Assembly (NCBI GenBank): GCA_030620045.1
Contig: JAUXAD010000003.1
Span: 1-47,741, forward strand
Direction: 5' to 3'
Origin: an archaeon
GTDB taxonomy: Archaea > Nanobdellota > Nanobdellia > Pacearchaeales > GW2011-AR1
Length of the DNA: 47,741 nucleotides
The notes beneath the pieces were generated by a model that did not search any database, was not told where the DNA came from, and saw nothing but the letters and a program-made list of their open reading frames with translations. A program made the translations under genes and the position numbers. Numbering within the stretch: position 1 is the stretch's first letter; each line of letters opens with the position of its first letter. Of this stretch, positions 1-47,741 are shown in pieces.

Positions 1-372
1 ACAAACACTGGAAGTAAATTAGCCACTTATGAATTAGATGTAACAGGATATGATGACTGGGCAACATTAATTAATGTAGAACCAAGCACAATTATTTTGA
101 ATGCAGGAGAACCAAAAGATGTTTTAATAACATTCAATGTAAATGCAGATGCTGCAGGAAAAGAATCATCATTTAATATAGTCTTTTCAGGAGATGCGTC
201 AGCAACACAACATGTTCAAGGAGTTTTAATTGAAGAATCAAAATTGGGTGGTTTTCTAACTGGAAATATAATTTCAGAAGGTAACTGGTATTTATGGGGA
301 ATAGGAGCATTAAACGTAATTTTAATAATAGTCATTGTTTTAGTAGCTTTGAGAGTTGCTAAGAAGGAATAA
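1..372 (+). CDS. C-terminal part of a secreted/surface protein, truncated at window start, with C-terminal TM helix and basic tail
   Basis: Frame 1 is open from base 1; tail GGFLTGNIISEGNWYLWGIGALNVILIIVIVLVALRVAKKE. Confidence 0.75.
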   Translation, partial: TNTGSKLATYELDVTGYDDWATLINVEPSTIILNAGEPKDVLITFNVNADAAGKESSFNIVFSGDASATQHVQGVLIEESKLGGFLTGNIISEGNWYLWGIGALNVILIIVIVLVALRVAKKE

Positions 373-374
373 AT

Positions 375-986
375 CTATCTCCTAAAAATCTTCTTATAAA
401 TCTTTTCCCCAAATTTATTTTCTTTTTCTGTCTTAACAATTACTGCTCCTAATAAATAGCCAATCAAACCCCCAACAATTACATCACTTAAGAAATGTAA
501 TCCAAAATAAATTCTTGAAAATGCAATTAAACTCGCAAGAATAATCCATACATATTTGAATTTAGGGAATTCTTTTGATAAAATTGGAATAGCACAAAAA
601 GCCAGCATAGCATGGAATGAAGGAAGCGAAAAGTTCCAGATTAAATGACTGCTTTTTTCCAGAACAGTAGAAACAATCCCTAATTGAAACGGTCTTGGCC
701 TCTGCACAGCAACTTTTAACAGAAAACTAACCACTACTGACAAACCAAGAGTAAACCATAATGGCAATATCCATTTCCTTTTATGTTCTTTCCACAAAAA
801 TAAACTTGTCAAAAAAAAGAAAATTATTATGCTTGAACTAATAAAAGTCAAACCCATAAAAAATTCATTAAGAAAACTATTTCTTATCAAGGAAATTCCT
901 TGGACAATTTCAGAGTCAAAATATAAACTTACAAAGATAGCAAGTGCAATTAGCATACAGATAATAACTACTTTCTTTTTTTTCAT
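375..986 (-). CDS. PAP2-superfamily membrane phosphatase
   Basis: KVAVQRPRP, PSFHA and SRIYFGLHFLSD motifs of PAP2 phosphatases; multiple TM helices. Confidence 0.88.
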   Translation of the reverse strand: MKKKKVVIICMLIALAIFVSLYFDSEIVQGISLIRNSFLNEFFMGLTFISSSIIIFFFLTSLFLWKEHKRKWILPLWFTLGLSVVVSFLLKVAVQRPRPFQLGIVSTVLEKSSHLIWNFSLPSFHAMLAFCAIPILSKEFPKFKYVWIILASLIAFSRIYFGLHFLSDVIVGGLIGYLLGAVIVKTEKENKFGEKIYKKIFRR

Positions 987-1034
987 AGATTAGTGAATCT
1001 CAAATTATTTAAATAGATTTCCACTCAAACGATT

Positions 1035-1577
1035 ATGAATAAATTATCTAAACAATTTTTAGACCTTCTAATTAGATATGCAATCTTAATTATAATTGCT
1101 TTGCCAGGTCTGTGGCTCTTTTATTTTATTTTCACTCCTCTTACTCTTTATCCTGTTTATTTTTTATTGAGTTTGTTTTTTGATACTTCTTTGATGGGAA
1201 ATATTATTCTCATAGGTGAATTCCCCATAGAATTAATTGGAGCATGTATTGCTGGCTCTGCTTATTATCTTTTATTAATCCTTAATCTATCAGTTCCAAA
1301 AATAAAACTTCAAAAAAGAGCAAAGATGATTCTCCTTTCTTTTGCATCTCTTTTAATTCTAAATATTTTAAGAATTTTTTTCTTAAGTTTAGTGTTTATT
1401 TCAGAAGCTTCCTGGTTTGATATAACTCATAAATTATTTTGGTATCTTGGAAGTATTGTATTTGTCGTCGGAATTTGGTTCGCAGAAGTAAAATTCTTTA
1501 AAATAAAAGAAATCCCTTTTTATTCAGATATCAGAAACTTATTCAATTTAATTTCTAAGAAAAAATCAAAAAAATAA
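1035..1577 (+). CDS. Exosortase/archaeosortase-like membrane protein
   Basis: Polytopic; conserved-type Cys (ELIGACIAGSAYYLL), Arg (LNILRIFFLS) and His (DITHKLFWYLG) in the order expected of archaeosortases. Confidence 0.7.
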   Translation: MNKLSKQFLDLLIRYAILIIIALPGLWLFYFIFTPLTLYPVYFLLSLFFDTSLMGNIILIGEFPIELIGACIAGSAYYLLLILNLSVPKIKLQKRAKMILLSFASLLILNILRIFFLSLVFISEASWFDITHKLFWYLGSIVFVVGIWFAEVKFFKIKEIPFYSDIRNLFNLISKKKSKK

Positions 1578-2045
1578 ATTAATAAAACCTACTGTTCCAA
1601 GAAGAACAAGGATGCCTGCAATTAATACCCCTAAGGATATAGCCAAAATGCTTTTTTTTCTGTCCAAATCTAATAACCAAGAAGCAAGACAACCAGTCCA
1701 AGCCCCTGTTCCAGGAAGAGGAACAGCAACAAATAAAACTAAAGCAAGAAAACCCAGAGTTTCATATCTTTTTTCAAACATATCAACTTTTTTCTGAAAT
1801 CTTTTTAAGTATGCCTCAAAAAATTTTCTATAAAATTTGAGATTCATAAAAATATTATGAACATGATCTAAAAAATAAAACACAAAGAAAATTACAAGAA
1901 TGTTCAATAGTACTATTAGGGGGAAAATAAGCATAATTGGTATGTTATTCTCTATTGCATACACTATTGCTATTGGTAATCCTACTCTTAGTTCAGTCAC
2001 TGGCATCACAGTAAGAATTAAAGCATAAATAAATTTCAAATCCAT
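1566..2045 (-). CDS. COG2426-type putative small multidrug export family membrane protein
   Basis: PVTELRVGLPIAI and VAVPLPGTGAWTG motifs; 4-5 TM helices. Confidence 0.82.
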   Translation of the reverse strand: MDLKFIYALILTVMPVTELRVGLPIAIVYAIENNIPIMLIFPLIVLLNILVIFFVFYFLDHVHNIFMNLKFYRKFFEAYLKRFQKKVDMFEKRYETLGFLALVLFVAVPLPGTGAWTGCLASWLLDLDRKKSILAISLGVLIAGILVLLGTVGFINLFF

Positions 2046-2050
2046 AAGAT

Positions 2051-2773
2051 TTATTGTTCTTTTAGTTTATTAATTTCAATTAAAGTTTCAATTATGAATT
2101 TTTCTGTGACTTTTAAAATCTCACAATTATTAACATTTAAATTATAACATGCAGGGCCAAACTGTTCTATGCTTGTAATATCCCCTGGCTGTATTTGCAC
2201 AAACATATATCTCCCTTGAGAATCACAAGTTGCATTTGGATCCTTAATAACCTTAATTCCTACTGCTCCAAGAATTTGCTGAAAATTATAACCCGCAATA
2301 CCCCCATGCCCCCCACAACTGAAACTTTCAGTGCTGTTAAGAACTAATCTCTCTCTCAAATTCATTTCACCTTCAAATGGAATATTTTCCAATTTCCTTG
2401 GGTCATTCCTAAGATAAATATTATACTCTGGAATATATTTCCCTGTAATCGGAGAATACATTGGGAATGATGTATGATAAAAAATAACTTCCCCTTCTTT
2501 TATGATACTAAAACTTACTCCACTATATTCAAAATGCTTCATAGAATTAATAATCAAGAAAACTAATATAAAAACAAAGATAAGTATCCCCAACCAAATA
2601 AGAAAATTCCTTAGTATTTTATTTTCAGATTTAATCTGCCCCTTAGCCACTGCCTTTGTTTCTTCAGTTCCACAGGTCTTAATTGTCTTTTCCCCATTTT
2701 TTTCTACTTTAAAAATCTCACAAACTTTTTCTTTTGTCTCTTTTTCTTCTTTCTTTTTTTTGTCTTTTCCCAT
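2051..2773 (-). CDS. Membrane-anchored hypothetical protein with Cys-containing ectodomain
   Basis: Charged N-terminus, single TM (LRNFLIWLGILIFVFILVFLI), ectodomain with several Cys. Confidence 0.7.
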   Translation of the reverse strand: MGKDKKKKEEKETKEKVCEIFKVEKNGEKTIKTCGTEETKAVAKGQIKSENKILRNFLIWLGILIFVFILVFLIINSMKHFEYSGVSFSIIKEGEVIFYHTSFPMYSPITGKYIPEYNIYLRNDPRKLENIPFEGEMNLRERLVLNSTESFSCGGHGGIAGYNFQQILGAVGIKVIKDPNATCDSQGRYMFVQIQPGDITSIEQFGPACYNLNVNNCEILKVTEKFIIETLIEINKLKEQ

Positions 2774-2803
2774 GATTATAAACTTCCCCCATCTTTTTAA
2801 GTT

Positions 2804-3376
2804 TTATCGTATTCCAAGTATTTTAAATAAAAACTCATCAGCAATTTGCGTTAAATTTTCTTCCTGCCCTTGAATAAAAACACAGTTCTCTTCTTGGATT
2901 ATTCCACTATTGTTATTCTTTTTTATTATAATAAAATTATTCTCACAAGTTTTAACAGGCAAATTCTCGCCACATCCCTCATCTAAACAAGCAGACTGCA
3001 CCCTTTGAACAAGTTTGTTCTGATAAAAAAGATTTCTATAAATTTCTAATTCTGCCTCACTGTTTTCTGAGGAAATGTATAAAGGCTTATTATAATAATT
3101 ATCTAAATACTTTAATTCAGAATCAATCTCTTCAACTTGTTGAGGATTATATTTAAAGGCAAACTGAATATCCTCTATATTTGTAAACCAAAAACCATTT
3201 TGTTCTACAAACTCAAATCCATTATAACTTAATTTATTTACATCGTCATTTCCCCCTCCACGAAAAGCATATCCTAAAATACTAAAGAGCATAACCCCCA
3301 CCAGAATTAATCCAATAATTATTCCATTCCGCCTTTTCTTTTTGCTTTCTTTATATTTTGAAATTATTTTTCTCAT
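2804..3376 (-). CDS. Membrane-anchored hypothetical protein
   Basis: N-terminal KESKKKRR plus TM (GIIIGLILVGVMLFSILGYAF); ectodomain with Cys; same strand and architecture as the neighbour. Confidence 0.7.
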   Translation of the reverse strand: MRKIISKYKESKKKRRNGIIIGLILVGVMLFSILGYAFRGGGNDDVNKLSYNGFEFVEQNGFWFTNIEDIQFAFKYNPQQVEEIDSELKYLDNYYNKPLYISSENSEAELEIYRNLFYQNKLVQRVQSACLDEGCGENLPVKTCENNFIIIKKNNNSGIIQEENCVFIQGQEENLTQIADEFLFKILGIR

Positions 3377-3434
3377 AAGAGAATTTATTTAAAAGAGTAT
3401 AAAAGGTTTTCCAAGAGACTCTCGTCTTTTAGTT

Positions 3435-3468
3435 AAAAAAAAGAAAAAGAAAAAAATAAATAAAATTT
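3435..3468 (-). terminator. U-rich terminator after S-layer gene
   Basis: Minus strand reads ...TTTTATTTATTTTTTTCTTTTTCTTTTTTTTAAC... just after the CDS end; archaeal termination typically uses oligo-U tracts. Confidence 0.55.
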
Positions 3469-3473
3469 TGGAT

Positions 3474-5945
3474 TTATGCTATTTTGCTTATAGTAGATGC
3501 GCCTTCAACGCCAACTATTCCTAAATACTTTCCACCTACAGTTGTGTCAATTGTGCTTGGTAAATTAGCAAGACGACTTGCAGCAGCAGCTGTATCAGCT
3601 TTCTCATATCCAGCTACAACCAAAGCAATCTTTCCACTGTCAACTACTCCTCCAGTACTTCCAGCAATACTTTGGATTAAATATTGTCCAGAACCCACTC
3701 CAGTAGCAGTAGTAAATGCAGCTTCACAAGTAGGATATGCAACTCCTAATGCAGTAGCAGTAGCTTCATTAATACAGCTTCCTCCAACAAGGATTACATC
3801 CCGGCTTTTCCAAGAAGTCGTTTCAGCGTCTGTGAAAACCATACTTCCTGCTTCAGCAGCAGTTCCTATAATTGTCTCTGGAGCACTTATACGGACACTC
3901 GCAGTTACTTCATCATCATGGTAAGTTAGAGTAAGCTTATACTGGTCTCCACTCTTATCCCACCAAGCTTCAGTAGCTAATTCAGAATAAGCAAAGTTTC
4001 TGTAAGTATCAGTGTCTAGTTGCTCTGTGAATGTTCCTTCACCAGCACCCATATTCACTGCAGTAACACTAACCTCATTGTTAGCATCATCACTTAATGT
4101 GATATTTATAGTATTTCCTTCATCAAGATTTTCATTCTTATCCTCTTCATTCATAACAAGACTATATGTTGCTGGATAATATTGACATGTTGTAGTATTT
4201 ACTCCTGACGTTCCCCCAGTAGTGTCATTGTATGTAACAAGTTGATTATATCCTAATTGTCCTGTTACAAAACTAACATTATCAGCAAACGCCGCACAAG
4301 CTACAGTAGCACTACTATAATTTTCAAGAGCCATGTTAGTTTCTGCAGTTACATTAATCCAAGGCAATGTTACTGCCATACCATCATCAGAATACAATTT
4401 ATTAAAGACCGTATTTCCAGTGGCACTTATTACAGCAACTTTTGTGTCTTTATCTAAACTATCTATATCAAATGTAACACTCCCAATTTCAACATCATCT
4501 GTATCATCTGCATCCTTCTTAACCTCTGTCCAAATACCATTTTTTTTATATTTGAATGTAACCATTTGTTTATTGCTTGTATTTAGAAAAGTAGTAGCTT
4601 TCATAAGATAAGATTCATGGTCTTGTGAGTCATTCCAAGAAGCAACAAACCACTCATCTGTATTTTCATTAAATGTAAGAGTACTGTTTCCAGAAGTTCT
4701 CAATATTTCATTAGAATCCTTTCCAACTAAAGTATAGTTGGTAGTATTGAAGTAAAGGATGTTAATGCTTTCAGTAGAATCTTTAAGAGGGAAATTCTTC
4801 AAAACAATAGACTCATCTCCATCATATTCAACTTTAATTTCCTCTTCTCCAGGATATGTTAATCCACCAAAAGACATCTTAACTGCTTCAAATCCAGGCA
4901 TTGTAATCATAGAATCTTCTGTAATAAACAAATCATCTTCAGCATCCCAAACTATCTTAATAGAAGTTAATTTAGTAGTACTGTTAGTAAATAGAACCCA
5001 CAAATCAGAAACAGTTTCTTCATTAAGTTCAATATCTGTTCCATTAGTAAGCTTTAGTTTACCTAAACCAATACTAAATTCCACCTTGCTAATGGCACCA
5101 GTTTTGGCTGTATACATAATATCTTTAACTCCTAAATAAGCACCATCACTCAATTTATATGTTTGAGCTTCTTCAAGACTGTTTGTAGTTTCTCCATTAA
5201 CTGTTAATTTTGTTTCAGTAGAACTTATAAAATTAATAGCAACTTCATAAGGTGTACCTTCAACAGATAATGTAGCAGTTTCTCCTTCACTAAGGATAGT
5301 ATCTGCTGCAGAATCCAACAAGGTTAGCTCATCTGCAATTGTCCCATTAGATAAAACATAGTAGGATTTACCCATAAATGGCAAATTACTTGTAGCTAAA
5401 TCAGACCATAATGGGTCATCAGTGAAATCCAATGTGTAATTCATAACATTATCTCCATTTGCAATATAAATACCTACAGTAGGTTCATCTGTCTTGTAAT
5501 CATTATCCTCAAACATCGCAACTCGAAGAGTTGCATTATTGATGTCAATTTTTTGAGTATAATCAAATTCATCATTATCATCATCAACAAACTCACCATC
5601 AGCTAATAATGTTGGCAAATCATCATCAGTAATTCTTGATGAAACAACATCTCCAGCATAATCACCTAAGTTAAACTTAGTTGATGTCTTTTCAAGTAAA
5701 TACGAGTCTCCGCCAGACACATCCTCACCAGTTGTCCTGACCACTGCTGCTAAATAATTAGAAATGCTATTTGCAGCCACAGTATCATCGACACCTGTTC
5801 CAGTACCAGTAACAACTGCAACTCCAGCGGTTGTACTACTTGAGTAAGGTGAAGGGAAACTTGCTGCAGCAGCAAATCCTACAGTCATGATAGGTAATAA
5901 AGCGCTAGCCACGATTGCTGAAATCTTTTTAAAATTCATTTTCAT
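3474..5945 (-). CDS. S-layer-like surface protein, 823 aa
   Basis: Signal peptide KKISAIVASALLPIMTVGFAAAASFPSPY, acidic secreted composition, C-terminal 'GKIALVVAGYEKADTAAAASRLANL' typical of archaeal S-layer proteins; strong SD; U-rich terminator. Confidence 0.8.
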   Translation of the reverse strand: MKMNFKKISAIVASALLPIMTVGFAAAASFPSPYSSSTTAGVAVVTGTGTGVDDTVAANSISNYLAAVVRTTGEDVSGGDSYLLEKTSTKFNLGDYAGDVVSSRITDDDLPTLLADGEFVDDDNDEFDYTQKIDINNATLRVAMFEDNDYKTDEPTVGIYIANGDNVMNYTLDFTDDPLWSDLATSNLPFMGKSYYVLSNGTIADELTLLDSAADTILSEGETATLSVEGTPYEVAINFISSTETKLTVNGETTNSLEEAQTYKLSDGAYLGVKDIMYTAKTGAISKVEFSIGLGKLKLTNGTDIELNEETVSDLWVLFTNSTTKLTSIKIVWDAEDDLFITEDSMITMPGFEAVKMSFGGLTYPGEEEIKVEYDGDESIVLKNFPLKDSTESINILYFNTTNYTLVGKDSNEILRTSGNSTLTFNENTDEWFVASWNDSQDHESYLMKATTFLNTSNKQMVTFKYKKNGIWTEVKKDADDTDDVEIGSVTFDIDSLDKDTKVAVISATGNTVFNKLYSDDGMAVTLPWINVTAETNMALENYSSATVACAAFADNVSFVTGQLGYNQLVTYNDTTGGTSGVNTTTCQYYPATYSLVMNEEDKNENLDEGNTINITLSDDANNEVSVTAVNMGAGEGTFTEQLDTDTYRNFAYSELATEAWWDKSGDQYKLTLTYHDDEVTASVRISAPETIIGTAAEAGSMVFTDAETTSWKSRDVILVGGSCINEATATALGVAYPTCEAAFTTATGVGSGQYLIQSIAGSTGGVVDSGKIALVVAGYEKADTAAAASRLANLPSTIDTTVGGKYLGIVGVEGASTISKIA

Positions 5946-6190
5946 TTCTTATTTTTTTAACCTCCTTTCAACTGTATAGCATACGGTTGCAGAGAACTTT
6001 TTGTTCCCTTTCAACTATATTAAGTATGTTGTCTATGACAACCATCCTCTCAACTAAATAGTATAGGGTAAACTATTTTGTTAAGATGAATATAACCCCT
6101 ATGAGAACACTCAAGGTTATTGAGTGTGCAATAAACTAAATTAGATTTTATTTAAAAAGCTTATAGTCTAATTTCCTCTTGTTTTTCCTA
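5946..6190 (-). promoter_or_regulatory. Long structured 5' leader of the S-layer gene with Shine-Dalgarno
   Basis: Minus strand AAAGGAGGTT upstream of ATG; several hairpins (5969-5989, 6012-6031, 6028-6042, 6051-6082, 6107-6127, 6138-6174). Confidence 0.6.
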
Positions 6191-6213
6191 AAAATCCATT
6201 CTTATAGGTTTTA

Positions 6214-6221
6214 CTTATAAA
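6214..6221 (-). promoter_or_regulatory. Candidate TATA box for S-layer gene
   Basis: Minus strand CAGCCTTTATAAGTAAAACC; would put the TSS near 6190. Confidence 0.4.
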
Positions 6222-6336
6222 GGCTGTGGTGTCACTGGCATATTAATACACATCATCTTGTCTACGTGAGCAAAACATTTATTAACATAGGGTCATTAAT
6301 TATAATATATATTTATTTTAAATATATAACTATAAA

Positions 6337-6355
6337 AGATATGTTCCACATATCT
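6337..6355. promoter_or_regulatory. Perfect inverted repeat upstream of the HTH regulator (candidate operator)
   Basis: AGATATG-TTCCA-CATATCT, 7-bp arms, about 35 bp before the ATG of 6390..6743. Confidence 0.45.
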
Positions 6356-6389
6356 ACAAAGAAATAAACTATATACAATACCGTCGAAG

Positions 6390-6743
6390 ATGGCAAAATC
6401 AAAAACAAGGGAAATAACTATAACAGAATCTAAGGGAGCCTTTTCTATGTTTAGAAAATCAAAAAATTCAAAAAAAGGGTATGATTTTGAAGGAATCCTA
6501 GCATTAAGACAGCTATTAAGCAATGAAAAAGCAAGGATTTTACATGTCATAAAAACGCAAAATCCTAAATCTATCTATGATTTAGCCAAAAGATTAGGCA
6601 GGGGCTTCAAATCTGTAAATGATGATATCAAACTTTTAGAAAGATTCGGGTTTATTGAATTAATCGAAGAAAAGACAAAAAATCGGATAAGACACAAGCC
6701 TAAGATAATTGTAGATACTATTGCAATACATTTGAAGGTTTAG
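6390..6743 (+). CDS. Winged-helix transcriptional regulator (COG4190-like)
   Basis: LRQLLSNEKARILHVIKTQNPKSIYDLAKRLGRGFKSVNDDIKLLERFGFIEL wHTH pattern. Confidence 0.8.
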   Translation: MAKSKTREITITESKGAFSMFRKSKNSKKGYDFEGILALRQLLSNEKARILHVIKTQNPKSIYDLAKRLGRGFKSVNDDIKLLERFGFIELIEEKTKNRIRHKPKIIVDTIAIHLKV

Positions 6744-7291
6744 TAGTATGCCTTAAAATATATCTCGCAACCTTTTCCTGATTTAAAAAAATCTTGCATA
6801 GCCCCCTTGTAACTCCCGGTAACATTCCCTTCTTTAAGCAATAACATTTCTTCTTCATTTACAATTATTTGTAATTCATATCCTTTAACAGGCCTATCTC
6901 CTTCAACCTTCCAGCTTTCTTCTACCATGTCTTTTAAGGTTGAATTTAATACCTTGCAAGTATCTCTTTCGTCTAAACAATTTTCATCATCATAGCAATT
7001 AAAGATTAACTTTTGAACAGAAAGGAACTCTAAATCACTCTGATCTCTACAATTAGTATTATATTGCAAAAAAGCCTGGATAAAACTATTTACTTCATAA
7101 TTTTCAACAGTTTCTTTTTGTGGGGCTCTCAGGGAAATTCCCAAAAAAACAAGCAAAACCACAGCAACTATAACTATGATTAGAGCAAATCCAACTATCT
7201 CTTCTTGCGAGCGTTTTGACTTTAGGCAAATTTCTTTATTAATAACCGAAGTCAAGGCGCGAGTTGCTTTCTTATTATTTTTTCTTTTCAT
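6740..7291 (-). CDS. Type IV pilin-like/class III signal surface protein
   Basis: KRSQEEIVGFALIIVIVAVVLLVFLGISL pilin-like N-terminal helix; Cys-rich ectodomain; overlaps upstream gene by 4 nt. Confidence 0.65.
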   Translation of the reverse strand: MKRKNNKKATRALTSVINKEICLKSKRSQEEIVGFALIIVIVAVVLLVFLGISLRAPQKETVENYEVNSFIQAFLQYNTNCRDQSDLEFLSVQKLIFNCYDDENCLDERDTCKVLNSTLKDMVEESWKVEGDRPVKGYELQIIVNEEEMLLLKEGNVTGSYKGAMQDFFKSGKGCEIYFKAYY

Positions 7292-7809
7292 CCTTTATCC
7301 TCTGAACTAACCATCAGCCTTGCCAGTTCACATTTATCATAAATTTCCTCATTATAGGAGTCTTTTTTACATAAGGAAACAAAATTTGAAACTGGAGGCA
7401 GTGAATTTATTTCTTTCGAAAATACTTCAATGACACCACAATTTTCATAATTTGCAGTAGTGCATATAATATCTCCTTCATTTGGATAAATCTTTCTTAT
7501 TTGTATCTCAGCAACCCCCCAAAATCCTACATATTTCGCTGCATTTTCTTTTAACATCATAACTTTGTCAGCATCAATACAATTTATTCTATTACTCCCA
7601 AATGCTTCACCACAAGAAAATTCAGGAGAATTTGCCAATTTTGTCACCAATAACATAGCATTCTTTTCTTCAAGCAGTGTCGCTGACTCTTTTAATCCAG
7701 AAAATCTAAAAACCAATACAAACATTCCTGCTAGCACGAAAAATAATGTGATTGCCATTAACATAAATGCCATTTGCTGAATTTTTAGTTGTGCTTTTTT
7801 TGTTTTCAT
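7288..7809 (-). CDS. Pilin-like/TM-anchored surface protein
   Basis: KKAQLKIQQMAFMLMAITLFFVLAGMFVLVFRF N-terminal helix; ectodomain with Cys. Confidence 0.62.
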   Translation of the reverse strand: MKTKKAQLKIQQMAFMLMAITLFFVLAGMFVLVFRFSGLKESATLLEEKNAMLLVTKLANSPEFSCGEAFGSNRINCIDADKVMMLKENAAKYVGFWGVAEIQIRKIYPNEGDIICTTANYENCGVIEVFSKEINSLPPVSNFVSLCKKDSYNEEIYDKCELARLMVSSEDKG

Positions 7810-7819
7810 CTGAATTTAT

Positions 7820-7899
7820 GCGATTTCACTGGAGGCAATTATAAATCGCCTCACCGCAAAGGAAGGGAAAATCGAAAAAAACCGCTTAGGTTGTTTTCA
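7820..7899. repeat. 80-bp repeated intergenic element, copy A
   Basis: gcgatttcactggaggcaattataaatcgcctcaccgcaaaggaagggaaaatcgaaaaaaaccgcttaggttgttttca; 75/80 identical to 46956..47035. Confidence 0.95.
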
Positions 7900-8817
7900 T
7901 TACCATAGTCTACACTCCCAGTTTGCTTCATTTTTTTCTTTAATATCATTTACATTTATTAAGCCAAGATAAGCAGAATTATCTAAACTACTTGCAGCAT
8001 CATTCAACTCAAATAAATCCTGATTTAAATCAGAATAGCACCCTGCTGTTTGAGAAATAAAATCCGCCTTGTTTTCATAAAGCAATGCAAGATGCCCTGT
8101 TCTTTTCATAAGTCTTTTTAATTGGCGTTCATAAATTTCAGGGTCTGCAAAAACAGCAGCATACATCAAAGCATCTCCTTCAAAATACATGTTCTCTCCA
8201 TCTTTTTCAACATAATCACCGTAAACAATAATATCACAATCAGAACCTCCTCCAGAACAAACTTTTATACCATCATCTGGACAATCTTCTAATAAAAGAT
8301 TTTTCTGATTTAAATCTGAGATTTCATCTTTAATATTTTCTGGTGCATCAATAAAACAATATTTTTTCAAGGAAGAAAACATATAAATTAAATCAGTGAC
8401 TTTGAATGGAAAATCAAAAGGTTTAGAGAACACATAAAATTTCTTCCCTTCAACTTCTTTTTCTGAAAAAATATATTTATTAGGAAAACTAATGTCAATC
8501 TCTGTCTCTGTCCATTTGTTAAAACTCTTTTGTGATATCTGGATTATTTGCTTTCCGAACATCCCATAATTATCGCATTTATTATAAATTCTTGTTTCTA
8601 CAGGCACAGTAAAAGATGTGACTTTTGCTGTTTCAAAACTTGTTTCAAGAGGATTCAGTAAAATCCCGATTTCTTTTCCTGTTTTAGCATCCAAGGCTTC
8701 TTGTTCTGTTCCCATTAGTTGTGTGACTCCATAAATTGCAAGAAATAATATAAAAGCTCCTACAATAATTGCAAAAAGCCACGCAAATGATATTTGTAAA
8801 TAAGCATTCTTTTTCAT
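7900..8817 (-). CDS. Pilin-like/TM-anchored surface protein, 305 aa
   Basis: MKKNAYLQISFAWLFAIIVGAFILFLAIYGVTQLMG N-terminus; overlaps upstream gene by 4 nt. Confidence 0.65.
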   Translation of the reverse strand: MKKNAYLQISFAWLFAIIVGAFILFLAIYGVTQLMGTEQEALDAKTGKEIGILLNPLETSFETAKVTSFTVPVETRIYNKCDNYGMFGKQIIQISQKSFNKWTETEIDISFPNKYIFSEKEVEGKKFYVFSKPFDFPFKVTDLIYMFSSLKKYCFIDAPENIKDEISDLNQKNLLLEDCPDDGIKVCSGGGSDCDIIVYGDYVEKDGENMYFEGDALMYAAVFADPEIYERQLKRLMKRTGHLALLYENKADFISQTAGCYSDLNQDLFELNDAASSLDNSAYLGLINVNDIKEKNEANWECRLW

Positions 8818-9257
8818 TCTCTAATAATTTCAACCAAGGCTTCTCCATAATCTTTTTTAATTATCATTTTTACCTTGCCTTTAACATTTTCAATACAAAA
8901 TGGATTTTCAGCCTCAGTTATTTTTGTAATATTAATATGTTTTATTTCTTTTCCTCCTATAAAATCATCTGAGCGAAAAATCAAATTTTCATATTCATCA
9001 TCCTTAAAACAAACAGATTCTATTTTTGACGGCAATAAATATTCTACTTCTTGCGAGCCCTGAGAACCTTTCCACATTTTATCAACATCTGACTGAAGCC
9101 CATTTACAAATTGCCCAATCTTCATTTCATCCTGAATTCCAAGAAATGTTTTAATAGCATAAAAAGCAAAAGCAATAAAAATCACTATTAAAATAATTGA
9201 AAAAATCATTCCAAAAGATAACTTCATTTGCCCCCTCTTTAATTCACACCCTTTCAT
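8814..9257 (-). CDS. Pilin-like/TM-anchored surface protein, 147 aa
   Basis: KRGQMKLSFGMIFSIILIVIFIAFAFYAIKTFLG N-terminal helix; operon context. Confidence 0.65.
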   Translation of the reverse strand: MKGCELKRGQMKLSFGMIFSIILIVIFIAFAFYAIKTFLGIQDEMKIGQFVNGLQSDVDKMWKGSQGSQEVEYLLPSKIESVCFKDDEYENLIFRSDDFIGGKEIKHINITKITEAENPFCIENVKGKVKMIIKKDYGEALVEIIRE

Positions 9258-9291
9258 AAGTTAAAATAAGAAATAGAACTTATAAAGTTTA

Positions 9292-12200
9292 TTAATAAAA
9301 TTCAAAAGGTCTTATAATCTTACTGCACTCATTAGGGGATGGTTGTTTGCCATAGTCATCCTGGCATATAATATAAAATGTTGCTCCAGTATTCCAATCT
9401 GTATAATGGTTTACCTCATCTATTGTAGTCATGGGAGTTCCATCGTCAAAAGAGTAATCACAAGGATAATCTACAAACTTGGTATCATAAACACATATTG
9501 CTGGTTCATCTGTTATTAATTTCAAATATGTATCTTCATGATAAGCTCTTACAACAATTGGTTCATCTAAGTCAGTTTCAACTTCAAAGTTTAATGTTTC
9601 AGTATCACAATTATTACCTAAATCACAGCATCTAATGAAATATTCATAGCTTATTCCTGTAGAGCTTCCTTCTAGCCATAAATCATAAGAATGCTTATAT
9701 GCCCAAGGGGGTGAAAATTTATCATCAGCTATTCTATCAGATGGATCGCCAAATTCACAGGTCGCTTCCCCTTCCTTATAACCAAAAGAAGTTTTTGCCT
9801 CTAAAGTTACTTTAACACTTTCTGTTGAGTCTTTTATTATACTTCCATTTTCCGGTTTTACCCAATCAATTACCAATGGTTGAGTTCCAATTAAACTAAA
9901 TTTATAAGATTCTGTATTAACATTTCTCTTTGATTCTTCTACTCCTTGGGGTTGGTCTTTGCATCTAAAATAAAATCTATTTTCAACTCTGTCTTTTAAT
10001 CCTGTCAGTGTTGTTTCACAAGTATAAAGTCCTTGAGCATTCATTTCAAATACAGTTAGTGAGCAATCCATTTGGTGAACTGAATCATTTTCCATACTAT
10101 CATAACTTTGGTCAGAATGACTCCACCTACACTCTGCTGGTTCATTGATAGAAACCCACGTCTTTATTTCAGATTTGTTATAACCAAAAGGCATATTATT
10201 TAATGGATCAGTTTCAACAATTAAAGGAGGTGTTGTGTCAGGACCTTTTTCTACACAGAACTTGAATACAAAGTTTGCAGTATTAGAATTTCCATTAGCA
10301 TCTTGGCATCTTACATATAATTCATATTCTCCGTCATTTTCTATTGTGATATTTTCTGATCCTAATGCACTTGAACCTGGCAAACTCATAGTATAAGAAT
10401 GTTCATATTTAGACAAACCTCCACTAAAATAAAAGTTCATGTCATCAAAACTTTCTTTTCTTAAAATATCTATTTTACATTTTCCAGGCTCGTCTAACTT
10501 TACGCCAAATCCTAAAGGAGTGAAAGCAGGGACACAGTTTTCTTCATCTGCCCCTTCACCAATATATTCTATTATTACTCCCCTCTCTGGAGGAGAAAGA
10601 GCTTTGTCTGGGTCGTATTTATAATCATCAGTATTAATCAAAGCATCTTCCCATGCTTCTATTATTGGAAACTCAACATCACCCCTATTAACCCAAACAC
10701 ATTGTTCTTCATCTGTTCCTTTATTTACTAATTCACAAGCTTGCCCTAAACTTCTACACTGATATTCAGAACAAGGAAGAGTTCCTTGTTTATTACATTC
10801 TTCACAATCATCTCCACCAGTTTTTGCATCCCAAGGTTGACATGAAAATGAAATTACTTCTATATTTTCCCTTCGATACATAGCTAAAAAAAGAGCTATT
10901 GAAACTCCTATACCTATTCCAATACCCCACCCAGTTCCTTCTGCTCCCCCTATCCATGTTCCTACTGCTTTTCCAAGACCAACTCCTATACCTAATGCCC
11001 AAGATGCAGCTTCTGTTAAAGCTTTATCAAGTATTCCTAACTTTCCAAGAGTTTGTATTGCGCCCCAAACAGCTACCCCCCATGTCGCACCACCAAGAAT
11101 ACCATCTTCAAAACTCCCTTTCGGAACTTCAATAAAACCAAAATGTTTAACCATTTCAACAGGAGGAGTTTTTATTTTATCCTGATTTATAGTGCCATCC
11201 AGATTAAGGATTCCTCCTTCTTTTAATTTATCTATATCCTCTGGCTCTAATTTAGATTCCCCCTTTGCTGTTTTAACAAATATACCTTCGTCTGTCTTTT
11301 TAATTTGGAGAATATCTTCTCCATTTAGTTTTGGGGGTTCTTCTAATTTTTTTAATGTCGACCAAACATCTGCTTTATCTCCAAAAGTAATCCCTGGTGC
11401 TGCAGCAGCAGCCGCGGCCGCCACATCTTTATCTTTTATCGTTCCATCTTCTTTCACACCAAACAAATTTTCACATAATTTAGAACCTGCGCCTCTTTTT
11501 TTAAAGCATTCACTAGCCTCCCCACCATAATGGGCTCGAAGTTTTGCAAGATCTTCTTCTGTTAAAGTCGTATCAGCAGCATTTTTGTGTCTGTTTGCGC
11601 ACAATACCTCAACACCAAATATCCTCATGCAATCCTCATAGCTATCCCCATACCCTCTATTATCCATTAAGTCTGAAGTTTTTATTGCAGGAGCACCTCC
11701 TTCTGTGTCAATAATTCCTACATCTTTTAGTGCTGATATAACGTCAGAAATCCCTGTCGGAACAAGTAGACTTGCAGGTGCTTGGGGTCTTGTTGTTCGG
11801 GCATCACAACAACAAAATTGTGTATCACTACACATTCTAAAAATTGTTTCATCATCATCACATCTTCTGCTAGTACATCTTCCAGCCACATTATATTTGT
11901 TGTAACATCTTTCATTGCAGGCTTTATCTTTATCTTCCCCCACAGTTGTTCCACATTGAAAATCTCCAATACATTTACCTTCTGGTGTTGCTTTTCCAGG
12001 GTTAGTTTGCAAAAAAGGATAAAAACCACATAAAGTAGTACTTTTTTTAATAGGATAGTCTTCACAATTAACAACACATTCCCACTTATTCAGTCCCTCT
12101 GATATACGTTTCCATTTAACATTCTTGCCATACACGTCAACTGTCACTATAGTTCCCAAATCACATTCTTCATATATAGTTTCTCCACTAACAATCCCAA

Positions 12201-12300
12201 TTCCCCCGCCAACAGCATAAGAAAATGCAACTATCCCCACTACAAGAATTATAATTTGACTTAATGCCAATGCTCCTTTTTTCTTCATTTTTTTAAACAT
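9292..12300 (-). CDS. Giant Cys-rich surface protein with Gly-rich membrane segment and Ig-like 'EPAxCxW' modules, 1002 aa
   Basis: N-terminal KKKGALALSQIIILVVGIVAFSYAVGG; Gly-rich hydrophobic core; C-terminus homologous to C-terminus of 15287..19087 (IVVRAYHEDTYLKLITDEPAICVYD vs MVVRAYQDGGSLKLITDEEAKCYYD). Confidence 0.8.
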   Translation of the reverse strand: MFKKMKKKGALALSQIIILVVGIVAFSYAVGGGIGIVSGETIYEECDLGTIVTVDVYGKNVKWKRISEGLNKWECVVNCEDYPIKKSTTLCGFYPFLQTNPGKATPEGKCIGDFQCGTTVGEDKDKACNERCYNKYNVAGRCTSRRCDDDETIFRMCSDTQFCCCDARTTRPQAPASLLVPTGISDVISALKDVGIIDTEGGAPAIKTSDLMDNRGYGDSYEDCMRIFGVEVLCANRHKNAADTTLTEEDLAKLRAHYGGEASECFKKRGAGSKLCENLFGVKEDGTIKDKDVAAAAAAAAPGITFGDKADVWSTLKKLEEPPKLNGEDILQIKKTDEGIFVKTAKGESKLEPEDIDKLKEGGILNLDGTINQDKIKTPPVEMVKHFGFIEVPKGSFEDGILGGATWGVAVWGAIQTLGKLGILDKALTEAASWALGIGVGLGKAVGTWIGGAEGTGWGIGIGIGVSIALFLAMYRRENIEVISFSCQPWDAKTGGDDCEECNKQGTLPCSEYQCRSLGQACELVNKGTDEEQCVWVNRGDVEFPIIEAWEDALINTDDYKYDPDKALSPPERGVIIEYIGEGADEENCVPAFTPLGFGVKLDEPGKCKIDILRKESFDDMNFYFSGGLSKYEHSYTMSLPGSSALGSENITIENDGEYELYVRCQDANGNSNTANFVFKFCVEKGPDTTPPLIVETDPLNNMPFGYNKSEIKTWVSINEPAECRWSHSDQSYDSMENDSVHQMDCSLTVFEMNAQGLYTCETTLTGLKDRVENRFYFRCKDQPQGVEESKRNVNTESYKFSLIGTQPLVIDWVKPENGSIIKDSTESVKVTLEAKTSFGYKEGEATCEFGDPSDRIADDKFSPPWAYKHSYDLWLEGSSTGISYEYFIRCCDLGNNCDTETLNFEVETDLDEPIVVRAYHEDTYLKLITDEPAICVYDTKFVDYPCDYSFDDGTPMTTIDEVNHYTDWNTGATFYIICQDDYGKQPSPNECSKIIRPFEFY

Positions 12301-12312
12301 TTTTTATTTCAT

Positions 12313-14046
12313 TTAACCAAGTAGTCCTCCTAATAATCCTCCTCCTTCTTCCCCCTCTTGCCATGTTTTTGTAATTAGTTCATCTATATCATCATAATAA
12401 CCAGGTTCTCCAATAAAATTCACACCTGTCCCGCAATCTCCCATATAAGAGCATAAGTCCTCCATGTCGTCTTTCCAGTCCTTTTTTATATCTCCATCTT
12501 TATCCACACAAGCAGAATCTTTACAGTCATCTTCACAGAGTAAATCACAAGCATGAAGAGGATCATCCCAAAAACATTTTTCTCTACACTTTTGCATACA
12601 TTCATAATCCCCAACAACTATCCAGTTGATATCTTCTTCTTTTTCAGGATCAATTACCAGAGCCCCTTCAAAAACTCCTGCTTTATACTCAACAAGACAT
12701 TGTTGGCTTGCCAAAGAACACATTGATTCAGCATCTCCTTCTTCTTCCCAGAAATCAAATCCAGGATAATATTTAGGAACACAAGAAGAATTTACTTCTT
12801 CACCATTTTCTTCTTCAACCCTTCCAGAAATCACTCCTTCAACCCATTTACAATCTCTTTTATCTGGATTACTACAATCTTTTTCATTATCTTGAGAATA
12901 ACAATCCTGCCACATATTCACTCTGCAAGCTGCTGTTTTGAAAGTATTAACTTCTGATTGAGTGCAAACTTCTTGTCTAAAATCTGCGCAGGGTTCAACA
13001 CTAACTTCTCCATTATAACACACAAGTCTAAAATATCTCCTTCCTGGACTATTAATTCCTTCTCCATCTTTATCTGCAGAACACCATGTTTCTCCATGCT
13101 GATATGTGATGTCTTCATATTTACAACCTAAATCTTTACAAACATGTTTTCCTCCATCAGCTTTACAAGTAGTTCCTAAAAAATAATCACAGTCCCCGCA
13201 AGTTGAAGAATCTTTGCTTCCATCATCATTAATATCACAATCTGGAGCAGTAATCTTTCCCCAATAACCGTCATCATCATCAGGGTCATCCCAGTGATTA
13301 GCATCATACACATTCCCCAAATTCCCACAAATATCTAAAGAATATACCTCATCTCGTCCTTCAACACAAGTTGTTCCGCCTCTAGGTCCGCAATTAGTTC
13401 CTAAAGAATTAGCAGAGCATAAATAACCTTCATGGAACTCTACATCAGAATCTCCAGTCTGCATTTCTTGACATTCTTTTTTTGTCAAAAGTTTACAAGT
13501 TTTTTCAAACTCTTTTTCAAAAACACAAGCTCCTTTTACTTTTGGCCTTGCACTTGTAATACATTCCACTTCATTTTGAATATCCATTCTATAATTAATT
13601 TCCAATCCATATTTAGAAGCAAGGCTTTTACATCTTGTCAGTGTAACAAAAGCTGCCTGCTCTCCAATTAAACAACATCCTAATTGACATTGAGGAATAT
13701 CATCTTTGTCTCTTTCATCCCAAACTCCAGGAGTTTCTCCTCCTTCACAAACTCTTTGAGGAGTATTTGGCATGCAAGTTCCTTCTTTACTATTAATACA
13801 AACTCCTAATTTACAATAAGAAGTTGATTCACAAGAAGTAGGAACACTTCTACATGGTAATGGATTACCCTCAGAATCTTCTCCACAATTATTTCCCAAA
13901 TCACATTTCTCTTGAGGAGCATTTATACACCATCCTCCAGGTTCTCCTGCTTTTGTTTTCTCACAACAATATGAAACTTGTGCAGAGATAATACTAATTA
14001 GAAAAATACTTAATATTGTAAATAAAAATAATTTTTTATTTATCAT
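12313..14046 (-). CDS. Secreted Cys-rich surface protein, 577 aa
   Basis: Signal peptide LFLFTILSIFLISIISAQVSYCCE; homologous to N-terminal half of 15287..19087 (QCQLGCCLIGEQAAFVTLTRC vs ECQLGCCILDDGAKKIFTRNIQC). Confidence 0.82.
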   Translation of the reverse strand: MINKKLFLFTILSIFLISIISAQVSYCCEKTKAGEPGGWCINAPQEKCDLGNNCGEDSEGNPLPCRSVPTSCESTSYCKLGVCINSKEGTCMPNTPQRVCEGGETPGVWDERDKDDIPQCQLGCCLIGEQAAFVTLTRCKSLASKYGLEINYRMDIQNEVECITSARPKVKGACVFEKEFEKTCKLLTKKECQEMQTGDSDVEFHEGYLCSANSLGTNCGPRGGTTCVEGRDEVYSLDICGNLGNVYDANHWDDPDDDDGYWGKITAPDCDINDDGSKDSSTCGDCDYFLGTTCKADGGKHVCKDLGCKYEDITYQHGETWCSADKDGEGINSPGRRYFRLVCYNGEVSVEPCADFRQEVCTQSEVNTFKTAACRVNMWQDCYSQDNEKDCSNPDKRDCKWVEGVISGRVEEENGEEVNSSCVPKYYPGFDFWEEEGDAESMCSLASQQCLVEYKAGVFEGALVIDPEKEEDINWIVVGDYECMQKCREKCFWDDPLHACDLLCEDDCKDSACVDKDGDIKKDWKDDMEDLCSYMGDCGTGVNFIGEPGYYDDIDELITKTWQEGEEGGGLLGGLLG

Positions 14047-14354
14047 TTTATTTCTAACTTCTTTTTAATTAAAGACATATCATTTTTTAATGAACTCATA
14101 TCCTCTTTTATTTTACCAAAGCCATCTTTAACACCAATAGAAACATGTTTCATTTCAATTTTTGTTTCTCCAATCTCTCTATAAACTTTAAAGAAAAAAC
14201 TTGCCATCAATATAATAGCCGCAAAATTAAACTCACTAAGTCCCGGACTACCACCAAAAATCAATTCAATAAACCAATAAATAACTAATATCGCTAACAA
14301 GATTATTATAGTATTGATAATTATATTAAAAATATTCTTTTTCTTTTGAGCCAT
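14043..14354 (-). CDS. Small membrane protein with C-terminal coiled coil
   Basis: TM helices then KIEMKHVSIGVKDGFGKIKEDMSSLKNDMSLIKKKL; 4-nt overlap with the next gene. Confidence 0.65.
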   Translation of the reverse strand: MAQKKKNIFNIIINTIIILLAILVIYWFIELIFGGSPGLSEFNFAAIILMASFFFKVYREIGETKIEMKHVSIGVKDGFGKIKEDMSSLKNDMSLIKKKLEIK

Positions 14355-14355
14355 T

Positions 14356-14478
14356 TTATTTTATGCCCCCTGTAATCAAGATTTTAATTAATAATATAAT
14401 TCCTAATACAAGAATCAATGCTAAGAGCCAAAACATCCAATCTTTCTTCCACCAATCTTTTTCTATTTTATTTATCAT
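14356..14478 (-). CDS. 40-aa membrane microprotein (not in supplied ORF track)
   Basis: Translates as MINKIEKDWWKKDWMFWLLALILVLGIILLIKILITGGIK*; fills the gap between 14354 and 14479 exactly. Confidence 0.65.
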   Translation of the reverse strand: MINKIEKDWWKKDWMFWLLALILVLGIILLIKILITGGIK

Positions 14479-15252
14479 CTAAACCCCATATCCTGGAGGC
14501 CATGCAACACTCCTTGAAGCAAACTGAAATTTATTTTCTGTATTCCTGTCTGTTAAAATATAAATTGTTGTCCCGTCTGATTGCTTCTTCTTCTCAACTT
14601 TCAAATCATGATAATAATTCATATAAGTTGTAGTTTCTGAATCACCATATGTTGCTTCCCATTCTAGTATACTATTAGCTATACTAATTAATTCATAAAG
14701 ATTATTGTTCAAAACTACACTAAATGAATCTTGTTTTTCTGAATCCTCTCCTTTTGTTAAAGTTAATGAATGATCAAATGTAGCAACAACTCTTTCTGGA
14801 AGCAACTCAACACTTATTTCCCCTTTTCTTAAACTTACCTCATATCCTCTTTTTTGATAACTCTCTTTCATAGAATCAAAACACGCATCAACTTCTTCTT
14901 CAATTTCATTTTTAATTTCAGATTCAATATGCTCCTTTAACATTGGCTGTTGCACAACACACGTCTTATAATATTCTCCAGTGTAACACAAATATTCTAT
15001 TTTCTCGTTATTGTATAAAATATAATGTTCTGGAACTAAACTCCCTCCCTGCAAAGATAATTTTTCTATACTCTCTTTGATTTCATCTTCAATACAGGTT
15101 TGAATAAATGCCGTGGGGTTTTTTGGCTCAAGTCCTAAACCTACGCTAATTTCAGGGTAAAACATATATATTAAAATTCCAAGAACAACAATCATTACAG
15201 CAATGATTATAAAAATAGTAACTTGCCCTCTTTTATTAAACCTCTTTTTCAT
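14479..15252 (-). CDS. Pilin-like 'RGQVTIFIII' surface protein, 257 aa
   Basis: N-terminal KRGQVTIFIIIAVMIVVLGILIYMF; paralogous to 19084..19872 (FIQTCIEDEIKESIEKLSLQGG vs FLESCIEDKVKEGIEKISIQGG). Confidence 0.78.
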   Translation of the reverse strand: MKKRFNKRGQVTIFIIIAVMIVVLGILIYMFYPEISVGLGLEPKNPTAFIQTCIEDEIKESIEKLSLQGGSLVPEHYILYNNEKIEYLCYTGEYYKTCVVQQPMLKEHIESEIKNEIEEEVDACFDSMKESYQKRGYEVSLRKGEISVELLPERVVATFDHSLTLTKGEDSEKQDSFSVVLNNNLYELISIANSILEWEATYGDSETTTYMNYYHDLKVEKKKQSDGTTIYILTDRNTENKFQFASRSVAWPPGYGV

Positions 15253-15286
15253 ATTTCTTTTACGATATTCTTATTTATAAATTTAA

Positions 15287-18200
15287 TTAAGAACTTGGAA
15301 TAATTTTTATTGCACAATCTGAATTTGTATTGTCAAAAACATCTTTACACTTGACATGATAAGTAATATCAGGATTCCAAGTAGTTGTATGAACTGTTGA
15401 AAAAGCAGTTGTCATTGAAGTACCATTTTCTAAATTAAAACTACATCTATTTAAGTCATAATAACATTTAGCTTCTTCATCTGTAATTAATTTAAGACTC
15501 CCCCCGTCTTGATAAGCTCTTACAACCATGGGTGGAAGATCATCTATTATTAAATTAAATATAGCATTTCCTTCTGCTTTATTTCCAGCTTCATCTTTGC
15601 ATACTATTAAAACATTATAATTCCCAGCTGATGGGTGAAGGGGATATATGTGATAGGTATCTTCTTGTGCAAAAAAGTCCCATCCGAGTGGGGGTTCTAC
15701 AAAATCATATTCACATCTAGAAATACCATTAGCCATTCCTCCAGAAGTTGTAACTCTTAAATCATCTGCCTCAGTTGGTACACTCCCTCTTCTAATCTCT
15801 CCTTGTGGAGAAATTGAAACAATTTGTAATTCATTTTCTGTTGCATATAAAGTATAAGGAAAACCATCCATATTTACATTTCTATCATTTTCATTCCACG
15901 GACCATCATAGTCACATCCTGTTTGTGTTGGGTCACAAACCCATGGTTGGTCTTTGCATTTAATATAAATATTGTTTGTTGGTTTTGTTAAATTTGTAAG
16001 TGTTGTTGAACAATCCCATCTTGATTTCATTTCCCATGGGTGATAGTCATCACAAGAAGTAAAGGTTTCCATTTCATCATATGACTTATCTGTATCATGA
16101 GTCCACTTGCACTCTGCTGGTTCATCTAAGGAAATTGTAAGAATCTTTTCAGTAATATTATATTCTAAATAAGAACCACTTTCAGGACTGAATCCGTTTT
16201 CTTTTATTCTTGCATGCTCAATATCCTCACCTTCTTTTATGCAAAAATTTACTATATATTCATTGAAATTAGGATTACCAGCATAGTCTTCACATCTTAC
16301 ATACATATTCAACTCCCCCCATCTTTCCCCAAGAGTTCCACTAATAACATCTAAACTTGAAACAAAGGGAAGCCGATTTTCAAAACGATGAAGTACAGAA
16401 TAAGAATTTCCTTCTTTAAACTCCTCACCTTCTAAGGTATAATCCTCTGTAGCATTTGGTGCAACTGGTTTCCAATTATAAACACACTTAGCATAATCCT
16501 CATTACTCCCTTCTTTTGTTATTAATGAAAAATTAATCTCAGTGAATTCTTGAATACACCCCCCACTACTATTTCTAATTTCAATTCCATTACCTCCAGG
16601 TCTAGGACTATCACTATAAAGTCCCCCATCTAATTCATTTAGAGAAATTTTCGGTGGAGTACTATCATCACGATATTGATTAATGCAAATAGATTCTTCT
16701 GTTTCATATAATTCATCTTTGCTTATGAATCTACAACCACTACCTAGAGACCTACACTTATATTCAGTGCAAGGTTTATTATCATCACATATAGAACAAT
16801 CATATTTGTCTGGATTTGTAGGGGGTTGCCAAGGTTTGCATGTAAATTCAACATCTATTTCTTCTTCTGACCCAACCCCCCCAGGTCCAAATATAAGTGC
16901 TAGGACAGCTGTTAAAATTATCAATACTATTGCGATAATCCACCCAATAACAGGACCAGGACTAACAGCCGCAGCTGCTGCAGCAGTAGTAGCAGCAGCA
17001 CCGACAAGACCCTCAGTAGCAGCAGCAACAACAGCTGATGTTATTAAACCAGCGACTATTGTTGCTACTCCTGACAAACCACCCATAACTATACCAATTG
17101 CCAGTCCTGGATTTGTATAATCTAAACCTGGTTCAATCGCATCTAAAGCATTTCCTATCCAATCTTGTTCTGTTGAGCTAAAGAATTTAGGAGGGTTTCC
17201 TTTGCCTATTTGGTCATCTCTTGCATATTCTTCTCCAGACCCTTCACCTATGTCTCCATCAGCAGTAAAAAGAGGCCATTTTGAATATTCCCCAGCCATA
17301 AGAACATATATCCAGTAAGCATCATCATCATCTAATTTATCTATATCAAATGTTCTAAAATTTTTAGTATATTTTCCTTCTGTATTTACATAACCTCCAC
17401 AATCTCCAATACTAGTACAAAATTCATTCATTTCGTCTGCAAATTTCTGGTCTAAACAATTGCAATTTCCTCTGCACTGTGTATGGAAAACACCTTTTAC
17501 CCAGGATGTTGGACATGACACAGATGCTATTGAACATAGGTCATTACTTTTGTCTTCTGCTTCCCAAAACTTAAGTCCAGCAGGATATTCTGGAACACAA
17601 ACATCAAATATAAAAAAATTCGAATACTCTCCATCCTCCTTAGAACGAGCTAGAGGGTCTATCGCTTGGTCATCACCTATTAAATGCCAGTAATAATTTC
17701 CTGGATCTGCATAAATTTTCGGAGCATCTTCATCATGCAAATCTACTTGTTGAACTCTACAATCAGATAAACTATCACATTCGTCATTAAAGTCACCTAT
17801 ATCATCTTCATTACTTATTTCTCCATCATCTTCAAACTCATAAGCTACTGGTTCTATTTGAAAACACCTCCATCCTTCATTAGCTCTGCATCTAGCCACA
17901 GAATATTCTCCAGTAGTTTTTTCACCACAAATTTGCATTCTATACTCTCCACAAGCTTCAACTTTTATTTCTCCCCTATCACACCATCTTCTTCTATGCT
18001 CACTTCCAACAACATCCCTACTCTCTCCAATATAACTTTCATAAATACACCAAGATTCTCCATTTTGAGGAGGTCTTTCATATTTCTCTTCAAAATAATC
18101 GTCTTCACAACTTAAATCTTCACAAGCATAATCACCATAATCAGGATTTACTCCTGCTTCAGATGAAGGAGCACACATACTAGTTAATCCATCACAATTC

Positions 18201-19087
18201 CCACAAGTTTGGGAATCTTTTCCATCTCCACAACTAGAATTTTGAACCTTTTTCCAATAATCTAAGTCATCCAATTTTGAAACATCATATACATTTGCTA
18301 TATTACTGCAATTATCTAAAAAATAAACTTTGTCATTATAACAAGTTGTTTCTACTTCCACTATTGGTAAGGACATAGCACAATTATTATTTAAGTCAGG
18401 ATGAGAGCATAAAGTTTTTAAGTAAAAATCTCCATCCAACGTCGCACAAGTGTTTTCTGTCACAAACTGACAACCTCCATCATTGAGAACACATGCTCCC
18501 ATTTCTTTAGTATAAACCCTGCAATCTAATTGAGAAGTTGAAGAATCAAAAACTCCTCCCTGAGTTGTACATTGTATATTTCTTGTGAATATTTTTTTGG
18601 CTCCATCATCTAATATACAACATCCTAGTTGACATTCAAAAACTTCATCAATAGGATTATCTTCCCAATTATCTTCACATCCTTTTTTTGTTCCAACAGA
18701 ACATGTTCCCTCTTCTTCGTCAACACAAGTTCCTGTTTTACATAAATCAGTTGATTCACAATCTGTCATCCATGTTTGTCCAGCACAAGAATCTTCAGAA
18801 CCAATAGGCTGACAAGTTGCATTATTTATTTCTTCACAACACCAATCTTCCTGGGCAGAAACAATTCCTATTTGTTTTATTGATAAAAGTCCTACCAATA
18901 AATTTAATCCTGAATTAATTAAATTAAATTTATTTTTTTCTTTAATTATTTTTGTTTCAGTTAGGGAATCAGTTTTATGAATAATATAACTATTAGCAGC
19001 AATCATATTAACTAATAAAAAAATCTGAAATATCACAACAGCTAACAAAACAATTTCTTTTTTATTTTTCTTTATTTTTGACATCAT
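15287..19087 (-). CDS. Giant Cys-rich surface protein, 1266 aa, fused equivalent of 577-aa plus 1002-aa proteins
   Basis: N-half matches 12313..14046, C-half matches 9292..12300; Ala/Gly-rich hydrophobic core between. Confidence 0.82.
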   Translation of the reverse strand: MMSKIKKNKKEIVLLAVVIFQIFLLVNMIAANSYIIHKTDSLTETKIIKEKNKFNLINSGLNLLVGLLSIKQIGIVSAQEDWCCEEINNATCQPIGSEDSCAGQTWMTDCESTDLCKTGTCVDEEEGTCSVGTKKGCEDNWEDNPIDEVFECQLGCCILDDGAKKIFTRNIQCTTQGGVFDSSTSQLDCRVYTKEMGACVLNDGGCQFVTENTCATLDGDFYLKTLCSHPDLNNNCAMSLPIVEVETTCYNDKVYFLDNCSNIANVYDVSKLDDLDYWKKVQNSSCGDGKDSQTCGNCDGLTSMCAPSSEAGVNPDYGDYACEDLSCEDDYFEEKYERPPQNGESWCIYESYIGESRDVVGSEHRRRWCDRGEIKVEACGEYRMQICGEKTTGEYSVARCRANEGWRCFQIEPVAYEFEDDGEISNEDDIGDFNDECDSLSDCRVQQVDLHDEDAPKIYADPGNYYWHLIGDDQAIDPLARSKEDGEYSNFFIFDVCVPEYPAGLKFWEAEDKSNDLCSIASVSCPTSWVKGVFHTQCRGNCNCLDQKFADEMNEFCTSIGDCGGYVNTEGKYTKNFRTFDIDKLDDDDAYWIYVLMAGEYSKWPLFTADGDIGEGSGEEYARDDQIGKGNPPKFFSSTEQDWIGNALDAIEPGLDYTNPGLAIGIVMGGLSGVATIVAGLITSAVVAAATEGLVGAAATTAAAAAAVSPGPVIGWIIAIVLIILTAVLALIFGPGGVGSEEEIDVEFTCKPWQPPTNPDKYDCSICDDNKPCTEYKCRSLGSGCRFISKDELYETEESICINQYRDDSTPPKISLNELDGGLYSDSPRPGGNGIEIRNSSGGCIQEFTEINFSLITKEGSNEDYAKCVYNWKPVAPNATEDYTLEGEEFKEGNSYSVLHRFENRLPFVSSLDVISGTLGERWGELNMYVRCEDYAGNPNFNEYIVNFCIKEGEDIEHARIKENGFSPESGSYLEYNITEKILTISLDEPAECKWTHDTDKSYDEMETFTSCDDYHPWEMKSRWDCSTTLTNLTKPTNNIYIKCKDQPWVCDPTQTGCDYDGPWNENDRNVNMDGFPYTLYATENELQIVSISPQGEIRRGSVPTEADDLRVTTSGGMANGISRCEYDFVEPPLGWDFFAQEDTYHIYPLHPSAGNYNVLIVCKDEAGNKAEGNAIFNLIIDDLPPMVVRAYQDGGSLKLITDEEAKCYYDLNRCSFNLENGTSMTTAFSTVHTTTWNPDITYHVKCKDVFDNTNSDCAIKIIPSS

Positions 19088-19872
19088 GAGAATTCAAAAC
19101 CAAATCCAGGACCTGTTACGCATCCTCTTACAGCAAACCTAAATTCTTCACCACTTTCCCTATGTTCAATATTATAGATTATTGAAGAATCCATTGTCCG
19201 GTATTTATTTATATTTAATTCAGGATAATGAAGCATATCATAATTATTAAAATCACATATTGTTGCTTCTTTGTTTATAATTTCTTGAACAACAAGAGCT
19301 AAATCATAAAACCTGCTTGGAATAATAATTTTAAAATCCTCTTGCGTTGAAGTTTCATCCGCCTTTGTTAATATGAGTTCTGCATCAATTTCTATCACCA
19401 CCTTTTTTTCCATTAACTCAACTTCAAAATCTCTATAATTTACATCTACCCCATATCCTCGGTTGATTAAACTTGATGTTAATTTATCAAAACAATCCAC
19501 AACATCATCAGAAATATAATTTTTTATTTCATCTTCTAAATGCCGAATTAACATTGGTTCTTGATTTACACAAAAAAGATCATCATTTTGATTGTAGCAT
19601 AAATAAGAAATATCAACAGGAAGATTTTCATCTTCTAATTTAAATTTTTTATGAAGTGGATTTTCTATATATCCTCCTTGTATAGAAATTTTTTCAATAC
19701 CCTCCTTAACTTTATCTTCTATACAAGATTCTAAAAAAATATTAGGATTTTCTTCTGGCTTCTCTCCAATTCCTGGAATCACTCCGCTCCTAATAAGAAA
19801 AAATAATGAAATTATGCCAACCAGTATTATCCCAACAATTATAAAAATAGTTACTTGCCCCCTCTTTTTCAT
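19084..19872 (-). CDS. Pilin-like 'RGQVTIFIIV' surface protein, 262 aa
   Basis: MKKRGQVTIFIIVGIILVGIISLFFLI; paralogue of 14479..15252; 4-nt overlap with 15287..19087. Confidence 0.78.
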   Translation of the reverse strand: MKKRGQVTIFIIVGIILVGIISLFFLIRSGVIPGIGEKPEENPNIFLESCIEDKVKEGIEKISIQGGYIENPLHKKFKLEDENLPVDISYLCYNQNDDLFCVNQEPMLIRHLEDEIKNYISDDVVDCFDKLTSSLINRGYGVDVNYRDFEVELMEKKVVIEIDAELILTKADETSTQEDFKIIIPSRFYDLALVVQEIINKEATICDFNNYDMLHYPELNINKYRTMDSSIIYNIEHRESGEEFRFAVRGCVTGPGFGFEFS

Positions 19873-19970
19873 AATAGTTTTAGTATTTACCTACTTATAA
19901 ATTTTATTAGAAATCCTAATCCTCAACTCAGACTAGCGATTCCTATTAATTTGTTTAGTTTGCTAAATCG

Positions 19971-20696
19971 CTAATCCTCGGTTTCTACTCTTGGCGCAAG
20001 AATAAAACTAAGTTCCATCTGTTCTGTTTTAAATTCCATTTTTAAGGGATGGTCATTTGCAAATTGTAAAGTTGTTTTTTCGCAAAGTTTTGCACCTTTC
20101 ATAAATTTTTGCAAATATTCTAAACTATATTTTGACTTGCAATTCTCAGCTTGTATATTTGCTTCATCTCCAGAGAACTCAGACCTCGCAGAATTCAAAC
20201 CCTTTGCCTCAATTATAAATTTCCCTTCTTCAATTACAAATGAGCAGGAATCAGCAACAACCACACAGTCTTCGATTGAAGCAATTAAATCAATTGAATT
20301 TAATTCCACTCTTGAACTAAACTCCAAACTCGGCATTTCTTTATCTTCCCCTTCTATTTCAATAAGGCTTAAAGTGAAATTTCTTTTAATTCTATCTTGA
20401 ATTTGAATTCCTAATAAATTCCCTTTTTTTTCTAAAATTAAAAAACTTCCAGAGCCGCATCTTTTAAGAATTTGTTTTAAATTATCCAGATTAATTCCCA
20501 AAATTTCATCATCTGTTTCAAACTGGGAAAACGAACTTTTCGGCAGCTTAAATCCAACCATCGCGACATTTGCAGGGTCCATCGCCGTAATACTCATTCC
20601 AAATTCATTTACTTTAATTTTTACTTCTGTAACTAGTTCAGAAAGAAGTTCAATTGTCTTTGACAGCAAAGTAGGATTCTCTAATTTTAATAACAT
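19971..20696 (-). CDS. pcn: DNA polymerase sliding clamp (PCNA)
   Basis: ITAMDPANVAMVGFKL, LGINLDNLKQILKR and C-terminal LSFILAPRVE are PCNA hallmarks. Confidence 0.96.
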   Translation of the reverse strand: MLLKLENPTLLSKTIELLSELVTEVKIKVNEFGMSITAMDPANVAMVGFKLPKSSFSQFETDDEILGINLDNLKQILKRCGSGSFLILEKKGNLLGIQIQDRIKRNFTLSLIEIEGEDKEMPSLEFSSRVELNSIDLIASIEDCVVVADSCSFVIEEGKFIIEAKGLNSARSEFSGDEANIQAENCKSKYSLEYLQKFMKGAKLCEKTTLQFANDHPLKMEFKTEQMELSFILAPRVETED

Positions 20697-20720
20697 ATTT
20701 ATAAAAATATAATTTATTTT

Positions 20721-20740
20721 TTAAGTATTATTATACTTAA
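20721..20740. promoter_or_regulatory. Perfect inverted repeat in the divergent PCNA/primase promoter region
   Basis: TTAAGTAT-TATT-ATACTTAA, 8-bp arms. Confidence 0.4.
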
Positions 20741-20768
20741 GATAAGGTATTTATTTAAACTTTCTTTA

Positions 20769-22076
20769 ATGTTTTCTTTTATGGAAGCCCAGAGTATCCG
20801 AGAACAAAGAATTAGAAAAATAACTCAACTATATTATTCAAGACAGGATATTCAAAGAGCTATTTTTGATTTTTCTAAAAATAGAGAAGTTATACCCAGA
20901 TATTTTGAGGGTTTTGGAAAAAGGCCAGATACATTAGAATATCCTGGAGACATTTTAGCAGTGGTAAAAAAAGGAGCAACATCTCTCCACTGCTCTGAAG
21001 AACTTTGGGAAGACCCTCTTAAACTTCAAACAGGAATGGATGAAAATCAATTAAATAACTTAAGAATTGGCTGGGATTTGCTCATCGATATAGATAGCAA
21101 ATATATAGATTATAGTAAAATTTCTGCTAAGATTATAGTAGATTTATTCAAATTTCATGGAATTAAAAATATTGGGATTAAGTTTAGTGGAAGTAAAGGA
21201 TTTCACATAATAATCCCTTGGAAAGCTTTTCCTAAAGAGATAAATGAAGTTCAGACAAAAAACATGTTTCCAGAATGGCCGAGGATTATAACAAAATATA
21301 TTATGGAAAAAACAAAAGAAAAATTAATTGAAGAAATTAGTAATTTGACAAGACCAAATAAATATATAAAAGATTTTCAAGCTTCAGAACAAGTTATGCC
21401 AGATATTATCTTGGTTTCTCCACGACATTTATTTAGAATGCCTTATTCTTTGCATGAAAAAACAGCTTTAGCAAGTGTTGTTTTAAATCCAGAAGAAATT
21501 GAAGGGTTCCAATTAAAAGATGCAGACCCTTTCAAAATAAAGGTTAAAAATTTCATGCCAGGTGTTGAAGAAGGAGAAGCCTCTGAACTTTTAATGCAGG
21601 CATTGGATTGGCATAAGGATAATAATCAGGAAGAAGAAAAAGAATCTAAAAAATTTGATTATAAACCAATAAAACTTAGTAATCTATCTGAAAAAAATTT
21701 TCCTCCTTGCACCCTTAGAATACTAAAAGGACTTACAGATGGAAAAAAAAGAGCCTTATTTATCTTGATAAATCTATTTCGTTCTGTCGGAATGGATAAG
21801 GATGAATTAGAAAAAAGAATTGATGATTGGAATAAAAAAAATAAGCCTCCTTTAAAACAAGGTTACATAAAATCACAACTTTCTTGGAGCTATAGAAAAA
21901 AACCAATAATGCCTCCAAATTGCAAAGAGTTTTATCAAGGGATTGGGGTTTGTCTTCCAGATAATCTCTGCAACTTAATAAAAAATCCTGTGAACTATAT
22001 TGTCAGGAAAAACTTCCAATCAAATCAATTAGGTAATGCATATAAAAAGAGAGATACTTTTAAAAATAACATTTAA
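20769..22076 (+). CDS. priS: DNA primase: PriS catalytic domain fused to PriL-type Fe-S C-terminal domain (start may be the Met at 20781)
   Basis: LLIDIDSKY catalytic motif, SGSKGFHIIIPW, PRHLFRMPYSLHEKT; then FPPC...NCKEFYQGIGVC...LC...NPVNYI with four Cys. Confidence 0.88.
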   Translation: MFSFMEAQSIREQRIRKITQLYYSRQDIQRAIFDFSKNREVIPRYFEGFGKRPDTLEYPGDILAVVKKGATSLHCSEELWEDPLKLQTGMDENQLNNLRIGWDLLIDIDSKYIDYSKISAKIIVDLFKFHGIKNIGIKFSGSKGFHIIIPWKAFPKEINEVQTKNMFPEWPRIITKYIMEKTKEKLIEEISNLTRPNKYIKDFQASEQVMPDIILVSPRHLFRMPYSLHEKTALASVVLNPEEIEGFQLKDADPFKIKVKNFMPGVEEGEASELLMQALDWHKDNNQEEEKESKKFDYKPIKLSNLSEKNFPPCTLRILKGLTDGKKRALFILINLFRSVGMDKDELEKRIDDWNKKNKPPLKQGYIKSQLSWSYRKKPIMPPNCKEFYQGIGVCLPDNLCNLIKNPVNYIVRKNFQSNQLGNAYKKRDTFKNNI

Positions 22077-22087
22077 TTATATATCCT

Positions 22088-23848
22088 ATGAAAAAGAGAG
22101 TTTTATTTGGAGTTTTAATTATACTTCTAATCTTAAATCTATCTTTTATAATTGCACAAGAAAATGAGACAGTAGAAGACAAAGCATATGAATGTCTTGA
22201 AGATAAAGTGGGAGATTGTTCCTCTCTTACTTCCTTCGAGGATAAGATTTTTTCTTTATTAGCAATAGGAGAATGCAAGGATGAAGTTAGTTCTGATTTA
22301 GAAAATAAATATGATTCTAATATTAAATTAACAGCTCAGGCGATTTTAGCTTTAGATAAAGTAGGGGTTGACACTACTACTGCCGAAACATGGCTCTTGT
22401 CTCAAAATACAACACCAGAAAGTATGGATTGGCTTTTACAAATTGAAAGCACTGAAGAAACAACATGCACAATAGATTATGGAGGTTGGTCATTTCCTAA
22501 TATAATTATTAGAGAAGACAAAACAATAAGTAATCCTGCAGGAGCCTGTTTGACAAAATATGGGGGGGGCTATTGGTTTAAAATCTCTTCAGATTGTTAT
22601 ACCTATGAATTTGAAATTTTATGTGATAAATCTTTTTCAACAAATCTCTTATACAAAAAAACAACAGGTTCTGGTTCTGATACAATTTATGTTTCAGCAA
22701 ATACTCATACAGCATCAGCAGGAGGAACAACCTCAGAAAAAGTAAATTCTTTTTGTTTTGGAACTCCATGTGATTATGAAGCAAGTTTATGGGCAGCACT
22801 TGTTTTAAATTTTAAAGGATATGGTGTTTCTTCTTATCTTCCTTATTTAATTACTATGGCTGATGAAATCGGAAATATAAAATATCTTCCTGAATCTTTC
22901 TTGCATTCTTTAACAAACAACTTTCGTGGTGATTTATTGTCAAAACAATTACTTGATGGTTCTTGGGAAATGCCTGGAGGTGAAGGCAAGTATTATGACA
23001 CTGCTTTAGCATTACTTCCATTTCAAAATGAAGACATCACAGAAAAAACAAATACCATGAATTGGCTTGAAGAAAAACAAGGAACAGATGGTTGTTGGGA
23101 CAGCGGAAATATTAGAAACACTGCATTTATTTTATACTCTATATGGCCTAAAGGAATTATCAGCGAAGAAGATGATGGCATTGATTGCAAAGATGCAGGA
23201 TACTTTTGCATGCATTCTGTGAGTTGCGATAAAGCTGGCGGCGATGTGTTAAGTGGTTATACTGGTTGTTTTGGCACAAATATTTGTTGTAGTAAAGAAA
23301 AAGTTTTAGAAAGTTGTTCTGAACAAGGAGGAAAAGTTTGTAGCACTGGTGAAAAATGTAGTATCTCAACTGTAGATGCTTCAGATACATCTGAATGTTG
23401 TACTGATGATTGTCAACCAATAAGTGAAACTATCCCAGAAAAATCAGAATGTGAAAAAAACAATGGGACATGTAAAACACAATGCTCTGAAGATGAAAAA
23501 GAATTAGATGAGGACTGCAAAGATTATAGTGATATTTGTTGTATTGAAAAAGAAGGAACTTATTGGTGGATTTTTGTATTGATTGGATTAATTATTTTAG
23601 TTGTAGTAGGAATAATATTTAAAGATAAATTAAGAACTTTTTGGTTTAAGATAAAATCCAAGTTTAGAAAATCTAAACCAGGACCAAGACCTGGATTCCC
23701 CCAACCTCCAGGAATTCCTCCACAAAGAGCAAGACCAAGAAGAGTTTTACCTCCATCACAAAGACGACCAGTAAGAAAACCTGCACAAAGTCAAAAGAGG
23801 GGAGATATGGATGACGTTCTTAAAAAATTGAAAGAGATGGGGAAGTAA
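22088..23848 (+). CDS. Secreted, TM-anchored alpha/alpha-toroid (prenyltransferase/squalene-cyclase-like fold) protein with Cys-rich stalk and Pro/Arg-rich tail
   Basis: Signal peptide; DGSWEMPGGEGKYYDTALALLPF and TDGCWDSGNIRNTAFILYSIWP repeats; Cys module; TM WWIFVLIGLIILVVVGIIF. Confidence 0.7.
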   Translation: MKKRVLFGVLIILLILNLSFIIAQENETVEDKAYECLEDKVGDCSSLTSFEDKIFSLLAIGECKDEVSSDLENKYDSNIKLTAQAILALDKVGVDTTTAETWLLSQNTTPESMDWLLQIESTEETTCTIDYGGWSFPNIIIREDKTISNPAGACLTKYGGGYWFKISSDCYTYEFEILCDKSFSTNLLYKKTTGSGSDTIYVSANTHTASAGGTTSEKVNSFCFGTPCDYEASLWAALVLNFKGYGVSSYLPYLITMADEIGNIKYLPESFLHSLTNNFRGDLLSKQLLDGSWEMPGGEGKYYDTALALLPFQNEDITEKTNTMNWLEEKQGTDGCWDSGNIRNTAFILYSIWPKGIISEEDDGIDCKDAGYFCMHSVSCDKAGGDVLSGYTGCFGTNICCSKEKVLESCSEQGGKVCSTGEKCSISTVDASDTSECCTDDCQPISETIPEKSECEKNNGTCKTQCSEDEKELDEDCKDYSDICCIEKEGTYWWIFVLIGLIILVVVGIIFKDKLRTFWFKIKSKFRKSKPGPRPGFPQPPGIPPQRARPRRVLPPSQRRPVRKPAQSQKRGDMDDVLKKLKEMGK

Positions 23849-23892
23849 TTAATTATAGATATTTTTAAATACCCATTTTATTCTTTTGAAGA

Positions 23893-24153
23893 ATGAAAAA
23901 TATCGAAGATAATTTCGAAGAAAAACCTAAAAAGAAATTGCCGATTAGTACAAAATTCTTTTTTTCTATAACAGAAGGATTCTTCAGTATGATACCTTTT
24001 AAGGAAAAATTAGGGTTATCTGATGCATATGATTTTATAAAAAAAATTAATTATAGTTATAACAGTAGTGTTGGGAGATTAGCTGGACAACTTGTTATGA
24101 CTTCAGTATATGCTGGATTATACATTAATCTCATCAAGCTTCTAAGGTCTTAA
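23893..24153 (+). CDS. Small hypothetical protein
   Basis: 86 aa; spaced within a plus-strand gene run; no family recognised. Confidence 0.55.
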   Translation: MKNIEDNFEEKPKKKLPISTKFFFSITEGFFSMIPFKEKLGLSDAYDFIKKINYSYNSSVGRLAGQLVMTSVYAGLYINLIKLLRS

Positions 24154-24192
24154 TAAAATAAACTTTATTAACCATACATTTCTCTTATTTAG

Positions 24193-25749
24193 ATGAAAAA
24201 GAGTGTAATATTTATTTCAATTTTATTTTTATTTGTAATGCCAGTAATATCAGCAGTTGAATTTGATATGAAAACAAACTTCAGTCAGGGAGAAACACTT
24301 ATGGCAAAAGTTTCTGGATATTTCCTCGAGCCAATCCTTAAAGAAAATCTATTTTTTTACAGAGGACATGTAAGAATGCCTATGGAATATGATGTTACAA
24401 AAATAAACGAGGAGTTTTATATTTATGCCTTACTTCCAGAAAAAAACCCAAACAATTATTCAATTGCTATAAAAAATATTAGATACATGAAAGGAAGCAA
24501 AATTAGTGAAGAAGAACTCACAAAAAATTTTTCAATAAATGAAAATACAGCAGATTTTTCTATAAATCCTGGATTTGTTAGTACTAAAACTAATTATTTT
24601 ATAGAAGTACAGAATCTACAAGAAAATAAAATTACAATACAGACAAATAATGAAAGCGTAAATCTTAAATCAGGAGAAATAAAAAAAATAAATTTTGAAA
24701 TAGGAGATATAGAGCAACCAACATTAAAATTAGTTGAACTAAGCACAGCAAATTTAAAATATGAGATTCCTGTTTATATTTTTATTGAAGAGATATCAGA
24801 AAAAAAAGGGAGAGGATTTAAACTTGAACCTTCAGAATTAAATATTTCTACGTCTACAAACTATAACATCACGAGGATGATTTATCTTTATAATGCTGGG
24901 AAGGAAACATTAAGAAATATTTCATTATCTGTTTCTGATTCATTAAAATCCCACATTACACTTTCAATAGAGCAAGTCGAAGAATTAGAGGAGAATAGTA
25001 GCATTAAGATTGAACTTTACATTTTTTCTGATGAAGAGGAAAAAGTTCAAGGCAATATAAAAGCAAAAACAGAGGATGAAACTCTTCTAAGTTATTCAAC
25101 AATATTTTTGAATTTTTTAAAAGATTATACCCCAATAGATGAAGAAGATGAAATTCTTATAACAAAAACTTGTTCTGAACTGAATGGAGCAATCTGTAAT
25201 TCAAGTGAGGAATGTAGCATTTCAACTGTAGAAACTTTAGACGAATTAAAATGCTGTTTAGGTACTTGCAAAAAAATTGAAGAAAGTCAAGCAGGAAGAA
25301 TAATTGGTTGGGGGATAGTTATAGTAGTTGCTGGTTTTTTAATTTGGTTTTTTATGAAAAAATATAAAGGAGCAAAAAAGCCGATTGATTTATTAAAAAT
25401 AGCTAAAGGAAAAAAATCAACCTCCTCTCATCCTCCTGAAATAGATAAAGATAAAAAAATTAAAGCCCAGACAAGAAGGGTTGTTGAAAAACCAATTAGA
25501 CAAGCCGTTAATAAACCAGTTGTGAGAATTGTTGAAAGACCAGTTGTTAGAGAAGTAATAAAAAAAGTTTTTGTTGAAAAACCAAAAGAGCCAATTACAG
25601 GATATATTGGATCGTCAAATGCAAAAAAATATCATAAATCATCTTGTAGATTTTCTAAATTAATCGAGAATAAATATAAAATTTCAAACAATGATATTGA
25701 ATATTTTCAAAAACAAGGATATAAACCATGCAAGGTTTGTTTAAAATAA
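24193..25749 (+). CDS. Secreted/TM protein with Cys module, Pro-Val repeats and Ada-like CxxC C-terminal domain
   Basis: Signal peptide; TM IIGWGIVIVVAGFLIWFFM; C-terminus GYIGSSNAKKYHKSSCRFSKL...GYKPCKVC resembles Ada-type Zn-binding domains. Confidence 0.72.
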   Translation: MKKSVIFISILFLFVMPVISAVEFDMKTNFSQGETLMAKVSGYFLEPILKENLFFYRGHVRMPMEYDVTKINEEFYIYALLPEKNPNNYSIAIKNIRYMKGSKISEEELTKNFSINENTADFSINPGFVSTKTNYFIEVQNLQENKITIQTNNESVNLKSGEIKKINFEIGDIEQPTLKLVELSTANLKYEIPVYIFIEEISEKKGRGFKLEPSELNISTSTNYNITRMIYLYNAGKETLRNISLSVSDSLKSHITLSIEQVEELEENSSIKIELYIFSDEEEKVQGNIKAKTEDETLLSYSTIFLNFLKDYTPIDEEDEILITKTCSELNGAICNSSEECSISTVETLDELKCCLGTCKKIEESQAGRIIGWGIVIVVAGFLIWFFMKKYKGAKKPIDLLKIAKGKKSTSSHPPEIDKDKKIKAQTRRVVEKPIRQAVNKPVVRIVERPVVREVIKKVFVEKPKEPITGYIGSSNAKKYHKSSCRFSKLIENKYKISNNDIEYFQKQGYKPCKVCLK

Positions 25750-26085
25750 TTATATTGTAAGGTCAATATGCTCTCCGGAATCAGTATATTCTTCTGTTTT
25801 TCCTTCGTTATTATATTCCCTAAAACTCTGTAAAAATCTTCTTTCACCTTTTAAATCTTTTATAATTCCTTCTTGATGATTTTCATTATCCTGTTTTATA
25901 CCATCTTCCTCTTCTCTATAAACCTGTGGAACTATTCCCTCTTTATCTTTTAACATTTCTTGAAATTTTGAATCTCTTACTATTGGTCTTTTCTCTCCAG
26001 CATCTTCCATTCGTTTAATAGAATCTTGTGCTAACCCTACATATACCATATTAGTAACTGCAGTACTATTATCTATCCCTATCAT
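25750..26085 (-). CDS. Hypothetical protein
   Basis: 111 aa, 4-nt overlap with upstream gene. Confidence 0.55.
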   Translation of the reverse strand: MIGIDNSTAVTNMVYVGLAQDSIKRMEDAGEKRPIVRDSKFQEMLKDKEGIVPQVYREEEDGIKQDNENHQEGIIKDLKGERRFLQSFREYNNEGKTEEYTDSGEHIDLTI

Positions 26086-26534
26086 TTTTCTCCCCCTTTC
26101 TCTCCCACCAATCCCTTCAGCTTCTTTTCCAAAATATCCTTTTCAATCTTAACAACTCTTGCTATTTCATCATATCCATGAAGTCTTCTTATGAGCTCAT
26201 TAAGAATCTCATTCCATCCATTATTCTCCAGAGTAATTAATTCAGGAGAAATAATTTCAACATGCGCAGGCATATATTTGAACATTAACATTGCAAGATA
26301 TAAAACTTCCTCAACCTCAACTTCAACCTCTGCAAAACTCGTATAAAATTCTTTTTGGTCTTTCATAAAAACAGGTTCATTTACCTTTTTTTCCTTAACA
26401 CTAACTCCTTTTTCCCCATCAATCTTTTTTATTATGTCATTTAAGGTTTCAACTAAATGTTCTGGGGGTCTTCCAATAACCTCAAATATTAACACGGCCT
26501 TAATCTCTTTGGTTTCTTCTATTTTATTTTTCAT
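26082..26534 (-). CDS. Conserved-looking archaeal hypothetical protein
   Basis: 150 aa, soluble, overlapped operon structure. Confidence 0.65.
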   Translation of the reverse strand: MKNKIEETKEIKAVLIFEVIGRPPEHLVETLNDIIKKIDGEKGVSVKEKKVNEPVFMKDQKEFYTSFAEVEVEVEEVLYLAMLMFKYMPAHVEIISPELITLENNGWNEILNELIRRLHGYDEIARVVKIEKDILEKKLKGLVGEKGGEK

Positions 26535-27090
26535 TATTCATATCCTCAAATTCAGTTTTATAATTTTTTCGTTTCTTCAGCATAAACAAAAACCCAAGCA
26601 AAACGCAAAAAACTACAAAGCCATATAAGGCATAATTATTTTTACTTAAATTTTCGTTGTTATCCTCGCTTTTTATATTTTTTGTATTTAATTTTATAGT
26701 GTTCAATTCTACATCTTTTTTCTTATCAATTTCCTCGTTATAAACCAACTCTGATTCAGGTTGTCCTTCACTTTTTATTTCTTCTTTATTTTCAACTTCT
26801 TCTACATCTTCATTAATCTCCTCTGTTTCTTTATTTACACATGCTACTCCTTGCGCTTTTATTCCTTCAAGAATTTTCTCAGCAATCCCATAAACATTTA
26901 CCAAGTCATCAACAGAACTAAAAGGCCGAGTATCAATTATTGCCTGCCCTCTTACGAGTCCAATCCCAGTTAACTCATCCAATTCTTCAAGCGATGCCGT
27001 ATTTATGTCAATCTGCCAATCATCACAAACAGCGGAAATAATAGATACACTTATTAAAAATATTAAAATAAAAACTAGTGATTTTCTCAT
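26524..27090 (-). CDS. Secreted ComEA-like helix-hairpin-helix protein with C-terminal TM
   Basis: Signal peptide; IDINTASLEELDELTGIGLVRGQAIIDTRPFSSVDDLVNVYGI; TM YALYGFVVFCVLLGFLFML. Confidence 0.82.
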   Translation of the reverse strand: MRKSLVFILIFLISVSIISAVCDDWQIDINTASLEELDELTGIGLVRGQAIIDTRPFSSVDDLVNVYGIAEKILEGIKAQGVACVNKETEEINEDVEEVENKEEIKSEGQPESELVYNEEIDKKKDVELNTIKLNTKNIKSEDNNENLSKNNYALYGFVVFCVLLGFLFMLKKRKNYKTEFEDMNNEK

Positions 27091-27114
27091 ACAAAATTAA
27101 AGAAAGAGATTAAT

Positions 27115-27672
27115 TTAAGTTTTGTTGTGCTTCTTCCCATACTTTTCTGCAAAATCATCATACTCAATTTCTATTTTTCTCCCTTTTCTAACAGCTTTAG
27201 CAATCCAGATTTGCGAAAAAGTTTTATTCCCCAAATACCAAGCACATTTTTCTTTTTCTTCTTTTGAAAGAATCCCATTAATTTTAACCTCAACTCCAAT
27301 AACGCTATACAGTCCACTATGAACATGTTTGATTGAAATAAAATCAGGAAATCCTGTTCCGACAACTAACATTTTTTTGAAAGGATTGTATTTCCGTTTT
27401 GCAGCAACTATTTTTCCTTCCTCTAAATCAATATTATTATTCCATTTATCCACAACTCTTCCCTTACTCTCCAAATCTTCACGAACCTTTAACTCAAACC
27501 TTGCTCCCCGAGCCCGAGACGTCCGTCCTTTTTTAACTTCAGATTTTTTCTTAGATATTGAAATTTTACCTCCATCATCTCCCCATGAAGTTTCATACTC
27601 TTCACTCCCTGCCTTCCTAACCATCTCCATAATTTCTTCTTTATGTTCTTTATTAATTTTGATTTTTGGCAT
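27115..27672 (-). CDS. PD-(D/E)XK nuclease-like protein
   Basis: RGARFELKVREDLESKG ... GTGFPDFISI ... VIGVEVKING; ExK motif. Confidence 0.65.
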   Translation of the reverse strand: MPKIKINKEHKEEIMEMVRKAGSEEYETSWGDDGGKISISKKKSEVKKGRTSRARGARFELKVREDLESKGRVVDKWNNNIDLEEGKIVAAKRKYNPFKKMLVVGTGFPDFISIKHVHSGLYSVIGVEVKINGILSKEEKEKCAWYLGNKTFSQIWIAKAVRKGRKIEIEYDDFAEKYGKKHNKT

Positions 27673-28081
27673 CTTTTCTAATTATCTCTTTTTTCACTTT
27701 ATTAAAAAATTCCTTATCTTCCCCATAGGTTAATTTATCTTCAGCTTTATTAATTGAAATCCATTCACATTTGCTTACCTCTGCTTTAGGGATAACTTTT
27801 TGCTTATTAATATTAAACAAATAATAATGAATGCCCCTTATAATTGGTTTTCCCTTATCATGTGAAGACCTTATATATGTCTGTAATTTTTTTATCAATT
27901 TTAAATTTTTCAATCCTGTTTCTTCTTCTATCTCTCTAATTGCTGTTTTAAAATAGTTTTCTCCTTTTTCAACCGTGCCTTTTGGGAATTGCCAACTTTT
28001 AGTATCAGTAAAAACTACAACAACTTCATTTTTTTCATTGACAATAATTCCTCCTGCTGATTCTTTATCCACCCTTTCCAT
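27653..28081 (-). CDS. NUDIX hydrolase
   Basis: Nudix box GTVEKGENYFKTAIREIEEETGL. Confidence 0.92.
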   Translation of the reverse strand: MERVDKESAGGIIVNEKNEVVVVFTDTKSWQFPKGTVEKGENYFKTAIREIEEETGLKNLKLIKKLQTYIRSSHDKGKPIIRGIHYYLFNINKQKVIPKAEVSKCEWISINKAEDKLTYGEDKEFFNKVKKEIIRKDAKNQN

Positions 28082-28133
28082 AGAAAAATTAACTATCAGA
28101 ACTATTTAAATTTTACAAATCCTAATTTAAAAC

Positions 28134-28643
28134 TCAAAGATATTTTAATAGGAAAACTGCTGAATTATTATTCCCATATTGGTAATCTTTTATCAAACCA
28201 GCATTTTCATATTTATTCTTTTTATAAAAATTAATTACCTTATCATCCCCTTTATTGGTAAAGACAAACATTTTCTTCACTCCCTTTTTCTTGGCGTACA
28301 CTTCAATCTTATTAAGTAGACCAAAGCCGATGCCTTTTCCTTTCAGGTCAGGATGTATTGCTATGACAATAATGACCCATTTCTCAGTACCTTCTCTGTT
28401 ATTGATAGGACTTTCTTGTTGAGCATAAATCATCCCAACAAGATTGCCATTAGAATCATGAGCTTTAATACAAACCCCTTTTCCTTGATTTATCATTTTT
28501 TTCATTTCAGAAAATGAAAGCCATTCATCTAAAGAAGAATCCGGAGTTGACGAGAATGAAGAAGAAACCAAATTAATTATAGAATCTAAATCACTTGACA
28601 ATTTTGTTTCAGTATATTTTACATTCATATTTCTTTCCCTCAC
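28134..28643 (-). CDS. GNAT-family N-acetyltransferase
   Basis: VIAIHPDLKGKGIGFGLLNKIEVYAKKKG acetyl-CoA binding motif. Confidence 0.88.
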   Translation of the reverse strand: MRERNMNVKYTETKLSSDLDSIINLVSSSFSSTPDSSLDEWLSFSEMKKMINQGKGVCIKAHDSNGNLVGMIYAQQESPINNREGTEKWVIIVIAIHPDLKGKGIGFGLLNKIEVYAKKKGVKKMFVFTNKGDDKVINFYKKNKYENAGLIKDYQYGNNNSAVFLLKYL

Positions 28644-28825
28644 AAATCCCTTCCCTGCAAAGTCCTCCGCCCATTTGCCTTTGCCCGTTCAATCGCCTTC
28701 TCTAACATGTCTTCAACTTTCCTTTCCATCGCAATTCCAACTTCATCAGCAACACTGCTCACAGAATTCTCTTTATCTAATTCTTTCACAACTTTTTTGA
28801 TATTTGATTTTACAATTAGTACCAT
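28640..28825 (-). CDS. Short archaeal histone-fold protein
   Basis: ERKVEDMLEKAIERAKANGRRTLQGRDL resembles histone alpha2-loop2; 61 aa. Confidence 0.7.
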   Translation of the reverse strand: MVLIVKSNIKKVVKELDKENSVSSVADEVGIAMERKVEDMLEKAIERAKANGRRTLQGRDL

Positions 28826-28916
28826 ATTATAAATTGTCTAAAGGTCTTTTTATATTTATCAGATTTAAATCCTTGTCTTTAGTAACATTTTTATAATATC
28901 TTAAATTAATAAAATT

Positions 28917-29234
28917 ATGAAAGCGAAACATTATATCTTGATTATATTCTTTTTAACAATAATCGTAATTGGTATTTACATTTATACTCAACAAGATGAA
29001 AAATCATCAACCATAACAAAAACAGGAGAAGTTTATGTTTTTGGAAATGAACCTTTTACAGAATTGGGCTTAAAAGTTGAAGATGAAAAAACTTATTGTT
29101 TAATTGGTCCACTTAAAGATGAATTATGGAGTTTTCAAAACACTATTCTTATGGTTGAAGGTAACATCATCGAAGAATATTCCTGTGGTCTTGAAGGAAA
29201 AACAATTAATGTTACTTCTTATGAAATCAAGTAG
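28917..29234 (+). CDS. Secreted/membrane-anchored small hypothetical protein
   Basis: N-terminal TM HYILIIFFLTIIVIGIYIY; ectodomain VYVFGNEPFTELGLKVEDEKTYCLIG. Confidence 0.6.
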   Translation: MKAKHYILIIFFLTIIVIGIYIYTQQDEKSSTITKTGEVYVFGNEPFTELGLKVEDEKTYCLIGPLKDELWSFQNTILMVEGNIIEEYSCGLEGKTINVTSYEIK

Positions 29235-29247
29235 ACCATATTCAATT

Positions 29248-30717
29248 CTATTTCACTTTCTCCAACAATTTAATTATCTTCCCTTTCCCAACAGCTAAAA
29301 TCAGAGAAGCAAGTCTAGGACCTTTTATTTTTCCAATAATAACTTCATAAGCTCCTTCAAAAAACTCTTTGACATCTATATCAACTGCTTCACAAATATT
29401 ATAAAATTCATTAAACAATTCATCTTCTGTAAAATCTTTAACAGCCAAAGATTCCTTCAGAGCTTTCAAAGCCTGCTTTTGTTTTGTATCCAACTTAATC
29501 TTTATCTTTTCCTGAAGTTCAAACCTAAAATCTTCACTAGCATAATTCTCCAACCAATTCTTAACTTTTTTTGCTCTTTTTCCTTTTGCTTTTCCAATTT
29601 GAACTAAAGTTATCAAATGTTTAAAGCTCATCTTTTCAGGTTTTTTCTTCGCTACTTCCTTCACTTGTGACAATTCATAGATTCTTTTTTCCTGTGCACT
29701 TGCAAGTCCTTCATAATATCTGTGTTCTAAATCATCATACTCATCATATATTTTTATAACATCATTATCAAAACTTATTGCAAATCCTTTATTCGGACGT
29801 GTGCTTACAAAAATATATCTCAGAATTTCTGGTTCATAAATCTCTAAAACATCATTTAGATTAACCACATTTCCACTTGAACTCGCAAACTCTTTGCCTC
29901 CTTTAATTCTAACCCACTCATAAAATTGATAAAGAGGGGCAGAATAATTAAAAATCTTTTTTGCAATTTCTTTTCCAGTCATAAAACTTCCTCCCTGTAC
30001 ACTATGGTCAATTCCTCCTGGCTCAAAATCAACTTTTTCATAAGTCCATCGAGCAGGCCAGTCAGTTCTCCAGGATAATTTAACTATTCCTTTTTTCCTG
30101 TAATCAAACTTTCCCTTAAACCCGCAATCGCATTCATATTCAATAATATATCCTTTAACATTTATTATCTTTGTAAAATCTTTCTTGCATTTCTCACAAT
30201 AAACATTCAAAGGCAACCAACTTTTTTTCAAAGAATCTTTCCGATATTTATTCAATATCTTTTTAATTTCATTTTTTTTATCCAGAGCTTTTTTTATCAA
30301 CAAGGCATATTTGCATTTTTTATGCATTAAACTCTGCCTGATGAACTCTGGTTTAATTCCAACTTTTTCCAAGGACTTTTCAAATTCTTTTTCAAAATAT
30401 TCAGCATAACTTCCTTTTCCAAAAGGAGAAGGAATACCACTTACAGACATTCCAATATATTTCTCATAATCTTTAGAAACATTTGCCGGAACTTTTCGAA
30501 ATCTATCATAATCATCCCAGGAATAAATAAACCGAACATTCTTTCCCTTATCTTTCAACGCTCTTACAGCTAAGTCTGTTGTAATAACTTCTCTAAAATT
30601 TCCTATATGAATTGTTCCAGAAGGCGTAATCCCAGAAGCACAGACATATTGCTTTTTCTTACCTTTTTCTTTTATGATTTTATCAGCAATCGCATCAGCC
30701 CAAAAAAACTTTTCCAT
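29248..30717 (-). CDS. lysS: Lysyl-tRNA synthetase, class I
   Basis: ASGITPSGTIHIGNFREVITTD; class I LysRS architecture; SSSGN in place of KMSKS. Confidence 0.93.
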   Translation of the reverse strand: MEKFFWADAIADKIIKEKGKKKQYVCASGITPSGTIHIGNFREVITTDLAVRALKDKGKNVRFIYSWDDYDRFRKVPANVSKDYEKYIGMSVSGIPSPFGKGSYAEYFEKEFEKSLEKVGIKPEFIRQSLMHKKCKYALLIKKALDKKNEIKKILNKYRKDSLKKSWLPLNVYCEKCKKDFTKIINVKGYIIEYECDCGFKGKFDYRKKGIVKLSWRTDWPARWTYEKVDFEPGGIDHSVQGGSFMTGKEIAKKIFNYSAPLYQFYEWVRIKGGKEFASSSGNVVNLNDVLEIYEPEILRYIFVSTRPNKGFAISFDNDVIKIYDEYDDLEHRYYEGLASAQEKRIYELSQVKEVAKKKPEKMSFKHLITLVQIGKAKGKRAKKVKNWLENYASEDFRFELQEKIKIKLDTKQKQALKALKESLAVKDFTEDELFNEFYNICEAVDIDVKEFFEGAYEVIIGKIKGPRLASLILAVGKGKIIKLLEKVK

Positions 30718-30776
30718 GTTTCTATAAGAAAAAGATTATTTATAAAATGTTTCTTGGAAATATAAAAAATAAGAAG

Positions 30777-31304
30777 TTATTTTCTATTTACTAATCGATG
30801 TGTAGGAGCAACAGAAACATTTGTGACATTTCTTTTATAATTTCTGATTTGATCCCCGAATTTTCTGTTTGTTAACTTAGCTAAATCATGGCCTATTCTT
30901 GTTCCGTAAGGTTGAGAATGTCCTGTGTTTACTGTTTCTTCAAAGAGTCTTTTGTATTTTGTAAATTCTGAGCCTTTTGTTATATTTCTACCAAATTTTG
31001 AACTACCAACGCCTGCTCCTTCAAATTCACCAGTTTCAGGATCTATGTAGAAGTTTACCTTATCAATAGCTTCTGTACTATTTTGAGGTTTTACTCTTTC
31101 AATTATAAGAAAATCTAATGCAGGTCTATTCCATGTTCTTCGACTTTGTGCATTCCAAACAATTCCATCAGGAGTTCTTATTCTTGATTCAAATTCTCTT
31201 GGTGTTGAAGAGTATTTTAATGCACCAGTACCAGCAACTAAAACTGCTGTAGCTATTCCTAGTGGCATTAACCTTTTTCCAAAACTTTTTTCTTTGTTTT
31301 TCAT
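30777..31304 (-). CDS. Hypothetical protein with N-terminal hydrophobic segment
   Basis: 175-aa ORF with promoter-like upstream; no family recognised. Confidence 0.55.
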   Translation of the reverse strand: MKNKEKSFGKRLMPLGIATAVLVAGTGALKYSSTPREFESRIRTPDGIVWNAQSRRTWNRPALDFLIIERVKPQNSTEAIDKVNFYIDPETGEFEGAGVGSSKFGRNITKGSEFTKYKRLFEETVNTGHSQPYGTRIGHDLAKLTNRKFGDQIRNYKRNVTNVSVAPTHRLVNRK

Positions 31305-31366
31305 ACAGTCTCTGATATATTAGACTTTATAAATCTTACTAACTGTTCCTACTCTATGATAGTAAA

Positions 31367-31768
31367 TTATTTCCTATCCAACTCTTCATTAACAAGCTCA
31401 TCAACAATTTGTTGAAACTTATTCCATCTACTAACATGTTTGTAAGTTATTTTATTAAAATTATCTTGAAGCTTTTGAACTTTCAAAAATAACTCAAGTA
31501 ATTTTGGATTTCTTACTCTATATTCTCCTAAAAGTTGCTTGACGACTAATTCAGAATCAAGATTGCAGGTTATTTCATTATTAGTACATTTTGAAGCCAG
31601 TTCCAAGGCTTTTATCAAAGCTTCATATTCAGCAATATTATTTGTAACAAATTTTCCAATTTTTGAACTATGTTTTGTAAGAACTTTCTCATCTTCTCTG
31701 ACTATAACGCCTATTGCTCCTTGTCCAGGATTCCCTCTCGAACCTCCATCAGAATTTGTGTATATCAT
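31367..31768 (-). CDS. rnhA: Ribonuclease HI
   Basis: TNSDGGSRGNPGQGAIG, NNIAEYEAL, LDSELVVKQL; D/E/D/D residues placed correctly. Confidence 0.92.
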   Translation of the reverse strand: MIYTNSDGGSRGNPGQGAIGVIVREDEKVLTKHSSKIGKFVTNNIAEYEALIKALELASKCTNNEITCNLDSELVVKQLLGEYRVRNPKLLELFLKVQKLQDNFNKITYKHVSRWNKFQQIVDELVNEELDRK

Positions 31769-31826
31769 TTTATTATATATTTTTCTTAGTATAAAAATTT
31801 ATAAGTTTAAAAGTTAGGGCATAAAT

Positions 31827-32096
31827 ATGGAACCATCAGTTGCCAAGAGATATAAGAAAGGTGATTTGGTAAAATGGTCTAGTAAAGAAGATTACTGCCA
31901 TGCTAATGCTCGGGATTTAATAAATCATCCTGCCGGATTAGCGAGATTATTAGAAGACCCCTTTGCTCTCGGTGATAATTCAGAATCTGTTTTATTCAAA
32001 ATTAAATTCTCTAGATGCAGGTTCCCTCTGGAATATAGTTGTTTATGGTTTGAAGAACCAAGTAAGGAAGATTTGGTTAGATATGCAGCACCTTAA
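31827..32096 (+). CDS. Hypothetical protein, 89 aa
   Basis: TATA-like TTTATAAG upstream; no family recognised. Confidence 0.5.
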   Translation: MEPSVAKRYKKGDLVKWSSKEDYCHANARDLINHPAGLARLLEDPFALGDNSESVLFKIKFSRCRFPLEYSCLWFEEPSKEDLVRYAAP

Positions 32097-32352
32097 ACAC
32101 CTTAAAATCCTGAAACCTCTCTGGTTTAATTTCCACATTTCTTATTTGAGTATGTTTCGGACCTTTTTTACAAAGTTCAATCATTTTATTAACTTCATCA
32201 GAATTTCCTTCTAAAAAAACTTCAATTCTTCCATCTTCTAAATTTCTAACAAAGCCTTTAACATTATATCTTTCAGCATTTTCTTTTACAAACATTCTAA
32301 AAAATACTCCCTGCACAGTTCCGTTAATATAAAGTCTTACACTTTTTTTCAT
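32077..32352 (-). CDS. acyP: Acylphosphatase
   Basis: GTVQGVFFRMFVKENAERYNVKGFVRNLEDGRIEVFLEG. Confidence 0.95.
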   Translation of the reverse strand: MKKSVRLYINGTVQGVFFRMFVKENAERYNVKGFVRNLEDGRIEVFLEGNSDEVNKMIELCKKGPKHTQIRNVEIKPERFQDFKVFKVLHI

Positions 32353-32446
32353 ACAAGAAGAAAACTAAAGAGATTATTAAACATTTTGATAATTAATCAA
32401 TTTCATAAAACATAAACTTTATATATCCTATAATCTTCAATCACAT

Positions 32447-32767
32447 ATGGCAAAGGGGGATAACACATTACCAATTATAACTCATCTCTTGGGATTGTTC
32501 ACAGGTTTTTTAGGACCTCTTATAATTTTACTTGCATCAAAAGATAAATACACAAAAAGCCATGCTAAGGTTGTTCTAAACTGGCAGTTTAGTCTTTTGA
32601 TTTATTTTGCAGTATCTTCAATCTTAATGTTAATCTTAATAGGCTTTCTTGGATTTGTTGCATTAGGAATTATGAATACAATCTTCTCAATAATTGGTGC
32701 TGTGAAAGCTAGCGAAAAAGAGATTTGGAGATATCCTCTTTCAATCAAATTTTTTAAGAAGAATTAA
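32447..32767 (+). CDS. DUF4870-like membrane protein
   Basis: LLGLFTGFLGPLIILLASKDKYTKSHAKVVLNWQFSLLIYF. Confidence 0.8.
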   Translation: MAKGDNTLPIITHLLGLFTGFLGPLIILLASKDKYTKSHAKVVLNWQFSLLIYFAVSSILMLILIGFLGFVALGIMNTIFSIIGAVKASEKEIWRYPLSIKFFKKN

Positions 32768-33614
32768 TTGGCTGTAAAACAAACTCTGGCTTTGCAAAAA
32801 CATCTTTTTCATTTATTATTTTAAACATTCCCACAAATTTATCCTTGCAGAAAACAGAAACAACTTGCTCTTTTTTTAAATCATATTTTTCTGAAAGGTT
32901 TTTATTATACAAGGGTTGCCCATGCAAAATCCTTTCCACGCATTCTTTTTCTATTTCAACAACAGGATAAACTTCACTAACAATCTCTGCTGGAATTATA
33001 ACTTTCTTTAATTCTTCTTCATTCATCTCTTCTAACTTCTCTAAAGCTATTGAATCTTTTTTAAGAAATATTCCTGCTCTTATCCGTCTTAACTCTAACA
33101 TATGAGCTCCAATTTTCATGTAATCTCCTAAATCATGAACAAGTTTTCTAATATAAGTTCCTCCTTGCACTTCTGCACGAAATTTTATATTTTTCCTATC
33201 TTTTTCCAACAACTCAAATTTCTTAATCTCCCTCTCCCTCTCTTGTCTTTTAACTCTAGATTTTACAGGAGGCAATTGCATAATTTTTCCTACAAATTTT
33301 TCTTTAATAACTTTTTTTATTTTTTCTAAAGAAACATCTTCATGAATTCTCATAATTCCTTCATACTCTTTATCTTCTCCTAAAAAATATCCTGTAAGTT
33401 TACAAGCTCTGTTTAAAGCAACTGGCAAAACCCCAGTAACTTTAGGATCTAAAGTTCCAAAATGGCTAGTCTTCCGAAGTTTTAATTTTTTCCTGACAAA
33501 ATCAGAAACATCAAATGATGTAGGGTTAGAAGGTTTATCAATATTTATAATCCCAAATTCTAAGAGTTCTTGGACAGATTTCTTTTGTTTGATTTTTTCT
33601 AAATTTATTTCCAT
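32754..33614 (-). CDS. tRNA/rRNA pseudouridine synthase Cbf5/TruB with PUA domain
   Basis: GIINIDKPSNPTSFDVSDFV, HFGTLDPKVTGVLPVAL, GGTYIRKLVHDLG. Confidence 0.94.
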   Translation of the reverse strand: MEINLEKIKQKKSVQELLEFGIINIDKPSNPTSFDVSDFVRKKLKLRKTSHFGTLDPKVTGVLPVALNRACKLTGYFLGEDKEYEGIMRIHEDVSLEKIKKVIKEKFVGKIMQLPPVKSRVKRQEREREIKKFELLEKDRKNIKFRAEVQGGTYIRKLVHDLGDYMKIGAHMLELRRIRAGIFLKKDSIALEKLEEMNEEELKKVIIPAEIVSEVYPVVEIEKECVERILHGQPLYNKNLSEKYDLKKEQVVSVFCKDKFVGMFKIINEKDVFAKPEFVLQPINSS

Positions 33615-34309
33615 TTTCTTGTTAAAAATCTCTTCCTCTTCTCTTCTTCAAATCTCTCAATAGCATACCTTAAAGTTGTTCTAGGAATATCTTTATAATG
33701 TTTTCCTAAAAATTCTTCTAAAATTTCTTGGTTTCTTTTTCCAACTTCTCTCAACATCCATCCAACTGCTTTATGGATTAAATCATGTTTATCTCCTAAA
33801 AGTATTTCAGCAATTTTGAAAGTATCTTCAAATTGATTCTCTCTGATAAAAGCAAATGTGGATATTATTGCAATTCTCTTTTCCCAAAGATTTTCTGATT
33901 TTGCAAGTTCATACAAGATTGATTTATTTTTATCCAACAACCAATTGCCTACAATGTTCGGAGCAGAAATATCTACAAGATTCCAATTGTTTATTCCATC
34001 AGTGTTATATAAATAAAAATCAAAAATAATTTGCTTCTCTTCCAGAGAAGATTTTTTATATTTATTAATTAGAATTAATAATGCAATCCATCTAGCTTCA
34101 TTATACTCTGATTTTAATAATTCTTTAATATCATCTAAATTTAGCTCTTTATGCTTTTTTGCCAATTCTCTCATCTTTGGAGCCATTAGACCAAGAAAAA
34201 CATCTCCTTCTCCATAATCTCCTTTCCCTGTCTTAAAAAATCTTTGAAGAATTTTCGCCTGTTCACTATTTGCTGAATCTTGAAGTTCTTGTTTTAATTT
34301 TTCTAACAT
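33605..34309 (-). CDS. AlkD-like DNA alkylation repair protein
   Basis: FFKTGKGDYGEGDVFLGLMAPKMRELAKK; EARWIALLILINKYKK; NWNLVDISAPNIVG. Confidence 0.9.
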   Translation of the reverse strand: MLEKLKQELQDSANSEQAKILQRFFKTGKGDYGEGDVFLGLMAPKMRELAKKHKELNLDDIKELLKSEYNEARWIALLILINKYKKSSLEEKQIIFDFYLYNTDGINNWNLVDISAPNIVGNWLLDKNKSILYELAKSENLWEKRIAIISTFAFIRENQFEDTFKIAEILLGDKHDLIHKAVGWMLREVGKRNQEILEEFLGKHYKDIPRTTLRYAIERFEEEKRKRFLTRKWK

Positions 34310-34408
34310 GATTTGATTAAATTGATTCGTTTTAAAAATTGCTCGCTTTCGCTCGAGATTAATAAAATAAATTAATCTAAATTTTTACATTAATAGAATT
34401 TTTAGCGA

Positions 34409-34431
34409 ACATCATGAACTTGTTCTGATGT
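34409..34431. other. Bulged intergenic hairpin downstream of the L31e gene
   Basis: ACATCA-t-GAAC-tt-GTTC-TGATGT, 10 bp with one bulge. Confidence 0.5.
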
Positions 34432-34463
34432 GAGTAATGTAATAAGCGAACAAAGTGAGAGAA

Positions 34464-35060
34464 TTATTTCGCCAACGCCTTTCTTATATGATGTTTCTGC
34501 TTTGTCATTTTTCCAGCAGTCTTTGTCGCGAGCTTTGTTTTCCTAGCAGCTTCTTTTTCTAATTTTTCTCCAGCTTCAACTACTGCAGATTTCTTTTCTT
34601 TCTCTTCAACTTTTTCTTCTTCAGTTTGCTTTTCTTCTTTAGGTTTCTGCATACCTTCTTTAGCCTTTTCCATCATAGACTTTTTCTTTTCAAATATTTC
34701 TTTTGCTTTTCTTTCTTCTTTCTCTTCTCTTAATTTTTTGAATTTTAATTTCTCAGGCATCTCAGAAAGTTCTGCTTCAACAATATCTCCTTTCTTTACT
34801 GCTTTAACTTTAATTCTTATCGGGGGGTTTTTAATCCCTTTAAACCAGACCACTTCATTCAAATATTTGTCAAGCTTAACTTTTTTCAAATCCCTGTCTC
34901 TTATTTTCATATGCCTGACTAAAAATTCCTTTATTGTCTTTATCGCTTTATTTGTTCTCTTATATCTTGGAACAACTTTAGTTTTCTTTCTAAGTGGGAT
35001 TACATATTCTCTTTCAATTTGTTCAGTTTTGATTTCAGTTTTTTTAGCCATTTTATCCAA
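34464..35060 (-). CDS. rpl31e: 50S ribosomal protein L31e with long charged C-terminal extension
   Basis: EREYVIPLRKKTKVVPRYKRTNKAIKTIKEFLVRHMK...LNEVVWFKGIKNPPIRIKVKA. Confidence 0.9.
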   Translation of the reverse strand: MDKMAKKTEIKTEQIEREYVIPLRKKTKVVPRYKRTNKAIKTIKEFLVRHMKIRDRDLKKVKLDKYLNEVVWFKGIKNPPIRIKVKAVKKGDIVEAELSEMPEKLKFKKLREEKEERKAKEIFEKKKSMMEKAKEGMQKPKEEKQTEEEKVEEKEKKSAVVEAGEKLEKEAARKTKLATKTAGKMTKQKHHIRKALAK

Positions 35061-35256
35061 AGTGCGACTTTCTTTGTTTTCTTGGTTTAATATGAAGTTT
35101 AGTTCTTCTCCAAGAACGTCTATTTTTAGTTATACGAGAAGGATGAATTCTCTTTCCCATACCATATTTTCTAAGAACCGCCCAAACAGGAGCCCACTTA
35201 GTTTGTCTTCCTTTTTTTGCAAGTTTTTCTTTTTTCTTAGTATTTTTTATTCCCAT
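35053..35256 (-). CDS. rpl39e: 50S ribosomal protein L39e
   Basis: KGRQTKWAPVWAVLRKYGMGKRIHPSRITKNRRSWRRTKLHI. Confidence 0.88.
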   Translation of the reverse strand: MGIKNTKKKEKLAKKGRQTKWAPVWAVLRKYGMGKRIHPSRITKNRRSWRRTKLHIKPRKQRKSHFG

Positions 35257-35257
35257 C

Positions 35258-35683
35258 TTATTTCACACCCTCCAAAAATTCTTTTCCTTTTTGAGTTAAT
35301 TGTCTCCCAGGTTTTCTTTCTTTCACTCCTCTAACAGCTTTTGCAATTTCTGTAAAACCTGCTTTATCAGCTTGTTGAAGAATAGTCCTAATTATTTTTC
35401 CCCCTGCTCTTTTGAATTTTTCTGGAGCATAACCTCTATTTTTTTTACTTCCATACTTAGTTCTAAGTCTATTAACTCCAACAATTTTCTTTTTGTAAAT
35501 TTGTCTCAAAATACTAGCAGCTCTTTTAAACCAAAAATCAGAGTCATCTATTGGTCTTTCTTTTGCCGGTCCTGATTTAACAAACTCAGCCCATTCAGGT
35601 TTTTCAAATTCAGGAACTTTTTTCAAAGCTTCAGCTAATTTTAAGTTATATTCTCCTGCATCTAATTCATATACTTTGTTCAT
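35258..35683 (-). CDS. rps19e: 30S ribosomal protein S19e
   Basis: DSDFWFKRAASILRQIYKKKIVGVNRLRTKYGSKKNRGYAPEKF. Confidence 0.94.
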   Translation of the reverse strand: MNKVYELDAGEYNLKLAEALKKVPEFEKPEWAEFVKSGPAKERPIDDSDFWFKRAASILRQIYKKKIVGVNRLRTKYGSKKNRGYAPEKFKRAGGKIIRTILQQADKAGFTEIAKAVRGVKERKPGRQLTQKGKEFLEGVK

Positions 35684-35691
35684 TTTATAGC

Positions 35692-35723
35692 ATTCCTTTC
35701 GGAATTAGAACCTCGTTGAGGTT
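35692..35723 (-). promoter_or_regulatory. Tandem hairpins in S19e-L39e-L31e leader
   Basis: Minus strand AACCTC-AAC-GAGGTT and ATTCC-GAAA-GGAAT immediately upstream of the S19e ATG. Confidence 0.5.
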
Positions 35724-35757
35724 AACTAAAATTCAAGAGAAAAAGAGGTTTATAAAA

Positions 35758-36000
35758 TTATCTAACTTTCTTTCTCCACTTTTTCAAAACAATTGTAAAA
35801 CCAATAACACGTGCAGTATAATTCTTTCCCAATTTATCTAAGAGTTCTTTGCAATATTCTTTAACATTCTCCTTGTCATGTCCTGCACTTTTTAATGCAT
35901 GAATTTTTACAAGTTCATGTTTTTTAAAATGATTTTTCAAAGTTTTAATAAAATTATCACTAATTCCTTGCTTCCCAAGCTGAATATTGCTTATTGCCAT
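35758..36000 (-). CDS. YhbY/CRM-domain RNA-binding protein
   Basis: LGKQGISDNFIKTLKNHFKKHELVKIHALKSAG...ARVIGFTIVLKKW. Confidence 0.88.
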   Translation of the reverse strand: MAISNIQLGKQGISDNFIKTLKNHFKKHELVKIHALKSAGHDKENVKEYCKELLDKLGKNYTARVIGFTIVLKKWRKKVR

Positions 36001-36041
36001 AAAAGAACAAAGTTTTTAAGATATAAAAAACTAATCATTAT

Positions 36042-39000
36042 ATGAAAAAAGAAGTGATACTAGCACTATTTTTAGTTTTTACACTTTTGTTCTCTAATCT
36101 AGCTTCTGCACAATCTTATTCTTTTACAGCGAGGGTTGTAGATGATTTAAGAATGGCTTTTGCAGATGATGAAGGAAAAGTTGAAATTGCCTTGGAGGTA
36201 AGAGAGAAACAAGTAGATTCAGCAATTGAAGAAGCCAAGGCTGGGAATATAGAAGAGGCAATTGAATTTTTAGAAGATGCAAAGGAAAAATTAGAGGTTG
36301 TGCAGGAAAAGGTATTACCTGATATTTGTGACCAAGTAGACGAGAGTGTAGATGAAGTCACTAAAAAAATTATAGAGAATAAAGATATTGACCCTGAATT
36401 TAGCGAATATTTAGATGGATATTTAAAAGAAGAAGAAAAAACAAAACTTACTGCAGAACATTCTGAAAAACTTTTTGAATATTGTGATGAACTTGCTAAA
36501 CAAGATTATGAATTAATGTTGCAGGACGAGAAATGCAATCCAGATGATGCTCCTGACTGGCTCAGAGGTGAAATTGACGATAAAATGGAAGAGAATCAAA
36601 AAGAAGCTGGAGAAAAAATGCTAGAAATTTTTACAACTTGCATAAATGATCCTCGTGAATGTGATTGTTCTGATATTCCAATCGCCTCAGAAAAAACAAA
36701 GTGTGAAAAAGGAAAAGCACTTGCTATAAGATGCGAATTTCAAAATGATGAATCTGCTTGCAGAGAATTAGATAATTTAGACATAGAAATGCCAAGTAAT
36801 CTCCCTAAATTTTTACAAGTTCTTTTTCAACAGAGAATAAATAATGCAATTAACAGCAAAGAAAAAGAAATGATGGAGAGACATGCTCCTCCTGAATGTA
36901 TTGCAGCAGGAGTAGTGAGTCGGGAGGAATGTGAGGCAATTATGATGGAAAAATATGCTCCGAGTGAATGTGTTTTAGCAGGGGCTACTACAAAAGAGGA
37001 ATGCGATAAAATTATGTTTTCAATTCACGGCCCTCCTCCAAATGAATGCATGGAAAATGGGGAGTTCATAGGAGAAGAAGCTTGCAATGAAAAAATGGTT
37101 AGTTCTGGAATGATTCCTAAGGAATGTATTAAGGATGGAATGCCAATTTCAGAAGAGGAATGTCGGGCAATAATGGAAGAAAAAGGAATGATGGGTCCGC
37201 CAGAATGCAAAGGACTTAACAAAGAAGAATGCGATGCATTCTTTGCAGAGCAAGGTATAGGACCTGGAATGACGCCACCACCAATAGACTGCGAAGGTAT
37301 TACTGAAGAGGAATGTAGAATATTAATGGAAGAGCAAGGCATAGTAATGGCTCCACCAGAATGTAAAGGGCTTAATGAAGAAGAATGTAATAGGCTTATA
37401 ATTGAAAAAGGATTATTTCCACAAGATATGATAGATCCTAAAGTAGCTCCAGGAAAAGAGTTTAAGATTCCTCAAGAATGTGTTGGCATGAGTTTTCAAG
37501 AATGCGAAGATTATCTTATGGGAAATTATATGCCTCAAGAGTGTGTAGATGCAGGCGCTCTAACACCAAAAGATTGTAAGAGAATCATGTTGCCTCAAGA
37601 ATGTAAACAAGCTGGTGCATTAAGTCCAGAAGAATGTGGAGCAATCATGATAAACAAAGGCATGCCACAAGAATGTCAAGATGCTGGGGCATTAACTCCA
37701 GAAGAGTGTGCAAAGATTATGTCAAAAAATATAGTAGTTGGAGGAACTCCAGGAAGTGAAGTTGATTATCTTAACAAAAAAGGAATTAGTTTTGATGAAA
37801 TTCCAGATGTTTGTGTGAGTGGTTCAAACTTTATAAGAAGCATGGAGTGTGATGAAGCATTGGCAGGAATGGGAATTACTCTGCCACCACCAAAAGATAT
37901 TTCCAATATTCCCCTTGAATGTATTAAAGATGGTGTTCCATTATCTCCTCAAGAGTGTAAAGTAATATTAAAAGAAAAAATGATTCATGACAGTGTTCCT
38001 GAACTTTGCAGAAAAGCAGGAATTACAAATCCAGAAGAATGCGGGAGATTTATTGAAAAACAAAAAAGAGATACAGGAATGGGAATGATGAAATTACCTC
38101 CAGAATGTTATACTATGTCAGTTGTTGAATGTAAAGAATTTATGGATGAACACGGAATGGAGCCAATAGATGTTATGGGCCTGATGAAAAAAATGGAAAA
38201 GCAAAAGTCAAAACAAAAAGAAAAATGTGAAGGAGAAGAATGTGACCAACCACAATGCACTGAGGGTCAAGTGAAAATGAGGACTTGCCCAGGAGGAATA
38301 GAAGTAGTAGATAGTGAGTGTGTTAATGGTGAATGGGTAGGATTAGATATGGCATGTTTAGAGCCTAAACCAAAAGAAGAAATTTGTTGTGAAATAGAAG
38401 CAGTAGTTCCAGAACCAGTACCAAAATATGAATGGAGATTAGGGACAGAATGCCAGCTTACTAGAACAATAGGAGTGCGTCACAAAATAGTATCTAATGA
38501 ATATTGTGAAGAAGAAAAACCAAAATGTGAAGAGGGAGAAACAACAATGAGAGATTGTGATGGAATTGAAATGGTTGATTGTATGTGTAGTAATGGTGAG
38601 TGGATGTGTTCAGATATGGCTTGTCCAATACTTATTGCAAAACCACAGGAAATTCCTAGAGAATGTATTGAAATGGGTATAGAAGATGAATCAGCATGTG
38701 AAATAGTCATGTCAAAAATTAATGAGGAGAGAATCATAAATGGGGATCAAATGATAGTAGATGATGAAGGAAATGAAGATTATATTTCAAATGATGAAAT
38801 TAATAAGATTGTAGATGAAGCAGAGAGAGAAGTAGAAGAATTTGAACCTGATGTAGAAGATGCAAATGAAATTAAAGAAGAACTTGAAGTTATTGAAGAT
38901 GAGATTGTTGAAATTGAAATAGAACAGGAAAAGTTTGAAGAACCTGAAGTAGAAGAATCTGCTCCAGAGCCAGAACAAGAATCTGCACCAGAACCTGAGT

Positions 39001-39098
39001 CAGAATCAGAACCAGCCCCAGCAACTGGCGAAGCAGTTAGAGAAATCCAACCACAAGATAATTTTTTAACAAGATTTTTTGATAGAATTTTTGGGTGA
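36042..39098 (+). CDS. Secreted 1018-aa protein with multiple degenerate Cys-pair repeats and acidic Pro/Glu-rich C-terminus
   Basis: Signal peptide LALFLVFTLLFSNLASAQ; repeats such as MPQECVDAGALTPKDCKRIM, LPQECKQAGALSPEECGAIM, MPQECQDAGALTPEECAKIM. Confidence 0.85.
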   Translation: MKKEVILALFLVFTLLFSNLASAQSYSFTARVVDDLRMAFADDEGKVEIALEVREKQVDSAIEEAKAGNIEEAIEFLEDAKEKLEVVQEKVLPDICDQVDESVDEVTKKIIENKDIDPEFSEYLDGYLKEEEKTKLTAEHSEKLFEYCDELAKQDYELMLQDEKCNPDDAPDWLRGEIDDKMEENQKEAGEKMLEIFTTCINDPRECDCSDIPIASEKTKCEKGKALAIRCEFQNDESACRELDNLDIEMPSNLPKFLQVLFQQRINNAINSKEKEMMERHAPPECIAAGVVSREECEAIMMEKYAPSECVLAGATTKEECDKIMFSIHGPPPNECMENGEFIGEEACNEKMVSSGMIPKECIKDGMPISEEECRAIMEEKGMMGPPECKGLNKEECDAFFAEQGIGPGMTPPPIDCEGITEEECRILMEEQGIVMAPPECKGLNEEECNRLIIEKGLFPQDMIDPKVAPGKEFKIPQECVGMSFQECEDYLMGNYMPQECVDAGALTPKDCKRIMLPQECKQAGALSPEECGAIMINKGMPQECQDAGALTPEECAKIMSKNIVVGGTPGSEVDYLNKKGISFDEIPDVCVSGSNFIRSMECDEALAGMGITLPPPKDISNIPLECIKDGVPLSPQECKVILKEKMIHDSVPELCRKAGITNPEECGRFIEKQKRDTGMGMMKLPPECYTMSVVECKEFMDEHGMEPIDVMGLMKKMEKQKSKQKEKCEGEECDQPQCTEGQVKMRTCPGGIEVVDSECVNGEWVGLDMACLEPKPKEEICCEIEAVVPEPVPKYEWRLGTECQLTRTIGVRHKIVSNEYCEEEKPKCEEGETTMRDCDGIEMVDCMCSNGEWMCSDMACPILIAKPQEIPRECIEMGIEDESACEIVMSKINEERIINGDQMIVDDEGNEDYISNDEINKIVDEAEREVEEFEPDVEDANEIKEELEVIEDEIVEIEIEQEKFEEPEVEESAPEPEQESAPEPESESEPAPATGEAVREIQPQDNFLTRFFDRIFG
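36883..38157 (+). repeat. Protein-level tandem repeat region, about 15 units of [AILMP]P.EC...G....EEC..IM
   Basis: Counted by eye in the translation of 36042..39098. Confidence 0.8.
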
Positions 39099-39159
39099 TT
39101 ATTTTTATTTTCTTCACTACAATAAACTTTTTAATAGGTTGATTGTTTAATTAAGTAAG

Positions 39160-39723
39160 ATGGTAGAAAATAAAAATCACACCTTGGCAGTTTTGTTAGT
39201 TGTCTCGGCTATTTTAGTGGTTGGAGTTCTTATTGGAGCATCATGGCAGGTTCCTTATGTTGTGAAAGAAAGTTATACCGAGAAGGAACCTTATGAAGCG
39301 CAAGAACCTTATCAGGTTCAAGAAACTTATACTGATTATGAAAATCTTAGATATAGGGTTTTAGAAAAGAGTTATCGGGATTATTTTTGGACTTCTGGAT
39401 GTGATGTATGGACCACTATACAAAATACAGATGATGTTGGTGGATATTTTAATGTAGATTTTAATGTTAGAACATCAAAAGGGACTTATACAACAACATC
39501 AACAAGACATTTTTTAACGAGTGGTGCCAGTCATAAATTTTTAGTTTCTTTTAAAGGCGATTATAAAAGTTCTGATTATGATGTAAATTCTCCAACAAAA
39601 GAAGTAGAAAAGACTAGAACTATTACAAAATACAGAACAGTTACGAAATATAGGGATGTTACAAAAACAAGAGATGCAACAAAATATTGTTCAGCCTTAG
39701 ATAAATTATTAGGAAATTGTTAA
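39160..39723 (+). CDS. Membrane-anchored protein with flanking Tyr/Glu and Thr/Lys/Tyr/Arg repeat arms
   Basis: TM LAVLLVVSAILVVGVLIGASW; EKEPYEAQEPYQVQETY and KTRTITKYRTVTKYRDVTKTRDATKY. Confidence 0.72.
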   Translation: MVENKNHTLAVLLVVSAILVVGVLIGASWQVPYVVKESYTEKEPYEAQEPYQVQETYTDYENLRYRVLEKSYRDYFWTSGCDVWTTIQNTDDVGGYFNVDFNVRTSKGTYTTTSTRHFLTSGASHKFLVSFKGDYKSSDYDVNSPTKEVEKTRTITKYRTVTKYRDVTKTRDATKYCSALDKLLGNC

Positions 39724-39745
39724 TTTAATATCCTTTTATATTTTG

Positions 39746-39895
39746 TTAATATGGATAATCACGTGACTCATTTTGACCACTCAATATTTCAGTTTGTCTT
39801 TTATTTAATTTGTAATTCAAACACAAAATAATCAATACTATTATACTAACAATTAAAGTGATTACACTAATTATTAATGCTATTATTTCTATCAT
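39746..39895 (-). CDS. 49-aa membrane microprotein (not in supplied ORF track)
   Basis: MIEIIALIISVITLIVSIIVLIILCLNYKLNKRQTEILSGQNESRDYPY*; ATGA overlap with the stop of 39892..40263. Confidence 0.6.
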   Translation of the reverse strand: MIEIIALIISVITLIVSIIVLIILCLNYKLNKRQTEILSGQNESRDYPY

Positions 39896-40263
39896 TTCCC
39901 TTTCTCAAATCCCTCAATCTCCCCCTTCTTAACCTTAATCCCCTTAAACTTCTTCACCCCAAAAGTTCCCAACTTCATTCCTTTTCTTTTGTAAACATCT
40001 TTTCCAGTAAAAACATGAACCTCAACATCTTCTTTATTATCTCTCCAATCCTGACTTTTTGATGCACAAAAAATAGCAGCCTCTTTTATATCTTCTCTAT
40101 TCGGTTTGCCCTCAACAATACAAAACGGACTTCCAGGTTCTGCAGTATGCATAATCACATTACCCTTTCCTTTAAATTGTTTCACAACTTCCTCATTACT
40201 TTTAGCATCTTTTCCAGCTAAAACTTTCTTTCCAGATTTTGTTATAAACTCTCTAAATTTCAT
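39892..40263 (-). CDS. Standalone NFACT-R (DUF814) RNA-binding domain protein
   Basis: FITKSGKKVLAGKDAKSNEEVVKQF...VIMHTAEPGSPFCIVEG. Confidence 0.82.
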   Translation of the reverse strand: MKFREFITKSGKKVLAGKDAKSNEEVVKQFKGKGNVIMHTAEPGSPFCIVEGKPNREDIKEAAIFCASKSQDWRDNKEDVEVHVFTGKDVYKRKGMKLGTFGVKKFKGIKVKKGEIEGFEKGK

Positions 40264-40688
40264 TTTAATAAATAATCATTAACTCTCTTTAAACATTTCC
40301 TTTGATTAGCCCATTTTAATTTTTTCATTGCCTTTTCAAAACTTAACCATTTGTAATCAGAATGTTCTTTTTCATCAATTTTGACTTTTTCCTTTTTAAC
40401 TTCAACAGAATATAAAGAAAAAGCCTGCCCCATGTAACCTTTTCTATCATGATATTCCTTATCATATTTAAATTTCCCAGAAAAATTAAATTTTTTTATC
40501 CCAATAATTTTAAGCCCTGTTTCTTCAAGAACTTCTCTTTTAATCGCATCTCTTATTTTCTCTCCTTTTTCTATTCCTCCTTTTGAAAATTCCCACCCCT
40601 TCCAATGAAGTTTTCTTTTAAGAATTAAATATTCAACTTTTTTTATTTTAGAATAAACAACAACAAAAACAGATTTTCTATATTTCAT
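40260..40688 (-). CDS. NUDIX hydrolase (start moved to internal Met relative to track start 40721)
   Basis: Nudix box GGIEKGEKIRDAIKREVLEETGL; Met at 40688 reduces the overlap with the upstream gene. Confidence 0.88.
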   Translation of the reverse strand: MKYRKSVFVVVYSKIKKVEYLILKRKLHWKGWEFSKGGIEKGEKIRDAIKREVLEETGLKIIGIKKFNFSGKFKYDKEYHDRKGYMGQAFSLYSVEVKKEKVKIDEKEHSDYKWLSFEKAMKKLKWANQRKCLKRVNDYLLK

Positions 40689-40689
40689 T

Positions 40690-40971
40690 TTATTCCTTCG
40701 CAGAAAGAAGTTTTGTAACAACTAGAATTCCTATAACTGAAATAATTGTTATTATAACCGCACTTATTATTTTCCCATTTAAAGGATTTATATCCTCAAT
40801 CTTACTTACATACCCTGTTATTACATCTCTCCAGGATAATGCAATTAAAAAACCAAATGCTGCTACAATCCCTGTACTCACTGCTTTTTTTAATTCAAAT
40901 TTGAATTTTCTAGCAGCTGCTTTTGCCTTTAGTTTTAATCTTTCTTTTCTAGTCAATTCTTTTTCTTTCAT
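40690..40971 (-). CDS. DUF5654-like membrane protein
   Basis: STGIVAAFGFLIALSWRDVITGYV; two TM helices. Confidence 0.65.
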   Translation of the reverse strand: MKEKELTRKERLKLKAKAAARKFKFELKKAVSTGIVAAFGFLIALSWRDVITGYVSKIEDINPLNGKIISAVIITIISVIGILVVTKLLSAKE

Positions 40972-41573
40972 TTTGTTAAGACATATAATCCCTTTGCAGA
41001 TTGATGTAATCCCCTATAAAAATATTTTACTTTAAATCCTTCTTCACGCATTATTTTTAACCATTTCCCTATTTCATTCATAATCATCTCTGGGCTTCTT
41101 TTATCTTTGCCTGTAAAATTTTTATAAACTTTTACAGTATAATCTGGTTCTATGATTATAACTCCGCCTTTTTTTAAATGTTTATAAAAGTTTTTAATTA
41201 TTTTTCTGAAATTTGAGTAATCTCCAGAATAATTTATTACACTAAATAAACAAGTAATAACATCAAATTGTTTATTTAAGTTAAAGGTTATTATATCTCC
41301 TTGTTGTAATTTCACCTTATTACCCAATTTTTTCTTTGCCAAATCAATCATCTCTTTGTGATAGTCTAATCCTACACATTTAAAATCATCTTTCAAATAT
41401 TGCAAATGCCCCCCGGTTCCGCATCCAACATCTAATAACTCAACTCCGTCAGATTTCTTAAATCCTTCAATCCTCTCCTTTATGTCCGCAACTTCTAATT
41501 TGTAACATTTATCTGCATTTTTTGCATCATATTCTTTAGCCTCTTTACCATATTCTTTAAGTCTTTTTGCCAT
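40968..41573 (-). CDS. Class I SAM-dependent methyltransferase
   Basis: VELLDVGCGTGGHLQYL; GVIIIEPDY. Confidence 0.88.
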   Translation of the reverse strand: MAKRLKEYGKEAKEYDAKNADKCYKLEVADIKERIEGFKKSDGVELLDVGCGTGGHLQYLKDDFKCVGLDYHKEMIDLAKKKLGNKVKLQQGDIITFNLNKQFDVITCLFSVINYSGDYSNFRKIIKNFYKHLKKGGVIIIEPDYTVKVYKNFTGKDKRSPEMIMNEIGKWLKIMREEGFKVKYFYRGLHQSAKGLYVLTK

Positions 41574-41579
41574 TTTCTT

Positions 41580-42839
41580 TCATTTTCCCCATTTTTTCAA
41601 AGCTTCTCCCAATTCCTCATGTCTCTTAGCATATTCCTTTAAACTCTTCCCTTTCATCACAGCATCAACAGCCTGTCTCATTGCTTTTGCTCCTGCTCTT
41701 GTTCCAGAAGGATGTCCATGAACTCCTCCGCCTGCCTGAATTACCAAATCTTTTCCCAAATGTTTTATTAAAAATGGAACATGTCCTGGATGCAATCCTC
41801 CCGATGAAACAGGAAACACTGAATTAATTTTCCCCCACTTTTGATTCAAACGTTTTTCTGTCGCCTTAACATCTTTTAATGAAATATCTTCTGCAATATC
41901 TTCTATATCTTCTATCTCTCCTTCAAGTTTTCCAATTCCTGTTCCAATATGAATTTGGTCAACACCAATCAATCTTGCAAAATCAGCCAAGACCATCATA
42001 CTTATCCCATGCTTTGGATTTCTGTCAAAAGCAGCATGCATTGCCCTGTGTGCATGAATAGCCATTTTAAAATTGCTTTCACGCAAAGTTTGCAGGGCAG
42101 CCCAACCAGAAGTGATTATGTCAATCATAATATATTTCCCACCCAAGTCCTCAACCAACTGTGCCCTCTTTACCATCTCTTTTGTTTCTGCAGTAACATT
42201 AACAAGATAAGCCTTTTTCTCTCCGGTTTCCTCTTCAGCTTTGTTTGCTTTCTCCAAGGTTCTTGCAATCCTCTCTCTGAATTCATTAAACTTTTGCGAA
42301 GCCAAGTTCTCATCATCTTTGACAATATCACAACCCCCAATCCAAGATTCATAAGCCGACTGCGCATGATGTTTTGTCCTCAAACCAAGTTTTGGTTTTA
42401 TTATTGTTCCAACCAAGGGTCTTGTTTTAACTTTCATCATTTTTCTAATCCCAGAGATTCCATACCTCGGTCCTTTATAACTTCGTAAAATAGATTTAGG
42501 AAAACTTACATCTTCTAACCGTATCGCTTTCACAGCTTTCATTCCAAAAATATTTCCTGCAATAGAAGACAAAATATTTGGGACATTGTCAGGTTCAAAC
42601 AATTCCTCAGGATAAGCAATTTTCACTAAATCTCCTTTAATAGAAAAAACTTTAGCTCTGAGTTTTTTAACATAATCTTTCCCAGCAACCTTTGTCCACG
42701 TCCCAACAGAAGATTCAAGTGCAACTGTATTTGCTGCTTTTTTCATAGAAATTCTATTAGGAGTAATTCTAAATAAACAAACTAAATCATCTTTTGGTTT
42801 ATATCCTAAATTTATGAAGTCAAATTTTTGTTTTTTCAT
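41580..42839 (-). CDS. rbcL: RuBisCO large subunit, form III-like
   Basis: GTIIKPKLGL, GGCDIVKDDE, HAHRAMHAAF, IHIGTGIGKLEGE, VSSGGLHPGH, QAGGGVHGHPSGTRAGAKAMRQA. Confidence 0.95.
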   Translation of the reverse strand: MKKQKFDFINLGYKPKDDLVCLFRITPNRISMKKAANTVALESSVGTWTKVAGKDYVKKLRAKVFSIKGDLVKIAYPEELFEPDNVPNILSSIAGNIFGMKAVKAIRLEDVSFPKSILRSYKGPRYGISGIRKMMKVKTRPLVGTIIKPKLGLRTKHHAQSAYESWIGGCDIVKDDENLASQKFNEFRERIARTLEKANKAEEETGEKKAYLVNVTAETKEMVKRAQLVEDLGGKYIMIDIITSGWAALQTLRESNFKMAIHAHRAMHAAFDRNPKHGISMMVLADFARLIGVDQIHIGTGIGKLEGEIEDIEDIAEDISLKDVKATEKRLNQKWGKINSVFPVSSGGLHPGHVPFLIKHLGKDLVIQAGGGVHGHPSGTRAGAKAMRQAVDAVMKGKSLKEYAKRHEELGEALKKWGK

Positions 42840-43528
42840 TTTACATAATAAATTGATTGAACTCCAAATAGTTTTTTATCTAGATGATTCACATTTATTG
42901 CAGCTTCAAGTTCAAGCCCAAAATCAAAATTAGCCTTTTTTATCTCAATTGCGGGCCAGCCCTCTTTATTTTTAAATAATCTAATATTTTTAAAACTTTT
43001 AATAAAACTATCAAAAGAAATTTGTTTTCCTTTTTTGTATATTTTCAACAAAGGTTGAAATTCTTTTGGTATTTTTTTACTTCCGGGATAAGTTATCAAT
43101 CCTACTCCTTCTTTTGTAAGCACCCTTCCGACTTCTCTGAAAAAATTCATTTTATTCTTATATAAATAAACAGATGTTTGGCTCAGAACTAAATCAATTG
43201 AACCAGTTTTCAGAGGAATCTTCTCTCCAGCATCTCCATAGATTATCTTTGGAAGCTTAATTTTTTTTAATTCTTCTTTCAATATTATTTTTTCCTTTAG
43301 TGCATTAGAAATCATTTTTTCCAAACCTCCATGATTTTTTTTAAAATTCATCCCAACTACATCAATTCTATTTCCATACTTTAGAACAAGATCCATTATT
43401 AATCTTCCATACCCGCAACCAGATTCAAATATCTTGATCTTCTTTTTCTTCCTCAACATATTGTCTATTATTCTATCTACATTACCTAACTTTTTTCTAG
43501 CCTCTATTAATCCTCTTGTTTTCACCAT
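42836..43528 (-). CDS. Methyltransferase-like protein
   Basis: IFESGCGYGRLIMDLVLKYGNRIDVVGMNF; 4-nt overlap with RuBisCO. Confidence 0.78.
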   Translation of the reverse strand: MVKTRGLIEARKKLGNVDRIIDNMLRKKKKIKIFESGCGYGRLIMDLVLKYGNRIDVVGMNFKKNHGGLEKMISNALKEKIILKEELKKIKLPKIIYGDAGEKIPLKTGSIDLVLSQTSVYLYKNKMNFFREVGRVLTKEGVGLITYPGSKKIPKEFQPLLKIYKKGKQISFDSFIKSFKNIRLFKNKEGWPAIEIKKANFDFGLELEAAINVNHLDKKLFGVQSIYYVK

Positions 43529-43531
43529 CTT

Positions 43532-43801
43532 CTAATCATGATTCTTTGCACAATTTATTTTCATTTTGTTTATTTCATCTATTGTAGCATCTTTAAATTT
43601 CTTTAAATCTTTTACATCTGCTGAAACAGAATATACTTTATGCATAAGCCAACCTGCAACATATGAAGCACTATATACTGGAGCATATTCTAACCAAAGT
43701 GGTGTTTTAATAACTCCCACTATCTTTAAGGTAACCCAAACTACAATACTCAAAAGAGCTAATAATGCAATTATATCCCAAATACTAATTTTTCTTTTCA
43801 T
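43532..43801 (-). CDS. Small membrane protein (start moved to internal Met from 43810)
   Basis: MKRKISIWDIIALLALLSIVVWVTLKIVG; ATGA overlap with the stop of 43798..43917. Confidence 0.65.
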   Translation of the reverse strand: MKRKISIWDIIALLALLSIVVWVTLKIVGVIKTPLWLEYAPVYSASYVAGWLMHKVYSVSADVKDLKKFKDATIDEINKMKINCAKNHD

Positions 43802-43917
43802 TTCCCACAACTCGTCTTCTCACCCCTTGCATGATGATATGCTTGGCACTTTTTGCATTTGCCATGCCTTGAGCAATTTTTATTTGGACAAGGACAACTT
43901 TTATTTTCTTCACTCAT
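43798..43917 (-). CDS. 39-aa Cys-rich, probably metal-binding microprotein (not in supplied ORF track)
   Basis: MSEENKSCPCPNKNCSRHGKCKKCQAYHHARGEKTSCGK*; CxC...C..HG.C..C..YH pattern. Confidence 0.7.
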   Translation of the reverse strand: MSEENKSCPCPNKNCSRHGKCKKCQAYHHARGEKTSCGK

Positions 43918-44001
43918 AATATTAATTACAAAAAAGAGTTTTTATATTTTTCATTAATCATTTACCGATGATTTTAAATATTAAACCAAAATATTTGTTA
44001 T

Positions 44002-44622
44002 ATGGATAAAACAAAATCAGTTACGGAAATATATGATAAAATTGCAGAAGAGTATGCAAAATCTTTCAAAGAATCTCCAGAAGAAACTGAGATTATTAAG
44101 CAATTCATTAAACTACTCCCAAAAAATGCCAAAGTGCTTGATGTAGGTTGTGGAAATTCAGATTATTATGAACTACTTAAAAAAAACAAGGTTGATTATA
44201 CTGGAATTGATTTATCTGAAGAAATGATTAAAATTGCTAAACAGACATATCCAAAAGGAAATCTCATCTTAATGGATATGAAAAAGATTAATTTTCAACA
44301 AAATAGTTTTGATGCAATCTTTTGTTTTTATTCTTTGATACACATAGCTAAAGAGGAAGTAGATAGTATTTTGAAAAAATTTAGTGAAATATTAAAAGAA
44401 AATGGAAAATTGTTATTAGCACTTCAAGAAGGCGAAGGCGAGGTGTTTGAAGATGAACCATTTTTACCTGGGTACAAAATGTTTATAAACTTATTTTCTG
44501 AAAAAGAAATTAAAAATAAACTACAGAAACATAAATTTAAAATAATTAAATTAAGCCGAAAACCTTCTCTATCAGATAAAGAATTCAAATATGATAAATT
44601 ATACATCCTTGCTTCAAAATAA
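44002..44622 (+). CDS. Class I SAM-dependent methyltransferase
   Basis: KVLDVGCGNSDYYELLKKNKVDYTGIDLSEEMIKIAK. Confidence 0.92.
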   Translation: MDKTKSVTEIYDKIAEEYAKSFKESPEETEIIKQFIKLLPKNAKVLDVGCGNSDYYELLKKNKVDYTGIDLSEEMIKIAKQTYPKGNLILMDMKKINFQQNSFDAIFCFYSLIHIAKEEVDSILKKFSEILKENGKLLLALQEGEGEVFEDEPFLPGYKMFINLFSEKEIKNKLQKHKFKIIKLSRKPSLSDKEFKYDKLYILASK

Positions 44623-44632
44623 ACTTTTCTAA

Positions 44633-46021
44633 TTAAATTTCTTTTACCTTCACTCCCCCTTTAATATCATCAACAGAATAACCTTCTTTATTAATCTTCT
44701 TTCGTAATTCATCCGCTTTTTTCCAATCTTTTTTCTTTCTCACCCTCCCTCTTTCTTCAATCAATTTTTTAATTTTACTCGGAACTTTAATTTTCTCCTC
44801 TTCATCTAATTTCAACCCAAAAACTTTATCAAAATCTAGCGCAAGTTCATATTTTTCAGAATCATTTAATCTATTATCCCTCAATATATCCCATAAAAAC
44901 GACAAAGCCTTAGAGGAATTAAAATCATCATTAATGATTTTTAAAAATTGTTTCTTTGCACCTTCAATATTCTTTTTATTTTTCTTTTCCCCTTTTTTCA
45001 ATCCAGAAATTATATTTTTTAATCTGTTGTAAGATTTTTGCGCCATCTCAAGAATTTCTAAAGAAAAATTCAAAGGCTTCTTATAATGTGTTGTTAAACA
45101 TAAATATCTAAATGCTAAAGGAGAAAAACCTTTTTCTTCTAATTGGAAGAGAGTATACAAACCCCCTTTACTTTTTGAAATCTTCTCTCCTTTAAACAAA
45201 AGCCAAGCAAAATGTATCCAGTATTTTACCCACGGCTTTTTTCCAAACGCAGTTTCACTCTGAGCAATCTCATTTGTATGATGAACCGCAATATGTTCTT
45301 GTCCTCCTGTATGAATATCAAACTGTTTTCCTAAATATTTAGAAGACATAGCAGAACATTCAATATGCCATCCAGGAAAACCAACCCCCCAGGGAGATTT
45401 CCACTCTTGCTGCCTTTTTCCCTCTTGGGAAGAAGAAAATTTCCACAAAGCAAAATCTGTTTTATTCTTTTTCTCTCCAATATCAATTCTCTTTCCTGCC
45501 TTCAATTCTTTAACATTCAACCGAACCAACTTCCCATAATCCTTTAGCTTTGAAGTATCAAAATAAATCCCACCAGAAGTTTTGTAAGTATATCCTTTTT
45601 TCTCTAAATTTTTTATCAAATCAATCTGTTCTTTAATATGCTCTGTCGCACGTGGCCAAACATCTGGTTCAATAATATTTAATTTCTTTAAATCCTCTTT
45701 GAAAACTTTGAAATAATAATTTGAAACTTGCTTTGCTGTTTTCTTTTCTTTTCTTGCTGCTTTTTCAATTTTGTCCTCACCAATATCAGAATCAGAAGTT
45801 AAGTGTCCAACATCAGTTACATTTATTACATGTTTCACTTTAAAGCCATTATTCAAAAAAACTCTTTTTAAAATATCATTAGAAACATAAGTCCTCATAT
45901 TTCCAATATGCTGATACCAATAAACCGTCGGCCCACAAGAATAAATTCCAACATGCCCTTTTTTTAATGGTTCAAAAACTTCTTTTTTTCTTGTTAAAGT
46001 ATTATATAATTTTAAAGGCAT
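44633..46021 (-). CDS. cysS: Cysteinyl-tRNA synthetase
   Basis: LYNTLTRKKEVFEPL, CGPTVYWYQHIGNMRTYVSND, GFPGWHIECSAMS, KISKSKGG. Confidence 0.97.
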   Translation of the reverse strand: MPLKLYNTLTRKKEVFEPLKKGHVGIYSCGPTVYWYQHIGNMRTYVSNDILKRVFLNNGFKVKHVINVTDVGHLTSDSDIGEDKIEKAARKEKKTAKQVSNYYFKVFKEDLKKLNIIEPDVWPRATEHIKEQIDLIKNLEKKGYTYKTSGGIYFDTSKLKDYGKLVRLNVKELKAGKRIDIGEKKNKTDFALWKFSSSQEGKRQQEWKSPWGVGFPGWHIECSAMSSKYLGKQFDIHTGGQEHIAVHHTNEIAQSETAFGKKPWVKYWIHFAWLLFKGEKISKSKGGLYTLFQLEEKGFSPLAFRYLCLTTHYKKPLNFSLEILEMAQKSYNRLKNIISGLKKGEKKNKKNIEGAKKQFLKIINDDFNSSKALSFLWDILRDNRLNDSEKYELALDFDKVFGLKLDEEEKIKVPSKIKKLIEERGRVRKKKDWKKADELRKKINKEGYSVDDIKGGVKVKEI

Positions 46022-46057
46022 AAATAAGATAGGAAGAAGTAATTTTTAAATTTAAGT

Positions 46058-46612
46058 TTATTTTATTGTAACAAAGATTTCTCCTCCTGCATAAGGATCT
46101 CCACTTTTTTTCACATCTACCATATAGATTAGTGTGCAAGGAGGTGCTGTTTCAGGAATAGCTAACTTAACTAATCTAGGAAGTTCTAATGCATTTCCTG
46201 CTCCTAATGAAAAGCTTCCTACTCCTCCAAGTAAAAAGCTATCTGCTTCAGACTTTGTTAAAGACCCACATTTTGAAACATCATCTGCTGTAACAGTATA
46301 AGTAAAATCTGCAGATTCTACATCTTTATTTTGAACAGAAAAAGCAAAACCTTTTGGGGCATCTCCTTTTTTTAAGGTTATGGCTCTTGCAGTAGGATAA
46401 ATAGCAAGTTTTTTTCCTTCATCACTAAAAAGTTTTTGTATCTCACTTTCAACTTCAGTACTAATTGAATCAATTGCTCCTGTTGCAGTGAAGAAAATTT
46501 CTTTTATCAAAAAAATCCCTAAAACTAAAACACTCATAAGTAGAACTACAGTAACAATAGTTCCAACACTCATCTCCATTGCTGCTTTTTTATTTCTAAT
46601 TTGTGGTTTCAT
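46058..46612 (-). CDS. Pilin-like surface protein (start moved to internal Met from 46675)
   Basis: MKPQIRNKKAAMEMSVGTIVTVVLLMSVLVLGIFLIKEIFF; 46612 lies just after the upstream stop at 46614. Confidence 0.7.
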   Translation of the reverse strand: MKPQIRNKKAAMEMSVGTIVTVVLLMSVLVLGIFLIKEIFFTATGAIDSISTEVESEIQKLFSDEGKKLAIYPTARAITLKKGDAPKGFAFSVQNKDVESADFTYTVTADDVSKCGSLTKSEADSFLLGGVGSFSLGAGNALELPRLVKLAIPETAPPCTLIYMVDVKKSGDPYAGGEIFVTIK

Positions 46613-46613
46613 T

Positions 46614-46907
46614 TTAAGTTTGAAGGTTTTGCAATTGTTCTTGAAGAAGTGGATATAAATATATTGCAACAACAATTACTAAAACAATTGCCATAATTAT
46701 TCCAACAGTGTTTATTATTAATCCTACTTTCCCAAGTTTTGTGGGACTTCTTTTTTGCTGAATAATACAAAAGATTAAACCTATTATGAAAAAAGCTAAA
46801 CTTAAAAGTCCCATAAAAAGCAAAGAAAAATATCCTGCTATCCCTAATGTAAAACCAGAAATTCCAAGAGCTTCACCATTTTTTTTCAATTTCTTTTTTT
46901 CTACCAT
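46614..46907 (-). CDS. DUF4190-like small membrane protein
   Basis: GEALGISGFTLGIAGYFSLLFMGLLSLAFFIIGLIFCIIQ...LGKVGLIINTVGI. Confidence 0.65.
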   Translation of the reverse strand: MVEKKKLKKNGEALGISGFTLGIAGYFSLLFMGLLSLAFFIIGLIFCIIQQKRSPTKLGKVGLIINTVGIIMAIVLVIVVAIYLYPLLQEQLQNLQT

Positions 46908-46955
46908 CTTTTATAATTTGATTAATTAAAACTTGTTTATAAAAGTTTTGACTTA

Positions 46956-47035
46956 GCGATTTCCGCGGAGGCAATTAGAAATCGCCTCACCGCAAAAGAA
47001 GGGAAAATCGAAAAAAACCGCTTAGGTTGTTTTCA
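46956..47035. repeat. 80-bp repeated intergenic element, copy B
   Basis: gcgatttccgcggaggcaattagaaatcgcctcaccgcaaaagaagggaaaatcgaaaaaaaccgcttaggttgttttca; 75/80 identical to 7820..7899. Confidence 0.95.
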
Positions 47036-47037
47036 AA

Positions 47038-47109
47038 TGGGACCTCGGGGAGTCGAACCCCGCACACCATGATCTTCAGTCATGTGCTCTCCCGCTGAGC
47101 TAAGGTCCC
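47038..47109 (-). tRNA. tRNA-Phe (GAA)
   Basis: Minus strand GGGACCTTAGCTCAGCGGGAGAGCACATGACTGAAGATCATGGTGTGCGGGGTTCGACTCCCCGAGGTCCCA folds as a cloverleaf; loop CTGAAGA; no encoded CCA. Confidence 0.96.
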
Positions 47110-47191
47110 AATAAGAATAATAAAAATAAGGATTTTTTAAATGTTTAGAAAGTGTAAAACTTAAGAGTCACAAATATTTGATTTTTGATGT

Positions 47192-47509
47192 TTAGAAATT
47201 CGAAGATTCTCCACCATAAGCTTGAACGAGGGAAAAATTACCCTTTGTTTTGGTTAACTCTTTGAATATTCTCACATATAAAGAATCTGGGCCATAAACT
47301 CTTGCAAGTTCTATTTTTTTGCGTGCAATCCCTAGGAAACCTTTTGAATTATCCACTGCTTTTTTTAATTCTTTCTTAGTAAATCCTTCATCCTCTCTTT
47401 GTTCGATTAAATAATAATTCCCAGAACCACTCCTAACAACATTTTCTATTTCATCCAATCTTATTTTTCTTTTCGGTTCAATAAGGCAAAGAATGAATGT
47501 TCCTTTCAT
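47192..47509 (-). CDS. Hypothetical protein, 105 aa
   Basis: Soluble, basic ORF downstream of the RNA gene; no family recognised. Confidence 0.55.
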   Translation of the reverse strand: MKGTFILCLIEPKRKIRLDEIENVVRSGSGNYYLIEQREDEGFTKKELKKAVDNSKGFLGIARKKIELARVYGPDSLYVRIFKELTKTKGNFSLVQAYGGESSNF

Positions 47510-47549
47510 TCAATTATAATGTTTTAATCATTTTAAAATATTTGTGTGA

Positions 47550-47741
47550 TGAAATGTAAGTTGGGAATAGGCCACCTTCTGTATTTCCCTGTTTAAAACA
47601 GACGGAAATTGTTAACATTTGACTATGCGGTTCAAGACCTTGCATCAGTTGGGATGCTCGTTCCAGCGTTTCCTCAAAGAGGACGTCTCGTTTCTATACC
47701 AGAGCCATGCCTCACGACATCTTTCATTTCTGAAAGCAACT
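47550..47741 (-). ncRNA. rnpB: RNase P RNA, 3' portion (5' end outside the window)
   Basis: Minus strand carries ATAGAAACGAGAC (47685-47697), GATGCAAGGTC (about 47636-47646) and ACAGAAGGTGGCCTAT (about 47567-47582), matching the order of RNase P conserved regions; higher GC than surroundings; stem ATTTCC...GGAAAT. Confidence 0.7.

Follow-up and report, generated by a model that had tools for sequence, protein, structure and literature searches.

A ten-gene minus-strand operon encoding pilus-like anchor proteins and giant disulfide-rich surface proteins lies next to the probable S-layer (surface-coat) gene of a tiny, probably host-dependent archaeon of the Pacearchaeales lineage GW2011-AR1 (GenBank GCA_030620045.1, contig JAUXAD010000003.1). 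It recurs in the same order across the class and is probably a cell-surface machine driven by an assembly motor encoded elsewhere in the genome. The window, i.e. the whole stretch of DNA analysed (47,741 nucleotides), belongs to a 0.83-Mb genome whose named relatives are Candidatus Pacearchaeota. The preliminary description, made from the sequence alone, reported a 13-kb surface-apparatus operon with at least six N-terminally anchored pilin-like proteins, two giant Cys-rich/Ig-like proteins, one secreted Cys-rich protein and small membrane proteins in two paralogous cassettes, and this observation is confirmed. All open reading frames are present on the minus strand at the coordinates given there, with 4-nt overlaps at A1/G1 (19084-19087), T2/C2 (14043-14046), P4/P3 (8814-8817) and P2/P1 (7288-7291). 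Six proteins (A1, A2 and P1-P4) carry one N-terminal hydrophobic anchor. The features are listed below.

Features of the operon and its neighbours (positions are those of the window)
Feature	Position	Strand	Description	Supporting data
A1	19084..19872	-	262 aa; N-terminal anchor with RGQ motif, alpha/beta head with 6 Cys; first gene of cassette 1	84 homologues, Q6 invariant; model pLDDT 92.7
G1	15287..19087	-	1266 aa, 66 Cys; fusion of a C domain, a hydrophobic segment and a G domain	
C domain of G1	17363..18910	-	About aa 60-575; paralogue of C2	
Hydrophobic segment of G1	16865..17110	-	aa 660-741; Gly/Ala-rich	
G domain of G1	15290..16855	-	About aa 745-1266; FxCxPW domain and Ig-like-looking repeats; paralogue of the G2 C-terminal part	
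A2	14479..15252	-	257 aa; paralogue of A1; first gene of cassette 2	
Small membrane protein	14356..14478	-	40 aa, single-pass	
T2	14043..14354	-	103-aa small membrane protein	No homologue found in the other loci read
C2	12313..14046	-	577 aa, 49 Cys; secreted or anchored; separate C domain	41 homologues, over 30 invariant Cys
G2	9292..12300	-	1002 aa, 41 Cys; N-terminal anchor, linker, Gly-rich hydrophobic segment, G domain	
Hydrophobic segment of G2	10867..11109	-	About aa 398-478; Gly-rich	
P4	8814..9257	-	147-aa pilin-like protein	RGQMKLSFGMIFSIIL N-terminus
P3	7900..8817	-	305 aa; predicted 53-residue N-terminal helix, beta head and alpha-helical domain	Model pLDDT 94.5, pTM 0.88
P2	7288..7809	-	173-aa pilin-like protein	KKAQ motif
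P1	6740..7291	-	183-aa pilin-like protein	KRSQEEIVGF motif
HTH gene	6390..6743	+	Conserved, convergent; possible regulator	Pfam HVO_A0114, E 4e-17
Probable S-layer protein	3474..5945	-	823 aa; conserved neighbour of the operon	Pfam S_layer_C, E 0.006, below cut-off

The two cassettes are paralogous. G1 aligns to C2 over its N-terminal half (38% identity, E 4e-29) and to G2 over its C-terminal half (34% identity, E 4e-50), so that G1 is a fusion of what cassette 2 carries as two genes, and A1 and A2 are 35% identical. A tree shows one old duplication of the A-C-G cassette in the family; cassette 2 is the one kept in single-cassette genomes and cassette 1 is the extra copy. The term Ig-like rests on weak Pfam hits only (Big_13, E 0.05-0.17) and on repeated xCxDxxGNxxxxxxF...DxTPP strings; the G domain was aligned but not folded. 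Searches of Pfam, NCBIfam and PDB sequences gave no match of the giant proteins to any adhesin family, PilY1 included. PDB-sequence searches with profiles of A, C, G, P3 and the TadC-like protein described below gave nothing meaningful, and a hit of P4 to Pfam DUF7248 (1e-4, below cut-off) gave no function.

The layout PCNA - A - giant Cys-rich protein(s) - P4 - P3 - P2 - P1 - S-layer gene recurs across the family and beyond, and the core, a giant followed by P4-P3-P2-P1, recurs across the class. Of 29 family/order loci with P3, P4 is upstream in 29, P2 and P1 are downstream in 27 and 24, a giant is upstream in 28 and an S-layer gene is downstream in 23. The same core is shown by 19 loci from other families and 20 distant ones (giant upstream in 19/19 and 18/20, full quartet in 13 and 17). 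The order is therefore not due to chance. The neighbouring gene scores 16.7 bits against the Pfam S_layer_C cut-off of 23.9 and does not reach family membership by that criterion, its assignment resting on length, signal peptide and conserved position. The preliminary description had named rare co-occurrence of the genes, or domain searches assigning them to unrelated known functions, as grounds for rejection; the genes do co-occur, and Pfam and NCBIfam give no unrelated function. The link to the S-layer gene, the distribution across the class and the Gly/Ala-rich hydrophobic segment of the giants were not recognized in it.

P1, P2, P4 and A are supported as pilin-like by prepilin-type N-termini. 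The motif [KR][GAS]Q is present in 94/112 A, 53/60 P1, 41/62 P2 and 46/67 P4 sequences, against 16/151 single-anchor controls, most of which are themselves pilin-like neighbours. P3 carries it in only 15/68, and glutamate at +5, usual in class III signal peptides, is not among the common residues in any family; cleavage was not examined, and on these data the assignment of the N-termini to class III signal peptides stays undecided. For P3 the pilin-like character is supported by the confident predicted model, but Foldseek finds no PDB relative for P3 or A1, so that the term pilin rests on the N-terminal region and the helix architecture. The A1 model is a short anchor joined through a low-confidence loop to an alpha/beta domain, not a classical pilin. 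Taken together the two models do not settle whether a pilin fold is present; P1, P2 and P4 were not folded. A prepilin peptidase (A24) is encoded once in the genome (contig C42, Pfam A24, 5e-11) and was found in 39 of 40 genomes tested, including ones without canonical T2SSF.

No pilus ATPase or platform protein is encoded in the window, as the preliminary description stated, and no T2SSE or T2SSF hit falls on its contig. A search for FlaI/FlaJ-type genes elsewhere, which had been proposed there as a check, found two sets in the genome, and the reading that no motor exists is rejected. The canonical set, on the genome's contig C2, comprises an ATPase (T2SSE, 1.5e-35), two TadC proteins (T2SSF) and its own pilins. 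The second, on contig C26, is a 764-aa FlaI/TadA-type ATPase (NCBIfam FlaI, 1.3e-37) beside a ~720-aa TadC-like protein, cut by the contig end in this genome, and coiled-coil genes. The ~720-aa protein aligns to TadC by profile (91%, 1e-6) and is found in 281/287 genomes, although Pfam T2SSF mostly misses it. Of the archaellum components only the FlaI-like similarity of the ATPase was seen, and FlaH/FlaF/FlaG and an archaellin locus were not sought. A motor-less pseudopilin complex, suggested by T2SSF-negative genomes, was considered and rejected when the ~770-aa T2SSE hits proved to be FlaI/TadA-type ATPases beside the TadC-like protein.

P3 tracks the second machine and not the canonical one. 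The counts of P3 with the ~720-aa platform are 210/7/41/29 (odds ratio 21; 210 of 217 P3-positive genomes), and those of P3 with canonical T2SSF are 172/45/63/7 (odds ratio 0.42). A deeper P3 profile recovered 12 of the 41 platform-positive, P3-negative genomes and none of the 28 with a divergent platform. The association is dominated by one P3-negative set of families with a divergent platform, and is thus phylogenetically confounded. Some genomes (handles G060, G069 and similar ones) appeared to have lost P3, but the deeper profile found it elsewhere in the genome. A pilin-like family, termed Q, sits in the P operon in many families and directly after the ~720-aa platform gene in two genomes (G134 and G147).

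The interpretation in the preliminary description, that the genes form one co-assembled cell-surface structure possibly used for host contact in a DPANN symbiont, is partly supported: co-assembly is well supported by synteny across the class, whereas no sequence result shows host contact, which is plausible but unproven. The favored explanation, held with about even confidence, is a type IV-filament-like (pseudopilus or minor-pilin-type) surface complex. In this view P4, P3, P2 and P1 are anchored pseudopilins, most with prepilin-type N-termini that the A24 peptidase would trim, which assemble with the A protein and the giant, disulfide-rich, probably Ig-like proteins (C and G domains joined by the Gly/Ala-rich hydrophobic segment) into one structure displaying the giant at or through the S-layer. 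Assembly would be driven in trans by the FlaI/TadA-type ATPase and the ~720-aa platform, and the likely role would be adhesion to a host cell or surface. Of these statements the single cassette duplication is supported by the tree; trimming is inferred, the common structure is inferred from synteny, the motor from phyletic co-distribution and shared neighbours, and the role is likewise an inference. The motor and the operon are not adjacent, and no filament or complex has been seen, filament assembly not having been observed here. Archaeal ATPase/TadC modules are thought to serve pilin sets in trans (PMC4858521), and Pacearchaeota appear especially host-attached in groundwater (PMC7906910).

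Among the alternatives, a static S-layer-associated complex, in which single-anchor proteins hold giants that anchor, space or assemble the S-layer without a motor and the prepilin-like N-termini are just anchors, is possible but less likely. It is consistent with the immediate synteny with the S-layer gene in the family and several other families, with the broad conservation, which fits an envelope housekeeping role, and with the non-classical A1. However, in the 20 distant-family loci the core is kept without a recognised S-layer neighbour (0 of 20), the [KR][GAS]Q motif and the retention of a prepilin peptidase are left unexplained, and P3 tracks one specific ATPase-TadC subfamily. That the proteins are accessory pilins and adhesins of the canonical type IV pilus machine is unlikely. 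That machine is complete and close to Pfam models in this genome, and archaeal machines can take pilins in trans (PMC4858521), but 53 of 217 P3-positive genomes lack a strong T2SSF hit, a lineage-specific TadC profile still finds none in most of those tested, and the canonical locus has its own pilins.

Equally unlikely is a T2SS-like pseudopilus secreting or taking up protein or DNA, in which the four small proteins would correspond to GspH/I/J/K-type minor pseudopilins and the giants to an exit structure or the cargo. The fixed order of four small pilin-like proteins, one larger with an alpha-helical domain, and the presence of ATPase, platform and peptidase with no obvious major pilin encoded nearby agree with it, but neither sequence searches nor the fold comparison, for which P1, P2 and P4 were not folded, gave a match to minor pseudopilins, and no cargo was identified. 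Unrelated surface proteins that merely share an operon are very unlikely; the domains are of unknown function, yet the order is conserved across dozens of genera and many families against large sequence divergence (P3 15-30% identity outside the order), which largely refutes this reading. A more far-reaching possibility, not excluded but improbable, is a previously unrecognised host-contact apparatus shared by most of a DPANN class, in which the pilin set of the orphan 'locus 2' CpaF-TadC motor builds a short pseudopilus that pushes the giant disulfide-rich protein through the S-layer, and the Gly/Ala-rich, glycine-zipper-bearing hydrophobic segment of the giant inserts into the membrane of a partner cell.

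How DPANN archaea touch and exploit hosts is a central open question, and the near class-wide operon, in the nearer families next to the surface-coat gene, consists of unannotated surface proteins. The proposed motor has the same content as the type IV-pilus-like 'locus 2' of DPANN archaea (Hamm et al. 2024, PMC11291902), i.e. a CpaF ATPase, TadC and coiled-coil proteins, including coiled-coil-like genes on the opposite strand. That locus has no known pilins; filament proteins were shown for locus 1 only, and the present operon is not mentioned in the section consulted, so that the link between the two is made here and is inferred. If the operon supplies the missing pilins of this already noted orphan locus, it defines a complete testable machine of four pseudopilins, the A protein, the giants, the ATPase, the TadC-like platform and the peptidase. 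The complex would work like the minor pilins plus PilY1 tip complex of bacterial type IVa pili (PMC7541494), in which several minor-pilin-like proteins and a giant surface protein are likewise found in one cluster, presumed powered by a type IV pilus motor; no sequence or fold homology is shown, homology to PilY1 is not claimed, and the giants described here are Cys-rich with hydrophobic segments. The type II secretion minor pseudopilins GspH-I-J-K are similar in number, fixed order and the one bigger member with an alpha-helical domain, but without a fold match in PDB, and no secretin is expected in an archaeon. Archaeal type IV pilus clusters with predicted adhesins, S-layer-like proteins and multi-Cys minor pilins, e.g. 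in Thermoproteales (Makarova et al. 2016, PMC4858521), share small pilin-like proteins, large secreted proteins, many conserved Cys, the S-layer link and an ATPase/TadC pair that may act in trans. No sequence relation was tested against those arCOGs; in the present operon the quartet order and the C-hydrophobic-G architecture of the giants are fixed across a DPANN lineage.

The sequence is contig C14 of an 830-kb genome in 45 contigs, and the closest named relatives are Candidatus Pacearchaeota MAGs. The operon lies on the minus strand between the PCNA gene and a probable S-layer gene, in the order A1-G1-A2-(40 aa)-T2-C2-G2-P4-P3-P2-P1, with repeated 4-nt overlaps, and is followed by a convergent HTH gene. 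None of the operon proteins scanned met any Pfam or NCBIfam family above cut-off. Similar-sized genes to the two single-anchor genes directly downstream of the S-layer gene (table) occupy the same place in many family and class loci, for example in the mapped loci L110, L136, L144, L257, L259 and L269.

Coordinates of genes and protein segments in the contig and in the canonical T4P locus of the same genome
Feature	Position	Strand	Description
PCNA	19971-20696		operon flank
Probable S-layer gene	3474-5945		operon flank
Two single-anchor proteins	2804-3376 and 2051-2773	-	190 aa with 4 Cys, 240 aa
Cys-rich protein and secreted protein after PriS	22088-25749	+	586 aa with 28 Cys; 518 aa
Secreted Cys-rich protein	36042-39098	+	1018 aa, 57 Cys
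Pilin-like gene	46058-46612	-	MKPQIRNKKAAMEMSVGTIVTVVLL; far from the operon
Pilin-like protein, locus L095 (contig C2)	1386-2636		416 aa, 47 Cys
Hydrophobic segment of G1	aa 660-741		Gly/Ala-rich, just before the G domain
Hydrophobic segment of G2	aa ~398-478		Gly/Ala-rich, just before the G domain

The two cassettes are paralogous. G1 (1266 aa) is a fusion, its N-terminal half being the paralogue of C2 (38%) and its C-terminal half that of G2 (34%). The tree of the A family splits the sequences of the family into a 'fused cassette' group (99/79) and a 'split cassette' group (99/97), with the single-copy sequences of other families outside, which indicates one old duplication. Single-cassette genomes in the family keep the split type, next to P4-P1, so that cassette 2 is the core and cassette 1 the extra copy.

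G1 is found in 73 of 96 relatives, mostly in genera of the same family. Gene maps of 60 loci of the family and order, 20 loci from other families of the class and 20 more distant loci show the same core, in which a giant Cys-rich protein is followed by P4-P3-P2-P1, often with A before it and, in the nearer families, with PCNA upstream and the S-layer gene downstream. P3 is detected in 217 and the G profile in 203 of 287 genomes spread over the phylum, although many of the G hits outside the nearer families are weak. In distant families the giants are 1,000-2,500 aa long and the operon continues with more small pilin-like genes. In one of these families (loci L279 and L282-L284) these are several small Cys-containing pilin-like genes of the KKGQGLSL/KKGSADMWW type, suggesting a larger pilin repertoire.

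A, P1, P2 and P4 mostly carry [KR][GAS]Q just before the hydrophobic stretch, far more often than other single-anchor ORFs of the same loci. However, Q at +1 without E at +5 is atypical. Profile comparison showed P3 and P4 to be related to each other (97%), while the rest share mainly the anchor. AlphaFold2 predicts for P3 a continuous 53-residue N-terminal helix, a beta head and a C-terminal alpha domain (pLDDT 94.5, pTM 0.88), an architecture like that of pilins, although no fold in the PDB matches. The predicted structure of A1 consists of a short anchor, a flexible link and an alpha/beta head (pLDDT 92.7), also unmatched in the PDB, and A is therefore better called an anchored accessory protein. 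The P4 profile also matched the pilin-like gene near the end of the contig (table).

No motor lies in the window. Contig C2 of the same genome holds a canonical machine with its own pilins, in which the Cys-containing pilin-like protein of locus L095 (table) lies upstream of a Pilin_N protein and the ATPase. Contig C26 holds a 764-aa ATPase (FlaI model, 1.3e-37), followed by a 147-aa ORF and the first 226 aa of a TadC-like protein that is cut by the contig end. In other genomes this protein is ~720 aa long with 7-9 hydrophobic segments, aligns to TadC by profile (91%, E 1e-6), and occurs in 281 of 287 genomes. Divergently encoded coiled-coil-like genes lie beside the ATPase. This matches 'locus 2' (CpaF, TadC, coiled-coil) of Hamm et al. 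2024, for which no filament proteins are shown (PMC11291902). A prepilin peptidase is encoded on contig C42 and in 39 of 40 genomes tested.

Across the 287 genomes P3 is not positively associated with canonical T2SSF (172 with both, 45 with P3 only, 63 with T2SSF only, 7 with neither), but is associated with the close form of the 720-aa platform (210 with both, 7 with P3 only, 41 with the platform only, 29 with neither). The seven exceptions are genomes with no platform hit or only a weak or partial one. Related genomes share both states, and the association is thus not independent evidence per genome. A deeper P3 profile turned 12 of the 41 platform-only genomes positive and none of the 28 with a divergent platform. 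These 28 genomes (G077, G080, G088, G188 and 24 others in our genome set) come from several families, have no detectable P3, and may use a different substrate set. A further clue is a pilin-like 'Q' family that follows P1 in many P operons and sits directly after the platform gene in genomes G134 and G147.

Among the giants, the C domain has over 30 invariant cysteines among 41 homologues. The G domain has an FxCxPW...PCSEYxCxSLG module and Ig-like-looking repeats, the latter supported only by weak Big_13 hits. Between them lies a Gly/Ala/Ser-rich hydrophobic stretch, placed just before the G domain in G1, G2 and their homologues, the role of which is not known, although it may anchor or insert into a membrane. 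It contains 3.4 glycine-zipper motifs per 160 aa, against 0.35 in membrane-protein controls and 1.7 in shuffles.

The most economical reading is a type IV-filament-like complex that displays giant disulfide-rich proteins at the S-layer and is powered in trans, which archaeal ATPase/TadC modules are thought to allow (PMC4858521). A static complex anchoring the S-layer remains the main rival to this reading. Pili-like appendages on ultrasmall cells and an unusually strong host attachment of Pacearchaeota have been reported in groundwater (PMC7906910), which makes host contact plausible, but it has not been shown.

Neighbors similar in size to the two proteins encoded after PriS (table) flank PriS in loci L096, L097 and L107, and the block of Cys-rich surface genes thus extends beyond the operon. 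The 1018-aa secreted protein gave only a weak Pacifastin_I hit (E 8e-4).
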